64,000 nucleotides of DNA, taken from a virus. Positions 1 to 64,000 of this stretch are shown here, in pieces. The position numbers and the translations under genes are program-made. How positions within the stretch are numbered: position 1 is the stretch's first letter; the number at the start of each line of letters is the position of its first letter. The DNA lies in the IMG/VR virus record IMGVR_UViG_3300032117_000009, positions 60,689-124,688 of that record; one strand, written 5' to 3'. Under the pieces are notes generated by a model. The model had not been told where the DNA came from, searched no databases, and worked only from the letters and a program-made list of their open reading frames with translations.

Positions 1-52
1 TACAACATCCTGATTAACAGTCAGGCGCAACTGCCAATTGTGCTACTCGGGA
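1..52 (-). tRNA. tRNA-Asn (GUU), 3' end cut by window edge
   Basis: On the minus strand a tRNA begins at 52 with acceptor TCCCGAG, a D arm and an anticodon stem CCTGA/TCAGG enclosing the loop CTGTTAA. The anticodon GTT lies at 16-18 (complement), giving Asn. The variable loop is present, but the T arm and 3' acceptor strand lie beyond base 1. The gene follows the HNH gene by about ten bases in transcription order, as part of a small tRNA/HNH cluster. Confidence 0.85.
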
Positions 53-62
53 ATGTTTATTG

Positions 63-536
63 TTAATAAGATTTACCTTCAGCATATCTTTTTTTTCGAT
101 ATGCCCTTCCATTACCTCTATTCTTTCCTTTATATGTTTCTAGAAGCATATCACAATTACCGCAGACTAAACGAACATTTTCCCAAGAGTTATTATATGA
201 ATTGCCATCTATATGATCAAGAATTAATGGCATTGGTTTTCCTTGCCACTCAGTCCCTTTACATATTGAGCAAGTGTTACCTTCTGTTGCAAGTCTAGTA
301 TTCTTTAATATTCTAGTTCCAGCTTTTTCATCTAATATTTTTTTAATGCCTCTACAAAAACTAGAACATACATTAGAACCTTTATAAGTTTTATTATCAC
401 AAATAACACACTGAGTAATTTTATTTTTATCTAGTTTAACTCTTTTTGGGTGTAAAGAATTGTTTCTTTTTGTAGAATAAGATCTAGAACAAAATTTTGG
501 ATTATTTGTTTCTTTTTTACAATTTAAACATTCCAT
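63..536 (-). CDS. HNH endonuclease between two tRNA genes
   Basis: A 157-residue protein. The C-terminal half is a classic HNH zinc nuclease: CSIC (C89, C92), then LDHIDG (D107, H108), a conserved Asn and CGNC (C125, C128) within NVRLVCGNCD. Upstream are two further Cys pairs (C3/C6 and C43/C46), which look like small zinc knuckles. It starts three bases downstream of the tRNA-Thr and ends just before the tRNA-Asn, so it is co-transcribed with both. A freestanding HNH gene placed this way could be a homing nuclease or a tRNA-targeting or packaging-associated nuclease; the sequence does not decide. Confidence 0.85.
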   Translation of the reverse strand: MECLNCKKETNNPKFCSRSYSTKRNNSLHPKRVKLDKNKITQCVICDNKTYKGSNVCSSFCRGIKKILDEKAGTRILKNTRLATEGNTCSICKGTEWQGKPMPLILDHIDGNSYNNSWENVRLVCGNCDMLLETYKGKNRGNGRAYRKKRYAEGKSY

Positions 537-539
537 AGA

Positions 540-613
540 GCCAGCACTCGGACTCGAACCGAGGAAACCTCCACTTTACAAGAGTGGCGCTCTACCAACT
601 GAGCTATACTGGC
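540..613 (-). tRNA. tRNA-Thr (UGU)
   Basis: A full cloverleaf reads on the minus strand from 613 to 540. The acceptor pairs GCCAGTA with TGCTGGC, the D loop carries AGTTGGTAGA, the anticodon stem is CCACT/AGTGG with loop CTTGTAA, and the T loop is TTCGAGT. The anticodon TGT (complement of 578-580) reads ACA. The discriminator base is U and no CCA is encoded. ACA is a common codon in an AT-rich phage, so the tRNA may supplement the host supply. Confidence 0.95.
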
Positions 614-659
614 ATTTCTTGCTACAGAGATACTATAGCATGAAATCTAGGTATTTTAC

Positions 660-809
660 CTACTTCTCAATAATATTTACCTTAAGTCCACTAACTTGAC
701 TCAGAAGAGAGTTTCGAAGACCATCAATAGTCTCCTTAATCTCCTGTAGAGGAAGTTCATTGCCCTCTTGATTGTCGTAGGTGATCTTAATTGTAACTGT
801 CTTAGGCAT
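660..809 (-). CDS. small hypothetical protein downstream of dps
   Basis: A 49-residue protein of unknown function, predicted beta strand followed by helix (MPKTVTIKITYDNQEGNE...). The ATG at 809 overlaps the dps stop codon by one base (TAATG) and is preceded by a strong Shine-Dalgarno sequence, GGAGGG. That makes it a better start than an upstream in-frame codon inside dps. The arrangement implies translational coupling to dps. Confidence 0.6.
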   Translation of the reverse strand: MPKTVTIKITYDNQEGNELPLQEIKETIDGLRNSLLSQVSGLKVNIIEK

Positions 810-1288
810 TATCCCTCCGTAACGTTTACTTTTCCTAGAGAAGAACCTAGCTGCCATTGCCACTTCTGATGCATGTCAATTCTTTCTGCAACGAAGTTAG
901 CGACACCTTGTTCATTCTGCTCGTTTGCTTTTGTGAACAATTGTACCAGATCTTCCAGGACAATTTTATTATCTTCGTAAAGATTTTCAGTTAATGTCTT
1001 TGCATCAAACTTATTAACGTCACGTTCTTTCAATGATGTTAACTCTAAAAACTCTTTGAGGGTAAATGGAGCTAACCCACCAATCTTACGACAGTTCTCA
1101 GCCATAGGATCAAGAGAATCATAAACATCTAAATAAATAGTTTCAAATAATGCGTGATATTCTTGAAAATCTGTACCTACAAGATTCCAATGATAACCAT
1201 GTGATTGGTGATAGAACACAGCAATATTAGCTACATTCTTCTTTAATGCTTTTAATAGCTCTTGATCCTTGGCTGATAAACTGTACAT
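809..1288 (-). CDS. dps: Dps-family ferritin-like protein
   Basis: A 159-residue four-helix-bundle protein of the usual Dps length. The ferroxidase signature is visible: HWN at H33, H45, D60 and E64, with the family spacing of 12, 15 and 4 residues, followed by the AENCRKIGG segment that corresponds to the usual AERIRxLG. Dps oligomers oxidise and store iron, protecting DNA from peroxide and hydroxyl radicals. A phage copy may protect the genome during infection. It is transcribed after the holin-like gene and before a coupled 49-residue gene. Confidence 0.92.
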   Translation of the reverse strand: MYSLSAKDQELLKALKKNVANIAVFYHQSHGYHWNLVGTDFQEYHALFETIYLDVYDSLDPMAENCRKIGGLAPFTLKEFLELTSLKERDVNKFDAKTLTENLYEDNKIVLEDLVQLFTKANEQNEQGVANFVAERIDMHQKWQWQLGSSLGKVNVTEG

Positions 1289-1293
1289 AGTTA

Positions 1294-1629
1294 TTACCTT
1301 AGTTTTGTACCGGCTGGGATTTGACCGTTAGCCTTAATGATTGTTTTTTGCACAGACTTCATAGCAATGTTATTAATTAAAGCAGTAACAACACCAGCAA
1401 CCTGGGTAGCTACGCCAGCCCAAACTTGAATGTTGTGCGAAACTGAATTAGGTATAACGACACCAGCTGATGTAAGAACACCGATGATAAATAAAGCAAC
1501 AGCAACGACATAAGCAATGTCAGCTGGAATATTTGACCAAGTGACTGGCGGAACTGGTGTAGGTACTGTGTTTTCTTTTTTTGGTGCAATTGTTTTTGCA
1601 GTGTTTGTTGTCTTTCTGGCTTCAGCCAT
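1294..1629 (-). CDS. holin-like membrane protein
   Basis: A 111-residue protein. It has a Pro/Lys-rich, presumably cytoplasmic N-terminus (about 35 residues), two predicted membrane helices (about residues 37-60 and 68-88) and a basic C-terminal tail. Size and topology match class II holins or related small phage membrane proteins. No recognisable endolysin is adjacent; the nearest peptidase candidate is the papain-like gene at 31.7-32.4 kb. The holin role is inferred from topology only. Confidence 0.55.
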   Translation of the reverse strand: MAEARKTTNTAKTIAPKKENTVPTPVPPVTWSNIPADIAYVVAVALFIIGVLTSAGVVIPNSVSHNIQVWAGVATQVAGVVTALINNIAMKSVQKTIIKANGQIPAGTKLR

Positions 1630-1649
1630 TATTTCTCCTTATTTGTTTG

Positions 1650-3548
1650 TTACCAACTATAATTATCGTCGTAATCATCTTCATCGTCATCATCAGAATC
1701 ATCATCTTCTGTATATGAATCATATTCAGAGTCATCGTATTTTGATGAAGTAAACCAAGATGTTACATCTGGAAGTACAGCCTGCCCTTGTAATGAAGCT
1801 GGAAGCTGGGTTGTGCTTTGTTCGGTGCCTTTTGGTCCTTTTGGTCCTTCTTCAACATCTGCAACATTATTAGAAAGATCTTGTGGACCCATGCCTTCAC
1901 CAAAAACAGAACCTACACCTTCATAGTTTGTGTCTTCTATTTCAGCTAAAAACAACCTTGAAGCAAGTGTATCATGCGTAAAGAAACTATTTCCAGGTAT
2001 TGTCTCAGAAACTTCTTGTGGTTGGTTATCAACATCTTCACCAACTGTTTGGTTTGGAGCATCTACCCCAGAAAACTCTGGCCCAAGCTCTTTTGGTGAT
2101 AACCTATCTGCAATCTTTATATTACCGTTTTCATCAAAAGAATAAACTTTTGCTGTTTTAGTATTGTTATTCATATCGTAAAGATTTTTGTGGACATTTT
2201 CGATATCTTTTCTAGCTTTTTCAAAGCCTTTTTCACGACCTAAAAGACTATAAGCATGAACTGGTATTATATGTTCTTGTTGCCAACTATATCCTAAAAT
2301 ATTAGCATCATTATCATATAATGGTTTAACATACCTTTCTGCATGTAAATGGGAAGAATCAGGATCTATAAGACCATTTGACGTATCGTAAAAATTAGTA
2401 AAATTATAATCTGTATCACTATAATCCCTACGCTCTATTTCGTTTTTAGGAATTCCAAATTTGTTTATATGATAATTTATATATTTATCTGCCTGAGCAT
2501 TAGCTTCTTCTTCTGTTTTTGATATGCCGGTTATAGTATATAAATTATGTATTTCGTTTGGGTAGCCTTTCCATATCATTGCTTGTAATTTATGACCATT
2601 ACCTATATTAGCACTATGCTGATCTGGACGAGGGTAAAAATTATCCCAAGCTTCATCCCAAGAGCCTCCACGGTGTTCTTCAGCAAAATTTTCTCTATCT
2701 TCGTATGTTTTATGTAATAATGGTGGATAATAAAAATGATCTCTATCATTCCAATCTGAATAATGAGTACCCCACTCTTCTGGTTCCCATTCACCAGTTA
2801 TTTTATTGTAGCTAGCAAATTTATTATTTTTAGAAGAATTTATATCGTATAAATCTTTGTGGACACTTTCAATATCTTTTTTAGCTTGTGAATATAAATC
2901 ATCTATGTTATTTAAATAATCCTCATATTTATAATTATAATGTGATTGTTGCCAAGAATAACCAATATGTTTGCCATTATTATCTATTAATGGTTTTATA
3001 TCCCTAGTTACAATTTGCCAACCTGGGTCACTAGGTTTTTTGTTTTTATTGCGAAAATCTCTCATTTTATAATCATCAGGATGAGTGTAATTATCAATAT
3101 CATATTCACCATCATCATTAAAACGAGAATCAATTGGCAAAGTCATATTTCCTTTATCATTTTTTATTTCAATATCCTTATGGTTGATTCCAAATTTATT
3201 TAAATGATAATTTAAATATTTATCTGCTTGAGAATGTGCTTCTTTTTCTGTTTTCCCAATACCATAAATTATATATTGAGATTCTATTCCATCATTATTT
3301 TTAAATATTCTTGCCTGTAATTCATGCCCATTACCTATGCTTACAGATTTTTGTGATGGATCTGGATAAAGATTGTGCATAGCTTTAGTTACATCTTCAC
3401 GATTATTTTTTTCATAATCGTGCCAATCGCTATTGTTTTTAAAAATCGCAGGCGGATATAATTTTGTTCTAATATCAAAAGATGAATTGCCCCATTCTTC
3501 TGGGTACCATTCTCCAGTTATTTTGTCATATCCAGATTCTTTATGCAT
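1650..3548 (-). CDS. duplicated ITGEW-PEEWG module protein with acidic tail
   Basis: A 632-residue protein of unknown function containing two copies of an approximately 220-residue module (about 1-230 and 243-470). Each copy starts with a [KN]ITGEWxPEEWG segment, followed by a YPP segment, IGNGHxLQA, a KTExEA-QADKYxNYHxNKFGI stretch, a GYSWQQ segment and a C-terminal IExVHKxLYD. A third, shorter copy is in the protein at 30642-31682. The C-terminal 160 residues are low complexity and end in an Asp/Glu run closing with NYSW. The start overlaps the stop of the upstream HNH-like gene by 8 bases. It may be structural or an injected protein; no enzyme signature was seen. Confidence 0.85.
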   Translation of the reverse strand: MHKESGYDKITGEWYPEEWGNSSFDIRTKLYPPAIFKNNSDWHDYEKNNREDVTKAMHNLYPDPSQKSVSIGNGHELQARIFKNNDGIESQYIIYGIGKTEKEAHSQADKYLNYHLNKFGINHKDIEIKNDKGNMTLPIDSRFNDDGEYDIDNYTHPDDYKMRDFRNKNKKPSDPGWQIVTRDIKPLIDNNGKHIGYSWQQSHYNYKYEDYLNNIDDLYSQAKKDIESVHKDLYDINSSKNNKFASYNKITGEWEPEEWGTHYSDWNDRDHFYYPPLLHKTYEDRENFAEEHRGGSWDEAWDNFYPRPDQHSANIGNGHKLQAMIWKGYPNEIHNLYTITGISKTEEEANAQADKYINYHINKFGIPKNEIERRDYSDTDYNFTNFYDTSNGLIDPDSSHLHAERYVKPLYDNDANILGYSWQQEHIIPVHAYSLLGREKGFEKARKDIENVHKNLYDMNNNTKTAKVYSFDENGNIKIADRLSPKELGPEFSGVDAPNQTVGEDVDNQPQEVSETIPGNSFFTHDTLASRLFLAEIEDTNYEGVGSVFGEGMGPQDLSNNVADVEEGPKGPKGTEQSTTQLPASLQGQAVLPDVTSWFTSSKYDDSEYDSYTEDDDSDDDDEDDYDDNYSW

Positions 3549-4023
3549 TTGGACTTAATAATCCTTGGATATACTGGCTACCCTCCCAATCAGAATGAGT
3601 AGCTGTATGAGCACCACCGGCAGCTCTATGATGATACGTACAGAGCCAACGGAAGTTATCTCCACTCTCTACCCATGCACCAACTTTATCTGGGTCAGAT
3701 ACACCTGGATAATCTTTTTCTAATGCTTTAAGAGACACACCATTTGTCAAAGCAAATTCGATATGTGTATGATGAAGTTCTAGTCCTTCTTGCTTAGCTT
3801 TTGGATCTTCTGGCGCAGGAACTGGATTACCTTTTTCATCCTTACAGTCACTAAACCCAACGTGGTCCCCAATGTAGCATCGAGCAGTTGGCCTGGTTCT
3901 CTCATGGTATGCATTAAAATCTTTGTAATGGGGATCATCCTTCCTTGGACCGTGGGCTGGGTAATGTACAATGTAAGAGTGATTCTCTGTTTGATCATGT
4001 GCTGGAGTAATCTTTTCAGTCAT
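3541..4023 (-). CDS. HNH-like nuclease-fold protein
   Basis: A 160-residue protein. The core ELHHTHIEFAL, followed after about 45 residues by NFRWLCTYHHRAAGGAH, is an HNH-type layout: His-His at the first strand, Asn preceding an LC-x2-HH helix. The paired zinc cysteines of classical HNH proteins are mostly missing, with single Cys residues near the domain. It could be an HNH endonuclease or a derived, non-catalytic domain. The ATG overlaps the upstream membrane-protein stop by eight bases (ATGACTGA). Confidence 0.7.
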   Translation of the reverse strand: MTEKITPAHDQTENHSYIVHYPAHGPRKDDPHYKDFNAYHERTRPTARCYIGDHVGFSDCKDEKGNPVPAPEDPKAKQEGLELHHTHIEFALTNGVSLKALEKDYPGVSDPDKVGAWVESGDNFRWLCTYHHRAAGGAHTATHSDWEGSQYIQGLLSPNA

Positions 4024-4345
4024 TGTCAGGTCCTTCTGTCAAATTTGGTATGTCGGGATGATGTTTAATAATATGATGTGATAAATTTGCATTTCTATCT
4101 AATTTATCGTGTAATTTGTTTAATTCTGCTTCTATCCAATAGCGAAGTGGAGGATAAATAAATGATGCTACGATAACAACTATTATCCATTGAACAAATG
4201 AAGCAACAAGATTTGGTCCAACCCTAGATGAATCAAGAGGCCAAAAATCTATTATAATTCTATTCGCAAACCAATCACTAAATATTGCAATTATAATAAA
4301 TAAAATAGTAAGTGATGAAGCTATTAAGAATGCTAATTTTTTCAT
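4016..4345 (-). CDS. two-helix membrane protein
   Basis: A 109-residue protein starting at an ATG two bases after the upstream stop; an in-frame TTG nine bases further upstream is less likely. It has a predicted signal-anchor helix (about residues 4-24) and a second membrane helix (about 47-68). A short amphipathic, charged C-terminal segment follows (LNKLHDKLDR ... HHIIKHHPDIP). Similar small two-helix membrane proteins ending in a His-rich helix occur in actinophages. A holin or membrane-anchoring role is possible but unproven. Confidence 0.65.
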   Translation of the reverse strand: MKKLAFLIASSLTILFIIIAIFSDWFANRIIIDFWPLDSSRVGPNLVASFVQWIIVVIVASFIYPPLRYWIEAELNKLHDKLDRNANLSHHIIKHHPDIPNLTEGPDND

Positions 4346-4347
4346 AA

Positions 4348-6252
4348 TTACCAATTCTTTTTCTTTGGCGTAAATCTTTCTATGTGAGTTATGCGCTCAG
4401 GTGGGATAGGAGCTTTGGAAACAATTTCTTCTTTACCTATATCGGTAAAACCAGGTCTATCACTATGAAAATTATCTAAATCTACATGGTATAAATCAAA
4501 TTCTTGCGGAGCTGGCCTTCCACTTCTTTCATAAGTATGTTGAATATGATGTGCCCATATTTCTTTGTCTTCATCAGTTGGAGACATATATACATTTGCG
4601 CCAGGATCGATGTACCAATTGTGGTGTTCAATACCGAAAGTTTTCAAACCTTCTTGTTCAATTGATTCACGATTATGAGCAGGAGATACATGGTACGGAA
4701 GAGCTTCTTTGATAGAAGCTTCGACCTGAGGCCCAGTAATATTTGCTTGATCAATTATATATTGAGCGCCTTCAGGATCTTGTGCACCAGGAGCATGTAG
4801 ATTGCTATCTACTGGAGCATCATACCCTTGACCATTTACAGATGCCCAGAATTGCTTAATATGAGTAATCCTATCAGGTGTGATATGACCTTTGTAAACT
4901 ATTTCGTCAACACCCATGTCAGTTTTACGTTTTTCTACCGGAAGACCTTCTGTATTAACATGCCAAAGATCAAAACTATCTGCATCTTGTCGTTCTAAAT
5001 CTATATCTTCTAGATCTGGATACCCAATTGGATCATCAGAATTCCATCTATCCATTTCATGTCGTGATTTAATTTCTTGGCTATGTCTTTCATTACCTAT
5101 TTGATAACCCCAAAGATCTGCATCTTTATCAGTAGGAGACATATAAACTAATGGTTCTATACTAGATGGCCATTTATTTGATTCTTCAGTTCCTGGCAAT
5201 AAACCATTTTCTTCAATAGATTCTCTATGCTCAACTGGGGAAACATGATACGGAATAGCAGTTCTTAAAGAAGCAGTTCTTACATTTGATGGGTGAGTAA
5301 GGCCAATTTGAGTTGGAGTCATGTTTCCTGGGACATAACCAAATTGATCAGGTTCTACTCCAGGAAATTGTTTTGCCCAGCCTCTGCCTTTATAACCATG
5401 ATTATTAGATTCACCATATCTATAAACAGTTACTGGAACATGTGTAAGGCCAAGTTCTTTTGCAGCTATAATTCTATGGTTTCCTTCACCAAGATATGCA
5501 TATCTGTCATTCATATTATAGCTAACTTTTAATGGGTTGATAAAACCATTTTTCAGAAGTGAGCTTTTAATATTGTCTACTGTTGAACGACTATTACCAG
5601 TATCATAAATTGGGTCAAGACGATCAAATTCTCTAATTCTATGAACGTCTTCTAAAGGTACCCATTCAACCTTAACGTGGTTAGCATCACTTTTTTTATT
5701 TGCTTTTGTTAAAGCAATGATATTACTAGTTATATCATTAATAGAAGCATTTTTATTTAAATCTACGTGAAGATTACGAACAGTCTTTGCTTCGGATCTT
5801 GTAGATGCACTTTCTATAAAATAATTATTTAAAATTTTATCCTTGATATCATTTATTGATAAATCTTCTTTGTCAAGAGTAATAACAAAATTATTGCTAT
5901 CTTGCGGAGAAACAATAACAGGATTAAGATTATACCCCTGGAATTGAAGCATCAGGGATTGAATAATTGCTTGTTTGTTTTCTTCAATAATATAAGGAGA
6001 AAACTTACAATTATATTCTATTTTACCATTATCTTCTGTTTTTATAGTTTTAGGTCCATATCGAACATCATCAGTTCCAAGGCCTTTAATATCCCAAAAA
6101 TTGCCAGCATTCTTTTCCATCCACAAATCATGATGTTTTTGTGAACAAAAAACAAGCTCATCTAAACCATTTGAGGCTGTTAACCAATTCCAAGACGTTG
6201 AATTAGGATTTTTGCAATCAATATAATCACAATATATATTGTTAAGTGTCAT
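4348..6252 (-). CDS. ParB-like plus two ADP-ribosyltransferase-like modules
   Basis: A 634-residue multidomain protein. Residues 8-45 form a small zinc knuckle (YCDYIDC ... FCSQKHH). Residues 196-285 match the ParB/Srx fold, with the nucleotide-binding motif GEGNHRIIAA. Residues 334-470 and 519-628 are two copies of a module beginning [IL]PYHVSPxxxRESIExxGL, followed by VYMSPTD and closing with ERITHI. This resembles ADP-ribosyltransferase (Arr or RNA 2'-phosphotransferase-type) folds. Each module follows a short A-S-[LI]-[RK]-x-A segment, and the protein ends KKKNW. A virion-associated or injected host-modifying effector is an inference. Confidence 0.75.
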   Translation of the reverse strand: MTLNNIYCDYIDCKNPNSTSWNWLTASNGLDELVFCSQKHHDLWMEKNAGNFWDIKGLGTDDVRYGPKTIKTEDNGKIEYNCKFSPYIIEENKQAIIQSLMLQFQGYNLNPVIVSPQDSNNFVITLDKEDLSINDIKDKILNNYFIESASTRSEAKTVRNLHVDLNKNASINDITSNIIALTKANKKSDANHVKVEWVPLEDVHRIREFDRLDPIYDTGNSRSTVDNIKSSLLKNGFINPLKVSYNMNDRYAYLGEGNHRIIAAKELGLTHVPVTVYRYGESNNHGYKGRGWAKQFPGVEPDQFGYVPGNMTPTQIGLTHPSNVRTASLRTAIPYHVSPVEHRESIEENGLLPGTEESNKWPSSIEPLVYMSPTDKDADLWGYQIGNERHSQEIKSRHEMDRWNSDDPIGYPDLEDIDLERQDADSFDLWHVNTEGLPVEKRKTDMGVDEIVYKGHITPDRITHIKQFWASVNGQGYDAPVDSNLHAPGAQDPEGAQYIIDQANITGPQVEASIKEALPYHVSPAHNRESIEQEGLKTFGIEHHNWYIDPGANVYMSPTDEDKEIWAHHIQHTYERSGRPAPQEFDLYHVDLDNFHSDRPGFTDIGKEEIVSKAPIPPERITHIERFTPKKKNW

Positions 6253-6329
6253 ATTTCCTCAAATTGGTGTGCCCCCTCTTATTTTTATTTAAAGAGTGTT
6301 ATTACACTATTGAGCTGATATATTCAACA

Positions 6330-7112
6330 CTAATTAACGTATACAGGCGTTTGGCTTTTAATACAAATTCTATCTCTGCAATATCCACGGCATGTTTGGC
6401 ATTGATATGTTTGATAAGCAGTAGTTTTATTATGCTTAATTCCACGTTTTTGCAATTTTTTAGAACCGCATTTTGGGCATCCATCCATTATGCCATTTAA
6501 TGTAGAAACATTAGGGTGGTTAGATATCCATGGGAGAAGTTTTTTATAAACCTCTTCAAGCAAAACAACGTCTTGCTTATTATACTTTTTCATCTTATTC
6601 CAAGCAGTTTGATTACCAGCCATACAATCTTTCCAAAGCTGATAACCGCCTGTTTGTACTTTTTGCCCAATTCCTAAAATTGTTCCGAGATCATTTAATT
6701 TGTTAGAATCAAATTTGAAATGCTTACGTGCTTCTTTCAAAGTGTCAATTTGTCTATAATTTATAGGAGGGTCAAAACCATGTACTAAAAATCTTGCACT
6801 TACCTTTTTTTGATCAAAGTTATTTCCATTATGAGCAATAATTATATCAGCTTCATTAAAAAGGTTATGAAGTGTTTTTACAACTTGGTAATCATTTTCA
6901 GGATCTTTTTTATAATCTTTTTCAAAATCTGTTAATGCGACTACTTTTGTTGTTGGCTCATCAAGCCATTTATATGCAAAGCATAATATGTACCATGGCC
7001 TTACAACTTCCAAAGCTGTTTGCTCATAAACACCCCATGTATGAATTAAATTTGGAGCAGTTTCAATATCATAGAGCAGAATTCTTGCCTGATTATTCTT
7101 TGTTGTCGGCAT
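6330..7112 (-). CDS. DEDDy 3'-5' exonuclease-like protein with zinc ribbon
   Basis: A 260-residue protein with the RNase H-like exonuclease motifs: ExoI DIETAP near the N-terminus, ExoII AHNGNNFD near residue 90, and ExoIII YNKQDVVLL, of the DEDDy type, near residue 180. The last 50 residues form a Cys4 zinc ribbon (CPKCG ... CQTCRGYCRDR) like those of transposases and DNA-binding nucleases. It lies outside the replication cluster, among the zinc-rich genes. It could act in proofreading, repair or host DNA degradation. The ATG at 7112 is preferred over an upstream in-frame TTG. Confidence 0.82.
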   Translation of the reverse strand: MPTTKNNQARILLYDIETAPNLIHTWGVYEQTALEVVRPWYILCFAYKWLDEPTTKVVALTDFEKDYKKDPENDYQVVKTLHNLFNEADIIIAHNGNNFDQKKVSARFLVHGFDPPINYRQIDTLKEARKHFKFDSNKLNDLGTILGIGQKVQTGGYQLWKDCMAGNQTAWNKMKKYNKQDVVLLEEVYKKLLPWISNHPNVSTLNGIMDGCPKCGSKKLQKRGIKHNKTTAYQTYQCQTCRGYCRDRICIKSQTPVYVN

Positions 7113-7206
7113 CTTCAACCTTCTGATCTTGTGAAGAATCTTCTTTCTTCACCTTTTCAGAAACTAGTATAGTACCTTTATCTGGTGTTTTTGAGTATTT
7201 GTGCAT
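7093..7206 (-). CDS. 37-residue charged protein
   Basis: A short ORF translated by hand in the gap between two genes: MHKYSKTPDKGT ... ending ADNKE. It has an AAAGG ribosome-binding sequence upstream of its ATG at 7206. Its 3' end overlaps the start of the exonuclease gene by 20 bases, a common style here. It is Lys/Glu/Asp-rich with no recognised domain. It could be a leader for translation coupling rather than a functional protein. Confidence 0.4.
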   Translation of the reverse strand: MHKYSKTPDKGTILVSEKVKKEDSSQDQKVEDADNKE

Positions 7207-7210
7207 GTTT

Positions 7211-7513
7211 TTAAACCTTTGTTTTGCACTTATCTAAATGGTCTTTAACTTTTTTATTAAAGATTTCTAAAATTTGTTTTTTGCTTTTTTCTGGGTTAGA
7301 GGCTAATTTGCCTTGCCAGATTTCATTCTTATCTCCAACTACAATTTTACCAGAGTATCTACCAAAATTTTCAATAACAATAGCTCTTATATTAAAATCG
7401 CAATTTGGACAAGAAATTTTTCTTATCATATTGCCTATATCAGAGGCAATTTCAACGTTTGTTACATTATTGAGAGTAACACCCTCAGGCAATTCAAAAT
7501 CTAGTTCTGGCAT
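7211..7513 (-). CDS. small zinc-binding hypothetical protein
   Basis: About 100 residues from the ATG at 7513, which follows the upstream stop (7518). An in-frame ATG at 7561 inside the upstream gene is the alternative. A central CPNC motif and a C-terminal HLDKC could form a single zinc site. Otherwise the protein is mixed alpha/beta with a lysine-rich C-terminus. Not recognised. Confidence 0.6.
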   Translation of the reverse strand: MPELDFELPEGVTLNNVTNVEIASDIGNMIRKISCPNCDFNIRAIVIENFGRYSGKIVVGDKNEIWQGKLASNPEKSKKQILEIFNKKVKDHLDKCKTKV

Positions 7514-7517
7514 AAAT

Positions 7518-7742
7518 TTATTGTGTGATAGCGATTCTTCCAAGCTGTTGAAGATAAACATCAACAGGAATTCCTGTTACAATTGACAATGACGATAAAG
7601 ATGAAAAACTTACCCCAACAAGAGCAGACACAACATCTATTATATTATTTTCTTCTATAATATCATAAACTACATCATCTTGTCCAGACATAACTGCCGT
7701 AAGAACTGATACCGCAAGCTTTATGTTATCACTAGAATCCAT
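7518..7742 (-). CDS. small helical hypothetical protein
   Basis: A 74-residue acidic, Ser/Val/Ile-rich protein with no Cys and no domain recognised. It follows the CxxC-repeat gene closely (its ATG is four bases after that stop) and precedes the 100-residue zinc protein. Probable operon member of unknown role. Confidence 0.6.
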   Translation of the reverse strand: MDSSDNIKLAVSVLTAVMSGQDDVVYDIIEENNIIDVVSALVGVSFSSLSSLSIVTGIPVDVYLQQLGRIAITQ

Positions 7743-7745
7743 ATT

Positions 7746-9089
7746 TTATTTCTTCCAATCGATTTTTATATAATCTCTACAATCTTCACACAGATTATAC
7801 CAGTCTTTTATTGGGTTTTTGTTATTATTGAAATATTCTTTGTTCATTGTATCATAATATTGCAATGAGCTTTTGTCACTTGGATGGTTGTAAATTTCTA
7901 ATGCTTTGTTGATAGGCACAGTTGGCTTTTGCTCATCCTCGTGCTCTTTAAGCTGCTCATCATAATCATCAATGTTGTTATTGCAAATTCTACAACGGTG
8001 GCGACAATTTTCACAATAATCACTTAAAGGATTGCCATACTTATCTTCATGTTCAGAAGCTTTTGCGTAGCTACCATTATCTATGTCTTTGATCTCTTCA
8101 TCGCAATCTATGCAATTCTTTCGGTGGCTTTCGCAATACTTTGAATCAGTATAGTCCTGATCTGAAATAGCGTCACCACACGTTTCACAATCTTTTCTGT
8201 GGTATTCACAAAGATCTGGGCCATATGGAAGAGCATCTCTTTCATCTTCTGAAAGCTCATCATAACAATCATTACAACATCTTCTGTGCTCTTCACAATA
8301 ATCATAATCTGGGTAATCTTCCTGGTCTTCAATAGAATGGCCACAATCTTGACAATATTTCCTATGATGTTGGCAATATACAGAATCTGGCCAATCCTCG
8401 TGGTCTTCAATATCTTCATTGCAATCTTCGCACTTTGGACGACAATTTCTGCAAAGATCTGAATTGGTATCGTGCTGATCGTAAACTTCTTTTCCACAAT
8501 TTTCACAAAGCTTACGGCAATTTTCACAATGATCAGACTCTGGGTAATCCTCTTGGTCTGCTATCTCATCTCCACATTCTTGACATTCTTTACGGCAATT
8601 TTCACAATATTTAGAATCAGTATCATTCTGATCTGTTATTTCTCTATCGCAATATTCGCAATGTTTACGACAATCTTCACAATATTTAGTACTTGGGTTT
8701 TCTTCAATATCATGGATTGGTTCATCGCAATAATTGCAGTATTTACGGCAATTCTTGCATTGCTTAGTTTCTGCACCAACATAATATAAATGGCTATCTT
8801 CTTTGCCCACATCATCTATTAAACCACGGCATTGATCGCAATAAAGCGTATGATCTGGACAACCTTCAGAACCTGGTATAGCATTTTCATTGCAGTACTT
8901 ACACTTAGAAATAACATTTTGTCTACAATCTCTACACATTCCGCTTGAATGGCCAAGATCTGATGTGCTTAATCTATCACCACAATTACTACATGATTCA
9001 TGATCATTAATAATTTTAGGATATGGGTGTTGCCAATTAGGTCTAGCTGTTTTGCTAAAAAATTCTTCTTGCGTCCAAAACTCTTCCAT
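7746..9089 (-). CDS. 447-residue CxxC tandem-repeat zinc protein
   Basis: The protein is built almost wholly from about eleven repeats of 26-40 residues. The typical unit is C-x2-C-x-x-x-I-x-D-x-E-D-x-P-x-S-x-Y-C-E-x-C-R-K-x-C, so each unit supplies four Cys (some replaced by His) for one or two zinc ions. The layout resembles LIM or treble-clef arrays, but the unit is not one I can name. The N-terminus has a short FFSKTARPNW segment; the C-terminus ends YIKIDWKK, matching linkers in other proteins of this region. It has an AAAGGAAAAA ribosome site. A structural or nucleic-acid- or protein-binding scaffold is possible. Confidence 0.85.
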   Translation of the reverse strand: MEEFWTQEEFFSKTARPNWQHPYPKIINDHESCSNCGDRLSTSDLGHSSGMCRDCRQNVISKCKYCNENAIPGSEGCPDHTLYCDQCRGLIDDVGKEDSHLYYVGAETKQCKNCRKYCNYCDEPIHDIEENPSTKYCEDCRKHCEYCDREITDQNDTDSKYCENCRKECQECGDEIADQEDYPESDHCENCRKLCENCGKEVYDQHDTNSDLCRNCRPKCEDCNEDIEDHEDWPDSVYCQHHRKYCQDCGHSIEDQEDYPDYDYCEEHRRCCNDCYDELSEDERDALPYGPDLCEYHRKDCETCGDAISDQDYTDSKYCESHRKNCIDCDEEIKDIDNGSYAKASEHEDKYGNPLSDYCENCRHRCRICNNNIDDYDEQLKEHEDEQKPTVPINKALEIYNHPSDKSSLQYYDTMNKEYFNNNKNPIKDWYNLCEDCRDYIKIDWKK

Positions 9090-9110
9090 AGTTTTTCCTT
9101 TTAAATTCCC

Positions 9111-9284
9111 TTATAACATAGATGAGTTGTTAGATGGTTTAGAAAAAGGTTCATCATAGCTCATGGTAAGCTTAACGAATTCGTTATATTCTTCTGGTTG
9201 GATTGGCATCCATATTCTACCGCAAAGACTACATATATAACAGCCAGCAAAATCTTGTTCTAAATTATGTTGATCACAAATCAT
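9111..9284 (-). CDS. 57-residue zinc-ribbon protein
   Basis: A short gene found in the gap between two zinc-rich genes. Its ATG at 9284 lies within the last codons of the upstream gene (overlap about 11 bases), and its TAA ends 21 bases before the CxxC-repeat gene starts. The sequence CYICSLCGRIW, with C3 upstream, gives a compact possible Cys4 site (C3, C15, C18, C21). Not recognised beyond a zinc-ribbon-like peptide. Confidence 0.6.
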   Translation of the reverse strand: MICDQHNLEQDFAGCYICSLCGRIWMPIQPEEYNEFVKLTMSYDEPFSKPSNNSSML

Positions 9285-9849
9285 ACCATTCTACCTTGTT
9301 ATACCAACTTGATGTTCTATTGCGATTTTTAGCTCTCCAACTAGCGTTTGCTTTTGATTTGGCAACTTTACAAGGATCACATCTGCATCCAGCTTCATAA
9401 CCAGAAGTTTTCCCATGCCTTGGGTCATCATCATCTATGCCACGTTGTCTAATTTTCCTAACGCTTTCAACGGCAGCAGCTTGGCAAAGTCCACATCTAC
9501 AACCAATTCTATATCCATTTGTACTCCCATGTCTTGGGTCTTCAGGATCTAATGCCTTTAATATTGGCAATGGTGTTCTTAACTTATCTTCATCTACACC
9601 TGGGGTAATAGGCCCTTCTTTATCAATACCTTTAAGAGATCTTTGATAATAAGAAGATGCATCCCTGCATTTTCTACAACGACAATTCCCATATGTGTAC
9701 GCATAAATTTTGCCATGGTGTGTGCTGTCTACATAAAGTTTGCATTTTGGGCTTGGGCAATTACAATTTTCTCTAATATTAGGGTCTAATTCTTTTCCCC
9801 AAAACTCAGGGTTTTGAAAATTTATTTCAGCAATTTCATTATCGCCCAT
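9274..9849 (-). CDS. HG-x-x-GY-CRC-x2-C repeat zinc protein (short paralogue)
   Basis: A 191-residue protein with three copies of H-G-x3-x-Y-x3-[GN]-C-R-C-x2-C-x-x-A, near residues 43, 108 and 143. The N-terminus also carries a CNCPSPKC pair. The same repeat is in the next gene upstream (9849-11024), so the two are paralogues. This HGTxxGYxxGCRCxxC motif is familiar from uncharacterised actinobacterial and actinophage proteins and presumably binds zinc. It ends with VEWYDL. The start overlaps the upstream stop by one base (TAATG). Confidence 0.82.
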   Translation of the reverse strand: MGDNEIAEINFQNPEFWGKELDPNIRENCNCPSPKCKLYVDSTHHGKIYAYTYGNCRCRKCRDASSYYQRSLKGIDKEGPITPGVDEDKLRTPLPILKALDPEDPRHGSTNGYRIGCRCGLCQAAAVESVRKIRQRGIDDDDPRHGKTSGYEAGCRCDPCKVAKSKANASWRAKNRNRTSSWYNKVEWYDL

Positions 9850-11024
9850 TATTCGTTTCCTGAGTAATCATGAGGCTTTTGAAAAGGTCGAGCCTCTGGG
9901 TGGTTAGGGTTTATCTGCTGATAGGCCATATCGTTCGCCTGTGACGATATTTCAGAGCATGTGGGGCAATACGAATCCATGCGATTTGAAAGTGGTGTAC
10001 CGCAACTGAGGCACGTTCCACTAGGAGAAGCTAAATGTGTTGAATCTTTATTAGTTCCTAAATGTGTAAATTTATTTGAATTATTAATGTTTGAAAATAA
10101 ATTTTCAGAAATTATTTTTGACGAACTTCTACGTCTTTTTTCATTATCAACATATTGTTGTGCATCATGTTTGACAAAATGTTCTACTTCGTGATGAAAT
10201 TCATCTTGATTTGGTTTATAGATTTCTCCATCCCTATCTTGTAAATTAATCAAATCCATAGGGCCATATTTTTTATGATGAAGTTCAATAAATCCACCAT
10301 CAAAGTATCGGCCTTCCCAATCGCCTACTTTATGTGATACATATGGCTCATCATTTTCGTCTATCTGGATAGTATGATCAGGGAAACGCTTTTCAAATTC
10401 TGATACGGTATGCAATCGGAGCATAAGTTTTTGTGGGCCAAATATATGATCTATACCTTCCCAAAGATGTTCAGCGATAGCTTTACCAGCTATTTCACTT
10501 TGCTCACGCTTACTCAAACCAAAATCTTCATCATCAACTGATGCATACCATTTAGAAGCGTTTACAAGGTCCTTGCGCTTACGATATTCACGTTGCCAAG
10601 TATTATAAGCTTTTTTACAAGGATAACAACGACAACCTAGAGTTGTATAAGTAGCTACTTGACCATGGCGATTGTCATCGGCAGGAAGATTGTTTTGCTT
10701 TTTGTTTTCAGCTTCTTGGTATCGAGCACTTTTACAATCATCACAACGGCAATTCCAGTTGTAATAAGCATTTAGAGTTCCGTGGCGCTCGTCGCCTTCA
10801 GGGAGTGACAATGACTTACGACTATTGTTATATTGTCTTCTAGCATCTTTGCAGTCGTCACAACGACACTTTCCACCTTGATATCCAGGGAGTGTGCCAT
10901 GCTTTTCAGAATCTTTGTCTAAATTACAATTGCGGTTTGAACAACCACAAGCATAACGATCTCTATAGTATGATTCTATAGTAGGAGGTATATCATACCA
11001 CTCTTGATGATCGTCAATAGGCAT
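9849..11024 (-). CDS. CRC-repeat zinc protein with HExxH motif
   Basis: A 391-residue protein. The N-terminal 150 residues hold three HG-x-x-x-Y-x-CRC-x2-C repeats plus a leading CGCSNRNC. A linker follows, NASKWYASVDDED, of the WYxS type seen in neighbours. The middle region ends in FHHEVEHFVKHD (HExxH at 278-282), a possible metallopeptidase signature, though no third ligand is obvious. The C-terminal zinc ribbon is CLSCG ... CPTC. Domain order suggests a multifunctional or structural protein. Function unknown. Confidence 0.82.
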   Translation of the reverse strand: MPIDDHQEWYDIPPTIESYYRDRYACGCSNRNCNLDKDSEKHGTLPGYQGGKCRCDDCKDARRQYNNSRKSLSLPEGDERHGTLNAYYNWNCRCDDCKSARYQEAENKKQNNLPADDNRHGQVATYTTLGCRCYPCKKAYNTWQREYRKRKDLVNASKWYASVDDEDFGLSKREQSEIAGKAIAEHLWEGIDHIFGPQKLMLRLHTVSEFEKRFPDHTIQIDENDEPYVSHKVGDWEGRYFDGGFIELHHKKYGPMDLINLQDRDGEIYKPNQDEFHHEVEHFVKHDAQQYVDNEKRRRSSSKIISENLFSNINNSNKFTHLGTNKDSTHLASPSGTCLSCGTPLSNRMDSYCPTCSEISSQANDMAYQQINPNHPEARPFQKPHDYSGNE

Positions 11025-11035
11025 GATTTTGAAAA

Positions 11036-11815
11036 TTAATCGAAATCGCTCGCATCATGAGTGTGATTTGTCACAGTACCATTAATGTGATCTCTCTTGT
11101 GATCTTCTTCTGTCCCTGGGTAACCGTGTAGCAATCTCATGTGAGCCTTCAACATGTTTGGTGCTGGCTTACCAAGAACAGGAGTACGAGTTCCCTTAGC
11201 AAATGGCTGAGCAAGCTCATCAAAGTATGTAGTACCAGCAGATTGAATTGTACCCATCACAGGGTTGTGCTCAAGTTCGTGAGCAATTTCTCTATCTTCA
11301 TTTGTTGGGTGAGCCTGAAAATCACCGAGGCACCAACCATGGTGTACATAAAGGTGCTTACCTAGATCATTGAAATAATCAAGATCTGGGTCACTAGAAT
11401 CCATTGAACGAAGCCGATCAATATCCTCATCGCTTATACGGCTTGGTCCACCTTGAATACCACGTTCGCCAGAACGACTTCCTTTAAAGAAATGCTTCTG
11501 GTTTACGTAGTTACCAAACCTTCTAATTTTATCTGCTTCTTCTGTAGTAGTAGGGCTATCTTTGTCATATACAAAGCCATTCTCAGAAGATATTTCATCA
11601 ATAAGTTCTTTTTCTGTGCGAATGTTTTTAGCAGTAGATGAATCATAATCATCAGGGTTTAACCGAGATGCAAGCCTACTAAAATTTTGAAAAAGCTCTT
11701 TTCTATCAACCTTGCCATACTTATTATTTACTTCGTCTTTAAGGATATCTTTTGGATCTGCTTGGTCAGAGACTCTTCTTAATAAAAAATAAAGATCAAC
11801 AGGTACGTTATTCAT
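11036..11815 (-). CDS. His-rich hypothetical protein with HELEH motif
   Basis: A 259-residue protein. The N-terminal half is charged and helical; the C-terminal half is His-rich. It includes a HLYVHHGW segment, REIAHELEHNP (HExxH at 179-183), an AHMRLLHGYPG segment and an HTHD tail. The HxxxHG spacings could equally be a zinc-finger-like pair as a protease site. Its ATG overlaps the upstream stop (ATGA). Not recognised. Confidence 0.7.
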   Translation of the reverse strand: MNNVPVDLYFLLRRVSDQADPKDILKDEVNNKYGKVDRKELFQNFSRLASRLNPDDYDSSTAKNIRTEKELIDEISSENGFVYDKDSPTTTEEADKIRRFGNYVNQKHFFKGSRSGERGIQGGPSRISDEDIDRLRSMDSSDPDLDYFNDLGKHLYVHHGWCLGDFQAHPTNEDREIAHELEHNPVMGTIQSAGTTYFDELAQPFAKGTRTPVLGKPAPNMLKAHMRLLHGYPGTEEDHKRDHINGTVTNHTHDASDFD

Positions 11816-12204
11816 GCTGGGACCTTTTCTGGAGTTCTTTGTGGAGTAGCTGGCTCGTATGGGCTTGGTTCACGCTCTGGAGCATAAAGTGGCTCTTCAT
11901 ACGGAACTTCTTCAGGTTCTTCATCAGGCTCTTGTTGAGGCTCTGGTTGGTGAAGTGGCTCTTCCTCAGGAGCTTCGTCTGGCTCTTCTTCAGGCTCTGG
12001 TTGCTGAGGGTAATAAGGTTCACCTGGCGCTGGTGCTTCAGGTGCTTCAGGTGCTTCAGGAACATCAGGTGTCTCAGGAGTCTTTTCTGGAATTAACAAT
12101 GGTTCTTGAGTAGGCTCAGGCTCAGGTATAAGAGGCCTAATTGGTTTATGAATCCTACGACTAGGTATTCTTTTTGTCTGATCTCCCATTTCAATATCAA
12201 TCAT
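11812..12204 (-). CDS. Pro/Glu-rich low-complexity protein
   Basis: A 130-residue protein with a short basic head (MIDIEMGDQTKRIPSRRIHK) followed by an extended Pro-Glu-rich region with PEAPEAP and EEPDEEPEE-type repeats. The ATG at 12204 overlaps the upstream stop by eight bases; an in-frame extension further upstream runs through the neighbouring gene and is not credible. Such regions are usually extended spacers. Likely an extended linker or surface protein of the same late block. Confidence 0.7.
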   Translation of the reverse strand: MIDIEMGDQTKRIPSRRIHKPIRPLIPEPEPTQEPLLIPEKTPETPDVPEAPEAPEAPAPGEPYYPQQPEPEEEPDEAPEEEPLHQPEPQQEPDEEPEEVPYEEPLYAPEREPSPYEPATPQRTPEKVPA

Positions 12205-13003
12205 TGTATCTATCCCAGGTATTACCACAATTGAAACATTTACCAAGTCTACCATGTTTGTGACCACGAGGGTTGTTAACAAGACCAAGATCATCACTAC
12301 CGCAACGTGGGCATGGGTGCTCTTCTGGAACATGATCAGGATCTTTATTGGGATCAAGACTCTCAGCAGCAGTCTGACGGTCCCACTCTTTATGCATAAC
12401 TTGCTCTTTTGGAAGCCAGTTAGCAAGCTCTGGTTTGCTATCAATAAAATTAGGCCAATTTGGGTTACCAGAATTTGATATAAATTCGTTTGGCACACGC
12501 TCTACTTGGACACCTAGATCGTTTTTAACTTTTTCTAGCTCATGATCATCTAGTGGAACAGCTGTCCAAATTTTGCTAACTTTACCGTGTGAAGTACGGT
12601 AACCAGCGTCAGTGTAGTCGGTCTTGCCCCTCATGTTTAGTTGAACAAGTGTGTCCATTCTAAAGTTGTCGGAATCGTGAATGTTATTTAATGTTTGTGA
12701 GTGAATGCCACAATTGCAAGAATCTGGCTCGAATTCATTTGGTCCTGGGATATCATGCCACTTAACGTGTTGGTTGTTACTAGGGTCCTTACGCTTTTCT
12801 TCTTGGTACTGACAAACTGCAGCTTGGTCTGAACCATAAAATTTAACTCTCCAAGCACCTGTCATGTAGTGGTGGCCACCGAATTCATCATGCACAGGCT
12901 TATTAAGCGTCATGAACTTGAAAGATGGTATATCATCATCGGTTTCACCAATTGGGACAGTATCATGACCCCACTCTCCCATGTAACGTCCATTAATTAT
13001 CAT
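12197..13003 (-). CDS. hypothetical protein with C-terminal zinc ribbon
   Basis: A 268-residue protein. The N-terminal 200 residues have no recognised domain but contain a CNCGIH cluster near residue 98. The C-terminus is a clean zinc ribbon, CPRCGSDDLG ... GKCFNCGNTW, ending DRYND. The ATG overlaps the stop of the upstream 55-residue gene (ATGA). It sits in the zinc-rich block. Role unknown. Confidence 0.75.
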   Translation of the reverse strand: MIINGRYMGEWGHDTVPIGETDDDIPSFKFMTLNKPVHDEFGGHHYMTGAWRVKFYGSDQAAVCQYQEEKRKDPSNNQHVKWHDIPGPNEFEPDSCNCGIHSQTLNNIHDSDNFRMDTLVQLNMRGKTDYTDAGYRTSHGKVSKIWTAVPLDDHELEKVKNDLGVQVERVPNEFISNSGNPNWPNFIDSKPELANWLPKEQVMHKEWDRQTAAESLDPNKDPDHVPEEHPCPRCGSDDLGLVNNPRGHKHGRLGKCFNCGNTWDRYND

Positions 13004-13167
13004 TCGGAGTCTCCTGTGACACCTTTACCAATGATATTCATATTGTCATAGACGCCAAGAATTTTATTTGGTGTAACATCCTTGCGTGTGCTAACAAACC
13101 AATGTGGATCATTGGCAGAAGCAGATTTCTTAAAATACTTTTTTTCTATTGTATCCCATAACGACAT
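13000..13167 (-). CDS. 55-residue protein with W-x-KKSAS N-terminus
   Basis: A short gene found by translating the gap between two larger genes. It starts at the ATG at 13167, preceded by a purine-rich AAAAGGGACC stretch, and its stop overlaps the next start (ATGA). The N-terminus MSLWDTIEKKYFKKSAS repeats the Trp...Lys-Lys-x-Ala-Ser theme of the large zinc proteins nearby, here in a minimal setting followed by a compact beta-like segment. Not otherwise recognised. Confidence 0.6.
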   Translation of the reverse strand: MSLWDTIEKKYFKKSASANDPHWFVSTRKDVTPNKILGVYDNMNIIGKGVTGDSE

Positions 13168-13217
13168 TTTTAGCCCTGGTCCCTTTTCGTTGCCTTAACT
13201 TTTAGTATAATAGTTTG

Positions 13218-13940
13218 TTAGAACCAATTGTACTTATCGCCAATGGCCTTATCAAATTCGTATGATTCTGCATATTCTTTGCGAGCGGTACGAAGAGTTG
13301 ATTGCTTTGAAGCTTCAATTACGTTAGCAACTTTTTCTCTGCGACAAATTTCAACATTGTCAAGGAAATTATCGATAACAGCAGCTCTGAAAGAAACATC
13401 AAGAAGCGAAGAAGTCTTGTGTTCTACAAATGAGCAAGCAGCTTCTCTAGTAGCAAGTTGTGATTTTGTAAGCTCAGGAGACTGCTCAAATGTCCATGTC
13501 TCAGCGCCAGCAGTTACAAAATTAGACCAGTCATACTCTCTGATCTCATTCTGTACTTCTTTAGCAGCGGAAAAAAGAAACGAACCATCGTCCTCACCAA
13601 GGTCAAACATACCATCTTGCACTTTGTAATAAGTAGAAGCTACAGTCCCACCTGGAAGATTTTGTAAATACTCTTCGGTGTCAAAGTCTACATATTCAGT
13701 AGCTGTCTTTTGTAGAAGCTCACGGTCAGACTCAAGGGTAGTAATTTGGTCAGCAATACGTACAAGCTCACCCTCTGTCGTCTGTGGATGTGAAGCAATT
13801 ACTCTTAGCCCACTAAGCATCTCCTGCACTTGCTCAATTCTATCGTAAATTGAAGCAGAAGAGCCATCAAACCATGATGTGTTGCTTGCGAGTTTCTTGC
13901 TAGCTGAAATTAAGAATGATGCATCTGGCTTTTCATTCAT
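13218..13940 (-). CDS. helical hypothetical protein
   Basis: A 240-residue, mostly helical protein with coiled-coil potential around residues 30-90 and 170-230. Near the N-terminus it has ISASKKLASNTSWFDGSSAS, another Lys-Ala-Ser plus Trp segment, and it ends DKYNWF. It has almost no Cys, unlike its neighbours. Base composition is slightly less AT-rich. It may be a scaffold-like or structural protein. No homologue recognised. Confidence 0.75.
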   Translation of the reverse strand: MNEKPDASFLISASKKLASNTSWFDGSSASIYDRIEQVQEMLSGLRVIASHPQTTEGELVRIADQITTLESDRELLQKTATEYVDFDTEEYLQNLPGGTVASTYYKVQDGMFDLGEDDGSFLFSAAKEVQNEIREYDWSNFVTAGAETWTFEQSPELTKSQLATREAACSFVEHKTSSLLDVSFRAAVIDNFLDNVEICRREKVANVIEASKQSTLRTARKEYAESYEFDKAIGDKYNWF

Positions 13941-13974
13941 GTTATTTCTCCTTATAGGAATTGCTTAAGTTTTT

Positions 13975-15399
13975 TTACGAATTCCAGTCCTTATCGAAAG
14001 GATCAAACTCATGTGAATTCTCTCCACTTATACCTGTTTCGGAAGGCTTATTACCTTGTCCATGAGAAAAACTTTCATCGCCATAGTGGATATCATCTTT
14101 ACCATGAAAACCTTCAGGTATAGCTCCAATGCCACCCATAGCAACTAGTGCAGCAACATTAGAATCGCTTAAATTATTTCTACGTTTGTTTTTACCACCA
14201 TAGTCTTCATCATAATCTTCTTCAACATCATCAGTGTCTCTACCTGCTACACCATGCTCTGGGTCAGTTTCATAACCAGGGTTATCATCATCTCCAACTG
14301 ATGCATAAAATGGGTACCAAATCTTTTGTTTATTTGATTCTATAAACTTTTTCTCCCAATCATCATCATCAAAAGCAAATGGATCTTCACCAACAATATC
14401 TTTCATATCTAGTTTTTTATCATGTTTATCTAATGCATCGAAGTCAAGATGTACCTCTTCTGATTTACAGTGAGGACATTTTGCAGGAATGCCAAATTTT
14501 TCATATCCACCAGTTGTAAGACACCCATGGCAGATCAATGGTGGCCCTTGCGGTCTGCTTGCAGCATTTTCTAAAAATGATCCTTGTTTTTGTTGCATTT
14601 GGGCTTCACCTTTATCTACGCATGTTGGGCAATAATATGGAGGAAAACCAGTTCCATCGTTCCACCAACTAGCAAATCTTGGGCTTGATGGCTCTTCTCT
14701 TCTTCTACAATTAGAACAGCGTATATAATCTTTGTCAGAAGGTTTATTTGATATAACAGGAGATCCAATCATACCTTGTGTATTATCCTCATCTGACATA
14801 ATATTTTGATCCATTTTTAATTTATCACCTGATTGTTCAAGAATTTTATTTTCTTGAACAGACCTGCGTTTCATAGACTTTTTAAACTTATTTTCCCAAT
14901 CTTCATCGTCAAAACCTTCATGAACTGGAAAATTGCTTACTTCGTTATCCTGCGAACCTGGGTTATGACCACTAAAAAAATCCATAATCATTGAAAGATA
15001 ATCAGGGTCTTTTTTACCTTTTTCTAGAACATGTTCAACATATGATTGTGCTTCTGGATTTGTTGTATCACTAAAAATGTTACCATGGTATATCTCATGT
15101 TCACCATCTATCCTGCCAAGCAAATTTGCTGGGTCGCCAGGTCTAGGATCTTCTAAACGTTTGCCAACTTCTTTTTTTAAAGCTGCTTGGGCTTCTTCAT
15201 AGCTACCATTATGTTGGTAATATGTTCTTCTTCCTTCTACAATATTATTTTTGCGATTCATGGGTCCCCTTAAATTTTCTTTGCCCATTTTCATAGTCCT
15301 TCTATCTTGTTCAGGATTGCTTTGTTGTTCATCTTCATGCGGATTTATAGCATCAGGCAGATAATAAAAATTGTCTTCATATCCCTCATAATTATCCAT
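13975..15399 (-). CDS. zinc-ribbon protein with two W-x-K-S segments
   Basis: A 474-residue protein. Two paired zinc motifs are visible in the middle (RCSNC ... YCPTC, and CHGC ... KCPHC). They lie between two segments of the form DDEDWENKFKKSMKRRS and DDDDWEKKFIESNKQK, the second followed by WYPFYASVGDDD. The C-terminus is FDKDWNS. The repeated DW-x-x-KF spacing suggests a linker or recognition element flanking folded zinc modules. The rest is charged and low complexity. Function unknown. Confidence 0.78.
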   Translation of the reverse strand: MDNYEGYEDNFYYLPDAINPHEDEQQSNPEQDRRTMKMGKENLRGPMNRKNNIVEGRRTYYQHNGSYEEAQAALKKEVGKRLEDPRPGDPANLLGRIDGEHEIYHGNIFSDTTNPEAQSYVEHVLEKGKKDPDYLSMIMDFFSGHNPGSQDNEVSNFPVHEGFDDEDWENKFKKSMKRRSVQENKILEQSGDKLKMDQNIMSDEDNTQGMIGSPVISNKPSDKDYIRCSNCRRREEPSSPRFASWWNDGTGFPPYYCPTCVDKGEAQMQQKQGSFLENAASRPQGPPLICHGCLTTGGYEKFGIPAKCPHCKSEEVHLDFDALDKHDKKLDMKDIVGEDPFAFDDDDWEKKFIESNKQKIWYPFYASVGDDDNPGYETDPEHGVAGRDTDDVEEDYDEDYGGKNKRRNNLSDSNVAALVAMGGIGAIPEGFHGKDDIHYGDESFSHGQGNKPSETGISGENSHEFDPFDKDWNS

Positions 15400-15401
15400 T
15401 G

Positions 15402-16040
15402 CTATCCGCCTAACAGCTTGATGTAGTCTTCTATACTATTCTTTACAAGATTGCCGTAAGGACCATGTTCATAAAGATGATTATAATATTGCGTTCCTTC
15501 AGGATCTGATTCTCTTCTAAGGTGTGGGCAATGCTTGTTGATCAAATCCATGCAGTGCTCATGGTATGGCAAATGATCACCCAGTACTTCTTTAATAGGA
15601 CTTCCCATATAACGAACAGCTTGGTCGTCATCTTCAAATTTACCACCACACATAAGGCATTTCTTATCACGGTATGATTCTGATGCATCAAGCATAATTG
15701 GATCTATGCGAGACTTTTTTTCATCTTTTGATAGCTCATCATGGTTTAAAATAGAACGTATATCTTGTACACCTTGGTTTCCAATAAAATCTTTATTAAA
15801 TTGTGGTATATCTCCTATAATTTCAAAAGTATTCCAAGGTACAGGAACTTTTTTGTAAAGTCTTCTATCTCCAGGTCTAACATCACCATTATTAGGAATT
15901 CGATAAGATTCATTATCATAATGCTGCATATCTGGTTCAGTTCTATGATGTGGTCTAGGCAAACCAGATGGGTATTCTTCCCATGGGTCAAATTCAGGTG
16001 GCTGCGAAGCTACTGCAGAAAATTGATAAATAATACTCAT
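15402..16040 (-). CDS. CxxC/HCPH zinc protein, short paralogue
   Basis: A 212-residue protein with a conserved core: DRRLYKKVPVPWNT, then KKCLMCGGKFEDDDQAV, then LPYHEHCMDLINKHCPHLR. The same core in the same order is in the protein at 29460-30638, so they are paralogues. The CxxC plus H-x2-C-x6-HCPH layout would make one structural zinc site. The N-terminus contains a FSAVAS segment resembling the Ala-Ser linkers of neighbours. Function unknown. Confidence 0.8.
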   Translation of the reverse strand: MSIIYQFSAVASQPPEFDPWEEYPSGLPRPHHRTEPDMQHYDNESYRIPNNGDVRPGDRRLYKKVPVPWNTFEIIGDIPQFNKDFIGNQGVQDIRSILNHDELSKDEKKSRIDPIMLDASESYRDKKCLMCGGKFEDDDQAVRYMGSPIKEVLGDHLPYHEHCMDLINKHCPHLRRESDPEGTQYYNHLYEHGPYGNLVKNSIEDYIKLLGG

Positions 16041-16045
16041 TTTTA

Positions 16046-18001
16046 TTATGATTCTAATTCATATTTTGAAGCTATAAATTTTAGGTATTGGGTAACTTGT
16101 TTTTTATTAGCAGTAATTGGTGGAAGGCCTAAGCTTGCTGCGCCTCTTCGATAATCATTTTTTCTTGACCCTGGCAAATCATCCCAAGCAGCTATTACAT
16201 TTGCAAAAGCTTCTGGATCATCTTGGTCTTCATGGTTTGTTGTAAGAATATCATGCGTTTTTCTTAAAATATTTTCACTAGGCTTATTAACCCGCCTACC
16301 AGCATTTATATTATCAACATCTTTTTTAAACTTTCCACCAACTATACAATAATCACATGGTGTATTATCATATTTTGTGTTTTTTCTATCCAAATGGTAA
16401 ATCAAACCAGATGCTCTACCATGTTGATAACCCCTAATATATTTTTTCCTTTGAGAACCTGGCTCATTTTCTAATTCAGATTGATTTTCTGGAGCTGTTG
16501 TTTCTTCATGTTCTTGGTCAGAATTAGGTACAATATTGAAATTATTATAAAAATTATAATTTTGCGGTGAGTTTACATCAACAACTTTTTGTGGCATTAC
16601 TGTTACCTGATGATATGGTAAAGATTTGATTAAACCATTTTCATCTTGTTCTACATTTTCAACGTATGGGTTTCTGTTTACAGGAACTTGTGGAGTATTC
16701 CCTGGTGTAGTTATTACCCTAGTATTTTGATATCCATTATTAGATCTTTGTTGATTGTTTTTTGGCTCTGTTTCTTTGGAACCCCAAACATCACTGTAAT
16801 TTGGCAATTTTGCATCAGGAGTTGATAAAGAGCCATGTAGTTTTTCTATTCTTGATAAGCTTCTTTCTAAATTATTTTTCCATGTTGGATTATCAAAGAA
16901 ACTTATTCCTGCTTCGTTTGTTTGATTAACATCTACAACTTTATCTTTTTGCTTTGTTCCACTTGGGGCACCTTTATAAATAAATCTATGCACGCCTTGA
17001 ACATTATTATAACTCCAACCTCTTTTAACAGCATCTTTTACAGAGTTATAAAAACTTTGTTTAAAATCAGCTGCAATAACAACTTTTGGAATATTGCTAT
17101 GGTTAGCATAAAACATACTGTTGATCCAATTATTTTTATAAGCACGCACAACTATCTTTCCACAATGGTCACATGTGAAATCACCAGTGTCTCTGCTTAG
17201 GTGTGTTGGGCCACCACAGATTGGGCATACAATTACTGAGCTTTGTTTCATTGATTTTTTCCAATCGATTGTACTATATGGGTTGTGATAAGCTGGGCAC
17301 CGATAATCTGTGCATCTATTACTTGATGTTAATTCTCCAGTACAGCAGCTACATTTTTGAGAGTTTCTACATTTTTCATTTTGACAATTACCAAATTCAT
17401 CTACAACGTAATTTCCACAATTGTCACATCTATTTGTTTCAGTGCAACGTGGGCATAATGTGTACTGTTCACGCTCAGATAAACAATTTGGGCAATGTTC
17501 TTTTTGACAATCTGGGCAAAGATCTAAATTATCACCGTATGCGTATTCTTTCTTAAGCCAACCTTCTGGCTCTTCATCATAACCTGGTGAATAGCTCGCA
17601 TAGCAATCTACACCATCACAATAAGTTTCATATGTGCGGTAAGCTTTCTTTGGTCTGAAATGAGGGCTTTCTTCGCATTTTGGGTTGCTGCATTCATCAT
17701 ACTGGTCCATGTACTCACCACATTTGTCACATTTATAACAATTTCTGCAATCTTCATTGACACAGCAACCACTATCCAAAGGCTCAGCACATTCTCTACA
17801 ATAGTCCTCTTGGCAATGTGGGCAAAGGTGATAATTGTCATCCCAGATAGGAGATTTAGATCTTCCTGTTCCTGGGCCATTCATTGAGTTTGTATAACTT
17901 TCCGACCAACCTTGGTATCCTGCGTCATCGTCATAAGCAAATTCATCGCAACCAGGGCCATCGCAATGCAATGTATATATGTCACGAGATAAACGTTTCA
18001 T
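16046..18001 (-). CDS. 651-residue multi-zinc-finger protein
   Basis: The start is the ATG at 18001, which overlaps the upstream stop (TAATG). The N-terminal 240 residues carry at least eight CxxC or CxxH pairs, arranged as double treble-clef-like units. They end at NPYSTIDWKKSMKQSS, followed by another ribbon, CPICG ... CDHCG. The middle (about 290-480) is less structured, with WINSMFYANHS and WKNNLERSLS segments. The C-terminal 130 residues are basic and helical (RGYQHGRASGLIYH ... DYRRGAASLGLPP). It probably binds nucleic acid or partner proteins; the sequence fixes neither. Confidence 0.8.
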   Translation of the reverse strand: MKRLSRDIYTLHCDGPGCDEFAYDDDAGYQGWSESYTNSMNGPGTGRSKSPIWDDNYHLCPHCQEDYCRECAEPLDSGCCVNEDCRNCYKCDKCGEYMDQYDECSNPKCEESPHFRPKKAYRTYETYCDGVDCYASYSPGYDEEPEGWLKKEYAYGDNLDLCPDCQKEHCPNCLSEREQYTLCPRCTETNRCDNCGNYVVDEFGNCQNEKCRNSQKCSCCTGELTSSNRCTDYRCPAYHNPYSTIDWKKSMKQSSVIVCPICGGPTHLSRDTGDFTCDHCGKIVVRAYKNNWINSMFYANHSNIPKVVIAADFKQSFYNSVKDAVKRGWSYNNVQGVHRFIYKGAPSGTKQKDKVVDVNQTNEAGISFFDNPTWKNNLERSLSRIEKLHGSLSTPDAKLPNYSDVWGSKETEPKNNQQRSNNGYQNTRVITTPGNTPQVPVNRNPYVENVEQDENGLIKSLPYHQVTVMPQKVVDVNSPQNYNFYNNFNIVPNSDQEHEETTAPENQSELENEPGSQRKKYIRGYQHGRASGLIYHLDRKNTKYDNTPCDYCIVGGKFKKDVDNINAGRRVNKPSENILRKTHDILTTNHEDQDDPEAFANVIAAWDDLPGSRKNDYRRGAASLGLPPITANKKQVTQYLKFIASKYELES

Positions 18002-19611
18002 TATGACCACAAACCTTTGTGTGGGTTTATAAAATTACGGCACCGTCTATTATTGCATTTTCCATGAGTTAATAATTGTTCGCAAGAACCACAGTTCTCT
18101 CTAGGTATATTTACTAATGTACAGTACCCTCCATCGTTTTGGCAAACGCCTTTTTTATTTTTTTCGCCACATTCTGGACATGTATAATATGAATCACATG
18201 CCTCATTATTGCATCTTCCATAATCATCTTCTGATACTTTGCACTCTGGGCAAATTTGATTAAAATGCTCTTTGCAATAGTGTCTTTCGTTGCCTAGCCA
18301 ATCATATGCATATTTCATTGGTTCATAAACAACTGGATTATCTGGGTATTTTGTTTCTGTGCATCCTGGGTAATCGCAATGTTGAATTGTGAGAGGCTCA
18401 TCAGGATAATTTGGATCATCTTCATACGTGTAATGAGCTTTTTTATCAAAACCCCAATTGATATCATCATATGCATTTGGTTTGCATGATTTACATCTAC
18501 CGCTAGGTGCTAATAAACCACCACAACCAGGGTAAATTCTATTATACCCATATGAAGGTTCTATTGTTTCTGTGCAATGAAGCGGTTTGTGTTCTTTGCA
18601 ATAGTGATAGCGTTCTCTTTCCCAATCAGACCCACCGCCGTAATAATTATTATAATCATCGTAGTTAACATCAGCTTTTTTGTCGCAACCTTCATGGTCG
18701 CATTGAGGAACTACATAAGCTATACATTCTGGGTTATAACATTCATGGTGGTCATTATTTCTAGAATTGGTATCACATTGCCTGCAATATTTGCCTCTTT
18801 CGCAATAACCATCTGAATACTTTTTATCGCCTGATGCATCATAATTTTTTTCATCTAAGCAGTTGCCAAATTTATCAACTTCGCTTCCACAAAAACATTT
18901 ATTATGCATATAACAACTGGGATTATGGCAAACTTGAGAGTCATTGTCGATAAATTCTTGTTTTAGTTCATCATCACGATATGGCTCTTCACATTCATGG
19001 CACACAAAATGATCCCAGCAATTTTTACAATAATCGGTGGAAGATTCGTCATGTCTGTGATGTTCTCTACGATGCCAACCTTCAGGCATTCGATCATATT
19101 TTGGGTTCCAACCATCAGCTTCACAATTTGGTGAGCCATCACACGTTACCCAATAATTTTTTGTGGAAATTTTAAGATTTTCTATAGCTCTTGTAGATTC
19201 TCCCAAAGAATTATATTTAGAACATTCTTTATTTTCACAATAAGCTTTTCCACTATTACTTTGATAATATGGTTCGCCACATTCTCTACAATTGTCATGG
19301 TATTCACAATTCTTATTATCGCATCTTCCACTATCTTCTAAAACTCCATGAAAACATTCCATACAGTTTGTCTTTTGGCAATCTGGGCAGATGTGAAAAT
19401 CATAAGCATCATGATTGTTTCGATGCTCTGGGAAATCAGATGCATCTTTCCAATCAGACTTCCACATATCATCTTCTGAAACTTCTTCTTCATTGCACTC
19501 TGGTCCATGAACATCACAAGTATAGCCAATATATGTTGATGCGTACCTAGGCTTATCTAAGCTATCGACAATGAGATTAGGTTGTTCAAAATTTTGTATT
19601 TTTTTACGCAT
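18001..19611 (-). CDS. 536-residue multi-zinc-finger protein
   Basis: It starts at the ATG at 19611, overlapping the upstream stop (TGATG). It carries roughly twenty CxxC, CxxH or CxxxC pairs spread over the length, with repeated CPxC...CxxxxC..C and NxExC signatures. A NWGFDKKAH linker near residue 390 is the same element as in the next protein upstream. The C-terminus ends HKGLWS. It is a paralogue in style of the flanking proteins. No catalytic motif seen. Confidence 0.8.
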   Translation of the reverse strand: MRKKIQNFEQPNLIVDSLDKPRYASTYIGYTCDVHGPECNEEEVSEDDMWKSDWKDASDFPEHRNNHDAYDFHICPDCQKTNCMECFHGVLEDSGRCDNKNCEYHDNCRECGEPYYQSNSGKAYCENKECSKYNSLGESTRAIENLKISTKNYWVTCDGSPNCEADGWNPKYDRMPEGWHRREHHRHDESSTDYCKNCWDHFVCHECEEPYRDDELKQEFIDNDSQVCHNPSCYMHNKCFCGSEVDKFGNCLDEKNYDASGDKKYSDGYCERGKYCRQCDTNSRNNDHHECYNPECIAYVVPQCDHEGCDKKADVNYDDYNNYYGGGSDWERERYHYCKEHKPLHCTETIEPSYGYNRIYPGCGGLLAPSGRCKSCKPNAYDDINWGFDKKAHYTYEDDPNYPDEPLTIQHCDYPGCTETKYPDNPVVYEPMKYAYDWLGNERHYCKEHFNQICPECKVSEDDYGRCNNEACDSYYTCPECGEKNKKGVCQNDGGYCTLVNIPRENCGSCEQLLTHGKCNNRRCRNFINPHKGLWS

Positions 19612-22600
19612 CAAAATCCCCAGGCGTCATTATATTTTTTCTTATGCTCTTGGTCATCACCTTCGCAGTACTTACATTGATTGTAAAGAGTATCTAATTT
19701 AGGCGACCAACAATTATGACAAATTTCATCTTTCCAACACTCTGGGCAATAAATTAAACCGTAGCCAAATTTCCAGCCTTTTTTAGCTGCATTTTTTTCG
19801 TCACCGTCTACGCCACCAACATCTAAGCACTCATCGCACCTAAAACGATAATTATCATCATCCCACATAGCTTGTCTTACTGAAGAGTTTTTATCAAAAC
19901 CCCAAGCTTTATTGTAATCCTGCTTTTTTTCTTCTTTTGTTAAAGGTTCGCAATTTAAACAACGGCCTTTATCTTTATCCAATTTAGAACCACAACCATC
20001 TTCTGCATATCCATAGCAATCATTATATTCTTTATTGTTGAATTTAGCGTATAATCTTTGCTGATATTGGTCAGTGCAATAAAGATTTTTGTGCAATGGG
20101 CATACATGAGATAATGAGTCTGGGTCACCATTTTGATAATGAACTGTTTCCCAACCAATTGGATGATCCATGTCATAGTCAAGGCCATCTTCATGTTCAT
20201 TGCAGCCAGGGTGATCACAGTCAGCTCCGTATGTCATGGTAGCTTTCTTGTCAAATCCCCAAGCCTTATTGTAATTATGTGTAACAAAATCGCAATGTGG
20301 GCATATAGTAGATGAATTTTCTATCTTCCAACCGCATTTATTACATCTATTAATATCAGTGTGCTTTGGGCAGACAAATTGCTGGTTTTGTATTGTCCAA
20401 CCATTTTCAATAGCTTTTTGAACTGGCCTTTCTCTTAAACCAATTTGGAAACTATTATGGCAAATTTCATCATCACCAGTTTTGTGGTTTCCACACTGAA
20501 TCGATCTATTGGTTAGATCAGCATTAGATTTTTTTCCAAAACCCCATGCGCTATTATAAAATTTTTTGTCAGATCCTTCACATAATGTGCATTGGCCGAA
20601 TTTCCCGAGCTTTTGTCCACAACCGAACGTCATATTTAATGGGTCGTTAATGTTCTCATCTAAGTGTCTTCCTTTTTTGCAAGTTGGGCAAAAATGAAGT
20701 TCTTCAGAATCATCATAATCTAATCCTGGCGTTTTATCTTTAAAACCATTTAAACTAGCTCTACCCCATTTAGAATTAATATATTGGTCAAAATTAGGAT
20801 CATGCTCTCCACATCTATCACAAAAAATAACTCTTTCAAATGAAGCTTTTTTGTCAAAACCCCATGCATCGTTATATACTTCTGGCTGTTTGATTGAACA
20901 TTCATTGCAATAATGTGATCCATTACCTGGGTCATATCCCTCATATCTGGGGATCTCTGAATAGCAACTATCACAGAATATTTTTATAAATGCTTCTTTT
21001 GAGGCAGCAGAAGATAAGCCACGCTCATAGTCTTGCATGCTTGGCGCATCTGTTGCCATTCCATCTTTTCCAGGATCTGGGTTCGGAGTAGAGCCAAAGC
21101 CTAAACCATCTGTGTCGCCAGTATCTTGTGCCATTCCTGGCATGATAGCTTCATTGGGTTGGTCTAATGAGAAGTAATTGATAGCTTTCTTCAAACCCCA
21201 TGCGTTGTCATAATTTTTCTTTATGTTTTCGTCTAAACCATCACATACTAGGCATTGACCATATTTGCCTTTTAAATTTGTGCAATTAGGGCAACGTTCT
21301 TTTGCATGTTCTGGGCAATAATCAGAATCTTGTTTACCTAAAAACCAATTTTCAAGCGCATCTTCATCATCATGATAAACTATGTTCTTGCAGCCTTCTT
21401 CATCGCAGTGATGGAACGTAGAAGCTTTTTTATCAAATCCCCAGGCATCTTTGTAATCTTTTTGATATTCTTCGTTAGATCCATCACAAGTTTCACACTG
21501 ACCGTACTTTCCCTCTTTCCATGATTTACATCTAGGGCAGAATGTAGTATCTCCTGCACATGGAGGACATATGTAACAATCATGTTTATCATCCCAATGC
21601 ATATTAGGGCCTGGGTGAGTATCTTCACAGTGTCCACATGTATCTTCACCAAGAATATATTCAGAACAATTATCACAATAAAGTGAATCATGGTAACCAT
21701 GTACATCCCAAGGATAAATAGGCTGTAGGGTAGTTCCGTATTCATCTACTAGCTTATCGTGTTCAATGTCTTTTCCTGGAAAGCTTTTTTGTATACAGCT
21801 TGGACATTTCACTCCACCGTCACTAAGAAAACAAAGAAGATCTGGATTATGGCTAGAAGCTTTTTTATCAAAGCCCCAGGCATTAAAATAAGCTTTTGAG
21901 TCCTTGCCATCACAATCTAAGCATTGTCCAAATATGCCTGCATTTTTTTTATTAAGTTTTTTCCCACAGCCAGTTTTTAATAAATTTCTTCCTTCTTCAT
22001 CCCATTGGTCTATGCAATAAAGTTGAGCATGTTCTGGGCAAAAATCAGCTATATCTTTTTCTCCACCAGCTGTTTGCCCAGCTGTTTGCCAATTCTTATC
22101 TATTGCATCTTCAAGATCTACAATTTTATTGCATAATGGGTGATCGCAATCAATCTCTCCGGTTGAATGCATGCTAGAGTCTTTATTAAATCCCCAAGCG
22201 TCTTTGTAATCTTTTTTAACTTCTTTTTTAATTTGATCGTAACAATCTTTACAGTAAACACAATCCCCATATTTATTCATATTTTTTATATGGTGATCAT
22301 AGCAACATTTGTCACATACAAAAGAATTTTCTGAAGCTTTTTTATCAAAACCCCATGCATTTTTATAATTTTCTTCTGTATCTTCTTCTGTTGCCTCGCA
22401 ATCATCGCAAAGGCTATACTTATTTAAAAGCTCACCACATCCATGACCAATTTCATCTCTATCTACACAATGTAGTTTTTTGTGCTCTGGGCAGAAATCA
22501 TAATCTTGTTCTCCCGATAGCCAATCTCCTAATGTTTCATAGTCATCATGGTAAACAATATTATTGCACCCTTCTTCATCACAATGAAAAAATGTAGATG

Positions 22601-23312
22601 CTTTTTTATTAAATCCCCAGGCATCGGCATATTCTTTTACCAAGCCATCTTCCGTTTGATTTGAGCACCAAGTGCATTTACCATATGGTCCTAATAACGA
22701 ACCACAACCGTTTTTTGTTGTAGTAAGGTGATGATTTGCATCATCTACGCAATGCAGATCTTTATGTTCTGGGCAGAAATGTTCTGTTGCAAAATCGTTG
22801 TGCTTAAAGTTTGATCCTGAGACATTAGCTACGCCCCAATTACCCTGAGCACCATATCCTGATAGTATGCCTGATCGATCAACAACTATTTCATTCTGAC
22901 AATAACCATTGTCTCCATAATGATTACATCTTACTCTTGGAATAAACGAAGCTTTTTTATTAAATCCCCAGGAATCGGCATATTCTTTTTCTATTTCTTC
23001 TTCTGTTGCTTCGCAATTGTCGCATTTACCATAATTGTTTAATACCTCACCACATCCATGACCAACTTCATCATTGTCTACACAATGAAGTTTCTTGTGC
23101 TTTGGGCAGAAATGTTGATCAGAAGCTGTAGCGTTGCCCCATTTATTTTCTTCTAGGGCATAATATTGACGTATTCTTCCTCTATTATCAATGCTTTCAT
23201 TTTCATTGGGGCAATAAGTTATTCTGCCACCATCTTCATCCACATGATCACAGATAGCCTTGGTTACAAGCGATGCTTCTTTAGGAGCGATATCATCACA
23301 GGAATCATACAT
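19611..23312 (-). CDS. 1233-residue concatemer of zinc modules with AWGF-x-KKAS linkers
   Basis: About twelve zinc modules of 60-140 residues are each closed by Y-x2-AWGF-[DN]-KKAS or a close variant (for example SWGFNKKAS, AWGFDKNSS, AWGFGKKSN). The last copy is cut at AWGF immediately before the stop. Modules share CPEH-x2-LHC, HGCG, G-x-C-x2-C-[DE] patterns, so several are recent duplications. The start is the ATG at 23312, an eight-base overlap with the upstream stop; a longer in-frame start inside that gene is unlikely. If the linker is cleaved, this is a polyprotein; if not, a beads-on-a-string metal-binding scaffold. Confidence 0.85.
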   Translation of the reverse strand: MYDSCDDIAPKEASLVTKAICDHVDEDGGRITYCPNENESIDNRGRIRQYYALEENKWGNATASDQHFCPKHKKLHCVDNDEVGHGCGEVLNNYGKCDNCEATEEEIEKEYADSWGFNKKASFIPRVRCNHYGDNGYCQNEIVVDRSGILSGYGAQGNWGVANVSGSNFKHNDFATEHFCPEHKDLHCVDDANHHLTTTKNGCGSLLGPYGKCTWCSNQTEDGLVKEYADAWGFNKKASTFFHCDEEGCNNIVYHDDYETLGDWLSGEQDYDFCPEHKKLHCVDRDEIGHGCGELLNKYSLCDDCEATEEDTEENYKNAWGFDKKASENSFVCDKCCYDHHIKNMNKYGDCVYCKDCYDQIKKEVKKDYKDAWGFNKDSSMHSTGEIDCDHPLCNKIVDLEDAIDKNWQTAGQTAGGEKDIADFCPEHAQLYCIDQWDEEGRNLLKTGCGKKLNKKNAGIFGQCLDCDGKDSKAYFNAWGFDKKASSHNPDLLCFLSDGGVKCPSCIQKSFPGKDIEHDKLVDEYGTTLQPIYPWDVHGYHDSLYCDNCSEYILGEDTCGHCEDTHPGPNMHWDDKHDCYICPPCAGDTTFCPRCKSWKEGKYGQCETCDGSNEEYQKDYKDAWGFDKKASTFHHCDEEGCKNIVYHDDEDALENWFLGKQDSDYCPEHAKERCPNCTNLKGKYGQCLVCDGLDENIKKNYDNAWGLKKAINYFSLDQPNEAIMPGMAQDTGDTDGLGFGSTPNPDPGKDGMATDAPSMQDYERGLSSAASKEAFIKIFCDSCYSEIPRYEGYDPGNGSHYCNECSIKQPEVYNDAWGFDKKASFERVIFCDRCGEHDPNFDQYINSKWGRASLNGFKDKTPGLDYDDSEELHFCPTCKKGRHLDENINDPLNMTFGCGQKLGKFGQCTLCEGSDKKFYNSAWGFGKKSNADLTNRSIQCGNHKTGDDEICHNSFQIGLRERPVQKAIENGWTIQNQQFVCPKHTDINRCNKCGWKIENSSTICPHCDFVTHNYNKAWGFDKKATMTYGADCDHPGCNEHEDGLDYDMDHPIGWETVHYQNGDPDSLSHVCPLHKNLYCTDQYQQRLYAKFNNKEYNDCYGYAEDGCGSKLDKDKGRCLNCEPLTKEEKKQDYNKAWGFDKNSSVRQAMWDDDNYRFRCDECLDVGGVDGDEKNAAKKGWKFGYGLIYCPECWKDEICHNCWSPKLDTLYNQCKYCEGDDQEHKKKYNDAWGF

Positions 23313-24057
23313 GGCAATCACAACCGCATGGTGGGCATGAACAATTACCGCCCTTGTCAAAGCGGTTACAGCTAGAAAGGTGGTCTATTTCAGGATAATA
23401 ATCATTGCAATTACAATTATGGCATAAATCATATGCACAATCTGGGCAATAGTCCTCAGACCCTTCATTTACCCATTCATTATATGGATCTAAACTGTTA
23501 TTATTTTTAGCACCACATCCATCACAAATAGTTAAAATGTGTAATTGCTTAGACGATTCTCTCCAAGAGTTCTGGTAATCATTGGTAAGCTCTGTACCAC
23601 CAGGTCCTTCGTTATCAATGTATCCACCGCAATCGGGGCACTCATTGTACTCATAAGCGTAATCAATGGCTTGCTTAGATATTTGATTCTTATCGCAATG
23701 TGGGCAAGTGTATGGTTCGCCAGCAGCAATCTTTACAGAAGCTGTATGGGTATCATCATCGTCATCTTTACGTACAATAGTAATTTTAGGCCACTTATGG
23801 CCATCAGAAGGCTTATCTGTGCCTTCAGGCCATTTTTGTGGAGCTGGATTAGGATTAGGAAATACTTCTGACCATGGGCCAGTCATCTTTTCATAATCCT
23901 GATCGTCAATATCCTTAAGACGATTAATCATATGATCAATTTCAGGATCAAATTGATTTTCTCCAGGGTGTGCTTGATTCATATGATCAGCACGCTCTTG
24001 TAACGTATATCCTGCCCAGTCACAATGGGAGCAGCCTAGCCCAGGCTCATACTCCAC
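23305..24057 (-). CDS. zinc-finger protein, GTG start
   Basis: A 250-residue protein starting at GTG 24057. The N-terminal C2H2-like finger is CSHCDWAGYTLQERADHMNQAH. It is followed by CPHC ... CPDCGG, then a short SWRESSKQ segment, then Cys pairs CDGCG, YCPDCAYDLCHNC and C-terminal CSCPPCGCDCH. The YQNSW segment after the last pair of each unit again matches the Trp linker theme. The gene directly precedes the 1233-residue concatemer gene and overlaps it. Unknown function. Confidence 0.75.
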   Translation of the reverse strand: MEYEPGLGCSHCDWAGYTLQERADHMNQAHPGENQFDPEIDHMINRLKDIDDQDYEKMTGPWSEVFPNPNPAPQKWPEGTDKPSDGHKWPKITIVRKDDDDDTHTASVKIAAGEPYTCPHCDKNQISKQAIDYAYEYNECPDCGGYIDNEGPGGTELTNDYQNSWRESSKQLHILTICDGCGAKNNNSLDPYNEWVNEGSEDYCPDCAYDLCHNCNCNDYYPEIDHLSSCNRFDKGGNCSCPPCGCDCHV

Positions 24058-24065
24058 TGGGCTGG

Positions 24066-24893
24066 CTATTTTGGGGAATTCCCCCTAAAGTTATTTGGGT
24101 AATTAGGGGCGCTTTTAGGCATTTCATAATGAGTTTGCGAATTAACATCTTGTGGATGTGGTGGTGATGAAACAAGGTTTGGCTCATTATAAAGAAGTCC
24201 TTGCTTATAACCCTGATAGTAATCCATGGAGAGATTAGCCATTCCCTCATCCATTTCTTTACCAGATGTAGCATCGGAATAACCTTTATAAAATACATCG
24301 GAGTCAGAAGCTATTTTATTCATTGTCTTATAATAGTCTTCTGCTGTCCATTTAGATGCAGTAGAAGTAGGCATTTGTGCTGTTTGTGGCATATTAGCTG
24401 TTTCTGGCATGTCTACGTTTGAAACAGCGGAAGCGCCTTCTTGAACATCTGGAGAAGACATTTCTGGGCTAGGCATTACATCTGCTATTACCCACGAAGA
24501 AGCAGATACAAGAATGCCCTCAGGGTTTTCTTCAGTATCGCTCATCACTGTGCCAGCAATGGGTCCAAGGTCCATGTACATTTCATCATTAGCTGTATCA
24601 TTTACAGCAAATCGGTTATGGTTACCTTGCTCAGAAATCTTTTTGTGCGTATCCCAACAGCAACCACAACCAACTTCCATTGGGCAAACGTGGTCATCAT
24701 GGAAGTTATCTTCGGCATCACGACAAGTTACACAAGTATTATCCAGCAATGGATGTGAACTATATGCACAACTCATGCTTGGGTAATTAGTTGGGTCACC
24801 ACAATGCTGACAGATAGGACCATCTCCTAAGCTAGCATATGCTTTAAAACTGTCTTGGCCCTCTAGCTCAGACCAGCGTGGCGGTAATGTCAT
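24066..24893 (-). CDS. hypothetical protein, N-terminal zinc cluster and low-complexity linker
   Basis: A 275-residue protein with a good AAGGAG ribosome site. N-terminal FKAYASLGDG is followed by a Cys-rich region (CQHC, CVTC, CPMEVGCGCC) within residues 20-80. A Met/Pro/Ser/Thr-rich linker follows (residues 150-185), then SKWTAEDYYKTMNKIAS and a short YYQGYKQG helix. The same Trp-x-Lys-x-Ala-Ser flavour appears as in neighbours. Not recognised. Confidence 0.7.
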   Translation of the reverse strand: MTLPPRWSELEGQDSFKAYASLGDGPICQHCGDPTNYPSMSCAYSSHPLLDNTCVTCRDAEDNFHDDHVCPMEVGCGCCWDTHKKISEQGNHNRFAVNDTANDEMYMDLGPIAGTVMSDTEENPEGILVSASSWVIADVMPSPEMSSPDVQEGASAVSNVDMPETANMPQTAQMPTSTASKWTAEDYYKTMNKIASDSDVFYKGYSDATSGKEMDEGMANLSMDYYQGYKQGLLYNEPNLVSSPPHPQDVNSQTHYEMPKSAPNYPNNFRGNSPK

Positions 24894-24995
24894 TCTATTC
24901 TCCTTGGACAGGCAAAAATCTTGGCACCAATGATTTCTATTACAAAGGACGACTTGTTGATAATTTTAGTTGAAATTCGCTTAAAATGCTAGTTT
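24894..24995. other. intergenic gap upstream of the 275-residue protein
   Basis: About 100 bases with no credible ORF, one of the few gaps in the 1.6-32 kb block. It contains the AAGGAG ribosome site of the gene at 24066-24893. A promoter may lie here, but I do not see a clear -35/-10 pair. Confidence 0.4.
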
Positions 24996-25526
24996 CTATG
25001 ACCAATCAATATTATTGTATGGGTTCATGCATTTGATGGCTTGCTTATGGCCTTTAGTTATAGCATCAGGAACTATTTTCTCAACAAACTTATGTTTTTT
25101 CATATAAGCGTCAACAGCTTCAGGGTTATCAATGTTGTTAGGTTGCTCTTGAAGCATTTTGTAATAAAGATTTTTGCTTGCTTTAGAAAGTTCGTGACCT
25201 ATGTGATCAACCAGGTGATTACCACTTAATGATTTTCCGTCTAATCCCCATTTATGGTCTTCTGCATATTCAATGTCTTCTGGTGAAAATGAACGTAATA
25301 TTTCTTCAACGTCATTGTTATTAATACACCAATTATTATGACATCCATCAAATGGTGTATTACGCCCTAACCCACGTCTTAAATCTATTGGGTTATCACA
25401 TCTTCCACATGTTTCTTCATATTTGTGAACAACTCTGCCATGGTAACTATTGTACTCAAATGGCATATCGTCGTAATCACTATCTTTGTAGTTTATACAA
25501 TTTGGAATTTCATTCCATAAACCCAT
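24996..25526 (-). CDS. small zinc-ribbon hypothetical protein
   Basis: About 176 residues. The ATG at 25526 is chosen because it follows the upstream stop and has GGGGAG ten bases before it; an in-frame ATG at 25547 is possible. A CGRC ... C ... C cluster lies near residue 40, followed by a helical region and a C-terminal NPYNNIDWS. That ending matches the NPYSxIDWKS segments of two other proteins in this block. Confidence 0.7.
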   Translation of the reverse strand: MGLWNEIPNCINYKDSDYDDMPFEYNSYHGRVVHKYEETCGRCDNPIDLRRGLGRNTPFDGCHNNWCINNNDVEEILRSFSPEDIEYAEDHKWGLDGKSLSGNHLVDHIGHELSKASKNLYYKMLQEQPNNIDNPEAVDAYMKKHKFVEKIVPDAITKGHKQAIKCMNPYNNIDWS

Positions 25527-25527
25527 G

Positions 25528-26040
25528 TTACCAAAGCTCCCCATCATCAGAAATCTTGAGCTTGTTGAGTCTTCCTCTTGACATATCCCATGGATTGTTA
25601 TACCCTAGGTCCCTTTTCTCATTTCTGTCCCATACCATTTTGTTTTCTGGTCTATATGGGTAAACATCATCATGTGGGCTAAAGAATGTATAGTTTTGTT
25701 CATTACAGGGTATATTCCCACAAACAAACATACCATGTTTACGATGAAATGCTTCTAGCTCATCATTGTCGTTTAAATCTTTGATTTCATGGATATCTTT
25801 TGGATGGCTACCCAGAGAACCACGATAAAAATCATTTATATATTCATTGCGTTCATGTTCGTTATACCCTTGGAAATTATCCTGTTTGTGTGCAATATAT
25901 TCATCAATTGGCACTGGTGATACTGTTGAGCATCCACACTGAGGGCAATTAATCTTTTTACCACTCTCGCTATACCAATTATCTGACCAGTTGCCACCCT
26001 GGTTATTAAGCGCCCAATCGCCAATTTCCATTTTTTGCAT
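25528..26040 (-). CDS. two-CxxC zinc protein, family of three paralogues
   Basis: About 170 residues from the ATG at 26040. The CPQCG ... CGNIPC pairs are separated by about 85 residues containing an N-E-Y-x-x-D-F-Y-x-G-x-L helix-like stretch. The same arrangement is in 28316-28690 and 28690-29457, so the three are paralogues. It ends DDGELW. Function unknown. Confidence 0.72.
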   Translation of the reverse strand: MQKMEIGDWALNNQGGNWSDNWYSESGKKINCPQCGCSTVSPVPIDEYIAHKQDNFQGYNEHERNEYINDFYRGSLGSHPKDIHEIKDLNDNDELEAFHRKHGMFVCGNIPCNEQNYTFFSPHDDVYPYRPENKMVWDRNEKRDLGYNNPWDMSRGRLNKLKISDDGELW

Positions 26041-26042
26041 GA

Positions 26043-26951
26043 TCAACCTATCCTAAAGTCCATACCAGACCAGTGGGAACAAACATCACAATCGCATTTC
26101 TTCCCATGACGAATTAAACCAGGTGCATAATCTTGCACATCAAGGATACGCCCATTACTACCAAGAGTATAGATACGCTTCGATTGCTTAAAACGATCTT
26201 CCCATATGTTAGCGTCTTCTGAAAGTTTATTTTCCATATTCTGGTGAGCATGCTCTTTAGTTATGTTGGCGTAATCAATAATTTTGCTCTTAGCCTCTTC
26301 TGCACTTGTTGTATCATCACCAAGATTAGTCCTAGCAATTGCAGGAGACAATATACCAGCATGCTCTACTCTTGGAAAAAATGTGCAATCAGTTGAGCTA
26401 GGATTATTTGCATTCTCTGATGGGTGAAAAGTATATGTTGGAGCAAAATTTCCATTGTTATCACCAATTTTCAATGGCTCTTCTTCAAAAATTCCACCAC
26501 CGAACATTTTTCCCATATGTTCTTTCCAGCTGTCAAGGGCTTCATCGTTGTCAACAGACTCAGGAAACTTCTGAGTATGCGAGAATTGATAGAAATGGTG
26601 ATCTCCACCTTCTTTTTCAGATGGAATAGTGATATGCCATCCTGTGGCTACATTGAATGGCAAGCTACTTGGGCTGAGGTCATGACCATCATGCTCGTCA
26701 AAACCAGGTACATGAAGCTGCTCAATATTTAATTTTTTATTATTGATCTCTGAATCCATGATTGGGTGTCGGTCAACTGCATGGAAATGAGGGTCATGTA
26801 TTGCGCCATCGCATGAAAAAAATGGCCCACGCTTCTGTTTTAACTCTTCTGGGTCAAGAATTTCTTTTCCGGTCTTTAAATCTCTGTTATTAACTGGTTT
26901 GTACGGCTCATAATAACTATCATCAGTAGCTGCGATGACGTATTGGCTCAT
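26043..26951 (-). CDS. paralogue pair A: RGPFFSC-type protein
   Basis: A 302-residue protein. Shared with the next gene upstream: an N-terminal Tyr...A-[TS]-DD segment, GPFFSCxG, PHFHxVDxHP, an LHVPGxDxHDG segment, a TGWHI strand and an ALDxWKEx helix. The C-terminal third differs but again has IWEDRFKQSKR, then CDCDVCSHW. The conserved His/Asp-rich core could bind a metal. The pair probably arose by tandem duplication. Not a family I can name. Confidence 0.78.
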   Translation of the reverse strand: MSQYVIAATDDSYYEPYKPVNNRDLKTGKEILDPEELKQKRGPFFSCDGAIHDPHFHAVDRHPIMDSEINNKKLNIEQLHVPGFDEHDGHDLSPSSLPFNVATGWHITIPSEKEGGDHHFYQFSHTQKFPESVDNDEALDSWKEHMGKMFGGGIFEEEPLKIGDNNGNFAPTYTFHPSENANNPSSTDCTFFPRVEHAGILSPAIARTNLGDDTTSAEEAKSKIIDYANITKEHAHQNMENKLSEDANIWEDRFKQSKRIYTLGSNGRILDVQDYAPGLIRHGKKCDCDVCSHWSGMDFRIG

Positions 26952-26953
26952 TA

Positions 26954-27826
26954 TTAATACCGGCCCTTATTCTTCTTAGAATTCTTATACAGCTCTTCCC
27001 AAATGTCAGGGTTTTCCTCTGACTTTTTGTAATTCTGTATAATACTATTCATATCTAGCTTGTCAGCATAGTTTAACAGAGAATTCTGTGATTCTGAAGA
27101 ATTATTGTGGCCTTCAAATATTTTTGTACGTGAGAAAGAAGGACGAATTCTGCTCTTCATTTGTTTAGATGGGTGGAATACGATACTGTAAGCCTTTTCA
27201 CCTGGCTTTAAACCAAAAGGAACTTGTTGCTGTTGCTTTTGTTGCTCTTGTTGCTGTTCTTGCTCTTGTTGCTTTTCTTGCTCTTGTTGCTCTTGTTGCT
27301 CTTGCTCTTCTGGCTCTTGTTCTGGATCTTGTTCTTGCTCTTCACGCTCTTTTGGCTGTTCTTTGCCAGGAAGAAAGTCATAAACAATATCGCTAGGGTC
27401 TTTTGCATTATCAGCTGGACGCTTAATGAATGCACCAGGACCGTGTACGTTAGTACACTCTTCCTTCCACAGGTCTAAAGCTTCATTAGCGTCTGTTGTG
27501 GTACTATACTTCTTTGTGGCTGAGAGTTGAGTGATATGTGAATTTGTATTTGGCTCAATGATGTGCCAACCAGTGATAATGTGGTATGGAGGCATAGTTG
27601 AGAAATTAGTTTTTACGTTGCCATCATGCTGGTCATAACCAGGAACGTGCATTTGACGAATATTCAAACCCTCATTGTTCTCAATGTCTGGGTGACCATC
27701 TACTACGTGGAAGTGTGGGGTTTCCTTTTTCCCATAACAAGAGAAGAAAGGACCTCTCCCACTACTTGCTGGTGCATAAGGCTGTTCATCGCCATCATCA
27801 GATGCATATACGTAATGTAAACTCAT
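26954..27826 (-). CDS. paralogue pair A: RGPFFSC-type protein with Gln/Glu-rich tract
   Basis: A 290-residue homologue of the preceding gene product, with the same GPFFSC, PHFHVVDGHP and TGWHI core. Between residues about 165 and 205 it carries a long Glu/Gln tract encoded by reiterated GCTCTTGTT-like units. The C-terminus has IWEELYKNSKKNKGR. The ATG overlaps the upstream stop (ATGA). The tract is a likely site of replication slippage, so length may vary between isolates. Confidence 0.78.
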   Translation of the reverse strand: MSLHYVYASDDGDEQPYAPASSGRGPFFSCYGKKETPHFHVVDGHPDIENNEGLNIRQMHVPGYDQHDGNVKTNFSTMPPYHIITGWHIIEPNTNSHITQLSATKKYSTTTDANEALDLWKEECTNVHGPGAFIKRPADNAKDPSDIVYDFLPGKEQPKEREEQEQDPEQEPEEQEQQEQQEQEKQQEQEQQQEQQKQQQQVPFGLKPGEKAYSIVFHPSKQMKSRIRPSFSRTKIFEGHNNSSESQNSLLNYADKLDMNSIIQNYKKSEENPDIWEELYKNSKKNKGRY

Positions 27827-28314
27827 TGATCATACCATTCTTTTTGAGCTTTTTTAATATTTTTCCATTGAACATCATGAAGTCGGTGGCGAACTTCACC
27901 ATTTCTTATGTCTTTTTTAATTTTTTTGATTTTCCACCATTTTAACATCTGATGATGTTTGTTGTCTGGGTCGTCAGGATCTACTGATCTTCCCTTATCT
28001 GATAAATCTACGAGCTTTTCTTTTGAAATAACGTAAATATATCCGTGATAACCGACTTCTTGGAACTTGCCTTTGAACAATCCAGCAGGAAGTTTGCGCC
28101 CAGTTTCTTCTTCCCACTCTCTCACTGCTGCTTGGAACGGGTCTTCACCCTTTTTTACATGCCCACCAGGAAATTCCCATACTCCTGGGCTGTTCAATGG
28201 AAGCTCAGAGTGTGACCTTCTCTTAAGCAATAGAACATTACCAGTGTCCTCTGCTTTTACACAGAGTCCAGCTAGAACATCAGTATCATCAGGTGCTTTG
28301 AGTGCGTATCTCAT
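27823..28314 (-). CDS. NUDIX hydrolase
   Basis: A 163-residue protein with a recognisable Nudix box at about residues 51-72 (GGHVKKGEDPFQAAVREWEE continuing ETG), fitting Gx5Ex7REUxEExGU apart from Arg in the last hydrophobic position. It follows an LLLKRR strand and FPGG. Nudix enzymes hydrolyse nucleoside diphosphates linked to another moiety. A phage copy may clean oxidised nucleotides, act on NAD-like compounds or decap RNA. The ATG at 28314 sits two bases from the upstream stop. Substrate not predictable. Confidence 0.9.
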   Translation of the reverse strand: MRYALKAPDDTDVLAGLCVKAEDTGNVLLLKRRSHSELPLNSPGVWEFPGGHVKKGEDPFQAAVREWEEETGRKLPAGLFKGKFQEVGYHGYIYVISKEKLVDLSDKGRSVDPDDPDNKHHQMLKWWKIKKIKKDIRNGEVRHRLHDVQWKNIKKAQKEWYDQ

Positions 28315-28315
28315 A

Positions 28316-28690
28316 TCAATCAAAAAAATGCTTATATGGGTTTTCTATAAATGGCTCTTCTATATCATCAATATGTACTCTATGTAAGTCTTTATATGGA
28401 TAAATTGGTAAATAGTCGTAATCACTTTCCCATTCGTGATAACGGTAAAGACATGGTTCACAAAAAAAGTGATTTTGTCTTCTCAAAGCTTTATGATTAT
28501 ATTTGTTTTTATAATCTTGTCCATATTCACAAGAAGTATCAGCGCCTAAATCACCATAAAGATCGCCTTCTATTCCTTTATAATGGCCATTATACAACGT
28601 ATCCGTTTTAGACACTGGATGAATGTATGAACTATCGCAATTTGGGCAAACAAGAATATGTTCTTCATTGTCATGAGCATGATAAGCCAT
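28316..28690 (-). CDS. two-CxxC zinc protein (paralogue family)
   Basis: A 124-residue protein: CPNC near residue 15, a ...GDLYGDLG... stretch, then CEPC near residue 100. This is the same layout as in 25528-26040 and 28690-29457. It ends HFFD. The ATG overlaps the stop of the next gene upstream (TAATG). Probably one zinc ion per protein. Function unknown. Confidence 0.72.
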   Translation of the reverse strand: MAYHAHDNEEHILVCPNCDSSYIHPVSKTDTLYNGHYKGIEGDLYGDLGADTSCEYGQDYKNKYNHKALRRQNHFFCEPCLYRYHEWESDYDYLPIYPYKDLHRVHIDDIEEPFIENPYKHFFD

Positions 28691-29457
28691 TATATTCTTC
28701 CCTTAGTCTCATGCCATGGACCCCAATGACCATGATGCTGGATAAGATTTCTTAGCTCTTCCTGCCCATAACGCTTTTCCACAACTGGATTGAAGAAAGC
28801 TTCAAATATTTCTCTTGGAAACGTTTCATCAGTAGTTGGCTCATGAATAGTTCCATCTGAATGTTCTACCCAACCGTGAGCTAATGGTGGGCTTCCCATA
28901 CCTTGGATAGTGCCATGAACTAATACTGCTCCTGGGTCACCACCAAATATTGCTCTTCTACCAGAAAGCTGGAAACATCGCCCCATTCTTCCTTCCATCG
29001 TTGAATCATCTTCGTAATTTTCATCATCTTTATCTTCATCCCAATCTTTTGAAGCGCCGTGAAGATTGAACTCAAGCTGATCTGGGTTAGGGCATTCTCC
29101 ACAGTAACATTTGTCTGGGTAATTGCATACTTTATCTATGCCTGGGTCTTTAAGAGGCATTATTTTTTGTATTGTCATTTTACTTAAAGGAGCTAGGCCT
29201 TTAGGTGGCGACCAATATTTATTGTTTGTTTCGTCATACTCACCTTCATACCAATTATCAAAACAATTATGACATGTAAATTGAGGTTCTTGCCTATTTA
29301 AATCACCATAAGCATCTTTATATGCTTTCATACACGCTTCGTCATCTACAAAAATATTTTTCCATTGATACCCATGTGGTTCTATTTGTTCAACATTATC
29401 AAAACCACAGTCTGGGCATGTAAGAATAGCACTTTTTTCTTTAGGATAGCGCATCAT
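28690..29457 (-). CDS. two-CxxC zinc domain fused to putative Cys-His-Asp domain
   Basis: About 255 residues from the ATG at 29457. The N-terminal 80 residues are the CPDC ... CHNC unit of the paralogue family. The C-terminal half reads GRMGRCFQLSGRRAI, then AVLVHGTIQGMG, then LAHGWVEHSDGTIHEP. The order Cys, then His-x-W-V-E, then an acidic residue resembles papain/transglutaminase-like folds, but I do not recognise a named family. The catalytic inference is weak. Confidence 0.65.
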   Translation of the reverse strand: MMRYPKEKSAILTCPDCGFDNVEQIEPHGYQWKNIFVDDEACMKAYKDAYGDLNRQEPQFTCHNCFDNWYEGEYDETNNKYWSPPKGLAPLSKMTIQKIMPLKDPGIDKVCNYPDKCYCGECPNPDQLEFNLHGASKDWDEDKDDENYEDDSTMEGRMGRCFQLSGRRAIFGGDPGAVLVHGTIQGMGSPPLAHGWVEHSDGTIHEPTTDETFPREIFEAFFNPVVEKRYGQEELRNLIQHHGHWGPWHETKGRI

Positions 29458-29459
29458 AA

Positions 29460-30638
29460 TCAATAAAACTCTCTCGAAGAAGATTTCCAGTCAATTTCAC
29501 TGTATGGGTTGTACCCAGGAGCGCACTTGTACATATTGGCTTTTGTATTGAGCAAAGTCTTATTTACGTCTTCTACACTAAAATCATCTTTGGTAAGTGC
29601 AAGGTTTGTAATGTCATTAGCAAAATGGTATGCTTCATGATCGTTTAAATCGTATTTGCCTGAGTAATCTTCGTAATGATTAGCAATTCCACTAGCTACG
29701 TATCGTGCATCTTTATCATGAGCTTTTAAAACGTCATCATGAGTAACAACAGGCCCTCTAGCATATGCATAGTCACCTACATTAATTCCTTTATCATGGG
29801 CATCTAAAATTTCATTTTTATTAAGATTAGAATTTTTGGCATATGCATAATCACTTAAATCAATACCTTTATTATGAGCTTCTAAAAGTTCATTATGATT
29901 AATATCAGAGTCTCTAGCATGTACATAATCATATAAATTAACACCATTATAATGAGCTGCTAAAATTTCTGCGTTACTAGGCTTAGTATATATTGGGGTT
30001 TCTTCCAAAGGATTGTTCTCCGAGTTTGGTATTACTTTTTCAGAAGCTTCAAAATACCATGGTGTGTTTATTTTTACATTATCTATCAAAGAACTATAAT
30101 TACCTTCTACAAATTGATCATCAGATATTTGACGTAGGTGTGGGCAATGTATTCTTACTAAACGCATGCATTCTTTATGATATGGCAATGTATCGCTTCC
30201 AAACTCACCAGATCCAGCTGATCCATAATAGTCTTCTTTATCTGGTTGCCAAGCTACTGCTTTATCATTGTCTTCAAATCTATCACCGCACATAGGGCAA
30301 CATCTTTTATCTATGGATTGCATAACTGAATTATCTAGTTCGTCTTTGGCAAAATTTGGTATATCTTGTGCATCAACTCTTGTGCTATTCCATGGCATTG
30401 GAATTCTTTTAAATAATTTGCGGTCACCTATCTCATAACCCATTCCTTCATTTTTGGGTGTTAAGCGATCATATATTTGATTTTTTTCACGAGTCTTCAC
30501 GTAAGGCCTTGGCAAGCCTATTACTTCTGGACCTTTTGGACTAAATTCTTGTGCTTTAGCTGCAATATGCAACATGTGACTAGGACCACTACAAAATAAG
30601 CAATCTGAGTATGTAGCTGATTCATGGTACCATGCCAT
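29460..30638 (-). CDS. CxxC/HCPH zinc protein with AH-x2-G-DYAYAR repeats
   Basis: A 392-residue paralogue of the gene at 15402-16040, with the same PWN, CCPMCGDRFEDNDKAV and LPYHKECMRLVRIHCPHLR core. N-terminally it starts MAWYHESATYSDC. The middle contains four or more repeats of about 24 residues (NEILxAHxKGIxxxDYAYAR), a helical repeat seen in other actinophage proteins. The C-terminus ends NPYSEIDWKSSSREFY. Role unknown. Confidence 0.78.
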   Translation of the reverse strand: MAWYHESATYSDCLFCSGPSHMLHIAAKAQEFSPKGPEVIGLPRPYVKTREKNQIYDRLTPKNEGMGYEIGDRKLFKRIPMPWNSTRVDAQDIPNFAKDELDNSVMQSIDKRCCPMCGDRFEDNDKAVAWQPDKEDYYGSAGSGEFGSDTLPYHKECMRLVRIHCPHLRQISDDQFVEGNYSSLIDNVKINTPWYFEASEKVIPNSENNPLEETPIYTKPSNAEILAAHYNGVNLYDYVHARDSDINHNELLEAHNKGIDLSDYAYAKNSNLNKNEILDAHDKGINVGDYAYARGPVVTHDDVLKAHDKDARYVASGIANHYEDYSGKYDLNDHEAYHFANDITNLALTKDDFSVEDVNKTLLNTKANMYKCAPGYNPYSEIDWKSSSREFY

Positions 30639-30641
30639 TAG

Positions 30642-31682
30642 TTATCTATCATACCAATTCTTAGATGAGAACATAGGCTTTTGTCCACCAAGAGTATTAT
30701 TATTTCTGTCATAAAGGAATTTATGCATATGTTCTATATGTTTTTTGACAGTATCAACATCATTTTCACCTTCTACATAATCAATGGGTAAAAAATGAGC
30801 TTGTGACCAAGAAACACCTATTTGATTCCCATGTTTATCGTTAATTGGTTCATGATGAAAAACTACATGCCCGTTATCATATGAAGCATGATACGTTGCA
30901 TTATGCAAATCTTCATATTTTTTTGCTTCTGTTTTAGCTTCATCTAAATTTTTTGATCTTCCATATATGTCATACATACCCGTAAAATTATCTGTTCTCC
31001 CCTCTGGGTGTTCATGCTCTATGTGTCCAGAAAAAAGATGACCTTTCCCAATATTTGTAGCACTATTAGGTTCAGTTACATTAATAGAATTATCAATGCC
31101 ATTTTCATTATATGGTGGATAATTCATAAAAGATATTTCATGATATGGTTCATGTGACCATTCTTCTGGCTTCCATTCGCCAGTTGTTTTATTGTATGCA
31201 GCTTCATGATACCAATTCATTGATGACTCTTTTTCTTTACCATACTTTCCGCCACGCTTCTTGTATTCTTTAACAACCCAAGCATTAGCTACGGCAGAAG
31301 GATATACATCAAACTTTTGCTTGGCCTCAGACTTAACTTTAGAATATAATTCTTTGTCTGTTGGGTCGCCCTTACGATGTTTGATGATATGATCGTAATC
31401 TTTTTTGTTTTTACCAGAATATTTACCTATACTGCCTTGATAAAGATCACAATCACAATGTTTACACTCTGACCAACCATCATCTAACGTAGTATGGTCC
31501 TCGTCATCGTGACCACATCCACATAGGCCACAAGCATGGAACTCAGTATCTGGGTGATACTCAGTACCACAATGATTACATGCTATGTCGCCATTACCTT
31601 TGAGTCTAAATTGATTTGATAGATCATTAAAAAGATGTTCTGAAAAATCATGATTGTCCTTATCAGCGTAGTAATAACCCAT
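30642..31682 (-). CDS. ITGEW-type module protein with N-terminal zinc cluster
   Basis: A 346-residue protein. N-terminal Cys pairs (CNHCG, CGLCGCGHD, CKHCDCD) are followed by a basic KFDVYPSAVANAWVVKEYKKRGG stretch. That stretch is familiar from phage structural and head-associated proteins and may bind DNA. After MNWYHEAAYN comes one copy of the KTTGEWxPEEW module also present twice in the gene at 1650-3548, with IGxGH, SWSQAH and IEHMHKFLYD landmarks. It ends KNWYDR. A structural role is plausible. Confidence 0.75.
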   Translation of the reverse strand: MGYYYADKDNHDFSEHLFNDLSNQFRLKGNGDIACNHCGTEYHPDTEFHACGLCGCGHDDEDHTTLDDGWSECKHCDCDLYQGSIGKYSGKNKKDYDHIIKHRKGDPTDKELYSKVKSEAKQKFDVYPSAVANAWVVKEYKKRGGKYGKEKESSMNWYHEAAYNKTTGEWKPEEWSHEPYHEISFMNYPPYNENGIDNSINVTEPNSATNIGKGHLFSGHIEHEHPEGRTDNFTGMYDIYGRSKNLDEAKTEAKKYEDLHNATYHASYDNGHVVFHHEPINDKHGNQIGVSWSQAHFLPIDYVEGENDVDTVKKHIEHMHKFLYDRNNNTLGGQKPMFSSKNWYDR

Positions 31683-31684
31683 TA

Positions 31685-32419
31685 CTAGCCCTTAAGCTTT
31701 TGTATGTCAGCTTGAAGGTCGGATAGACGGAAATTGCGTAGCTTTCCAGCCTCTACAGCCTCAGGAGTGATTATTGCCCATGTCTCTTCGAGGTAGCACT
31801 GAAACCACTGCTTTGTTACAGCTTGGATCTCTCCCCAGGTTACAACATAAAAGTACTTTTCATCATAACCAACGATGATGACACAGTGGCCACCTTCAAT
31901 CTGCTGGTCAGCTGGAGTACCAGTAAGTGCCCATGGCTTGCCCTCTTGGAACTGCTGCATGCAAGGGGCAGGGACAAGAATACCGATGTAACAGAAGCCA
32001 AAGGCATTGACTACTGACTTGATCTCATCGAAGTCCTTGTGGTCAGTAGGAGCGTAAGCAGCGATCTTTGATCCAAATAGACCCTCTGATTCCCAATGGG
32101 CGAGAAGATCAGCTTCAATAGCACCTTGGTCGGCACCATTGGTATACTGGAGGTAAGCGTTAACTACGTCTTGGTCGTTAAGAAGCTTTTCTTTAACGCC
32201 ATCGAGCTGAGCTACCGCCATCTTAGCGTGGTAAGCTCCAGCGAATGTGCAGTCGCCATACTTATCATTACCAAGCATGTACCAATCTGGTACAGCAGGA
32301 GCACCAAGAGTGGCAGGGGCTTTTGGAAGAGGATTTTCCTGGTAATAAGCTAACATGTGTAGACCATCTGGCCTAACAGCTGGCTTACGACCTAAACGAC
32401 CTGCAATACGCTCTGACAT
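31685..32419 (-). CDS. papain-like cysteine peptidase
   Basis: A 244-residue protein with NDKYGDCTFAGAYH around C57 (nucleophile), GGHCVIIVGYD around H178 and VVTWGE around residue 194. This is the C, H, N/D-type layout of papain-like (C1-type) peptidases that recur in actinophages. It has a strong ribosome site (GAGAGGATAAAAA) and a short leader. Codon and base use are less AT-rich than its neighbours. It could be a virion peptidase or processing enzyme for the neighbouring repeat proteins, which is speculation. Confidence 0.75.
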   Translation of the reverse strand: MSERIAGRLGRKPAVRPDGLHMLAYYQENPLPKAPATLGAPAVPDWYMLGNDKYGDCTFAGAYHAKMAVAQLDGVKEKLLNDQDVVNAYLQYTNGADQGAIEADLLAHWESEGLFGSKIAAYAPTDHKDFDEIKSVVNAFGFCYIGILVPAPCMQQFQEGKPWALTGTPADQQIEGGHCVIIVGYDEKYFYVVTWGEIQAVTKQWFQCYLEETWAIITPEAVEAGKLRNFRLSDLQADIQKLKG

Positions 32420-32493
32420 TTTTTATCCTCTCGACAGTGATACAAAGGGTTCTCCCTATGTATTGTGAGAGCGTTCAATAAATAAATGCCTAG

Positions 32494-32664
32494 TTATGCC
32501 TTTATCGCATAATATGGCTCATGGTTTTCACACATGCAAGTTCCTTCATCAAGAACTCGCTGTACTCTACTTGCTTCTGACCTAATATTGTAAGTTTTTG
32601 AAATCCAGCGACCACATTTTACTTGCCAAACTTTATTTTTTTCACTTGTCTTGTGGAATATCAT
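32494..32664 (-). CDS. 56-residue hypothetical protein
   Basis: A short gene in the gap, found by hand translation. The ATG at 32664 overlaps the upstream gene by about 23 bases. Cys18, Cys43, Cys45 and His48 (GTCMCENHE) could bind zinc; the middle is basic and helical. There is no strong ribosome site. Role unknown. Confidence 0.5.
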   Translation of the reverse strand: MIFHKTSEKNKVWQVKCGRWISKTYNIRSEASRVQRVLDEGTCMCENHEPYYAIKA

Positions 32665-32899
32665 TATAATCTACTATCTTTAGCTTTTCGTTTTCATCAA
32701 TCAAAGAGTTTAATACCTGCAATGATTGGTATTCTTTGCACCTGGATATAAGTTTTAAACACTTACATTGCTTTGGCGTCTTGTATTCAGACTCAACTGG
32801 GTAATGCTGCTCTTTTATTACGTTAATGAGACTACGTGCAGCTACGTATTGGCTAGCTGTTATCAGAACGCCACGATATTTTTTTTCTTGATCTTCCAT
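32642..32899 (-). CDS. small hypothetical protein
   Basis: An 85-residue protein, basic and helical, with one CKCLKLISRC cluster. It belongs to the small-gene block downstream of the 67-residue gene. Not recognised. Confidence 0.65.
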   Translation of the reverse strand: MEDQEKKYRGVLITASQYVAARSLINVIKEQHYPVESEYKTPKQCKCLKLISRCKEYQSLQVLNSLIDENEKLKIVDYNDIPQDK

Positions 32900-32903
32900 T
32901 ATA

Positions 32904-33107
32904 TCAAGATGACAGAAGTGTATTGTTCTCTAATGCTCGGTAAAGCTTGATGAACTTCGCAACATCTTCCTCATAAATTGGAGTCATATGGCCAGACTCA
33001 AGCCAATCAACAACAGGTGAAGCAACTTTCACAAGCTCAGCAGATTTCTCTACAAACTTATCTTGATTTGCACGCTTGTTGATATAACTCTTCATATCAG
33101 TCGTCAT
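32904..33107 (-). CDS. small helical hypothetical protein
   Basis: About 67 residues from the ATG at 33107, which overlaps the upstream stop by 11 bases; a second in-frame ATG at 33095 is possible. Helical, ending LYRALENNTLLSS. Not recognised. Confidence 0.6.
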   Translation of the reverse strand: MTTDMKSYINKRANQDKFVEKSAELVKVASPVVDWLESGHMTPIYEEDVAKFIKLYRALENNTLLSS

Positions 33108-33378
33108 TGTCTGACTCCATTTCATCCTCATTGTTAACTTCCAAATCGTTCTTGAAATCTTCGATGATATCAGTCATGATCTCAGACTCAATAAGAACTT
33201 CACGCTGAATTGCCTGCATCATCAAGTTCATGTCAGATTTCAGCTCTTCCAAAGTTTCACCAAATGGTGAGCATTCATCAGTCCAGCCTTCAATCTTCTT
33301 GTTTTCATCATAAAATACCTCACGGATATTGAAGTGTCCATCTTCATTTACCATGATTCGGTAGTTCCAGGTCTTCAT
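33097..33378 (-). CDS. small protein of the WNYR-type family
   Basis: A 93-residue protein beginning MKTWNYRIMVNEDGHFNIRE with IREVFYDE and a helical acidic tail. The same fold-like pattern (WxYRVM, IREVHYD) is in the gene at 38701-39012, so the two are paralogues of a small family known from phages and bacteria. It is preceded by a TATAAT -10-like box at 33418. Function unknown. Confidence 0.7.
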   Translation of the reverse strand: MKTWNYRIMVNEDGHFNIREVFYDENKKIEGWTDECSPFGETLEELKSDMNLMMQAIQREVLIESEIMTDIIEDFKNDLEVNNEDEMESDNDD

Positions 33379-33417
33379 TACAATCTCCCCATCCGTGGCT
33401 ATTTTAGCTCAGGATCA

Positions 33418-33423
33418 ATTATA
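33418..33423 (-). promoter_or_regulatory. -10-type box TGTATAAT
   Basis: TATAAT with TG immediately before it on the minus strand, in the 64-base gap upstream of the WNYR-type gene. No obvious -35. Confidence 0.35.
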
Positions 33424-33442
33424 CACCAATATGTAGGTATAT

Positions 33443-33763
33443 TTACTGATCTTCCTTTACAACTTCCCAGACACGATTAGGCTTCTTGTGAGCTACAGGA
33501 CGAATCGACTCTCTAGTGCGATTGGTGCTATTGATGTAATTATCTCGCTTGAACTCTCGAATGATTGGGCCTAGAGCACTAAGATTATGAGTCGTGACAG
33601 TTTGATTGTCAAGGTAATCCCTAATATCATCAGCTGTGAACTCATCATTGTTTGCAATCACATAGTGGATTGCTTCCCTAGCAACGTTCTTCCACTCATC
33701 ATTTGCGTTGTCATATGAGCGTTGGATAGCTGCCTCAGTCATATCAAATGTAAGCTGTTCCAT
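33443..33763 (-). CDS. winged-helix-like DNA-binding protein
   Basis: A 106-residue protein with a helix-rich N-terminus, a FTADDIRDYLD helix-turn segment and a basic ALGPIIREFKR recognition-type helix, then R-E-S-I-R-P-V-A-H-K-K-P-N-R-V-W. The pattern resembles small winged-helix proteins found near replication genes in actinophages. It has a good ribosome site. A DNA-binding role is inferred, not certain. Confidence 0.6.
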   Translation of the reverse strand: MEQLTFDMTEAAIQRSYDNANDEWKNVAREAIHYVIANNDEFTADDIRDYLDNQTVTTHNLSALGPIIREFKRDNYINSTNRTRESIRPVAHKKPNRVWEVVKEDQ

Positions 33764-33786
33764 GTTTTTCCTTTACTTTTTTATCA

Positions 33787-33803
33787 ACCTGGGACTTCCA
33801 GGT
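33787..33803. other. small inverted repeat ACCTGG/CCAGGT
   Basis: A six-base-pair perfect stem with a five-base loop in the gap between the MGLDQY gene and the winged-helix-like gene. A TATAAT box (33841-33846) lies upstream of it. It may be an operator or a weak terminator in the leader. Confidence 0.35.
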
Positions 33804-33847
33804 GCTCAATGCTTTTTGTCACCTTCACAGGTTATGTCACATTATAA

Positions 33848-34231
33848 TCACCACCAACTGTCGTAATAAACTTCCATGTCCTGAGACATTGCCTCACGAG
33901 CCTTCTTGACAAACTCAAGATCACGCTCATCTTCCTCAGGACGAGAATGCCCAAAGAAGAATCCATCAGTGTAAGGGAGCTTCTCACCCTTCACAGCATC
34001 CTCAAGCTCCTGGAGATCCTTGAACGTCAAGCGAACAGGAACACAATTGAACTCTCCCTTACCGCCCTTAGAACGGAAAAGGCTCTCCATCCAACCATGC
34101 ATGTTAGGGTGCTTGCGCCAATAAAAGATCTCTGAGTAATTCTCAGGGTTATTGTCCTGGCACCAAACAAAGTTGGTATCAGTATTGTCCTTACTAGGCA
34201 TCACTGCGTATGCGTACTGGTCAAGTCCCAT
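33848..34231 (-). CDS. MGLDQY-type phage protein
   Basis: A 127-residue protein starting MGLDQYAYA, with YWRKHPNMHGWM in the middle, GFFFGHSRPEED and a C-terminal YYDSWW. MGLDxY...WRK-x-LxxW proteins recur in phages and bacteria with no known function. It is preceded by an extended -10-like box at 34262. Not assignable to a reaction. Confidence 0.75.
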   Translation of the reverse strand: MGLDQYAYAVMPSKDNTDTNFVWCQDNNPENYSEIFYWRKHPNMHGWMESLFRSKGGKGEFNCVPVRLTFKDLQELEDAVKGEKLPYTDGFFFGHSRPEEDERDLEFVKKAREAMSQDMEVYYDSWW

Positions 34232-34261
34232 TTCTACTCCTTTGGTTTGTTTACTGATAAC

Positions 34262-34267
34262 ACTCTA
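34262..34267 (-). promoter_or_regulatory. -10-type box TGCTAGAGT
   Basis: Extended -10 box on the minus strand before the MGLDQY-type gene, followed by AAGGAG. It has the same TAGAGT core as the promoters at 38489 and 43736. Confidence 0.4.
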
Positions 34268-34285
34268 GCATACAAATTAGTTGGT

Positions 34286-34501
34286 TTAATCGATTTTCTT
34301 AAACCATTTTTGCCAAGTATTCCATTTGTTCCCATTTTCAGCAACAATAATAAAATACCTATCATCAACAATAGATTCTACTGTCCATGGAATACCTGGG
34401 GCACTTTTCCAAGTTACCTTATCTCCTGGAGCAAATTCACTATCATAGACAGCTTGAACATCAATCTGGTTCTGCCCAATGTAACCTTGTGCCATCAGCA
34501 C
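34286..34501 (-). CDS. small SH3-like hypothetical protein
   Basis: A 71-residue protein, mostly beta (GDKVTWKSAPGIPWTVESI, then YFIIVAENG). It resembles small KOW/SH3-like barrels. It overlaps the upstream gene by seven bases. Not recognised. Confidence 0.6.
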   Translation of the reverse strand: MLMAQGYIGQNQIDVQAVYDSEFAPGDKVTWKSAPGIPWTVESIVDDRYFIIVAENGNKWNTWQKWFKKID

Positions 34502-34833
34502 ATACCATCGGGGTCGAAGTCATCGTTTAAAACATTTTCAATCTTTTCTTGCTCTTCCATAAGAATAAGCGCAATTATCGCATAAGATGCTAAATCAATT
34601 AATGAATCTCTTGCTGACTCATTCTCAAGCTTTCCCTTTACAAGAAGAGACTGAAGGCGAATGATCTTATCATTAGCTCTGATCATTGTCCCAACCCAAG
34701 CAGGGATTCCCCAATTCTCTGAAGCTCTTACGTTAGCAAGAAAATCACTATTTGTTCCATAATCAGCAGATTTCTTTTGATGTGTAGCTTTTAGCTCATC
34801 AAGGATAGCTAAAAACCTTGGATCACCTGTCAT
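34495..34833 (-). CDS. nucleotide-modification-associated (DUF1599-like) protein
   Basis: A 112-residue protein. The core KSADYG, FLANVRASENWG, PAWVG-x-MIRANDKIIRLQ and ESARDSLIDLASYAIIALIL matches the DUF1599 / nucleotide-modification-associated domain 1 pattern. These are small helical proteins, sometimes MazG-like, frequent in phages and linked by context to nucleotide metabolism. Present beside small genes of unknown function. Biochemistry is not established. Confidence 0.8.
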   Translation of the reverse strand: MTGDPRFLAILDELKATHQKKSADYGTNSDFLANVRASENWGIPAWVGTMIRANDKIIRLQSLLVKGKLENESARDSLIDLASYAIIALILMEEQEKIENVLNDDFDPDGMC

Positions 34834-34834
34834 A

Positions 34835-35023
34835 TTACTCCTTTATACCATTGTCAATAGTTACAAGGCCTTCTTCAATCAATGAAGCAGCTGTTCTTCC
34901 ATAATGACCCTGAAGACTCCATGCCATTCCATTATCAACAAGGCCCTGGAACAACTTAATTACACCATCGTAATCAAGCTCTCCATTCTCATATTTCATC
35001 ATTTGTTCAAATAAATTAAACAA
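34835..35023 (-). CDS. small conserved phage protein
   Basis: A 62-residue protein. ENGELDYDGVIKLFQGLVDN, then WSLQGHYGRTAASLI, is a pattern frequent in actinophage and other phage small genes. Function unknown. It overlaps nothing and ends just after the preceding start. Confidence 0.75.
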   Translation of the reverse strand: MFNLFEQMMKYENGELDYDGVIKLFQGLVDNGMAWSLQGHYGRTAASLIEEGLVTIDNGIKE

Positions 35024-35035
35024 TGGTTATTCTTT

Positions 35036-35116
35036 CTAGTCTCTCTTGCGCTCACTACCACCGACGATTGCCATTGCCATAAAAGCTATGAATAATACTA
35101 TCACAAATGTAATCAT
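35036..35116 (-). CDS. 26-residue single-helix membrane peptide
   Basis: A very short gene: a hydrophobic helix (ITFVIVLFIAFMAMAIV) followed by a Gly-Ser-basic tail ending RKRD. It has a good ribosome site (AAAGGAAAT) 9 bases before the ATG, which supports translation. It is directly followed by the 62-residue gene. A small membrane peptide; role unknown. Confidence 0.5.
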   Translation of the reverse strand: MITFVIVLFIAFMAMAIVGGSERKRD

Positions 35117-35193
35117 TTTAATTTCCTTTCGTAAACTATTTTTTTTATTATATCATAGTTTATTTAGGATTTTGCAAAAAGTTTACTTTTATG

Positions 35194-35316
35194 TCACTTG
35201 AACTTATTTTTCTTTTCTTTATCTTCATCAAGAATAAGAGCAGCAATAAGAGAGCTAATGCTTCCAATGAGTGAAAAAATAGCTCCCCATACAAATCCCC
35301 ATGCAAAACTATTCAT
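35194..35316 (-). CDS. 40-residue single-span membrane protein
   Basis: MNSFAWGFVWGAIFSLIGSI..., one membrane helix then a short charged tail ending KKNKFK. The ATG at 35316 overlaps the stop of the GC-rich island's last gene (ATGA), with GGTGAG before it as a ribosome site. It is AT-rich like the rest of the phage, so the island boundary lies at its start codon. Confidence 0.55.
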   Translation of the reverse strand: MNSFAWGFVWGAIFSLIGSISSLIAALILDEDKEKKNKFK

Positions 35317-35507
35317 CGCTCACCACCTTGGTCTGCGAGGGCGGCTTCCGCCTCGTCACGCCACCGTTGCAACGTCTCAGCGTCGGGTCGCCAGCCTTCT
35401 CGCATACGATTGAATTCTGCGGAGATTTCGTTCATGTGCCGAAACGTCTGGCGCATTTGCACCGCCTTCGGATCGTTCCAGTTGCGTGCCTTGAATCTGC
35501 GCCTCAT
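35313..35507 (-). CDS. GC-rich island protein 4
   Basis: A 64-residue protein: basic head (MRRRFKARNWNDPKAVQMRQ), then helical. It ends ADQGGER, a degenerate form of the LEGER ending of the other island genes. Its ATG overlaps the upstream stop (ATGA) inside one copy of the junction repeat. Composition is far more GC-rich than neighbours outside 35.3-36.8 kb. Not recognised. Confidence 0.7.
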   Translation of the reverse strand: MRRRFKARNWNDPKAVQMRQTFRHMNEISAEFNRMREGWRPDAETLQRWRDEAEAALADQGGER

Positions 35508-35525
35508 CGCTCCCCCTCTAGTGCT
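35502..35525 (-). repeat. start/stop junction repeat copy 1
   Basis: This is the first copy (one mismatch) of a 24-base element that in transcription order contains CTAGAGGGGGAGCGATGAG. It encodes the ALEGER ending of one gene, its TGA stop, a strong Shine-Dalgarno sequence (GAGGGGG) and the overlapping ATG of the next gene. Other copies are at 35741 and 36361. Confidence 0.8.
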
Positions 35526-35746
35526 GCTCGGACTGCTCTGGCGATACGGGTCATTTCGGGGTAATCAAGTTCCATGTAGTTCGCCAGCAAATTGGCATCC
35601 TCACGGCTGATAGTGATGGTCACGGTGTCGGGATCGCCGGGTCCGGCCTTCGATTCCAGCGTGCGGATCGCCTCGCTCAGCAGGTCCCGAGCGTCGATCA
35701 TTCGATGCCGTGCGTAGTTGACGGCGGTTCGGTTTCGCTTGCTCAT
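35504..35746 (-). CDS. GC-rich island protein 3 (TITIS domain)
   Basis: An 80-residue protein with a C-terminal TVTITISREDANLLANYM strand-helix unit, ending AALEGER. The same TITI[ST]R unit appears twice in the 140-residue island gene, so the proteins are paralogues with a duplicated small domain. GC-rich. The N-terminus is MSKRNRTAVNYARHRM. Not recognised. Confidence 0.72.
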   Translation of the reverse strand: MSKRNRTAVNYARHRMIDARDLLSEAIRTLESKAGPGDPDTVTITISREDANLLANYMELDYPEMTRIARAVRAALEGER

Positions 35747-35764
35747 CGCTCCCCCTCTAGTGCT
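35741..35764 (-). repeat. start/stop junction repeat copy 2
   Basis: An exact copy of the 24-base junction element at 36361-36384. It joins the 207-residue gene (C-terminus ALEGER) to the 80-residue gene with an ATGA overlap, and carries the ribosome site for the downstream gene. Confidence 0.85.
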
Positions 35765-36366
35765 CGCAATTCGTAGGTGACGCCATGAAGGATGACGAGT
35801 GGCAGGTCGGGCTTGGTCGTTTCAATCTCCACTGGCTCAAACTCAACATTGGCGTAAAGGGTGGTGGTGCCGTTGCCATTTGAAACCTCGGTGATCTGCC
35901 AGTCGTTGTTCTTGGTGGCAAATGCGAAGCCCTCTAGGAACCGAGCCTTGCCGAGGACTTGAGCGTTGCCGTAGACCCAAGCGTTGCCGAGGACTTGAGC
36001 GTTGTCGAAGACCCGAACGTTGCCGTAGACCCGAGCGTTGCCGTAGACCCGAGCGTTGCCGTAGACCCAAGCGTTGCCGAGGACTTGAGCGTTGTCGAAG
36101 ACCCAAGCGTTGCCGTAGACCCGAACGTTGCCGTAGACCCGAGCGTTGTCGAAGACCCAAGCGTTGCCGAGGACTTGAGCGTTGTCGGAGACCCGAGCGT
36201 TGCCGAAGACCCGAGCGTCAGGACCGACATAAACGGCGTCCTCGACTGTTGCTGTGTCGGCAACCCATCCACCGCCATTTGAGTGCTGGTGGGCTGGGAC
36301 CGGTCCGTTACCGTCCTTGAAATCGTGAGTTGTCATGTTCTTTCCTTTGTTTGTGTTCTGGCTCAT
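35743..36366 (-). CDS. hexapeptide-repeat beta-helix protein (GC-rich island)
   Basis: A 207-residue protein. About twenty tandem six-residue repeats of [GD]-N-A-[RQW]-V-[YFLS] form a left-handed or pectate-lyase-like beta-helix solenoid, as in bacterial acyltransferase or polymer-binding repeat proteins. The N-terminus has MSQNTNKGKNMTTHDF, where M11 (36336) follows AAAGGAAAGAAC and is an alternative start; the C-terminus ends ALEGER. The repeat DNA is nearly identical, so slippage is likely. A surface, receptor-binding or host-interaction role is a guess. Confidence 0.78.
   Translation of the reverse strand: MSQNTNKGKNMTTHDFKDGNGPVPAHQHSNGGGWVADTATVEDAVYVGPDARVFGNARVSDNAQVLGNAWVFDNARVYGNVRVYGNAWVFDNAQVLGNAWVYGNARVYGNARVYGNVRVFDNAQVLGNAWVYGNAQVLGKARFLEGFAFATKNNDWQITEVSNGNGTTTLYANVEFEPVEIETTKPDLPLVILHGVTYELRALEGER
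35950..36215 (-). repeat. tandem 18-base hexapeptide-coding repeats
   Basis: Nearly perfect short direct repeats such as GCCGTAGACCCGAGCGTT (plus strand) fill the middle of the 207-residue gene. Their length and near-identity make expansion or contraction by replication slippage likely. Confidence 0.8.
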
Positions 36367-36384
36367 CGCTCCCCCTCTAGTGCT
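36361..36384 (-). repeat. start/stop junction repeat copy 3
   Basis: The third copy of the 24-base stop/start element, joining the 140-residue gene (ending ALEGER) to the hexapeptide gene. Identical to the copy at 35741. Confidence 0.85.
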
Positions 36385-36785
36385 GCACGGGCTGCCTTGC
36401 CCAACTCCGCCGAGAACGGGTATCGCTCATCGTCGGGCCAGTCGGCAACCTTCTTCGCTGCCTTTCGGCTGATCGTGATGGTAACAAAAGTTGGCACAAG
36501 GTGACTTTGTGTTCCATCCCGCTGCCCTAATGCGTCTGGCGTCGAGTGCTCTAAACGCTTGGAGCGAGCGTGTAAACCGCTTGTTACGTCATTATCGGAG
36601 TCAAGCGACTTGACGTTCATATCGGAGTCGCTCTCCATCGGTTCGGTCGCTCCGTCCATTGCATCAAGCGCCTCAATGAATCTCGCAGCGGTGTCGTTCG
36701 ACATGCGTTCAAACTGCTCCCTGGTGATGGTGATGGTCACTGTTTCAGTCTCTTGTTTCATTGGCCATGGTGAATACTCAATCAT
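36363..36785 (-). CDS. GC-rich island protein 1 (two TITI units)
   Basis: A 140-residue protein with TVTITITREQFERM near the N-terminus and TFVTITISRKAAKKVADW near residue 100, ending AALEGER. Between them is a Ser/Asp-rich spacer. A short beta strand followed by a helix is the repeated unit. The start at 36785 overlaps the upstream gene's stop; the first residues MIEYSPWP come from AT-richer sequence, so an alternative start at M9 is possible. GC-rich, and foreign-looking against the flanks. Confidence 0.72.
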   Translation of the reverse strand: MIEYSPWPMKQETETVTITITREQFERMSNDTAARFIEALDAMDGATEPMESDSDMNVKSLDSDNDVTSGLHARSKRLEHSTPDALGQRDGTQSHLVPTFVTITISRKAAKKVADWPDDERYPFSAELGKAARAALEGER

Positions 36786-37398
36786 CGTTTAAACCATTCT
36801 TCCTATGTTCATCACAAAGCGTTGCATACCAATAATTATCTTCCCTTAGTATACCTGGAACGCCACATATCTGGCATGTTTCTACAGACTTCTTCTCAGC
36901 TTCCGCGATAAGATTGCTTATAGCATCATATGATTCTACACCACAGTAATAACGAAGACCACCAAATTTTTCTTTAATTTGAAAAATATTATGCCCAGGT
37001 GAAATAGCCTCAATGTCATCATAGAGTTTTTCTACAATAGCTTTCCACCCATCAGGATAAAGGCCTTCCCAATCATCAAGTTTAGATTTATCAGTCATTG
37101 TCATTAAAAATTTTTCGTTATTCTTTAATAAATAGCTGTCAATAACTTCCTTGAGATCCTTAACGTTATCGTTGTTCAATACAACGCCAGCGTTGTGATA
37201 CGGCCTGCAAAATAAAATTTTAATTGCTGCCTTGGTTCTATCAACAATACCACTGGGTTCATATGAACTTACAATCTCAAAATAACCCCAATCCTCTTCT
37301 CTATCGTCTGTAATTAATCTAATGTGATGCCAATCTGAACAATCACATGGAAATCTATAATCATGTAAATAAGTAAAGTTTGATCGAAGCTCAGTCAT
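36778..37398 (-). CDS. conserved phage protein with C-terminal zinc pair
   Basis: About 206 residues from the ATG at 37398, which overlaps the upstream stop by eight bases (ATGACTGA). A longer in-frame extension exists but is unlikely. The C-terminal 110 residues match a recurrent phage pattern: DGWKAIVEKLYDDIEA, then FQIKEKFGGLRYYC, then TCQICG...CDEHR with a Cys/His zinc pair. Found in many phages without known function. The N-terminal half is alpha/beta, with CDCSDWHH. Confidence 0.75.
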   Translation of the reverse strand: MTELRSNFTYLHDYRFPCDCSDWHHIRLITDDREEDWGYFEIVSSYEPSGIVDRTKAAIKILFCRPYHNAGVVLNNDNVKDLKEVIDSYLLKNNEKFLMTMTDKSKLDDWEGLYPDGWKAIVEKLYDDIEAISPGHNIFQIKEKFGGLRYYCGVESYDAISNLIAEAEKKSVETCQICGVPGILREDNYWYATLCDEHRKNGLNDD

Positions 37399-37603
37399 AG
37401 AACAACTCCAACGTTTCACATGCCTTTGAAGCCTTAGCAAGACGCTCAGCTGATGCTTCCCATTGTTCTCTAGTCACACCTTCAGTCTCGCTGAGAGTGA
37501 AAGACTCTTCCGTAGCAAGATAATACTCACGATAAGGATCATTCTCCTTATTTAGTGCAACAACCTCTTCCTTACGCTTCCTTGCCTCTGAATTCGTTGC
37601 CAT
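37391..37603 (-). CDS. small charged hypothetical protein
   Basis: A 70-residue helical charged protein (MATNSEARKRKEEVVALNK...). Its ATG overlaps the upstream stop by one base (TAATG). Not recognised. Confidence 0.65.
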   Translation of the reverse strand: MATNSEARKRKEEVVALNKENDPYREYYLATEESFTLSETEGVTREQWEASAERLAKASKACETLELFYD

Positions 37604-37914
37604 TACTCATCTTCCTTATACATACCAAGTGCATCAAGCGTTTGGTCAAGCTTATCAAGTGACTCATTGCCAATTACCCTAAAAATTGCCATAATCTCTT
37701 CATCTGTCGTAACGTCATATGCAGTTGAAATAACGTCAAAAACCTTTTCAATAAAACCAGGTTCAAGCTCTGTCAAACTAATGAGAGTCTTATTGTCAAC
37801 ATTCACAGTATCAATCTTTGCAATGTGATCTTCAAAAAGGCGACGACAACGAACACATCCAGTGCCCAAATCATCCCACTCAAACTCATCACAAACATCT
37901 GGGTCTGTCGTCAC
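37603..37914 (-). CDS. acidic hypothetical protein with CxxC head
   Basis: A 103-residue protein from GTG 37914, which overlaps the upstream stop (GTGA). The N-terminal C8 and the CVRC pair near residues 20-23 could bind one zinc with a His; the rest is acidic and helical. Not recognised. Confidence 0.65.
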   Translation of the reverse strand: MTTDPDVCDEFEWDDLGTGCVRCRRLFEDHIAKIDTVNVDNKTLISLTELEPGFIEKVFDVISTAYDVTTDEEIMAIFRVIGNESLDKLDQTLDALGMYKEDE

Positions 37915-38057
37915 GTTTCCTCCCCCAACACATCAAGGACATTCGTATTAGCAGCAAGCTTACGAGCAAGCTTAAGGCGATATGCCTCACGCTCCTTCTT
38001 GTAACGCTCCTTGCCAATCTTCATTTGGTGCTTTGAACCAGGGCTACGCTTACTCAT
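37911..38057 (-). CDS. small basic protein
   Basis: A 48-residue protein: MSKRSPGSKHQMKIGKERYKKEREAYRL..., very basic and helical. It has a strong ribosome site (GAAAGGAAG) before the ATG at 38057, making this start better than a longer upstream extension. Likely nucleic-acid-binding by charge; not recognised. Confidence 0.6.
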   Translation of the reverse strand: MSKRSPGSKHQMKIGKERYKKEREAYRLKLARKLAANTNVLDVLGEET

Positions 38058-38070
38058 TGTATCTTCCTTT

Positions 38071-38454
38071 CTAACGAATCCAATATGTGTTGCCAGCAAA
38101 CTCAACTGAAGAGTAATCCATCTTCAGCTCCCAAGCAGCCTTTTCCCAATCGATGCAACTGATGGGCCAAGTGTACTCAGATGGGATCATGTCCATCTCT
38201 TCTGCCAAGTCCTGTGCGTGCTCAATGAACGTGCGATCAGAGATAAGGGTTGCACCATAATTCCAGTCATCAAAACCTCTACCTTGCTCAATCAGAGCAC
38301 TCAAGCAGTTCAGCTCCTTAGCCTCTGACTCATCCAGATCACGCTCACCAGCCTCTTCCTGAAGCTCCTTCCATCGTGCCTCAACGTCAGTGCTGTAAAT
38401 CGTGTCTTCTAGTGGGCTGATCTCCCACTGATCAAAGTTAAGTGTCGTACTCAT
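38071..38454 (-). CDS. conserved hypothetical (IDWEKAA-type)
   Basis: A 127-residue acidic protein. The LISDRTFIEHAQDLAEE helix, then WPISCIDWEKAAWELKMDYSSV, then GNTYWIR follows a pattern seen in many actinophage small proteins. The first half is acidic and helical. A strong promoter lies just upstream at 38489-38516, with a leader of about 30 bases. Function unknown; ArdA-like antirestriction similarity was considered, but I could not support it. Confidence 0.7.
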   Translation of the reverse strand: MSTTLNFDQWEISPLEDTIYSTDVEARWKELQEEAGERDLDESEAKELNCLSALIEQGRGFDDWNYGATLISDRTFIEHAQDLAEEMDMIPSEYTWPISCIDWEKAAWELKMDYSSVEFAGNTYWIR

Positions 38455-38488
38455 GTTCTTACTCCTTGTTTGTTGTTTACTGATTACT

Positions 38489-38516
38489 ACTCTAACAGGT
38501 GTTCACAGTTTGTCAA
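38489..38516 (-). promoter_or_regulatory. promoter, TTGACA-16-TAGAGT
   Basis: On the minus strand, TTGACA (complement of 38511-38516) and TAGAGT (38489-38494) are separated by 16 bases, with AAGGAG close to the downstream ATG at 38454. This is the clearest sigma70-type promoter in the window. Confidence 0.65.
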
Positions 38517-38537
38517 GCACTTTTTTATTTTTTTTTC

Positions 38538-38735
38538 TTAAACTTTTGGCTTGATACGTTTTCTTGTTGTTACATTATGATCATACTGGTCTTCGTACCA
38601 CTCTGCAAACTCAAGTTCTGCGTTATGAGCTTCTTCCCATGTTGCATAGTATCCCAAAGAATACTCTAAATCATCACGCTTTGCTCTTGCGTGCCATGGC
38701 TTACTCAGCTTCTTGTGAGTCCTCTTGCTTGGCAT
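38538..38735 (-). CDS. AP2-like small DNA-binding protein
   Basis: About 65 residues from the ATG at 38735. A basic head (MPSKRTHKKLSKPW) is followed by a DDLEYSLGYYATWEEAHNAELEF segment, resembling the AP2/integrase-type beta-sheet DNA-binding domain with its EEAxxAE helix. Only half the fold is visible. Its gene overlaps the previous one. Moderate confidence. Confidence 0.55.
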   Translation of the reverse strand: MPSKRTHKKLSKPWHARAKRDDLEYSLGYYATWEEAHNAELEFAEWYEDQYDHNVTTRKRIKPKV

Positions 38736-39012
38736 CTTCACTCTCTAATCTTACTGCCGGTTTTCCAGCATTTAAGAATTGATTCTCTAAATCTCTTTCC
38801 ATCAGTATAGGCATATCAAATGCATCTTTGATATCTTGGAAACAATCCCAAAGGTATTCTACGTGGTCTGAATATAACTCTAATGGAAGCATTGACCAAG
38901 ATGTAATATCACCATCAATATCATAATGGACTTCTCTTATAGATACAGTTTTATCTAAACCAATCATGACACGGTAATCCCATGACATTTCACCGTCTTC
39001 TAATTCACCCAT
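38701..39012 (-). CDS. small protein of the WDYR-type family
   Basis: A 103-residue protein with MSWDYRVMIGLD, then IREVHYDIDG, then a helical Trp-rich part and an acidic tail. It is a paralogue of 33097-33378, which has the WNYR and IREVFYDE motifs. Family function unknown. Confidence 0.7.
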   Translation of the reverse strand: MGELEDGEMSWDYRVMIGLDKTVSIREVHYDIDGDITSWSMLPLELYSDHVEYLWDCFQDIKDAFDMPILMERDLENQFLNAGKPAVRLESEDAKQEDSQEAE

Positions 39013-39033
39013 TGTTTACCTTTTGTTTACTTT

Positions 39034-39207
39034 TTATTCACATTTATCACAAATAATAAACATGATATCAAACGCATTCTTTGGAGCCATGAAGAACTCA
39101 ATGTTTCCACAACGCTTGCAAGCATGGGTTGTCTTTTTCATATCATTAATCATAGCCTCTTCATCTTCAGCAATCATTTCCATTAGATGATTCTTCATGT
39201 ATGACAT
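39034..39207 (-). CDS. 57-residue zinc-ribbon protein
   Basis: Found by translating the gap. It starts at the ATG at 39207 with AAAGGAAAAA nearby, overlapping the end of the upstream gene by about 40 bases; shorter in-frame starts exist. The body carries CKRC and CDKC pairs (residues 30-33 and 53-56), forming a minimal Cys4 ribbon. Function unknown. Confidence 0.5.
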   Translation of the reverse strand: MSYMKNHLMEMIAEDEEAMINDMKKTTHACKRCGNIEFFMAPKNAFDIMFIICDKCE

Positions 39208-39592
39208 TTGATTTTTCCTTTTTTACTCTTGAGCGATAATACTTTTTCGCCTCTACTGTTGCACCTAACCCTACCACAGTATCATGCCACTTTTTGTTGT
39301 GTGATGCGTTTTGTAGAATTAGATGCGCTACTTCATGGATGAGAGTATGTGATGGCCTACCTGTGGCTGTAATAACAGCTCCTGGATCAGCTATACATAT
39401 CCAACCTTTCCATTCATCATCTTGCAATGCATGTGCATGTGCTTCGATAATTTTCCAATCTAATGGATCATTACCTGTAACGCAACCCTCACCTACATAA
39501 ATTCCCCAAACTTTTGATAATTCTGGGTATTCAACCATGTCAAAAAGATCTTGTGCTTTGTGTGGTCCTTTGCGAAGCTTTCTTTTTGCCAT
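39167..39592 (-). CDS. SprT-like metalloprotein
   Basis: A 141-residue protein. HTLIHEVAHLIL (HExxH at 86-90) with a downstream His in the KKWHDTVVGLG segment (H103) matches the SprT/Spartan-type zinc-metallopeptidase pattern. SprT-like proteins in eukaryotes cleave DNA-protein crosslinks; bacterial and phage members are poorly studied. The N-terminal basic head is MAKRKLRKGPHKAQ. A strong candidate for a real enzyme in the small-gene block. Confidence 0.75.
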   Translation of the reverse strand: MAKRKLRKGPHKAQDLFDMVEYPELSKVWGIYVGEGCVTGNDPLDWKIIEAHAHALQDDEWKGWICIADPGAVITATGRPSHTLIHEVAHLILQNASHNKKWHDTVVGLGATVEAKKYYRSRVKKEKSNVIHEESSNGNDC

Positions 39593-39596
39593 GTTC

Positions 39597-39719
39597 TTAC
39601 CTTATTTGTTTAAAGAACTCTTTGATTGATCCTAATGTCCATATAGATATGTTTTTAGTTGCTTCTGTGACTGCTGTTAACTTTAGTTTAATTAAATGAA
39701 CTTTGCGTGAACGTTGCAT
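39597..39719 (-). CDS. 40-residue basic peptide
   Basis: A possible short gene in the gap upstream of the SprT-like gene: a basic, amphipathic peptide beginning MQRSRKVHLIKLKL. No clear ribosome site was found. Weak support, included because the 170-base gap holds nothing better. Confidence 0.3.
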   Translation of the reverse strand: MQRSRKVHLIKLKLTAVTEATKNISIWTLGSIKEFFKQIR

Positions 39720-39763
39720 GAAATACAATTAATTTTGTTTTGTAATTATTTCTACAATAATCC

Positions 39764-39994
39764 TCATGAAATGTTATTTTCATACCCAATGTTTGTATAG
39801 CTATTATAGCTCATCGGAGTGCAGTTTATTGCCTTATAATTTACATTGAAATTAATATTTTGAGAAGATGTTATGGTATGTGTTCTAAAACCTTCCCACA
39901 AATAATTATTATTCTTCTTCTTGTAATTTTCTTTGCGCTTTTGCAAATAAAAATCTTTTGCTGTTTGTCCTGGTTGTTTTACTAAGCGTTCCAT
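39764..39994 (-). CDS. small basic hypothetical protein
   Basis: A 76-residue protein: basic N-terminus (QKRKENYKKKN), then Asn/Tyr/Thr-rich. Its ATG overlaps the deaminase stop by about 13 bases. Not recognised. Confidence 0.55.
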   Translation of the reverse strand: MERLVKQPGQTAKDFYLQKRKENYKKKNNNYLWEGFRTHTITSSQNINFNVNYKAINCTPMSYNSYTNIGYENNIS

Positions 39995-40479
39995 TCTTTA
40001 CCATCCATGAGAATAGGAGCTGCGCCAATATTTTTAAATGAATATTCAATTATATCAACGCCACCATCAATTAAAATTTTATTTCCAATTCTAATTGATT
40101 CAGTCCACCTAGGGAATGATTGTTCAACAATTTCTTTATGACGTATTACCTTTGTAACGCCTGAAAGAACAATAGCTCTTGAACAATCTGCACAGCTACT
40201 CCATGGTGAAAACAATATTGAGCCATCCGTTGGAATATTTTTTTTATGAGCTGCAAAAATGGCACTTCTTTCTGCATGTTCCATGATGGCATATTTATTA
40301 TTTCTGTACTCATCACTATCAATTGTAAAGCCAGGAGATGGTTCATTGCAAGCTGGAATCATTAAATTTTTTTTTGAAACAAGAACTACACCTACTTGCG
40401 TTCTGGTGTCAGGGCTAACTGAAGCAGATTTGTAAGCTATTTTAAACATCATCTTAACGCTATCTTCAGTTAATATCAT
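39982..40479 (-). CDS. deoxycytidylate deaminase-like protein
   Basis: A 165-residue protein with the zinc-dependent cytidine/dCMP deaminase signature MEHAERSAIF (H68, E70) and PWSSCADC (C96, C99). The dCMP deaminase family makes dUMP for thymidylate synthesis in phages, but CMP/dCMP and tRNA-type deaminases share the motif, and the substrate is not fixed by sequence. No thymidylate synthase was seen in the window. Confidence 0.85.
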   Translation of the reverse strand: MILTEDSVKMMFKIAYKSASVSPDTRTQVGVVLVSKKNLMIPACNEPSPGFTIDSDEYRNNKYAIMEHAERSAIFAAHKKNIPTDGSILFSPWSSCADCSRAIVLSGVTKVIRHKEIVEQSFPRWTESIRIGNKILIDGGVDIIEYSFKNIGAAPILMDGKEWNA

Positions 40480-40712
40480 TGTAATATTTCTACCTCATTT
40501 TTTGTTTCAATCCAAACACGAGCGCCACAAGAAAGTGGTTTATCAGGTGAATAAACTACTCTTGCTACCTCAACACCATCTTTATCTTTTATAGCTATTT
40601 GGTGAGCATAATCATTGCTTTTGTAAGTTTTTACTGTAATGACAGGATGATTGGCGCTATTTTTAATATTTTTTTTGATGTTGTGTTGATTTACATGAAT
40701 TATTGTTTTCAC
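40476..40712 (-). CDS. small conserved phage protein
   Basis: A 78-residue protein, NQHNIKKNIKNSANHPVITVK ... SCGARVWIET, matching a pattern of short phage proteins with a C-terminal beta strand and a PLSCGARVW motif. Its ATG overlaps the previous gene by four bases. Function unknown. Confidence 0.7.
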   Translation of the reverse strand: MKTIIHVNQHNIKKNIKNSANHPVITVKTYKSNDYAHQIAIKDKDGVEVARVVYSPDKPLSCGARVWIETKNEVEILQ

Positions 40713-41188
40713 TTAATATTCTTTTTCCAAAGTGTTTGCTTTGCGAAATCCTTACTGAAAAAATCATTGGCCTTTGAAGGAATTGACTCTTGCAAAGATT
40801 CAATATAATTAAGCGCCCTTACATTCATCTCAACAGTCTTCATCTTTTGAATGAGGTTATCAACTCTATCTTGCATGTCATTAAAAGCTGACTCAAACTT
40901 ATTGATCAAAGTATTTTCATCAAATTCATTGGCTTCACAATTACAAGTTTTACAACAAACGTCATTACACTTATCATCATCATAATCATCATCATAGTCT
41001 TCAGAACCATCGTTGAACTCAAGCCAATTCTGGACTGCAGCTGCAAAATCAGGCATTCTCGTATCATTATCCATGACAAAGTTTTCAGCTGCTTCTGCCA
41101 AATTCAACAAAGCATAATACTGATCCAATGAAATTGTTACTTCTGTAGTTTTATTTTCCATCTTTTCTCTCTTTTCTGTATTTTCCAT
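40709..41188 (-). CDS. hypothetical coiled-coil protein with zinc cluster
   Basis: A 159-residue protein with a helical N-terminus, an Asp/Tyr-rich stretch, then CNDVCCKTCNCE (a dense Cys cluster near residue 75) and a long C-terminal coiled-coil-like helix. A second in-frame Met at residue 10 is possible. Not recognised. Confidence 0.65.
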   Translation of the reverse strand: MENTEKREKMENKTTEVTISLDQYYALLNLAEAAENFVMDNDTRMPDFAAAVQNWLEFNDGSEDYDDDYDDDKCNDVCCKTCNCEANEFDENTLINKFESAFNDMQDRVDNLIQKMKTVEMNVRALNYIESLQESIPSKANDFFSKDFAKQTLWKKNIK

Positions 41189-41200
41189 TTTTATTTTTTC

Positions 41201-41614
41201 CTAATTGTAGTAACGAACGTACCACTCTGGAACCTGAGCAACCCACTTGAGCCTGCTGACACGCTCCGCCTTGTCCTCATCACTTCCAACCCATCGAACC
41301 AAAACACGCTTTTCAGTGATGTATCCAACAACTTCACCATAACGCAATGGCTGCTCTTCCTCAGGGTCTGCAGGAGGATTGGGGTAAGTGTACTTAACCT
41401 TATCACCAATCTCAAGCTTCAAATCAACCTTGTTTCCATTCTCATCGTACAATGAACGGCACATGAGCTGAACAGCATCTGGGTTAACGTACATTGACTT
41501 TGCACCCATTTGAACAAGGATTCCCCTGTTTGGGTCTGTCTTGATAACAGTTGCTTGCTGGCCATTCTCATAGCCCTGGACCTTGACCACATCACCTGAA
41601 TTGATGGTACGCAT
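41201..41614 (-). CDS. KOW/SH3-like hypothetical protein
   Basis: A 137-residue mostly beta protein. GDVVKVQGYENGQQATVIK is a KOW-like start and GDKVKYTYPNPP a second barrel-type segment. Not recognised beyond that. It lies under a long leader that carries a weak GAGAGG/CCTCTC hairpin (41641-41661). Confidence 0.6.
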   Translation of the reverse strand: MRTINSGDVVKVQGYENGQQATVIKTDPNRGILVQMGAKSMYVNPDAVQLMCRSLYDENGNKVDLKLEIGDKVKYTYPNPPADPEEEQPLRYGEVVGYITEKRVLVRWVGSDEDKAERVSRLKWVAQVPEWYVRYYN

Positions 41615-41724
41615 TTTACTAACCTATCTTTCTTACTAGTGAGAGGGTTCTTGTACCTCTCTGTTAACTACATTACACGATTTTTTGTCTGTCGTGTCGT
41701 TTTTTTTACGATTTTTTATTTTTT

Positions 41725-41880
41725 TTAGTATTTTTTGCTTCTACGATGAATTTTGCAATTGTCATCGCTTTCACAAGCTTTATCTATGAAATCAAAATCC
41801 TGTTCCACACCTGATTCAAAATAGTCAGAAATTATTCTATTAATCGTTTTTTTATCAATGACGTTTTTTGATTCAGTCAT
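41725..41880 (-). CDS. 51-residue hypothetical protein
   Basis: A short gene found by hand in the gap. MTESKNVIDKKTINR ... ends KIHRRSKKY. The ATG overlaps the upstream stop by eight bases (ATGACTGA), the same style as many genes here. Basic C-terminus. Not recognised. Confidence 0.55.
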   Translation of the reverse strand: MTESKNVIDKKTINRIISDYFESGVEQDFDFIDKACESDDNCKIHRRSKKY

Positions 41881-42043
41881 CAAACAACTTCAACTGATCT
41901 GGATTATTTTGATTTGCAATTTGATTTTTTAAAGCTTCAAGAATTGTTTTAGTAGCATCAATGTCGCCTCTATCATATCCAATCTTGTAAGCATTGAATA
42001 CAATAAATATAAAACAAATCGAAACAATGATAAATGAAATCAT
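41873..42043 (-). CDS. 56-residue single-span membrane protein
   Basis: Starts at the ATG at 42043 with AAAGGAC upstream; a longer in-frame extension inside the previous gene is unlikely. A hydrophobic helix (ISFIIVSICFIFIVFNAY) is followed by a short charged tail ending KLFDD. Probable membrane peptide. Confidence 0.55.
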   Translation of the reverse strand: MISFIIVSICFIFIVFNAYKIGYDRGDIDATKTILEALKNQIANQNNPDQLKLFDD

Positions 42044-42047
42044 TTTG

Positions 42048-42347
42048 CTAGTCCTTTTTCTTGAAAAGCACAATGGAAAAACTATGCTTTCCAAAATTCT
42101 TCACGAGCGACTGAGAGTTACCACTTTCATATGTTTCCCAATTCTCACCCTTTGCAAGCGCAAACATATCTGAAAGGTTTTCAGCAAAATAATTTAAAGA
42201 AATTCCCCTATAGCGAGGAATAAAGTGCGGATTGTTTTCCAAAAAATTCACAAAATCTTTTAGGTCATCAATAAAATCTTTATCAAGCTTATCAGGATCA
42301 CTGAATCCAAAATTCTTCTTTTTCATAACATCTTCAATTGTTACCAT
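42048..42347 (-). CDS. hypothetical protein
   Basis: A 99-residue alpha/beta protein (KNFGFSDPDKLDKDFIDDLKD, then HFIPRYRG...). It is preceded by a TATAAT -10-type box at 42378. Not recognised. Confidence 0.65.
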   Translation of the reverse strand: MVTIEDVMKKKNFGFSDPDKLDKDFIDDLKDFVNFLENNPHFIPRYRGISLNYFAENLSDMFALAKGENWETYESGNSQSLVKNFGKHSFSIVLFKKKD

Positions 42348-42377
42348 TGTTTTTTTCTTTCTACTAGTTGCTTTTGT

Positions 42378-42383
42378 ATTATA
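42378..42383 (-). promoter_or_regulatory. -10-type box TGTTATAAT
   Basis: On the minus strand, TATAAT preceded by TG gives an extended -10 element in the 72-base gap before the 99-residue gene. No good -35 at the expected distance. Confidence 0.35.
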
Positions 42384-42419
42384 ACAGATTTTTTCGGTTG
42401 TTTTTAAAAATGTTTTTTG

Positions 42420-42815
42420 TCAAAGTTTGATGTAGGTTTCCCCGTAAGGAACATAAGTTCCATCTTCATCGTAATCGTTTCCATCGTAATAGATTTCGCT
42501 TGTTGGGAACCATAGCAATTCATCTCCATGGTTGCTGCAATATGCAGCTACAAGAGCAAACTCCCTATCTTTGTCAACAACTTCAAAATCAAGATTGCCA
42601 TCACAAAATGGGCAGCTTTGATTGATGCTGAATTCAGGAAAAAAATCGAAGTAAGAACTATATCCATCTGAATCAGTTTCCCAAGTGCCACCATCCTGAT
42701 ATGCAACTGGGAACTCTTTGCTGTTTTCCATAATCCAGCCATCATCGGGATTCTCTGGGTTTTGAAGAACCCATGTGTTGCCATTGAGGTCAATCTTTTT
42801 ATTTTCACTGTTCAT
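42420..42815 (-). CDS. hypothetical protein with CPFC pair
   Basis: A 131-residue acidic protein with CPFC near residue 68 and YCSNHG later, a probable single zinc site in an acidic context. The N-terminus is short and basic. It follows a -10-type box (TGCTATATT, 42854-42859). Not recognised. Confidence 0.6.
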   Translation of the reverse strand: MNSENKKIDLNGNTWVLQNPENPDDGWIMENSKEFPVAYQDGGTWETDSDGYSSYFDFFPEFSINQSCPFCDGNLDFEVVDKDREFALVAAYCSNHGDELLWFPTSEIYYDGNDYDEDGTYVPYGETYIKL

Positions 42816-42853
42816 TTTGATCTACTCCTTTTTTTGTATTTGCTACTTTTATC

Positions 42854-42859
42854 AATATA
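42854..42859 (-). promoter_or_regulatory. -10-type box TGCTATATT
   Basis: Extended -10 element (TGCTATATT on the minus strand) in the gap between the 262-residue and 131-residue genes; ribosome site AAGGAG follows. Weak -35. Confidence 0.35.
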
Positions 42860-42899
42860 GCAGGTCTACAACGCTTTGTGTCGTTTTTTCAGATTTTTT

Positions 42900-43688
42900 T
42901 TAGGCTGCAACGATGCCCATAGCCTCTGCAACAAGGCGAGCTTCGAAAATTGCATCATGCTCAGAATTCTCAAGCTTTGTAATCTGACCCTCGATCAGGT
43001 ACTCAGCGTGAGCCTTAGCCTCATGAAGAGAATTGTACTCTTCGCCACCCTGCGAAAACCATCCATTCTCATTCACAACAAACACAACCTGCATCTCCCC
43101 ACAATCATCAACGATGTTCTTGGTCATGATGTAAGCCTGAGCAATATTGCCCCAGGTGTCTCCATCCTTCTTTGCAACAAGACGGAATTCACTCTGCTGT
43201 GCGGTGTACTCAATCTTGTAATCAATCGGCTTGATCTCCTGAGCAGCCTGGTTCTTGATGTTCATCACAGTGTTAAGGTAGTTCCTCTCTGCATTGTCAA
43301 TTTCATACTGGATAGTCTCGTTGATGACGTTCACGATGCGAGTTGCAATCATGCGCTCACCACGGATATCACCAAGGTTTTCGTTGCTGAAATCTGTAAC
43401 AGCATCAGCGAGAGACTGAGCAGTGTCAATGTCCATCTTAAAAAAGTTTCGCCAACCATTAGTCATCTCATTCATCGAACGGTAAAAAGCAGTTGAACGG
43501 ATCGACCAAAAACTATTGTTGTCAACGGTGGTTGCAAACAACTTGGGAGCGTTAGACCTGATCGTGTACGAAACGACACGTTCAATGAGATTCTTTTGAC
43601 GGTTAGTGAACTCAATACTCAAGACAATCTCGCTGCTCTCCTTGCGCTTCGGGATGTTGATGGCGTTGGTGTCGATTGCGATACTCAT
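42900..43688 (-). CDS. helical hypothetical protein
   Basis: A 262-residue protein, mixed alpha/beta, with a basic N-terminal stretch and no Cys pairs. It contains IEFTNRQKNLIERVVSYTI near the N-terminus and a C-terminal E-A-K-A-H-A-E-Y-L-I segment. No domain recognised. Preceded by a strong promoter (TTGCAA-16-TAGAGT). Confidence 0.6.
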   Translation of the reverse strand: MSIAIDTNAINIPKRKESSEIVLSIEFTNRQKNLIERVVSYTIRSNAPKLFATTVDNNSFWSIRSTAFYRSMNEMTNGWRNFFKMDIDTAQSLADAVTDFSNENLGDIRGERMIATRIVNVINETIQYEIDNAERNYLNTVMNIKNQAAQEIKPIDYKIEYTAQQSEFRLVAKKDGDTWGNIAQAYIMTKNIVDDCGEMQVVFVVNENGWFSQGGEEYNSLHEAKAHAEYLIEGQITKLENSEHDAIFEARLVAEAMGIVAA

Positions 43689-43735
43689 TATGTTTACTCC
43701 TTGATATTTACTGGTTGGTTTTTCTTACTGAGGTA

Positions 43736-43763
43736 ACTCTATCAGATCTGAAGCAGATTGCAA
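43736..43763 (-). promoter_or_regulatory. promoter, TTGCAA-16-TAGAGT
   Basis: Minus strand: TTGCAA (complement of 43758-43763) and TAGAGT (43736-43741), 16 bases apart, upstream of the 262-residue gene. The same spacing and -10 sequence as the promoter at 38489. Confidence 0.6.
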
Positions 43764-43793
43764 CACATTTTGGCGATTTTTTTATTTTTTTTG

Positions 43794-45809
43794 TTATCGC
43801 CTTGGATTTCCTTTGGCACGTCTAGCCATTGAGCCATAATCATATGGTCCACGATTCTTCATCGAAGACAATTTTTGTCTAGCGGTTGAAATATCAGACT
43901 CATAATAACCCATGGTCATTGGTGTGTGGTAACCACCCTGGGATGCAGCTAGTAGCTGTGTTGAGCCAAGCCTATCTCGTGTTTCCATTCTCCTGAAGTT
44001 ATCTTCTAGCAATTGGTCAACACAAACCATGAGACAGTCAGCAAGGTCCTTTGTTTGTACTGGTCCTACATCCTGCTTCTTGATCTTTCCATTTACTTCC
44101 TGAAGGAATCGAAGCTCGTTCTCCAGCAGACAAGAACCATCTTTGCCAAATTCATCTCTGTACGCATGTACCCAGCCCTGACCAATTGCTGATTTAAATC
44201 TTTCAGCACGCTTCATGTTTGCAGATGGCGTGAAAAGATCTTCCTTTACTATTGCCTTGTGTGGTGGCCTGGACTCTCTTAATCGCTTCTTCATCCTGGA
44301 GATTGTAACGAATGATCCATACTGGTCGTATGAGAATACTTTGAGAGTTGGGAACTTATTGATTGTTGATACAATCTCTTCCTCTACTTGTTCATAGTCA
44401 ATTTGATGGTCTGGGAAGTCTTCTGGGTTCCAGACTTTCATCCAGTCTGTGATGATGTGTGACCAAATCTCACCATCTTCTGGATCTGGAATTGGTTCTA
44501 CATGGCAAATCATTGCTGCAGTGTTAGCCTGAGACTTAGATGGGTCACAATGGCCTCTATAAACAAATGCCATTAAGCCATACTCTTGTTCAACTAATTG
44601 CCTAAGGTTACCTTGCCCATCAATAAATGGGTCATACATCTTTGCAATAACAGCTGGATTAAGGTAAGCATCAATAACATCAGCCCATTGGCTTAATCGC
44701 TCAACTTTAAAAACACTTGGTTCTCTTTGCTCAAGCTTCTTCATCTCTTCGTTGTACAGCTGTGGGGCACCACGGAACTGGAATCCTTGGGTAGCTTTTG
44801 GATCATCCCAATCCTCATACGGACCCCATGATGGCAATTGTGCTATTAACATGTTTGGGTAAACAGGATCACCTGTCTCTGCATCTTCCATTAAACCATT
44901 TTGGTACAGCTCATAGCATTTACCAATTTTGGTGAAAGGTGACGTTGGAATATAAATAAAACCGTCTTTACCGAACTGGTCAAGGGCAGGCGTGATAGCG
45001 TTGTAGACTTCATCAGACGTTCTAGGACCATCTGTTCCTACAAGCATGTGAGCAAACTCATCAAACATGACTGTAAAACATGCAGCACCACGAGATGCCT
45101 TAGAGTTCGATGTGATAGCCATGTTACGAACTGATGCAATCAATCGTTGTGGTCTAATGCCCCTAGCCTCGAATGCAGCAATTCTTCTTGTGTCTGCTGG
45201 TGTACGCAGAGCTACAAAATATTCTTTTGCTTCAGCTATGTAGGGCCTAAAACAATCTGCATCGATGATTGTGTTGGCAAGGTCAGCAAACTGATAAGCC
45301 TTAGCCTGCTGGATATTGGTAGCTGCACAGAAAAGGTAAACATCCTTTGATCTGTCAATACCATAATACCACTGAGGATCGTCTAGCTGAAGAAGCCTCC
45401 AGTTGTTGTATGCTCCCAGGATTCCACCAATATGGCCTTTACCACCACGGCGACCAGTAATATTAATTACTTCTTTGAAATGGTTATAGTCATTGGACTT
45501 GAGCCATTCTATTCTTTTCCAGATATCTGGAGAGATACCGATTGATACGCCTGTCTTGGAGAATCCTTTAGACCATTGATCAATAACTTCAAGGTCATAA
45601 TCTGTAAAATTTTCAACCTCTAAATTAATAAGTTTTAAAAGAGTTTTTTGGCGTGGGTACAGCTTTCTACCTAAGAATGCTGGGTGTTCAGCAAACTCAC
45701 AAATAGGCGGAATATCAGGTTCTTTTTTTAAAGCCTTGCTAGCAGAAGATAAGAAGTCTAATTCTTGAGACAGAATCTCCTGGTTAGCTTCTTTGCTTAC
45801 CCTTGCCAA
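43794..45809 (-). CDS. terL: terminase large subunit
   Basis: A 671-residue protein. The Walker A-like loop is GRRGGKGH (119-126), the Walker B is TVMFDEFAHM (D250, E251), and the C-terminal RNase H-like nuclease is supported by GHCDPSKSQANTAA, VFSYDQYGS and TKDLADCLM segments supplying acidic residues. This drives DNA packaging by ATP hydrolysis and cuts concatemers. The Walker A is atypical (GRRGG), as in many phage terminases. A candidate small subunit (47486) is nearby. Confidence 0.9.
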   Translation of the reverse strand: MARVSKEANQEILSQELDFLSSASKALKKEPDIPPICEFAEHPAFLGRKLYPRQKTLLKLINLEVENFTDYDLEVIDQWSKGFSKTGVSIGISPDIWKRIEWLKSNDYNHFKEVINITGRRGGKGHIGGILGAYNNWRLLQLDDPQWYYGIDRSKDVYLFCAATNIQQAKAYQFADLANTIIDADCFRPYIAEAKEYFVALRTPADTRRIAAFEARGIRPQRLIASVRNMAITSNSKASRGAACFTVMFDEFAHMLVGTDGPRTSDEVYNAITPALDQFGKDGFIYIPTSPFTKIGKCYELYQNGLMEDAETGDPVYPNMLIAQLPSWGPYEDWDDPKATQGFQFRGAPQLYNEEMKKLEQREPSVFKVERLSQWADVIDAYLNPAVIAKMYDPFIDGQGNLRQLVEQEYGLMAFVYRGHCDPSKSQANTAAMICHVEPIPDPEDGEIWSHIITDWMKVWNPEDFPDHQIDYEQVEEEIVSTINKFPTLKVFSYDQYGSFVTISRMKKRLRESRPPHKAIVKEDLFTPSANMKRAERFKSAIGQGWVHAYRDEFGKDGSCLLENELRFLQEVNGKIKKQDVGPVQTKDLADCLMVCVDQLLEDNFRRMETRDRLGSTQLLAASQGGYHTPMTMGYYESDISTARQKLSSMKNRGPYDYGSMARRAKGNPRR

Positions 45810-45813
45810 TTAG

Positions 45814-46266
45814 CTACCCTTTACCCTTCTTTAGAAGCTTATTCTGTTGCCTCTTCATATCATAGAATGGGTCAGCTACACCTTTACCTGTCTCAAATCT
45901 TGCTCTTTCAGGGTTATAGTCAGTCAATCTTCCAATGATTAAAATTTCTGGTGGTTCACCTGTAAAACTACTCATCATCCAATCAACACGAACAAGAAGC
46001 CCAATTTTTTCAAATCTTTCTTCAGCTTCTCCCCTAAGTGAGGATAAGTTGTCAAACGTGGCAGGCCTTCTAGAATACTTAGCGGTAAGATCTGCCATAA
46101 TTCTTGCAGCATCCATAATTTCAGATTCATGAAGTTCAATAACCTGATCTTCTTCTTCTTCTTGCTTTCTTTCCGCACGAAAAGCATCAATCTGAGCTTG
46201 TTGTTCAGGAGTTACCTTAACATCTTCTGGTCTAATGCCATTCATATAATCATTTTCATCAGCCAT
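45814..46266 (-). CDS. hypothetical protein beside terminase
   Basis: A 150-residue protein. The N-terminal half is a charged helix (TPEQQAQIDAFRAERKQEEEE); the C-terminal half has GEPPEILIIGRLTDYNPER. It ends four bases before the terminase start, and its own start overlaps the upstream stop (TAATG). Terminase-associated role by position only. Confidence 0.65.
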   Translation of the reverse strand: MADENDYMNGIRPEDVKVTPEQQAQIDAFRAERKQEEEEDQVIELHESEIMDAARIMADLTAKYSRRPATFDNLSSLRGEAEERFEKIGLLVRVDWMMSSFTGEPPEILIIGRLTDYNPERARFETGKGVADPFYDMKRQQNKLLKKGKG

Positions 46267-46439
46267 TAATAACTCCTTTTATTTCTTAAAAATTCCTCAA
46301 AATCTGAAATTATATTTTCTAGATCGTCAATAATTCTCTGGAGAGAATCTAACTCCCCTCCAGAGAACCTTGACGACTCATTCTTAATCATTTCGCTAGC
46401 AAACACCATGTCTGCCAAAGATTTGTTAAGATAATCCAT
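46266..46439 (-). CDS. 57-residue helical protein
   Basis: Found by hand in the gap between the 319-residue gene and the 150-residue gene. A single acidic amphipathic helix (MDYLNKSLADMVFASEM ...). The stop overlaps the next start (TAATG). Not recognised. Confidence 0.5.
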   Translation of the reverse strand: MDYLNKSLADMVFASEMIKNESSRFSGGELDSLQRIIDDLENIISDFEEFLRNKRSY

Positions 46440-46441
46440 TT

Positions 46442-47401
46442 TTAACTAAGTGGGTGATGACAAGTGTTGCAGCGGTGCCCACCATTAGAACCGACAATCA
46501 AACCTCCGGCAAGCTGCACAGACTCACGCATCGTATTTGAAACACCAATCTCATGCTGCATAGAAGTAATGAGGTTAATAATGTCGTAATAAGTGTTGCC
46601 TTCAAGCTCATCAATGCGATCCATAAGCTTAGACTCCATACGGGAGCCAAGGCCATACTCACGGCAAAAACGGTGAATGAGCTGCTCAGCATTTGTAACA
46701 TCAATCTCAGTCATGTGTGCCCAGTTATCAAGAGCACCCTGGACCTCATTACCAAGGACTGTGCTAGCAAGATACTCCATCTCTTCGATGATTTCATCAA
46801 CAGTACGCCCACGAAGGCTAAGTGTAGAGTTGATCGAAGGGACAACCATGCCATTTGAGCATACAAGGCGCTCCAGATAAGTAGAGATTGTTGGTGCCTC
46901 GCCAATTGTAGAAACAATACGAAGACCACCCTCAGTAATATCATTAACACGAGGTTCAGTTGTCAATTCATTGGTAACAACTGAAACTTTAATGCCATTT
47001 GACAATTCAAGTGAGCGAACACGATCCTCACCATCAAATGCCTTTTCAATAGCAGAAACAATAAGCTCGTCACGGATAAGAGTTGTGTTACCTGGATAAG
47101 CAGCGTTGAAATTGTGGTCTGCATCAAAGCTAATCAAAGCATCATAAGCTGAATCCTTTTCAAGGAAATAGTTAACAACATCAGTCTGAAGGCTCGTGTT
47201 GAGCTTAGGAAGGAAAGCCTTGGGAATACCAAGGAACGTGGAGAACTTCTTCAATCCCTGCTCACTAAGCGAGAAATCAAGATCAGTTCCCTTGATCTTC
47301 AGGCTACCAGGAGAAAACTCCAGGTTAGAAAACGAAGAATGGGTATACTTAGGGCCATTGTTCTCAACGAGAGTGGCCAGGTCCTTAACTTGCATGTGCA
47401 T
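46442..47401 (-). CDS. DUF932-like phage protein with zinc tail
   Basis: A 319-residue protein of the DUF932 type: a mixed alpha/beta body with TYLERLVCSNGMVVPS in the middle and a C-terminal RCNTCHHPL pair. DUF932 proteins occur on plasmids and phages, often near replication genes; role unknown. A -10-type box precedes it (47451-47456). Confidence 0.7.
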   Translation of the reverse strand: MHMQVKDLATLVENNGPKYTHSSFSNLEFSPGSLKIKGTDLDFSLSEQGLKKFSTFLGIPKAFLPKLNTSLQTDVVNYFLEKDSAYDALISFDADHNFNAAYPGNTTLIRDELIVSAIEKAFDGEDRVRSLELSNGIKVSVVTNELTTEPRVNDITEGGLRIVSTIGEAPTISTYLERLVCSNGMVVPSINSTLSLRGRTVDEIIEEMEYLASTVLGNEVQGALDNWAHMTEIDVTNAEQLIHRFCREYGLGSRMESKLMDRIDELEGNTYYDIINLITSMQHEIGVSNTMRESVQLAGGLIVGSNGGHRCNTCHHPLS

Positions 47402-47450
47402 TACTCCTTTTATATTTGTATTTTTACTGTGCCTTTTGGCGTTGTTATTA

Positions 47451-47456
47451 CTATAG
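47451..47456 (-). promoter_or_regulatory. -10-type box TGCTATAGT
   Basis: Extended -10 element TGCTATAGT on the minus strand in the 84-base gap upstream of the DUF932-like gene, followed by AAGGAG. Confidence 0.4.
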
Positions 47457-47485
47457 CATTTTTTTCTGTTGTTTTTTTATTTTTT

Positions 47486-48184
47486 TTATTTTTCTTCTAT
47501 AAGATCTGAATCAATGTATTCCATCTCAAGAACTTTAGGTGGTTTTGTGAGCTGTGTTTGCTTCAACTCAATTCTCTTACTAACTAAGTCTAACATATCT
47601 GGAGGCAAAACTTCTCTCATTGAATCTAAAATTATACTCAACTGGCCCAACAAATATTCTGGCTTGTATGAATTGCTAGTTTCTTTTTCAATTTCGTTAA
47701 GTTTTTCAATTGCATACAAAGTTGTTTTTAGATCTGGTTCTAGTTTGCCATCAACAATATCTTTAACACCCATTGAAGCAATTAATTCATAAACACCTTT
47801 AGCTGTAAGAAGGCTATCTACGCCATCCATGATTAATTTATTTTCTTCAGCTGCACGCCTTTCCATCATGCTTCTAGCTGCGATGGCGTCAGTTGGAAGG
47901 TGTCTAGTTTTATGATTAGTTAAGCTAGAGTATGATATCATATCTTTTGGTTCAACACCAAATTTTTCATACAATGGAGCTACTATGTTAAGAATATCTC
48001 TGTATGGCCTCATCATAACAAGATGAGAATCTACAATTCTTCTTAATGCATCTGGGGATTTGCAAACTCTACATTGTGGTACATGGACATATTCAAAACG
48101 TTGTCCATCAATTTTTACAGAAGTTAGATCTCGTAAGCTTGGCGTAGATTTAGATAATGCTTTGTATGTTTGTTCTTCGTTCAT
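47486..48184 (-). CDS. candidate terminase small subunit
   Basis: A 232-residue protein. The N-terminal CRVCKSPDALRRIVDSHL zinc or helix-turn element, then YSSLTNHKTRHLPTDA, resembles the HTH portion of small terminases and related DNA-binding proteins (L-T-x-H-K-x-R-H-L-P). The C-terminal two thirds are helical, a possible oligomerisation region. Located near the large terminase gene, with DUF932-like and small genes in between. Function inferred from position and the N-terminal pattern. Confidence 0.6.
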   Translation of the reverse strand: MNEEQTYKALSKSTPSLRDLTSVKIDGQRFEYVHVPQCRVCKSPDALRRIVDSHLVMMRPYRDILNIVAPLYEKFGVEPKDMISYSSLTNHKTRHLPTDAIAARSMMERRAAEENKLIMDGVDSLLTAKGVYELIASMGVKDIVDGKLEPDLKTTLYAIEKLNEIEKETSNSYKPEYLLGQLSIILDSMREVLPPDMLDLVSKRIELKQTQLTKPPKVLEMEYIDSDLIEEK

Positions 48185-48492
48185 TTTATTGGCTTTGGTT
48201 TACGATATTTTCTGCTAAACACACCAGGTTTGGTTGGTATTTCGTCAAGCGATCCATATTGAGAAAATACTTCTCTATTTAATCTTCTCTGGTATTGAGA
48301 AGGGCTTAGCCAACCTTCTTCTTTCATTTCATTATGAGAGGTAGTTGTTCTAGATTTTTGCAACATTCTTGATGCTATATATTCTAGCTGAAAAGTTTCT
48401 GGCATTTCAAAAAAATCTTTTGGCGGAACAATATCGTGTTCTTCAATTAATTTTTTTATTTCTTCTTTATTATTTATTTTTCTTCTTGCCAT
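48181..48492 (-). CDS. small basic hypothetical protein
   Basis: A 103-residue protein: MARRKINNKEEIKKLI ..., mostly helical and basic, ending KYRKPKPIK. It overlaps the next gene (48474) by 19 bases. Not recognised. Confidence 0.65.
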   Translation of the reverse strand: MARRKINNKEEIKKLIEEHDIVPPKDFFEMPETFQLEYIASRMLQKSRTTTSHNEMKEEGWLSPSQYQRRLNREVFSQYGSLDEIPTKPGVFSRKYRKPKPIK

Positions 48493-48839
48493 TTTGTCTC
48501 CACTAGGGTTCGTAACGCTTTGCGTTTATACATTCCCACAGGAGCAGACCACTTTTCAAATCCCATTATTTTAGCGACTTCGACTTCTTTTCTACCCTCA
48601 ATACACATAAGCCAAACAGCTTGTTTTTGTCTCGGTGGTAAAGTGTCTAAACCTTTTAATATGTCATGGAAATTGACTATATAACCATTATCTAATGTTA
48701 TCTCGTATATCCCAGTTTCTTCATACAGTGCTTTGAATTCGTAATAATTTCTAAGGATATTTTCAAGAATTTTCCAGTTCATTTTTCCTGGTAAAATATC
48801 TTCTTTGCGAGATTTTCTTTTAGGTTGATTTTCTGTCAT
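48474..48839 (-). CDS. sigma-70 region-4-like regulator
   Basis: A 121-residue protein. The C-terminal region ILKGLDTLPPRQKQAVWLMC, then EVEVAKIMGFEKWSAPVGMYKRKALR, has the L-P-x-R-Q-R-E-A-V-type start and recognition-helix arrangement of sigma region 4. Such small proteins in phages act as anti-sigma, activator or sigma-like factors. No region 2 is present, so it cannot be a complete sigma factor. Confidence 0.7.
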   Translation of the reverse strand: MTENQPKRKSRKEDILPGKMNWKILENILRNYYEFKALYEETGIYEITLDNGYIVNFHDILKGLDTLPPRQKQAVWLMCIEGRKEVEVAKIMGFEKWSAPVGMYKRKALRTLVETKWQEEK

Positions 48840-48840
48840 A

Positions 48841-49356
48841 TTACCTGTGATATTGTCTTGATTGTATTTGCTTGGTAATATTTTTTATACCTTGCAATTT
48901 GTCATTAATTTGTTTCCAGGCAGAATATTGAACAAAATAAAAATATCTATCTTCTTTTGTTTTTGACCTTGCATAAGCTGTTAAGTCGTTTGTTGTACCT
49001 GAAACTGGTTTTCTATATTCTTCCCAATACTTATCATCCATCATATAGTATGCATATTGAGCACGCAAGTAATGACGTGTAACTTCTTGGTCCAAACTAG
49101 CAATTTCTGTTTGAAGCTCCAAAAGAAGTCTATCTTCTTTTGCAACATCCATTGATTCTGTAATATTAAAAATTTCTATAATTTTTTCTGCTTCTTTAAA
49201 ATGAGTATTGAAAAAATCTTGAACTGTTCGCTCAATTGTTTCAATCACATCTTTTTCATCTTTTCTTTCTTCCCAACTAAAGGCCCTTTTAATAAAATCA
49301 TGTAAATCTGTTTTGTCATGAAGGGTATCTTGCGTTGGTGACTCTAGACCAGGCAT
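48841..49356 (-). CDS. helical hypothetical protein
   Basis: About 171 residues from the ATG at 49356, shortly after the upstream stop; an in-frame ATG at 49371 is also possible. Long helices with Tyr/Trp-rich RAQYAYYMMDDKYWEEYRK. Not recognised. Lies between a RuvC-like resolvase and the sigma-like gene. Confidence 0.6.
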   Translation of the reverse strand: MPGLESPTQDTLHDKTDLHDFIKRAFSWEERKDEKDVIETIERTVQDFFNTHFKEAEKIIEIFNITESMDVAKEDRLLLELQTEIASLDQEVTRHYLRAQYAYYMMDDKYWEEYRKPVSGTTNDLTAYARSKTKEDRYFYFVQYSAWKQINDKLQGIKNITKQIQSRQYHR

Positions 49357-49357
49357 T

Positions 49358-49858
49358 TTACGAAATGTCATCAAAACTCTCCCATGATGTATTGAAAGCT
49401 GCTACTTTGCCTATAGCGATAGCATCATAAACATCATAACTTAATTTATCAGAAATATTTTCTGAACTTAAAACTTTTTCTTTAACTTCATTTTTTGTGC
49501 AATCAGGATTATCTAAAAAAATTTTATGCCATTCTCTTGGCTGATAGCCACGATATAACAAATTTCTTTGGAATGTAAGAACTTTTAAAGTGTTCGCTGT
49601 GGCTTGAACTAGGTCTTTATTTTTCATTCTTGCAAATGATGGCACAATCTCCCAAGCAACACAATTTACGTTTTTATCTAATTGATTTGAATAAAAAAAT
49701 ATCAAATAATTAATTAACGCATTCATTCTTTTATTAAAATCATATTCTGGGAATGGGTCTTTAACAAGACCAAAATCTATAGTTTTACCATTTAAATTTG
49801 TTAAAGCCCAGCCTATTTTTGATACGCCAGGGTCCAAAGAAAATATTAGTGGTTCCAT
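49358..49858 (-). CDS. RuvC-like Holliday junction resolvase
   Basis: About 166 residues from the ATG at 49858. FSLDPGVSKIGWAL supplies the first catalytic Asp (D9), VAWEIVPS the Glu, and a C-terminal YDVYDAIAIG the last acidic residues, the standard RuvC-fold set. It resolves branched DNA produced in replication or packaging. The start overlaps the upstream Cas4-like gene. Third of three consecutive nucleases. Confidence 0.85.
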   Translation of the reverse strand: MEPLIFSLDPGVSKIGWALTNLNGKTIDFGLVKDPFPEYDFNKRMNALINYLIFFYSNQLDKNVNCVAWEIVPSFARMKNKDLVQATANTLKVLTFQRNLLYRGYQPREWHKIFLDNPDCTKNEVKEKVLSSENISDKLSYDVYDAIAIGKVAAFNTSWESFDDIS

Positions 49859-50595
49859 AAAGGACAGACCGATCTGGCTGGGCATTCATCAAATTTCTTA
49901 TCGCCAGATCCTGTACAACAAGCTTGTAATGAAGATGGGTCATTAAACTCAACCGCCTCTAGTATTTTATTCCATTTAGCATAAATAGAGTCAAGTTCTT
50001 GACGATCTTGCTCAACTATAAAATCTCTAATCCTATGTGGATATGACTTTTCTACATAAAGAATTACCATTTCTTCAGGTGCATCTGGCACATTATCTTG
50101 ATAAATTCTTACTTGGGTTTTGTAATTTGGTGTTACTGATTCTGGAATCCTATTGCAACTTTTAATGTCTACAAGAACTACCTTGCCATTTGGTAAAGTG
50201 AGCTTTCTAATATCTGTTGTACCACTAGTATGACGCTCTTCGTTGACATAACTTACTTCAACTTCTTCCTCGGTGGTAAAACCAAGGTGGATAAGCATGC
50301 TTTGCACAATGGCATGCAGAGCAGAACCAATCTGGAATGTCATGGCCAGGGTAGGAGAAATATACTCTTTCTGCAAACCCTTCTGAAGTTCAGGGTGGAA
50401 CTTACAATAAAGCAGATACTCACCAGCATGTGCATCAGAAGAAGGGTGAAAATAACCGTCCCAAACTCTTTCTTTATTATAAACTTTTACAGGGTATACT
50501 TCTGGCCAATCTGCATTAGCAATTGCTTGTTCAAGGTAAGGAGTAATAATCTCTTTCCTAGAAATTGTGCTAAGCGTCCTATCAAGAACTCCCAT
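49846..50595 (-). CDS. Cas4-like PD-(D/E)XK exonuclease
   Basis: A 249-residue protein with GTTDIRKLTL (D), VLVDIKSCNR (DxK) and QVRIYQDN motifs of the RecB/Cas4 nuclease fold, plus C-terminal cysteines CCTGSGDKKFDECPARSVC that could ligate an iron-sulfur cluster with an upstream Cys. Cas4-like exonucleases process DNA ends for recombination; the lack of CRISPR genes argues for the phage recombination context. Confidence 0.85.
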   Translation of the reverse strand: MGVLDRTLSTISRKEIITPYLEQAIANADWPEVYPVKVYNKERVWDGYFHPSSDAHAGEYLLYCKFHPELQKGLQKEYISPTLAMTFQIGSALHAIVQSMLIHLGFTTEEEVEVSYVNEERHTSGTTDIRKLTLPNGKVVLVDIKSCNRIPESVTPNYKTQVRIYQDNVPDAPEEMVILYVEKSYPHRIRDFIVEQDRQELDSIYAKWNKILEAVEFNDPSSLQACCTGSGDKKFDECPARSVCPLWNH

Positions 50596-51007
50596 TAACT
50601 TTTCTCCTTAAATATTTAATTTCTTCAACAAGTTCAATTAAATCATGCAAATCTAATACTGCAATATCTTGTAATATTTTTATATTTTCTACCGGAACTT
50701 CATGCTCTATTGGTTCTAATTCAATATTTGGGCTATTGAATCTGATAGCCAAACATGGCCTCATTTCAGATGAACGTTCATAAGCTTTAGAACTAATATA
50801 TTCCCATAGTTCCCTTTTAATGTTATAAGATAATTTTTGTGTTTCTTTACATTCTATTAAGAAACGCCAATGTGTTTTATCTCTTTTAGTTTGAACATCA
50901 AGTTTTTCAAATTTATTACCTGATGATATTGTAGTTGATGCTTCTGGCCACCAATTAGCAACATCATTTTCATGTTTATCTGCTAATCTTTTTTCTCTAC
51001 TACCCAT
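50582..51007 (-). CDS. PD-(D/E)XK resolvase-like nuclease (Hjc/VRR-type)
   Basis: A 141-residue protein. EKLDVQTKRDKTHWRFLIECKETQKL presents the D...ExK nuclease core, and the preceding basic helix plus SSKAYERS resembles Hjc-type or VRR-NUC enzymes. Probably cuts branched DNA. It overlaps the WhiB gene by eight bases upstream and the Cas4-like gene downstream, placing three nucleases in series. Confidence 0.75.
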   Translation of the reverse strand: MGSREKRLADKHENDVANWWPEASTTISSGNKFEKLDVQTKRDKTHWRFLIECKETQKLSYNIKRELWEYISSKAYERSSEMRPCLAIRFNSPNIELEPIEHEVPVENIKILQDIAVLDLHDLIELVEEIKYLRRKVNGSS

Positions 51008-51248
51008 TTCCCAACTTCATAATATATGGTGATCTATAAACTCCACCCCAAACACCAAACTCTTCTTCATTTTCATCTGCAAAATCATTACATTCTTTTT
51101 TAACTTTGCAATTGCCACAAGGTAAATTTTCTTGAATATATTTTTCAATATTTACTCTTCTGGTGTCTGGGAAAAATAAATCTGTGTCCAAATCTTTGCA
51201 CAAAGACTTATCTCTCCAATCATACTTCTGAGTCGTTGATATCCTCAT
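51000..51248 (-). CDS. whiB: WhiB-family iron-sulfur regulator
   Basis: About 82 residues from the ATG at 51248. It shows the full WhiB signature: DWRDKSLCKD (C17), then CGNCKVKKEC (C44, C47, C53) and the GVWGG turn at 65-69. WhiB proteins bind a 4Fe-4S cluster and interact with the principal sigma factor of Actinobacteria. They are known only from that phylum and its phages. The phage copy probably redirects host transcription. The start overlaps recA. Confidence 0.9.
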   Translation of the reverse strand: MRISTTQKYDWRDKSLCKDLDTDLFFPDTRRVNIEKYIQENLPCGNCKVKKECNDFADENEEEFGVWGGVYRSPYIMKLGNG

Positions 51249-52344
51249 TAGGGTCTGTCTCAGGTCTTGCATACTCTTCATCCTCATTAACAATTAGATC
51301 GTTTGCGTTTGACTTATTACGAATTAAATCAATTACTTTTTCAAAAAAACTATCTTTCTTGCCACTTTCATAAAGTGCTTTGAAGAAAGATTCTCTACCC
51401 TGTTCTTTAATATCCTCATAGCTATACCAAGAACCTGCCTTATTCACAGCTCCAACTAAAATACCCATCCTAGTAAGATCTCTTTCAACATCAATTCCAG
51501 GATGATCTAGCCAAACACTTGGCTGTGAATAAAAATCTGTCCAACCTTCTCTCAAAGGTGGTCCATAAGAATTTTTAACAGTTTTCATAACAACAGGAAA
51601 ACCAACCTGTGTATTTTCTCCATTAATTTTATCAAAATATTTATCTGAACCTGGCCTCAAGTAAAGCCTAACGCTCATTGCGTGCTTTACTGCGTGCCCT
51701 CCAGGTGTCATAGCACGATTGTATCCATCCATATCAGCTCTTAATTGATTAAGATAGAAACACGTTACGTTGTACAAATTTGCTAAAGGGGCAACCGTTT
51801 GCACATTACGCTTCATAACAGAAGCTGCACCACCCATTCTATCATTCTTATCTGTAAGGGCTTGCATACTATGTCTAGTAGCTGCTCCACCAATAGAATC
51901 CCAAACAATTGCACCAATTTTTTTAGATTTAATAAGTTCAACCATCATATCTGTGCCACTCTCTGCATCAGGTGGTTGAACAACTACTAAATTATCATCT
52001 ACGCTAAGGCCAAGTGTTTCTGCCCACTCTGGATTAAACCTATGCTCAAGATCAATATATGCAAGCATTCTTTCGCCATTGTAATATTCAAAGCAATCTT
52101 TGAGGGCAAGCAGAGCAAAGCTAGTCTTTCCGGCATGTTCTTTACCAAAGATTTCAATAAGCTTTCCTTCTGGCCAACCAGCAATTGCTAAAAGATACGC
52201 CAATGAAGGAGAAAAACAAGGAATCGCTCGTACTTTGTCAACATTTGAACCTCTCATCGCTACTGGTCGCTCTGCACCATCTGGTGTGAATTTATTTAAA
52301 TCTTGCAACAACTTATCAATTTCATCTGCTCTACGTGGACTCAT
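51220..52344 (-). CDS. recA: RecA-like recombinase
   Basis: A 374-residue protein with the Walker A GKEHAGKTS (67-75), the YIDLEHRFNPEW (RecA DxE-type) and IVWDSIGG Walker B, plus the MTPGGHAVK segment. The RecA family drives strand invasion and phage recombination. Its acidic C-terminal tail is RecA-like, ending NEDINDSEV. It is co-transcribed just after dnaE. Confidence 0.88.
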   Translation of the reverse strand: MSPRRADEIDKLLQDLNKFTPDGAERPVAMRGSNVDKVRAIPCFSPSLAYLLAIAGWPEGKLIEIFGKEHAGKTSFALLALKDCFEYYNGERMLAYIDLEHRFNPEWAETLGLSVDDNLVVVQPPDAESGTDMMVELIKSKKIGAIVWDSIGGAATRHSMQALTDKNDRMGGAASVMKRNVQTVAPLANLYNVTCFYLNQLRADMDGYNRAMTPGGHAVKHAMSVRLYLRPGSDKYFDKINGENTQVGFPVVMKTVKNSYGPPLREGWTDFYSQPSVWLDHPGIDVERDLTRMGILVGAVNKAGSWYSYEDIKEQGRESFFKALYESGKKDSFFEKVIDLIRNKSNANDLIVNEDEEYARPETDPNEDINDSEV

Positions 52345-55300
52345 TATGCTACCTCTGCTTTCAATAAATCAAGTCTAAACAAATTCTTCAATTGCAAACC
52401 ATCTTGCAATTTTTCAATTTTTGCAATAATTGGAGCACCAACCTCTATATTTTTTTCATACTTTGAATAAACGTCTGGGAAACAAACTAATTGTACCAGG
52501 TTATCTCCGCCATAATTATCGTTTTCATCAAAATTATCAAATTCATCTTCTTCATCGATAATCGTGTTTGGCAATTCAATCCACATCTGACACATTTTTG
52601 AACCAGCTTTTTTGCCCTTTTTGGTTACTAGCTCATTAACTTTAGCTATAAGACCACCAATTGTTGCTTTTTCTCCAGTAAATAATTTCTTTTCCCCAGG
52701 AAAATTTTCTTCTGAAGCTATGATATCAATATATTCACCTAAAGGATCTAAGGATACCAGGGTTCCCAGCAATTCTCGTTCTGCCAATGCTCTATCGTTG
52801 ATCTTTTCTTGATTAACATGGCATGTAAACGCACTGAGTCTACCAAAACAATGCTTGCAGCTATCAGTGCAGCTGTTATCAAGATTTTTCCAATCTCCCC
52901 TGCACTTCCAATATTCATACAATGCTTGCTCTGCACGAGTCCTCCCATCAGAAGGAACAACAATGTTATCAAAAACACCACACTTAATAAGTGCAATTAT
53001 AGCACGCTTATTGACATTTTTTTTAGGAACCCTTGCAACAAAATCTTCCATAGATGTAAATGGACCGAGCTTCTTGATATACAAAGCACTACCACCTACA
53101 AACTTTACGCTATTTAAACCATAACGAATGGAACCATTTTTAGTTAATGTGTATCCACTGCTTGATTCATTAATGTCTGGGCCTAAAACATTAATACCCA
53201 TTCTTCTTGATTCTCTAATGTAAGCGACTGATTGCGATGGATTTGTCTGGAAAAGAGCTGTCATAAACTCTTTTGGATAATGCTTTTTGATATATGCTGT
53301 CCAATGTCCAAGGATTGCATACCCATATGAATGGCTCTTATTAAAACCATAAACACCAAAAGATTGCATTTCATCAAAAATACTATTTGCGACATTTTCA
53401 TTTATATCGTTTTTAGCGCAACCTTCTACAAATACTTTTCTTTCCTTAGCCATTTCATCAAGCTTTTGCTTACCCATAGCACGACGAACACGATCAGTCT
53501 CAGAAAGAGAATACCCAGCAAGCTCAACACAAGCTTCCATGATTTGCTCCTGGAACAAAAATGTGCCATATGTACTTTCAAGAACCTTTTTAAGCTTTGG
53601 GTGCTTATATGTAACAGGTCGCCTTCCAGATTTCTTTTGCAGATACAACTCTAAAAGGTTCATGCCTGTTTCTGGGTCAATTGTTCTAGTAACTCCAGGG
53701 CGACAAACTGCAATCATAGCAGATAGATCCTCAACAGACCTTGGCTGAAAACGCCTGATTAGCATCGTAAGGTTATTGGTTTCAATCTGGAAACAACCCA
53801 TTGTATGACCATTGCAAAGCATATCCCAAACTGAACTATCGTTATAATACTTGTCCCAATCATGTTGCCATTCATAAAAATGAGGCAAAACATCACCATA
53901 ATTACGCTTAATCAAATTATAAGCAGCCATCAATGTAGATAGTGTCCTAAGACCCAAAACATCTACCTTAACGAATCCTAGGGCCTCTACATCATCTTTT
54001 TCAAACTGCGTGCGTACATCGCCAGTCTTAAATCTAAGAGGAAGCTTACCCAATAATTCTTCCTTAGAAATAACAACTCCTGCAGCGTGAGCACTAGAAT
54101 GTCTAATATGATCAAGCATCTTAGGTATAAGTTCAAAAAGGTTTGGATATTTATCTTGCCATTGAATAAATTCTGACCTGCATGACTTAAGAAGCTTTTC
54201 CCATGCTTTGATACCTGGCCCATTGTGTGCAACTGTCCAATTGTCATCAACAATCTTACAAATAGCATCTGTATCTGACCGATTAATCGCAAGACCACGG
54301 CAAAGATCACGGATGGTTTGTTTTACACCAAGAGTATTAAGCGTAGCAATGCTAGTTATATTCAACTTTCCATACTTATCTTCTAGGTGATCACGAACAA
54401 GCTGTCGCTCAAGCTGTGGAAAATCAATATCAATATCTGGCATAGTATCACGGCCAGGGTCCAAAAATCGCTCAAACAGCAAACCAGCAGGAATAGGATC
54501 GATTTCTGTAATATCCATACAATATGCAAGCAAAGAACCACCAGCTGAACCTCTGCTAGGCCCAACAAGCATTCCCTCTTCCTTACTCCACTTGATAACA
54601 TCAGCAACCATGTGGAAGTACCCAGGGAAACCCTTACTTACAATAATGTCAGTCTCGTAATCAATTCTGTCACGATATGTTTGAAGCATATCTTCTGACA
54701 CTTTGCCAACGATCTTGCGATTAAACCCATCCTCTACGGCATTATGTAGCTTCCTAATATCTTGTTCCTTACTTGCAAAAAATACAGGCATGCTTTTAGC
54801 TTCATTAATTTGAACATTACACTTATCTGCAAGCAACTTTGTATTTTTTACTGCATCGGATACAACTCCATCAGGAAGATAAGAAAGCTTTCTTCGCATA
54901 TCTTCTTCCGAAACAATACATAGTTGATCAGGACCATAAGAAAATCTATCCTCATCATTTACTGTCTTTCCCATTTGAATAGCAGTCATTACTTCATGGG
55001 CATACCAATCATCAGGCTTTGTATAATGAGAATCACTTACTGCAAGCAATGGAACGGAAAAATCATTTGCTGCTCGAACAATCTGCTTATTCCATCGTTC
55101 ACTATCTGGTGACTTGTACGAATGAATTTCAAGAAAAAAGTTGTCCTTAAAAATGCTTTGAAATTTAGAAATGCGTTCATAAGCTTTTTCAAAAGAAAAT
55201 TGCTTATTCTCTTCATTAAGAAATTTTCCAACGCAACCACCCATACAACCACCAGTGATTGCAAGACCTTCTGAATACTTTTTCAAAAGCTCCCAATCAA

Positions 55301-55661
55301 ACCTGGGATCACCATAATATGATCCATCTAACCACGCTTCGCTTGACAAAGACCACAAATTAGTTAGTCCAGTTTGATTAAGTGCAATAACAGTCATGTG
55401 ATCATAAAATTCACCCTTTTTGCCAACTCTGTCATGCCTATTATCAGTAAAATATCCTTCCATTCCAAAAATAGGCTTAACACCAGCCTTATCTGCTTTG
55501 CGTTGAAAAGCAAAATGGCCAGAGCATTCTCCGTGGTCGGTAATTGCAATAGAAGACTGATTTAGCTCAACAGCTCTATTGACAATGCTATCCAGAGTGC
55601 TTAGACCATCTAGAAAAGAATGTTCGCTATGAACATGAAGATGAACAAGATTATCAACCAC
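52344..55661 (-). CDS. dnaE: DNA polymerase III alpha subunit (DnaE type)
   Basis: A 1105-residue, full-length-like DnaE. The N-terminal PHP domain has HLHVHSEHS, DHGECSG, GMEGY, EIHSY and DSHY metal-site motifs, apparently intact. The polymerase core has GPSRGSAGGS (367-376) and the catalytic PDIDIDF (408-414). The C-terminal region shows HhH and OB-type segments. Starts at GTG. Phages of this type (some actinophage clusters) carry DnaE instead of a Pol I-type polymerase. The intact PHP motifs suggest proofreading activity, as in actinobacterial DnaE1. Confidence 0.95.
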   Translation of the reverse strand: MVDNLVHLHVHSEHSFLDGLSTLDSIVNRAVELNQSSIAITDHGECSGHFAFQRKADKAGVKPIFGMEGYFTDNRHDRVGKKGEFYDHMTVIALNQTGLTNLWSLSSEAWLDGSYYGDPRFDWELLKKYSEGLAITGGCMGGCVGKFLNEENKQFSFEKAYERISKFQSIFKDNFFLEIHSYKSPDSERWNKQIVRAANDFSVPLLAVSDSHYTKPDDWYAHEVMTAIQMGKTVNDEDRFSYGPDQLCIVSEEDMRRKLSYLPDGVVSDAVKNTKLLADKCNVQINEAKSMPVFFASKEQDIRKLHNAVEDGFNRKIVGKVSEDMLQTYRDRIDYETDIIVSKGFPGYFHMVADVIKWSKEEGMLVGPSRGSAGGSLLAYCMDITEIDPIPAGLLFERFLDPGRDTMPDIDIDFPQLERQLVRDHLEDKYGKLNITSIATLNTLGVKQTIRDLCRGLAINRSDTDAICKIVDDNWTVAHNGPGIKAWEKLLKSCRSEFIQWQDKYPNLFELIPKMLDHIRHSSAHAAGVVISKEELLGKLPLRFKTGDVRTQFEKDDVEALGFVKVDVLGLRTLSTLMAAYNLIKRNYGDVLPHFYEWQHDWDKYYNDSSVWDMLCNGHTMGCFQIETNNLTMLIRRFQPRSVEDLSAMIAVCRPGVTRTIDPETGMNLLELYLQKKSGRRPVTYKHPKLKKVLESTYGTFLFQEQIMEACVELAGYSLSETDRVRRAMGKQKLDEMAKERKVFVEGCAKNDINENVANSIFDEMQSFGVYGFNKSHSYGYAILGHWTAYIKKHYPKEFMTALFQTNPSQSVAYIRESRRMGINVLGPDINESSSGYTLTKNGSIRYGLNSVKFVGGSALYIKKLGPFTSMEDFVARVPKKNVNKRAIIALIKCGVFDNIVVPSDGRTRAEQALYEYWKCRGDWKNLDNSCTDSCKHCFGRLSAFTCHVNQEKINDRALAERELLGTLVSLDPLGEYIDIIASEENFPGEKKLFTGEKATIGGLIAKVNELVTKKGKKAGSKMCQMWIELPNTIIDEEDEFDNFDENDNYGGDNLVQLVCFPDVYSKYEKNIEVGAPIIAKIEKLQDGLQLKNLFRLDLLKAEVA

Positions 55662-55703
55662 AAAAAAAGACCTTACTGTTTTTAATATAAAACTTTTGAC
55701 TCT

Positions 55704-55740
55704 GTGGGGGCACTCTCAATATTATCAAGAGTACCCCCAC
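55704..55740 (-). terminator. stem-loop between ssDNA-binding and dnaE genes
   Basis: GTGGGGG-x-ACTCT pairs with AGAGT-x-CCCCCAC in the 99-base gap, a 12-pair stem with one mismatch and an 11-base AT loop. No clean U tract follows, so it may be a terminator, an attenuator or an mRNA processing hairpin. It separates the ssDNA-binding-type gene from the dnaE operon. Confidence 0.65.
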
Positions 55741-55760
55741 TTAGCTTAACGCTTAATTAA

Positions 55761-56555
55761 TCAACTATACGGAGATTCAACAAGCTTAGCCTTCAAACGA
55801 TCTGCCGTAGTAAGCTCATCAATATCTGCGCTGTGGTTATTCATAGATGGAGCAATGCTTTCGCTGTTACTAAAATTGCTCTTCTTGTCTTCCTTGTCGG
55901 GCAAAATTCCATGAAGTCTAGAGTTATAATATTCCTCGCTACCAATTCTGGTAAGAAAGCCCTCAAGGTCTGGTACAAAATTGCCATACCTATCATCCAT
56001 ATTGTCAATGGGCTTTGGTGGCAAAGGGAAAGAAACATAAGTAGTGTCTGTACCGCTACCCTGTCTATGAATCTCTAGATCAAAATCACGCAAAGAACCA
56101 TACTTTTCATGGATAAGCGCAATGGTGTTCCAGAAATTACGCATTGACTGGTTTACAATACCAACAACCGGCTTCTTCTTTCGAACAATACCGTTTGGAG
56201 TTTCTTCATCATTCTCAACAACCTGGTCTTCATAACCAACTACCTTGCCATCTTCATAAACAGGTTGTCTGACAACAGCAATGCCGTATCCAGTGTCTCG
56301 CTTATAAACATCTTTTTGGCACAGCTCGCATGGCTCTTCAAAAACAGAACGACAAACAAAATTAGCCTTCTTACCATCATGAGTATCTACCATGCTATGT
56401 ACAGCAACGACGAGTGTATCGTCAATATCAGTAATAAAACGGATAACCTTAGTTTCTCCGCCCTTCCAAGAAATCCAATTTGTATCTGGGTAATCCTTGG
56501 TTCCTTGTCCCTTAGTAAGAGACTCGTTGATTGCCTCACGGCCCTTCTTAATCAT
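55761..56555 (-). CDS. ssDNA-binding-type protein
   Basis: A 264-residue protein. The N-terminal WISWKGGETKVIRFITDIDDT beta element, a VHSMVDTHDGKK strand and a small zinc-like CRSVFEEPCELCQ cluster resemble the ssDNA-binding (gp32-like) proteins annotated in actinophages. The C-terminal tail is acidic/Ser-rich, as in SSBs. It lies among replication genes, with a putative promoter before it and a stem-loop after it. Family assignment by pattern only. Confidence 0.7.
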   Translation of the reverse strand: MIKKGREAINESLTKGQGTKDYPDTNWISWKGGETKVIRFITDIDDTLVVAVHSMVDTHDGKKANFVCRSVFEEPCELCQKDVYKRDTGYGIAVVRQPVYEDGKVVGYEDQVVENDEETPNGIVRKKKPVVGIVNQSMRNFWNTIALIHEKYGSLRDFDLEIHRQGSGTDTTYVSFPLPPKPIDNMDDRYGNFVPDLEGFLTRIGSEEYYNSRLHGILPDKEDKKSNFSNSESIAPSMNNHSADIDELTTADRLKAKLVESPYS

Positions 56556-56601
56556 TTTTTCTTCTTTCTATTTTTCTGCTTGCCTTATGGCCTACATGTT
56601 T

Positions 56602-56607
56602 ATTATA
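56602..56607 (-). promoter_or_regulatory. -10-type box upstream of ssDNA-binding-type gene
   Basis: TATAAT on the minus strand in the 60-base gap before the ssDNA-binding-type gene; a GGGATTACTCCC inverted repeat (56612-56623) overlaps it on the upstream side and may be an operator. No convincing -35. Confidence 0.35.
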
Positions 56608-56615
56608 TATCGGGA

Positions 56616-57239
56616 TTACTCCCATTTTCTGATTATCTTGCAATAATCTAGGTACCAATTGTCTTTGGTATCCTTCAATAGATGATATGCAAGAACATCC
56701 AGATCTGGCTTGTAGTTTGTATCTACGTAAACAAGCTCACCCCATGGGTAAATTGCTTTTTCAAAATGGTCACTAAGAACAACCTTGGCACTCTGTTCAC
56801 GACCAGAACGGTGGTAATAGGTAGCTAAATGAGCCATCCATTCTTTTGCAAGATTGTAATTTTCATCATGATCTTCACTGACATAGTACGCAAATGAAAT
56901 TTCTTTTTCTTCTTGAATATCTGTTGTCATTTTTTTCTTACCAGTTGATACTTCTTCGATTAGCCTTTCCAGGCTTTTAGTCAAAGAATCGTATACAACT
57001 CTCTGCGTACTCGTTAAAGTTTTGTAAGCTTCAATAAGTTTTTTGTCGTGACCTTTGACTTTTATTATAGCTCGGAATCTGTCCTTAATCTCTTGTTTTC
57101 CCCAATTTTTTTCATTTGGGTCTATCCCTAAGATTTTGTAATAACCTTCTGGGTCTACTATATATTCTCTTTTTCTTAAGACCAATGATAGAGATGAAGG
57201 GTACTCTATACCTTTAATCCTTTTAGGCTTAGATTCCAC
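56616..57239 (-). CDS. J-domain-like replication-associated protein without HPD
   Basis: A 207-residue protein. YYKILGIDPNEKNWGKQEIKDRF, then AYKTLTSTQRVVYDSLTK, has the DnaJ J-domain layout (YxxLG, K-E-I-K-x-x-F, A-Y-x-x-L, R-x-x-Y-D). The loop that should read HPD instead reads KGHDKK. The region that would stimulate Hsp70 ATPase is thus altered. The C-terminal half is unrelated, with Tyr/Trp-rich helices. It overlaps the primase gene by 34 bases, so a replication-associated role is likely. Confidence 0.65.
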   Translation of the reverse strand: MESKPKRIKGIEYPSSLSLVLRKREYIVDPEGYYKILGIDPNEKNWGKQEIKDRFRAIIKVKGHDKKLIEAYKTLTSTQRVVYDSLTKSLERLIEEVSTGKKKMTTDIQEEKEISFAYYVSEDHDENYNLAKEWMAHLATYYHRSGREQSAKVVLSDHFEKAIYPWGELVYVDTNYKPDLDVLAYHLLKDTKDNWYLDYCKIIRKWE

Positions 57240-58249
57240 TGAAGCATGTTCTTTCTCTGATTGAGCAAATAATCAAGAGGATCACCAACTGAAGCAGGGT
57301 CCTCGTTATCTTCTTCTAGGATTGTCACCATGTTCGTCTTCGAAAGACAATGAACAAGATATGAGCTAGCCTTTCGGCCTGCAGTATCTCCATCCATCCA
57401 GATGCATACATCCTGGAATCGCCTGATCAAATGAATCTGATAATTAGAAATACTTGCCCCAAACGTTGATACAACGTTATTGACACCTAAAGACTTAAGC
57501 TTCAAAACCGACATTGGCGATTCTACCACAATAAGTTCTTCATTAGGGTCAAGGTTGTCATAATTATACAACGTCCATGCTTTAGGAAACTGCTTAGAAT
57601 TCTTATACTTAGGCACCCTGGGATCTTCTGTGAGCTTCCTACCTTGCCAACCAACAAGTTGGCCATTAAAAATATGTGGAATAATAATTCGTGAAACGCT
57701 TACCTGTTGTGATGCATCGCCAGAGTGAACCCATTCCATAGTATTTTCTCTAAGGCCAATCTTCATATCCCTTTGTACTTCATGCGAGATGCCACGAGAG
57801 TCCATGTAATCAGTTTGCCTAATCCATGGTTCAAGAATGTTCTGCGAGTAAACAGGAATATCTACCTTGCCCTCTGGACTTCCCTGAGAAAGATTTGCCT
57901 TGAGCCGATCAATAAACTTATCGTAATCTACAAAAGAACCAGTTGAGTATTCCTTTACCCTAGCCAAAGCTTGGTTGAAAGTAATATCAAGAATATTTTC
58001 AACAAGCCAGAAGACTGAACCTCCGCCACAAGTAAAACAATTAAACATCAACGTTTCTTTGTTCAAGCTTGCAGATGGATTTTGATCTCCATTCTTGTGA
58101 AGTCCAAATGGAAGCCTACATGAATGAATCAGCTCATTACCACTTTCATTAATTTCATTAATGCCACACAAATCCTGCAATAAAGAATATGCGTCAATAT
58201 TAACAGCAATGTCCTTGTGAATTTCCTTTGAACTAATCATCTTCTTCAT
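57206..58249 (-). CDS. dnaG: DNA primase (DnaG type)
   Basis: A 347-residue protein. Zinc-binding N-terminus with C44, H51, C71 and C74 (CHC2 type) and a TOPRIM core with VVESPMSVLKLK (E) and IWMDGDTAGRKA (DxD). It synthesises RNA primers on the lagging strand. Shorter than bacterial DnaG because the helicase-binding C-terminal domain is lacking. An alternative ATG nine bases further in is possible. It follows the helicase directly. Confidence 0.9.
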   Translation of the reverse strand: MKKMISSKEIHKDIAVNIDAYSLLQDLCGINEINESGNELIHSCRLPFGLHKNGDQNPSASLNKETLMFNCFTCGGGSVFWLVENILDITFNQALARVKEYSTGSFVDYDKFIDRLKANLSQGSPEGKVDIPVYSQNILEPWIRQTDYMDSRGISHEVQRDMKIGLRENTMEWVHSGDASQQVSVSRIIIPHIFNGQLVGWQGRKLTEDPRVPKYKNSKQFPKAWTLYNYDNLDPNEELIVVESPMSVLKLKSLGVNNVVSTFGASISNYQIHLIRRFQDVCIWMDGDTAGRKASSYLVHCLSKTNMVTILEEDNEDPASVGDPLDYLLNQRKNMLQWNLSLKGLKV

Positions 58250-59510
58250 AAATCCTGTTGACTCGAAGATCTGTCTGATTTTGAAGATTAAAATCCATTA
58301 ACCATGCTTTAAGGTCTGAGCGCCTAGATTTAAGAATATCAACTACAAGGTTCTCACTCTGTTTCATCTGCTCTGTAGCTGAAATTCCAAATGCCCAATC
58401 AACAATCTGTTCTACCTGTGAACTAAGCCCGATGTGCTCAAGCCCACCACGCTTGTTACTAGACTTCTTTGACTCACGATTAAACTGAGCCAACCAAACG
58501 CTAGCCATCTTCATTTCTCTAGTGAGAGATGCAACATCATTAATTGCTTCTGCCATTTCTTGGCTTTGGAAATTTGAATTGGTACCATAATTCTTAGTTG
58601 AAGAAAGCCAGCTCAGCTGGTCACCTACCATAAGTTCTGCACCCCATTGCTTTGCCCTAGAATAAAGCTCAAGAACGGTACGTTCATCACGGCGCTTAGG
58701 GGTATCAAGCATTAGGAACTCACCAAACCCCTCTACTTCGTCCCTAGCACGCTTCAACATTTCAATCTCATCAGAAGTGAGTTGTCCACGCTCATAACGA
58801 GCAAATGGTACACCAGATACAAGACAATCAAGGCGCATCATAGTAAGTTCCTTACTCAACTCAAGTGATGCAAAATATACCTTTGTCCCACGGCGAGCTG
58901 CTTCAACAGCAATCTTAGCACCAACCCAAGACTTACCAATATTAGTCCATCCAACAACTACTGCAAGTTCCGATGGGTGAAGACCATACATGTGATCATC
59001 AATTTCATCCCAACCAAAATAGATTCCACGCTTTCGTGCCATTGCATCAAGATTGTTATCAACGTAATGAGTAATACGAAGATCAAAACCATCGCCATAA
59101 AGCTCAAGTCGCTCTCTAGTGCTTGTATTGCTTTGGATACTATTGAGATTGTGCAAAGTCTCACGAATTGAGAGATCTGGGTCATCATCCAATTTCTCTG
59201 CTGCCCTAATGAGAACGTCCTGGACTCTTACACGACGATACTTATCAAGAAGATCCTCAGTAATAACCTCTGGGAGGTACTCTTCCTCTGGCCACTGATT
59301 CATCTCAAACCAGTCTGGGAACTTCTCTTCCAGCAACTCCCTCGTTACTGTCTTTGTAAGCTCTGACCTAGTGTAATAATCGAGCGTATACTCAAAAAGT
59401 TCCTTGACACCTTCATCAAAAAAATGTGAACTACGTACACCTAGATCCCAAAACTTTGATACAGAATCAATCTTTACCAAATGGTTGACAAATGCATGCT
59501 CAAGGTTCAT
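58233..59510 (-). CDS. dnaB: replicative helicase (DnaB type)
   Basis: A 425-residue protein with Walker A GWTNIGKS (187-194), YFASLELSKELT (DnaB H1a-type), and LMVGDQLSWLS (Walker B), plus conserved STKN...FNRESKK motifs late in the RecA core. The N-terminal about 150 residues resemble the DnaB N-terminal helical domain. It unwinds DNA at the phage fork with the primase. Immediately preceded by its probable loader. Confidence 0.92.
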   Translation of the reverse strand: MNLEHAFVNHLVKIDSVSKFWDLGVRSSHFFDEGVKELFEYTLDYYTRSELTKTVTRELLEEKFPDWFEMNQWPEEEYLPEVITEDLLDKYRRVRVQDVLIRAAEKLDDDPDLSIRETLHNLNSIQSNTSTRERLELYGDGFDLRITHYVDNNLDAMARKRGIYFGWDEIDDHMYGLHPSELAVVVGWTNIGKSWVGAKIAVEAARRGTKVYFASLELSKELTMMRLDCLVSGVPFARYERGQLTSDEIEMLKRARDEVEGFGEFLMLDTPKRRDERTVLELYSRAKQWGAELMVGDQLSWLSSTKNYGTNSNFQSQEMAEAINDVASLTREMKMASVWLAQFNRESKKSSNKRGGLEHIGLSSQVEQIVDWAFGISATEQMKQSENLVVDILKSRRSDLKAWLMDFNLQNQTDLRVNRIYEEDD

Positions 59511-60316
59511 TACTTAATACTCCTAAAGATAGAATTACTAATTTCGCTAAGGGACCTTTCCCTAGCAATTGGCCGATAATCCTGGCCTACTACGTGATGA
59601 TCAATCATGCGCTCAGTAAGCAAACTAAAGATAGCACCACCATATCCAGACTTTAATTCAGACATGTTCATGTTGGTGGTGATAAACGTTGGTCTTGAAT
59701 CAAGCGCCCTCTGACGCATTACATGATCAAATGTTGACTCTGAAAGATTGTTCTTTGCCTGGAACTCCTTACCAATGTCATCAAGAAAAAATACGTCGCT
59801 CTTGACAACCTTGCTCTCAAACCGCACCTTTTCACTTGCATTTCCCCAACCACGAGTAAATTCATCTACCATCTGGGAAAAAGTTGCAAAATATACATTA
59901 TAGCCAAGCTTCACTAATTCCTTAGCGATAAGAACAGAAAGAAGAGTCTTGCCAGTTCCATACTCGCCATGAAGCAATAGGCCAAATCCAACCTTAACCA
60001 TATCCCTATGGCGCTGCAAATACATCATAGCTGTTTTAAGAGCGTCCTGATCGCCATGATAATCAGACCAATCTAAACGTTGATATGATAAGCCAATGCC
60101 TGAAGCAAGATAGTGTTTATACAACTGAAGCTGCGCTCTACAATTTCCACAATTATCAGCACTGTTTGGCCCATCACACGAGGGGCAACCATGCTTTACA
60201 ATTACATCATACTGAGAAACTTTGCTAGAAAGATACTCACTTGTGGCATCAGATATAAACCTAGTTTTAAGGTCTACATAATCACTCTGCCACGGAAAAG
60301 AATCTGATGAAGTCAT
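59510..60316 (-). CDS. helicase loader (DnaC/IstB-type AAA+)
   Basis: A 268-residue protein. N-terminal CPSC ... CGNC zinc site (C44, C47, C56, C59), then an AAA+ core with Walker A GEYGTGKT (117-124), a FFLDDIGKE Walker B near 176-184 and an arginine finger region. DnaC and phage relatives load the DnaB ring. Its stop overlaps the helicase start. Zinc-bearing N-terminus is common in this loader family. Confidence 0.85.
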   Translation of the reverse strand: MTSSDSFPWQSDYVDLKTRFISDATSEYLSSKVSQYDVIVKHGCPSCDGPNSADNCGNCRAQLQLYKHYLASGIGLSYQRLDWSDYHGDQDALKTAMMYLQRHRDMVKVGFGLLLHGEYGTGKTLLSVLIAKELVKLGYNVYFATFSQMVDEFTRGWGNASEKVRFESKVVKSDVFFLDDIGKEFQAKNNLSESTFDHVMRQRALDSRPTFITTNMNMSELKSGYGGAIFSLLTERMIDHHVVGQDYRPIARERSLSEISNSIFRSIK

Positions 60317-60818
60317 GAGATGACATTAACCCTTCTGTACTATTGTCCACATTATTATTTTTTTTATCTTCTTGCAACTCACAGTATAACATGTCTTGTA
60401 TCCATTTTGCATTTTTTTTGAATGCATTTATGGTAATGACGCCATCTACAGATTTAAGCTTACCCTGATGTTTATCAAATAATATTTTTATCATTGGACC
60501 AGCATCATCGCCATATCTATTTTTAAAATCATCAAATATTTGGATATCACTATTGTCTGCTGAAACAAACTCATATCCATGTACTTCTTTGAATCTTTTC
60601 AAAAAATATTGTTGCAACTTATAGCCATCTACAAGAGGTATTTCAGTATTGCAAGATTCAATATCTGAATTTATAACTTCTTGCAATTTTGTTGGTTCTT
60701 CTTTTTTAAGCAAACTTTCTATTGGTTTTGATTTTGCGCTTTCTTTATCAATGAATTCAACACTATAATCATTTGTATCAAAATCTCTTAACTCAACTTC
60801 AAGCTGCTTTATTTCCAT
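60282..60818 (-). CDS. probable replication accessory protein
   Basis: A 178-residue protein with an acidic N-terminus and a helical C-terminal half containing FDDFKNRYGDDAGPMIKILFDKHQGKLKSVDGVITI. It overlaps the loader gene by about 34 bases. It could be a loader partner or replisome protein by position; not recognised by motif. Confidence 0.6.
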   Translation of the reverse strand: MEIKQLEVELRDFDTNDYSVEFIDKESAKSKPIESLLKKEEPTKLQEVINSDIESCNTEIPLVDGYKLQQYFLKRFKEVHGYEFVSADNSDIQIFDDFKNRYGDDAGPMIKILFDKHQGKLKSVDGVITINAFKKNAKWIQDMLYCELQEDKKNNNVDNSTEGLMSSHDFIRFFSVAE

Positions 60819-60819
60819 T

Positions 60820-61170
60820 TTACTTCTTCTTGTCTAGAAAAGTTTTGCTTACAGTAGAAAACGTATGAATCTTACGCTGCACATAATCCTTGACAGCTAT
60901 ATCAAGGTCATTACTTGTTGCGCCAGTAGAATGAATTGAAATCACTTTACCACGATTTAGTAAGATTAATTCCCAATCTTTTCCTTTGCTGTACTGATCC
61001 TCATTTTTGCCACAAATTTGAATCCAATTATCATCGAGGCCACAAATAAAACCTATAAAATTATCATTAGGAGTTGTTACCTGGACCTCTTCTTCTTTAC
61101 TTGCTTTGATAGCAATATTGCGCTCAAACATTGTGTTCCAATTTTGGGCTAAATTCTTAACTTCATTCAT
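60820..61170 (-). CDS. Hfq/LSm-like small protein
   Basis: A 116-residue protein. VQVTTPNDNFIGFICGLDDNWIQIC, then LILLNRGKVISIHS matches the two conserved strand motifs of Sm-type (Hfq-like) RNA-binding folds. The C-terminal tail is helical and basic. If it is Sm-like it would bind U-rich RNA; the pattern is suggestive but short of a formal match. Sits between folE and the replisome. Confidence 0.55.
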   Translation of the reverse strand: MNEVKNLAQNWNTMFERNIAIKASKEEEVQVTTPNDNFIGFICGLDDNWIQICGKNEDQYSKGKDWELILLNRGKVISIHSTGATSNDLDIAVKDYVQRKIHTFSTVSKTFLDKKK

Positions 61171-61189
61171 TATTAATGTACTCTCTTTC

Positions 61190-61720
61190 TTACTGAATTA
61201 ATGAACCAAAGCTGGCTCTAGTTGTTACTTTTGTATCTTGTTTTCTAGCCCCTCTCATGGCCATGCACAGGTGTTCAGCTTTAACCTTTACGGTTATCCC
61301 AGCTGGTCGCAAACTGCTTTGATATAAAGCTGTTGCTATCTGCTGTGTCAGTGTTTCTTGAGACTGAAGCCTTTTTGAGTAAACGTCTATAACTCTACCA
61401 AATTTTGATACATCTAAAATTTTTCCATCTCTTGGAATGTATGTAATATCAACATTACCAAAAAATGGTATAAAATGATGTTCACAAACGCTATAAAACT
61501 TTATATCATTTACTGATATAAGATCATTTGCGCTAGATTCATAGATTGAATTTTTAATAAGGTTATTGACATTTTGCGTATAGCCATGAATCATTTCGTG
61601 CAAATAAAATTTTGCAACTCTTTCAGGCGTATCTTTTAACCCTGGTCTATTTACATCTTCTCCTGGAATAGCTTCCAGCATTTTGTAAATTGCTGTTTGA
61701 AAATCGGTAAATGCACTCAT
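61190..61720 (-). CDS. folE: GTP cyclohydrolase I
   Basis: A 176-residue protein, a short but complete FolE: the zinc motif CEHHF (C79, H82), NRPGLKDTPERVAKFY, then EHLCMAMRG with C152, and QSQETLTQQIA. It converts GTP to dihydroneopterin triphosphate. In phages the product most often feeds 7-deazaguanine (queuosine/archaeosine-like) DNA modification, rather than folate. No QueC, QueD or QueE was seen in this window. Confidence 0.93.
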   Translation of the reverse strand: MSAFTDFQTAIYKMLEAIPGEDVNRPGLKDTPERVAKFYLHEMIHGYTQNVNNLIKNSIYESSANDLISVNDIKFYSVCEHHFIPFFGNVDITYIPRDGKILDVSKFGRVIDVYSKRLQSQETLTQQIATALYQSSLRPAGITVKVKAEHLCMAMRGARKQDTKVTTRASFGSLIQ

Positions 61721-61758
61721 TTTTTAATAGATCACTCTTTTCTTTTCTCAATGTTATC

Positions 61759-61789
61759 ACTATACATGCGTTTTGGCCTGATTTATCAA
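61759..61789 (-). promoter_or_regulatory. putative promoter TTGATA-19-TATAGT
   Basis: Minus strand: TTGATA (61784-61789) and TATAGT (61759-61764, with TG before it) upstream of folE. Spacing of 19 is long, so confidence is low. Confidence 0.35.
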
Positions 61790-62844
61790 AAAGTTGTTAT
61801 ATCTCCGCCATAAACTAACATGTCGTCTATTTCATCATAAGGTTCATAAAAATATGGGAACTGCATTGAACCAATATCACAATATCTTGGGATATCAACT
61901 TCCCAACCAGCTACCATATGACCCAAAGTATTTTCTTCAATAGCTATTGAGCTAATAATTTTTTCATATTCAATAACGAATTCTTCAATTTCTTCTTCGT
62001 TTTTTGTTTCTATTAATCTAACATCGCCATACAACGGTGAAAGAAATTCTAAATTATCAAAATTAGATTTTTTTACGTTTGGGAAAATAAAATTCGTAAG
62101 TGATTGCTCATGTACTATTAAAGATTTTTTAGATAAAGGTAATTTAGCCCTAAATTCTTTAATTATATCTTGTTCATTGTTAATACAATCAGCTATGTAT
62201 ATTAACTGATCATCCGAAAGCTTTCCTAGAGTAATATAAAATTTTGGAGATAAAGTGCCTTCGCCAAAAAAAGAAATAAAATCTCCAACTAACCCTGCTA
62301 GATTATCTTCGTTTTCCAAGCATTCTTTACTTACAATGCCAAAACTGAATTTTGGTTTATGCAAATAAACATTTCTATTCTTTTTTGGCTCCATATTAAA
62401 GAAAGATAAAGTGTCTATGCCACCATAAACAATTACATCAGTTGCATCTTCTACATCTCTTAACCATGCACCACTTGACGATAGCTCATCTTTTTTGCTT
62501 TGATAAACAGAATATTCACCATCATTATATTTTGAATTTTGCTTAAACATTTCCTCAAGCAAAATTGCTTCATCTTTTCCTGATACTTTTACGGTTATAT
62601 TTTGTGGTTTCGCTAACGCATAGGCCAGAAAAGCACTTTTTGTCACGAGCATTGGTGTTTCATAAGAACCAATTATAACAATTTTTCTATTTGAAGTATC
62701 TGTCTTGTCAACTCTTTCCCAAAAATTTTTTGGAATTTCGTTATGAGACATTGACATGTAATAATCGTCTTCTAAAAACAATCCATTCTCGCTACATAAT
62801 CTAGCAATAGAGTCAGATGGATCAATAATATAATTAGAATTCAT
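61786..62844 (-). CDS. LuxC-like acyl-CoA reductase, nucleophile position altered
   Basis: A 352-residue protein. VIVYGGIDTLSFF near 138-149, then KPKFSFGIVSKECL, then ISFFGEGTLSPKFYITLG near 190-206, match the LuxC/acyl-CoA reductase family. In the family, the GxAC-x-SP segment holds the catalytic Cys; here the corresponding position reads GTLSP (T197), so the nucleophile appears to be lost. Cys175 is nearby but out of register. It follows a LuxE-like gene in the same operon. Function may be altered or non-enzymatic. Confidence 0.7.
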   Translation of the reverse strand: MNSNYIIDPSDSIARLCSENGLFLEDDYYMSMSHNEIPKNFWERVDKTDTSNRKIVIIGSYETPMLVTKSAFLAYALAKPQNITVKVSGKDEAILLEEMFKQNSKYNDGEYSVYQSKKDELSSSGAWLRDVEDATDVIVYGGIDTLSFFNMEPKKNRNVYLHKPKFSFGIVSKECLENEDNLAGLVGDFISFFGEGTLSPKFYITLGKLSDDQLIYIADCINNEQDIIKEFRAKLPLSKKSLIVHEQSLTNFIFPNVKKSNFDNLEFLSPLYGDVRLIETKNEEEIEEFVIEYEKIISSIAIEENTLGHMVAGWEVDIPRYCDIGSMQFPYFYEPYDEIDDMLVYGGDITTF

Positions 62845-62874
62845 AATTTTGTTTACTTTCTTAAATTGATCCAG

Positions 62875-63900
62875 CTATGTTTCTTTTATTATTATACCGC
62901 CTCTTGGCCCAATTTTACCATAATAATTTGTAAGTATAAATGGGCAAGACCAAAAATTTGCTAAATCATATATTGCAATTTTGCCATATTGCCCAGTTTT
63001 AACATCATTATTGTTTTTTTCATCAACTACCCTAACTCTTATCCATGGGCTAAAAAAATATTCTGTAGTCTCAGGCAATTTATTATATTTGCATGATTCG
63101 AGTATTGATTTTTTTGTTAAGGAATAAAATTGAGATGTTAAGCCTGGTACGTATGCCAGCTTAATAATACTATTTAAATCAAATATATTGCAAATATTAT
63201 AGATATCTTCTAAAGAACTTTTTGCACTTATTTCTTTTAATTCTATAAACATTGAACCGAGTGGCAGATGTATGCCATCTACATAATTTTTAGATTCAGC
63301 ATTATATTTTTTAACAAGTTCTTGTATCATTACGCTTGTAACCATAAACACTGTTGGTATCTTAACTTTTATTTCTTCATTTTCTTTTTCTACAAGTTTT
63401 TCTACCAGTTGAGCAAAATCATTTATTTCGTTCAAATAAGTTCCATGAAAAGATTCAAAAATATATTCAATTATATAATTTTCTAAGCTTTGCTCAGAAT
63501 ATTTAGCTATGCCAACATAATTAATCCATGGGACCCAATCATCTTCATTTAGAATATTTTTTGGGAATGACTTAGCGATATTATATTTATATAGCTCTGT
63601 ATCTCTAATATAATGCTCGCTACTATTAGTTTTTAAAACAATGCCAGGATATGGCATTTTTGTATCTATTTTTAAGCCCAAATTTTGCCCTGCGGATAAA
63701 TTATTTATTGGCATAAGGGGTATATCATCTAAATTTGAAGCAATTTTTCTACCGCAAATAGAATAGTAATAATCGTTCATTTCATGATGCAATCTATACA
63801 ATTTTAAAGCCATTGCTTCAAAATCTGCATCTGATCTGCTGCCTGAATTAATAAATTTTTTGGTTTCTAATATACAGTTTTCAAGCATATTTGTTTTCAT
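62875..63900 (-). CDS. LuxE-like acyl-protein synthetase, degenerate core
   Basis: A 341-residue protein. IPLMPINNL (60-68), a YIRDTELY segment near residue 100, and the C-terminal YGKIAIYDLANFWSCPFIL, then KIGPRGG match LuxE/acyl-activating enzymes. The usual nucleotide-binding SSGTTG-like loop reads LKTNSSEHY here, so ATP use is uncertain. LuxE normally activates a fatty acid for transfer to LuxC. The pair is in transcription order luxE-like, luxC-like, then folE. An alternative start is at M5. Confidence 0.72.
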   Translation of the reverse strand: MKTNMLENCILETKKFINSGSRSDADFEAMALKLYRLHHEMNDYYYSICGRKIASNLDDIPLMPINNLSAGQNLGLKIDTKMPYPGIVLKTNSSEHYIRDTELYKYNIAKSFPKNILNEDDWVPWINYVGIAKYSEQSLENYIIEYIFESFHGTYLNEINDFAQLVEKLVEKENEEIKVKIPTVFMVTSVMIQELVKKYNAESKNYVDGIHLPLGSMFIELKEISAKSSLEDIYNICNIFDLNSIIKLAYVPGLTSQFYSLTKKSILESCKYNKLPETTEYFFSPWIRVRVVDEKNNNDVKTGQYGKIAIYDLANFWSCPFILTNYYGKIGPRGGIIIKET

Positions 63901-64000
63901 TGTAATACTTTAAGTTATTAAACTTTTTTCCTACACTCAATTCATTGCCATTCCATAATGTACCAGTTACCCATTTAGTTTTTATACTATTGAACCCAAG
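63881..64000 (-). CDS. C-terminal fragment of a gene cut by the window edge
   Basis: A 39-residue open frame running off the right edge, ending NNLKYYNENKYA. Its stop overlaps the start of the LuxE-like gene by 20 bases. The other two frames on this strand are closed near the edge. Not recognised; it belongs to the same operon by position. Confidence 0.55.
   Translation of the reverse strand, partial: LGFNSIKTKWVTGTLWNGNELSVGKKFNNLKYYNENKYA

What the first reader, a model, noticed from the sequence alone, without database searches (positions are those of the whole stretch)
19611..23312. A 1233-residue chain of zinc modules separated by an AWGF-[DN]-KKAS linker
Seen directly: about twelve copies of Y-x2-[AS]WGF-[DNG]-K-[KDN]-[AS]-[SNT] punctuate Cys/His-rich modules of about 60-140 residues, and the protein stops exactly after the last AWGF. 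The linker is better conserved than much of the module sequence, so it is under selection itself. Inference: either a polyprotein whose linkers are cut by a phage protease to release many small zinc proteins, or a repeating docking motif for a partner. I know of no described phage protein with this design.
Basis: partly seen in the sequence, partly recalled or inferred. Interest (0 to 1): 0.88.

Follow-up and report, generated by a model that had tools for sequence, protein, structure and literature searches.

The report
Tagged zinc-module chain of lake phage
A lake phage makes one long protein that strings twelve zinc-binding pieces together with a repeated 12-letter joint; similar joints or end-tags sit on many unrelated proteins beside the phage's head genes, which suggests, though nothing here has been tested at the bench, that the joint is a 'pack me into the head and cut me' label.

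Summary
Twelve YxxAWGF copies (11 internal, mostly followed by [DN]KKAS, one at the stop codon; 0.03 expected) close twelve Cys/His modules. Synonymous codons vary while the residues hold. One orthologue was found (phage G024, portal 90% identical): same joint, fewer modules, one of them mostly without cysteine. The joint is therefore not part of a zinc fold. It is a local form of something wider. Proteins between terminase and major capsid gene in related lake phages carry short Trp tags between domains, at C-termini or, in most relatives, at N-termini (MNWxxRYA: 28 proteins against about 0.1 expected, on bodies including an amidase and a SET protein). The joint's second half, KxAS, is 4.3-fold enriched in those proteins, including scaffold and portal, but near background elsewhere. 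At two joints a relative has separate genes instead. Best reading: YxxAWGF is a domain-end targeting tag and KxAS a maturation cut site, so the chain is a concatemer of head-packaged zinc proteins. Packaging and cutting are inferred. No such phage protein turned up in the libraries searched.

The parts
19611..23312 (-). Zinc-module chain, 1233 aa, 12 units of (KxAS)-module-(YxxAWGF); 90 Cys, 51 His
   Evidence: no Pfam family; orthologue L079:4665-7964
23271..23312 (-). N-terminal MYDSCDDIAPKEAS, KxAS before module 1
   Evidence: sequence
22947..22982 (-). linker 1 YADSWGFNKKAS
22596..22631 (-). linker 2 YADAWGFNKKAS
22332..22367 (-). linker 3 YKNAWGFDKKAS
22173..22208 (-). linker 4 YKDAWGFNKDSS
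21855..21890 (-). linker 5 YFNAWGFDKKAS
21420..21455 (-). linker 6 YKDAWGFDKKAS
21177..21212 (-). linker 7, degenerate, YDNAWGLKKAIN; followed by a region homologous to the N-terminus of a separate G001 protein (L033:9396-11471)
20841..20876 (-). linker 8 YNDAWGFDKKAS
20523..20558 (-). linker 9 YNSAWGFGKKSN
20238..20273 (-). linker 10 YNKAWGFDKKAT
19881..19916 (-). linker 11 YNKAWGFDKNSS
19611..19634 (-). C-terminal copy YNDAWGF followed by the stop codon; no KKAS
18001..19614 (-). next zinc-rich protein; internal tag INWGFDKKAHYTYEDD, where G024 has NPWDNVFTKKAHYTYEDD; C-terminus GLWS*
16046..18010 (-). zinc-rich protein; internal IDWKKSMKQSSVIVCPICGG; in G024 the part after the tag is a separate gene starting MKESSAVICPICGG and the gene before it ends AWGFGDSQ*
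13975..15399 (-). protein with internal tags DWENKFKKS and DWEKKFIES, C-terminus DKDWNS*
13218..13940 (-). conserved protein of the cluster; its relatives are rich in KxAS
31685..32419 (-). papain-like cysteine protease beside the tag cluster, conserved in the lake relatives; alternative cutter
43794..45809 (-). terminase large subunit, upstream border of the tag-rich region

Best explanation
The linker is a composite label in two halves. YxxAWGF, at the end of a predicted helix, is a domain-end tag that sends each module, or the whole chain, into the assembling prohead. The following [DN]KKAS is a recognition site of the phage's head-maturation protease. The chain is thus a concatemer of small zinc proteins made as one gene product, taken into the prohead, cut into twelve pieces during maturation, kept in the head as internal proteins and probably ejected with the DNA. 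Shown: the repeats, their selection, the same two elements across the neighbourhood and relatives, and linkers at gene borders in relatives. Inferred: packaging, cutting, the identity of the protease, ejection and what the zinc modules do.
For: 1) The KxAS half behaves as a head-module element: [KR]xAS is 122 observed against 28.3 expected in terminase-to-capsid proteins of seven lake phages, chains excluded, and 34 against 27.8 elsewhere; three scrambled controls give 0.7-1.1. It recurs in the scaffold-like protein of relatives (KKKAS-NGNQ, QKVAS-G, RFAS, RQAS) and in the portal tail. 2) At natural C-termini the W half remains and KxAS is missing: AWGF*, WGFNA*, WGFGDSQ*, NPWEDVFNKK*, NPWDSVFDK*, WDSDLNL*, WDKDLGL*. 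3) Linkers coincide with gene borders: G024 splits 16046-18010 at its tag, and the stretch after linker 7 is a protein N-terminus in G001. A separate tag in G004/G007 (SSWNKRYANSK) is a protein N-terminus in G002. 4) The joint does not depend on the zinc fold: it borders a mostly cysteine-free module in the orthologue, and sister tags border non-zinc repeats in G001 and G024. 5) In other relatives the W tag is N-terminal (W..R[YF][ASKN] in the first 30 aa: 28 proteins, about 0.13 expected) on unrelated bodies, including an amidase and a SET protein, as in known capsid-targeting peptides. 6) Location between terminase and the portal-protease-scaffold-capsid block. 7) Model: helix ends at AW, GFDKKAS is coil.
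Against: No virion or infected-cell data. KxAS outside the chains is not concentrated near N-termini (13 against 12.5) nor just before Cys pairs (10 against 9.7). One free-standing G024 protein keeps KESS right after its Met, where a cut would achieve little. The major capsid protein shows no constant KxAS near its N-terminus. The known proteases of T4 and giant phages cut after Glu, so this would be another specificity. KxAS counts across related phages are not independent. The N-terminal MNWxxRYA tag and the AWGF linker are alike but not proven homologous. The exact AWGF linker is known from two phages only.
Confidence: 0.48

Rival explanations
1. Docking only. The W tag is a short linear motif bound by one partner (scaffold, portal or a host factor); the chain stays intact and acts as a multivalent scaffold. 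KxAS is merely the flexible start of the next module.
For: The W half is kept at natural C-termini, where nothing can be released. Tag spelling is fairly uniform within a phage but differs between phages (WGFDKKAS, NPWxxVFNKK, WxxDLKLSS), as for a motif that co-evolves with one partner. A free protein keeps KESS at its N-terminus.
Against: KxAS is enriched in its own right in scaffold and portal proteins without a W tag, is missing at tagged C-termini, and joints fall on gene borders in relatives.
Confidence: 0.25
2. The chain is a true polyprotein, but the cutter is the neighbouring papain-like protease (31685-32419), acting in the cytoplasm or after ejection rather than in the prohead.
For: A gene conserved in the lake relatives beside the tag cluster, 50-86% identical. 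The model matches xylellain and papain (Foldseek probability 1.00, E 2.5e-8), with invariant Cys57 and His178.
Against: The Asn of the catalytic triad is replaced by V/I (VTWG for NSWG), so activity is unsure. KxAS enrichment tracks head proteins, including the scaffold, which points to the maturation protease.
Confidence: 0.12
3. No processing or docking. The linker is the conserved C-terminal helix and N-cap of a domain duplicated into an array; similar tags elsewhere are remnants of recombination between adjacent genes.
For: The linker always follows the same module end and is partly helical in a weak model; module number varies between orthologues, as in ordinary repeat expansion.
Against: The linker also borders a mostly cysteine-free module; tags sit on unrelated proteins; the linker is better conserved than the modules, with synonymous change.
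Confidence: 0.12

Closest known systems
T4 internal proteins with capsid-targeting sequence (IPIII; Alt) and P1 DarB packaging signal
   Same: A short peptide shared by several unrelated cargo proteins, sufficient in T4 and P1 to send foreign proteins into the capsid; in T4 removed by the prohead protease (PMC9024508, PMC5694885)
   Different: Here the tag in this clade sits between domains and at C-termini, is Trp-centred, and the motif is KxAS, not xxE; many cargo units are joined in one chain. Targeting is untested
Polyvalent proteins of phages and conjugative elements (Iyer et al. 2017, PMC5512222)
   Same: Long multidomain proteins near late genes, thought to be injected with the DNA and in part processed by peptidases
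   Different: Here the domains are repeats of related zinc modules rather than disparate enzymes; a uniform linker separates them; no metallopeptidase or ArdC-type domain was found
Prohead-protease substrates of giant phages (SPN3US gp53/gp54, phiKZ inner head proteins)
   Same: Many internal proteins cut at a short motif by the head protease, with several sites per propeptide (PMC5694885, PMC10052503)
   Different: Cutting is after Glu at A-x-E or S-x-E in N-terminal propeptides; no concatenated mature modules described
Animal-virus polyproteins
   Same: One precursor with repeated cut sites between mature units (general knowledge)
   Different: Late gene of a tailed phage; units are paralogous zinc modules; cutting not shown

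Membership tests
Capsid-targeting sequence (T4/P1 type) | Same short peptide on several unrelated proteins encoded near head genes | tested here: met
   N-terminal W..R[YF] tag on 28 proteins, about 0.13 expected; bodies of 23 families, tagged proteins include an amidase and a SET protein. For the AWGF form: two proteins in G000 and two in G024
Capsid-targeting sequence (T4/P1 type) | Peptide is sufficient to bring a foreign protein into the head | not testable with these tools
   needs a fusion experiment
Capsid-targeting sequence (T4/P1 type) | Located at the N-terminus | tested here: not met
   inter-domain and C-terminal in G000 and G024; N-terminal only in other relatives
Prohead-protease cut site | Motif shared with scaffold and other head proteins and enriched there | tested here: met
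   [KR]xAS 122/28.3 against 34/27.8 elsewhere; scaffold homologues
Prohead-protease cut site | Cut after Glu (T4, phiKZ, SPN3US) | tested here: not met
   the motif has no Glu; sequence, and for the known motif
Prohead-protease cut site | Observed cleavage | not testable with these tools
   no proteomics available
Polyvalent proteins | Domains of disparate activities in one polypeptide | tested here: not met
   twelve related Cys/His modules; no Pfam families
Polyvalent proteins | Gene near packaging and late genes | tested here: met
   between terminase and portal
Known zinc-finger or zinc-ribbon family | Significant profile or fold match | tested here: not met
   no Pfam hit at E<=0.1; no PDB fold match with E<=0.001 for a model of pLDDT 65
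Viral polyprotein | Natural protein ends match the two halves of the joint | tested here: met
   C-termini and gene splits
Viral polyprotein | Release of separate mature units | not testable with these tools
   needs proteomics or co-expression

The most novel reading that the evidence does not exclude
A family of lake phages, probably of actinobacteria, runs a general cargo code: a Trp tag plus a KxAS maturation site, placed at the start, the end or between domains, loads many unrelated proteins into the head. In this clade cargo units are strung into true polyproteins that the maturation protease cuts inside the prohead.
Probability: 0.35. Interest if true: 0.87.

Novelty: new variant of a known kind. 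Interest (0 to 1): 0.74.

Why it matters
It would give a readable sequence code for which proteins a large group of uncultured lake phages packs, and perhaps injects, turning dozens of unknown genes into a defined cargo list. It would also be a tailed phage that packs effectors as a cleavable polyprotein. The tags could be used to load chosen proteins into phage heads. Targeting and cutting are both directly testable with one protease, one scaffold and one fusion.

Tried and rejected
Zinc-domain identity: no Pfam hit for the chain, no PDB fold match for module 3 (weak model, pLDDT 65). Sequence relatives of the chain among 50,697 annotated phages: none. First IMG/VR scan with the single protein: none; G024 was found only through the linker DNA pattern. 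Bacterial and archaeal genomes: none. Enrichment of KxAS just before zinc knuckles or at N-termini outside the chains: none. KxAS and W tag in the mycobacteriophage LRRHood: no clear signal. The single-match contigs of the linker scan other than G024: no repeated linker; the two read in frame (L081, L083) look like chance matches. A single W-motif regular expression for all phages was too loose or too narrow. KxAS as a composition effect: rejected by scrambled controls. No paper on a comparable phage protein was found in the held library; most subscription papers are not in it.

Full report
What is there. The window is 60689-124688 of a 124,688-base virus record from IMG/VR. The gene is on the minus strand, ATG 23312 to stop 19611, 1233 aa, with 90 Cys and 51 His. 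It holds twelve [AS]WG[FL] copies where shuffles give 0.03. Eleven are internal, in the frame YxxAWGF-[DN]-KKAS, with copies 4, 7, 9, 10 and 11 departing from KKAS. The twelfth is the C-terminus itself. The N-terminus also carries KEAS, so the unit is KxAS-module-YxxAWGF repeated twelve times. The linkers are 66% identical pairwise, the modules 36% (28% without Cys/His matches); linker codons differ at synonymous positions in 40% of comparisons against 49% at random. So the residues are under selection and the linkers are not merely recent copies.

The phage. The DNA polymerase is about 33% identical to Rhodococcus and Gordonia phages. The terminase is 62-79% identical to that of some twenty other IMG/VR contigs, called lake phages here; that they come from lakes, and that they infect actinobacteria, is an assumption from their kin, not a test. 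The head protease is 50% identical to Bxz1-group mycobacteriophages. The host is unknown. Genes run on the minus strand from replication through terminase, a tag-rich region of about 30 kb, portal, protease, scaffold-like protein and major capsid protein.

Relatives of the chain. No annotated phage, bacterial or archaeal genome was found to encode a relative. One IMG/VR contig does: G024 (IMGVR_UViG_3300002307_000069, 51,581 bases, portal 90% identical), found by the linker DNA pattern. Its 1099-aa chain has the same linker (WGF[GDN]KKA), fewer modules, the C-terminus YSNGWGFNA*, and a roughly 300-residue module whose larger part lacks cysteine, between two linkers. The joint is therefore independent of the zinc fold.

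A wider tag. Other proteins of the region end in or contain Trp tags. G024: NPWDDVFNKNAS and DAWADVFNKKGS between repeats without zinc motifs, C-termini NPWEDVFNKK*, NPWDSVFDK* and AWGFGDSQ*. G001: WGTDLKLSS, WNADLKLSS, WETDLRLSS, C-termini WDSDLNL* and WDKDLGL*. At one orthologous site G000 has INWGFDKKAHYTYEDD and G024 has NPWDNVFTKKAHYTYEDD, so the two spellings replace each other. Trp lies in the last 10 residues of 17 of 34 proteins of the region (5.9 expected from composition) against 22 of 99 elsewhere (14.2 expected; Fisher p 0.004).

N-terminal form. G002, G004, G007, G009, G012 and G016 begin unrelated proteins with M[NS]W-x-x-R-Y-A; W..R[YF][ASKN] lies within the first 30 residues of 28 proteins where about 0.13 are expected, and of none in G000, G001 and G024. 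A DNA pattern for MNWNxRYA finds 31 stretches in IMG/VR with 23 unrelated bodies (the pattern selects the tag, not the bodies). Tagged proteins include an amidase (E 2e-71) and a SET-domain protein (E 4e-8).

The second half. [KR]xAS occurs 122 times against 28.3 expected in terminase-to-capsid proteins of seven phages, the chains excluded, and 34 against 27.8 in the rest; three scrambled patterns give 0.7-1.1. G000 alone gives 23 against 4.8. The scaffold-like protein repeats it in relatives, at KKKAS-NGNQ and QKVAS-G among others, and the portal tail has KTASTKTAS. The natural C-termini with a Trp tag listed above do not carry it.

Split and fused genes. The G000 protein 16046-18010 is two genes in G024, divided at the tag...SNAWGFGDSQ* and MKESSAVICPICGG..., where G000 reads through IDWKKSM-KQSSVIVCPICGG. 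The stretch after linker 7 (INYFSLDQPNEAIMPGM) begins a separate protein in G001. The internal SSWNKRYANSK of a G004/G007 protein is the N-terminus of a G002 protein. Tags thus mark borders of units that can live as separate proteins.

Structure. Module 3 with both linkers gave a weak model (pLDDT 65, pTM 0.43): a helix ending at AW, GFDKKAS in coil, no PDB match. It agrees with an exposed joint but proves little.

Candidate cutters. The maturation protease is L004:9515-10174 (PHROG head maturation protease). A second candidate, 31685-32419, is modelled as papain-like (best match xylellain, E 2.5e-8, probability 1.00) with invariant Cys57 and His178 but without the usual Asn; it is present beside the tags in the lake relatives.

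Reading. The simplest account of a tag kept at true ends, a second motif used only where something follows, the same second motif in scaffold and portal, and joints that are gene borders elsewhere, is a cargo polyprotein: target, package, cut. T4 and P1 supply the precedent for short capsid-targeting peptides on internal proteins; giant phages supply the precedent for multi-site maturation of ejected proteins; polyvalent proteins supply the precedent for long multidomain injected proteins. None of these has this architecture. Cutting, packaging and ejection are inferences, and the negative results (the MKESS start, no constant site in the capsid protein) keep the docking-only rival alive.

Noticed in passing
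L095, L094, L048, L049, L039, L041, L045, L050; loci L097-L127: N-terminal MNWxxRYA tag on many unrelated small proteins of lake phages, often several per contig.
   Followed up: partly
L004:10879-14400 (G000 portal), residues about 279-616: Probable intein in the portal gene (starts CVVGSTDIMTPSG, ends VTHN; the stretch matches PHROG helicase, primase and terminase profiles that may owe this to inteins); absent from the G002 portal.
   Followed up: no
window 31685-32419 (-): Papain-like protease without the usual catalytic Asn, conserved in the lake relatives.
   Followed up: partly
window 35504-36785 (-): Three adjacent genes end in ALEGER*; the codons GAGGGGGAGCGATGA likely encode the ribosome-binding site of the next gene.
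   Followed up: yes
L033:6993-9396; window 29460-30638; L091:2-1186: Arrays of about 26-residue repeats (HDKGVNLDDYRWARNYGATHNE), ending in Trp tags in G001 and G024.
   Followed up: no
L094:5267-8002 (G002 scaffold-like protein): Scaffold-like protein enlarged to 911 aa with an inserted Cys-rich module right after KRAS.
   Followed up: no
window 4348-6252 (-): ParB-like domain followed by two copies of a YHVSPxxxRESI domain, Trp at the C-terminus.
   Followed up: no
window 35743-36366 (-): Hexapeptide-like repeats (VYGNARVFDNAQVLGNA), probably a beta-helix.
   Followed up: no

Follow-up and report, generated by a model that had tools for sequence, protein, structure and literature searches.

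A LuxE-LuxC pair that looks catalytically dead in a phage genome and its putative origin in 7-deazaguanine DNA modification

The base preQ1 is made from CDG (7-carboxy-7-deazaguanine) through a nitrile by QueC and QueF, and further phage 7-deazaguanine derivatives are reportedly described in a 2023 NAR paper. The 7-deazaguanine modification of phage DNA involves FolE, QueD, QueE and QueC, optionally QueF, and DpdA (Hutinet et al. 2019, PMC6884629). Another described system that concerns us here is the LuxC-LuxE fatty acid reductase of luminous bacteria, in which the Cys of the LuxE KGCS motif (Cys364) is the acyl carrier, and LuxC, with Cys286 in the segment YDQQACFSTQ as nucleophile, requires a thioester on that Cys for its chemistry (PMC8301110).

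The DNA analysed in this work (the window, a stretch of 64,000 nucleotides) is the last 64 kb of the 124,688-base IMG/VR record of a phage (G000). The final 127 bases of this record are an exact repeat of its first 127, and a 5′-3′ exonuclease gene spans the record junction according to tblastn and the terminal overlap, which indicates a circularly closed and probably complete genome. The 3′ end of the exonuclease gene occupies positions 63917..64000 of the window, and the remainder of the gene lies at the opposite end of the record. On the same (minus) strand follow a LuxE-derived protein of 341 amino acids, predicted to be catalytically dead (62875..63900), a LuxC-derived protein of 352 amino acids that has lost its nucleophile (61786..62844), and folE, for GTP cyclohydrolase I (61190..61720; Pfam 1.2e-55). 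An earlier note on this DNA had described the LuxE-like and LuxC-like pair with folE directly behind it; both ORFs are there, and folE starts 65 bases past luxC. The order of the partners, which the note took as canonical, is the reverse of the luxC...luxE order of lux operons, and agrees with that of the closest bacterial pairs. Directly after folE lies a gene for an Hfq-like phage protein (60820-61170; Pfam Phage_Hfq 2.3e-8).

The sole relative that was found, carrying the pair with its sites intact, is the IMG/VR contig 3300002098_000026 (L002), an incomplete record of 90.9 kb that shares the exonuclease-LuxE gene order and the Hfq-like protein. Viral contigs were scanned with LuxC and LuxE, with alignments of each, with the helicase and with two hand-made DNA motifs, and gave either L002 or nothing; genome contigs of GTDB gave no further relative, and the INPHARED phages no credible LuxE or LuxC match. 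L002 carries LuxE-LuxC in one operon with FolE, the combination for which the earlier note had suggested a search in related phages.

Direct family matches of the window LuxE are weak and become solid once the sister sequence is used. The protein alone has no match in Pfam and, as a single sequence against the PDB, gives the LuxE 7xc6_E with a weak E-value of 0.025. Its orthologue in L002 (about 36-38% identity) matches Pfam LuxE at 1.5e-5, its score alone of 24.5 bits being slightly below the PF04443 cut-off of 24.9, as well as the solved LuxE 7xc6_E at 1.5e-7, and as a query it retrieves full-length bacterial LuxE on plasmids (26-30%, E-values down to 2e-27), with LuxC as the following gene in the loci that were annotated. 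The two-sequence profile of both phage proteins reaches the PDB LuxE at 1.6e-9, and hhalign places the phage profile on bacterial LuxE over the whole length (E=2.4e-33, 338 columns), so that the window LuxE belongs to PF04443 by homology over the protein length, through the profile with L002. In the case of LuxC, Pfam PF05893 alone gives a weak E=0.08 for the window protein and 0.02 for that of L002, the two being 48-49% identical. The phage LuxC profile aligns with bacterial LuxC by hhalign with 86% probability and E=5e-6, over only 93 columns in the nucleophile region, and membership in PF05893 by sequence homology is found with a similarity limited to about 95 residues around the nucleophile. 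A tblastn search of plasmids with the L002 LuxC found no relative, so that the LuxC link is one by profile and gene partnership.

The residue losses in the window proteins, as read from alignments with L002 and four bacterial homologues, are firm. In LuxE, the adenylation loop ([T/S]SGTT in bacteria, SSGTT in L002) is a gap between residues 90 and 91 (63628..63633, minus strand, as for the sites that follow), in agreement with the SSGTTG-like loop that the earlier note had reported as missing. The YGxTE-type motif, which reads MYGMTELS/T in bacteria and YSMSELSS in L002, is YVPGLTS in the window, with VPGLT at about residues 250-254 (63139..63153) and the Glu lost, and the TED motif is now TNY at residues 324-326 (62923..62931). 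The C-terminal GRV...KGCS tail is absent: DEKGCSLTY of L002 aligns with EQKGCSLSM of the LuxE 7xc6, and the window protein ends as ...GGIIIKET, with its last codon and stop at 62875..62880. Loop, Glu, TED and KGCS are all present in L002 and the four bacterial LuxE, and two features of PF04443, the SSGTT loop and the acyl-carrier Cys, are missing from the window protein. The four bacterial LuxE share 108 invariant columns, of which 63 are conserved in L002 and 36 in the window; 30 bacterial-invariant positions are lost in the window only and 3 in L002 only. Among the neighbouring orthologues, LuxE shows the lowest conservation (36%).

The nucleophile column of LuxC holds Cys in all four bacterial proteins (QQGCYSP or similar) and in L002 (GEGCLSP, codon TGT), and Thr197 in the window (GEGTLSP, codon ACT, 62254..62256, minus strand). 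The nucleophilic Cys of PF05893 is, as the earlier note had read from the letters GTLSP, replaced by Thr, and its description of both active sites as degenerate can be extended to the YGxTE-type Glu, the TED and the acyl-carrier Cys tail of LuxE. Apart from this residue, the LuxC nucleophile region (GEG.LSPKFY) is retained, as are the invariant Lys and Asp. Of 126 LuxC columns invariant in bacteria, 27 and 26 are kept in the two phages, and the unique losses are 7 in the window, the Cys among them, versus 6 in L002, which shows no acceleration in the window. Sequencing error was rejected as the cause of the site losses, since at least two substitutions separate the Cys codon TGT from the Thr codon ACT, and the losses of loop, motif and tail are independent. 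A further feature of PF05893 is an ALDH-like fold with an NADPH site; the AlphaFold models of the window LuxC and LuxE from two-sequence alignments reached pLDDT values of 43 and 38, and were discarded. By their sequences, both proteins look catalytically dead.

The operon of L002 runs in the order exonuclease, LuxE, LuxC, class III aminotransferase, QueD, QueE, FolE, a dCTP deaminase/dUTPase-like protein and the Hfq-like protein, and the reading frames of LuxE/LuxC, LuxC/aminotransferase, QueD/QueE and QueE/FolE overlap or abut. The aminotransferase (Pfam 5.4e-77) matches the general acetylornithine family and no specific one; aminotransferases of Mycobacterium phages gave partial, distant matches and were left out of the comparison. 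QueD scores above its NCBIfam cut-off, QueE matches its PHROG at 1.8e-60 and the FolE ORF can be aligned with phage FolE. Upstream of the operon, positions 5071-5976 encode a DpdA-like protein with 26% identity (E=1e-4) to an annotated 'DNA guanine transglycosylase' of Flavobacterium phage immuto. The L002 protein also resembles one encoded next to QueC-QueD-QueE-FolE in Bacillus phage BSTP5, and all three have ILDN..EL and S.DT blocks in common. This DpdA call is one of similarity to an annotated protein, not to a family model, and a PDB search with the DpdA alignment gave no transglycosylase. A BSTP5 gene annotated as 'putative integrase/recombinase' (L020:5821-6609) aligns with DpdA-like DNA transglycosylases and lies inside a Que cluster, and by this alignment it is probably misannotated. 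Models of QueC and QueF, which detect these genes in most of the control genomes, found none in the 90.9 kb of the L002 record, which may be incomplete. From the set for 7-deazaguanine DNA modification, L002 has FolE, QueD, QueE and a DpdA-like DNA transglycosylase, and lacks QueC (and QueF) in this record. An ORF without assignment (L002:3688-4359) and a GNAT-like acetyltransferase (L002:4352-5011) precede the DpdA-like gene; both are missing in the window phage along with that gene, which suggests a possible part for the two in the modification, such as an acylation of preQ1.

No QueD, QueE, QueC or QueF was found in searches of the genome of the window phage, and the same holds for radical SAM proteins, class III aminotransferases and relatives of the DpdA, GNAT and dCTP deaminase genes of L002. 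The divergent L002 protein escapes the TGT model of Pfam, and the absence of a TGT from the window phage was therefore judged by tblastn and with a three-sequence profile. These absences, as judged from sequence searches, are good to the sensitivity of the searches, and FolE is the only member of the modification set that was found. FolE keeps its catalytic motifs, evolves somewhat faster in the window phage and has lost about 13 C-terminal residues. In the alignment with FolE of L002, immuto and BSTP5, the missing part (window gene at 61190-61720) is an R.E(W/F)L.L segment present in L002 and other phage FolE. Near the locus, both phages also encode a thymidylate-kinase-like P-loop protein (L004:1784-2443 in G000, L002:2791-3441), and genes annotated as similar kinases adjoin DpdA in immuto and BSTP5. 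The Walker A motif of this kinase-like protein is an intact GTGKTT in L002 and GTDISI in the window phage (GTDIS for GTGKT), with the Lys lost.

A TPP riboswitch lies upstream of the nearest bacterial LuxE-LuxC pairs at seven of the eight loci examined, often with an SDR and transporters. These riboswitches precede plasmid LuxE-LuxC(-SDR) operons at L021:1390-1497, L022:7719-7848, L023:5736-5868, L026:4737-4866, L027:2697-2993, L028:4715-4842 and L029:4130-4257. Their frequency favours a heteroaromatic substrate over fatty acids, and these pairs may act on a ring carboxylate, as would be expected for salvage of the thiamin pyrimidine. The plasmid pairs are annotated as fatty-acid enzymes, and look like a thiamin-precursor acid reductase.

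Our main reading, to which we would give a probability of about 0.5, is that the two proteins derive from a functional LuxE-LuxC carboxylic acid reductase, which in L002 would serve the conversion of CDG to preQ1, and that the window pair is retained non-catalytically. In L002, LuxE would activate a carboxylate by adenylation with ATP and hold the acyl group on its C-terminal Cys362. From there the group would pass to Cys197 of LuxC for reduction by LuxC with NADPH to an aldehyde, from which the aminotransferase encoded by the next gene would form a primary amine. The most likely substrate would be CDG, the product of the nearby QueE (three genes on from LuxC), which would be converted through 7-formyl-7-deazaguanine into preQ1 in place of QueC and QueF, and the DpdA-like transglycosylase would insert preQ1 into DNA. 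We infer this replacement from the fact that CDG is a carboxylate made by the neighbouring genes and preQ1 is the amine that the pathway needs. The suggestion in the earlier note that the pair acts on a nucleotide would in this sense apply to the ancestor (a CDG carboxylate, from the FolE-QueD-QueE-DpdA operon with its aminotransferase in L002), and not to the window pair. The CDG route comes from a single operon, QueC and QueF could lie in the missing part of L002, and host enzymes could do their work. A competing explanation, which we regard as quite possible, is that the three L002 proteins make another amine, not from CDG, with preQ0 or preQ1 obtained through host QueC and QueF. Hosts that supply parts of the pathway are discussed by Hutinet et al. 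(PMC6884629), L002 is incomplete, and the aminotransferase fits only the general acetylornithine family; but the three genes sit between the exonuclease and QueD with overlapping or abutting frames, QueC and QueF were not found in 90.9 kb, and a CDG carboxylate and a preQ1 amine fit the neighbours. This explanation is about the ancestral function and is compatible with a disarmed pair in the window. The combined proposal, that the group once had (window phage) or still has (L002) a route to preQ1 bypassing preQ0 and that the window pair is kept for a structural or binding role, is a tentative one, below even odds.

With regard to the window branch, bacteria and L002 share the intact sites, so that loss in the window phage is the simplest reading of the direction of change, as we infer it from sequence. 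The genes for the aminotransferase, QueD, QueE and the DpdA-like protein would have disappeared from the phage, and every known acyl-transfer residue from LuxE and LuxC, both proteins remaining full length and seemingly constrained; a dismantled modification pathway with three retained proteins disarmed is the simplest reading of these data. Plain decay, in which 7-deazaguanine modification was recently lost and LuxE, LuxC and the kinase are functionless drifting relics, agrees with the absent pathway genes, the missing tails of LuxE and FolE, the lost Walker A of the kinase and the low conservation of LuxE (36%). Against it, LuxC is not accelerated, and both frames are open despite extensive catalytic losses. 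Neutral evolution simulated from the window sequences left a stop-free frame in 1-3% of runs at 13% of residues changed and in at most 0.25% at about 29% changed, and at the change observed (for LuxE, 18 of 51 aligned invariant sites, or 35%, changed in the window versus 3 of 36, or 8%, lost in L002 only) the neutral chance would be below about 0.3% per gene, an argument that is supportive and not proof, as it mixes highly conserved sites with a simulation of average sites and as FolE, too, evolves somewhat fast in this phage. The frames were thus probably maintained after the loss of catalysis, and plain decay seems to us unlikely. Much less probable still is that the window pair is an enzyme of changed mechanism, in which, for instance, Thr197 serves as nucleophile or the host provides another acyl donor. 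The retained GEG.LSPKFY region of LuxC and its invariant Lys and Asp would suit it, but LuxE without adenylation loop, YGxTE-type Glu, TED and acyl-carrier Cys leaves no activation step, and the thioester on which LuxC chemistry depends (PMC8301110) cannot be formed by Thr. For similar reasons the different group transfer offered by the earlier note finds no support for this phage, as both window proteins are devoid of known acyl-carrying residues, and those same losses support the non-catalytic complex that it also considered. A retained non-catalytic pair is what we would probably expect in the window phage, with LuxE and LuxC acting together, for example as a binding or scaffold complex.

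In the literature searched, which leaves many subscription papers outside, there was no mention of a LuxE-LuxC route to preQ1, and no paper on TPP-riboswitch LuxE-LuxC operons or a thiamin-precursor acid reductase was found. If true, a carboxylate reductase with a transaminase would be a new chemical solution to the step from CDG to preQ1, the scope of LuxE-LuxC would be widened from fatty acids to nucleobases, and the genes would offer a marker for modified-DNA phages overlooked by QueC searches. The window phage would in turn be a natural loss of function in an otherwise unchanged gene order, and a good case in which to ask what makes a phage hold on to dead enzymes.

In comparison with known systems, the TPP-riboswitch operons of bacterial plasmids (Pantoea, Azospirillum, Lactiplantibacillus and Niallia) share the LuxE-then-LuxC order of the phages, and their LuxE is a whole-length homologue (26-30% to L002) with SGTT, TED and KGCS as in L002, motifs that are all absent from the window copies. 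However, these operons continue with an SDR reductase (expected to take the aldehyde to an alcohol) and/or transporters, and not with an aminotransferase. The fatty acid reductase of luminous bacteria (PDB 7xc6) aligns with L002 at both the LuxE acyl-carrier Cys and the LuxC nucleophile, whereas neither LuxD nor luciferase was seen, the LuxC of the phages falls about 130 residues short of the bacterial LuxC aligned here, and the window pair has neither Cys. Finally, L002 resembles the phage 7-deazaguanine systems of immuto and BSTP5 in its FolE, QueD, QueE, DpdA-like protein and kinase-like neighbour, but shows LuxE, LuxC and the aminotransferase where QueC/QueF would be expected, while the window phage keeps FolE only.
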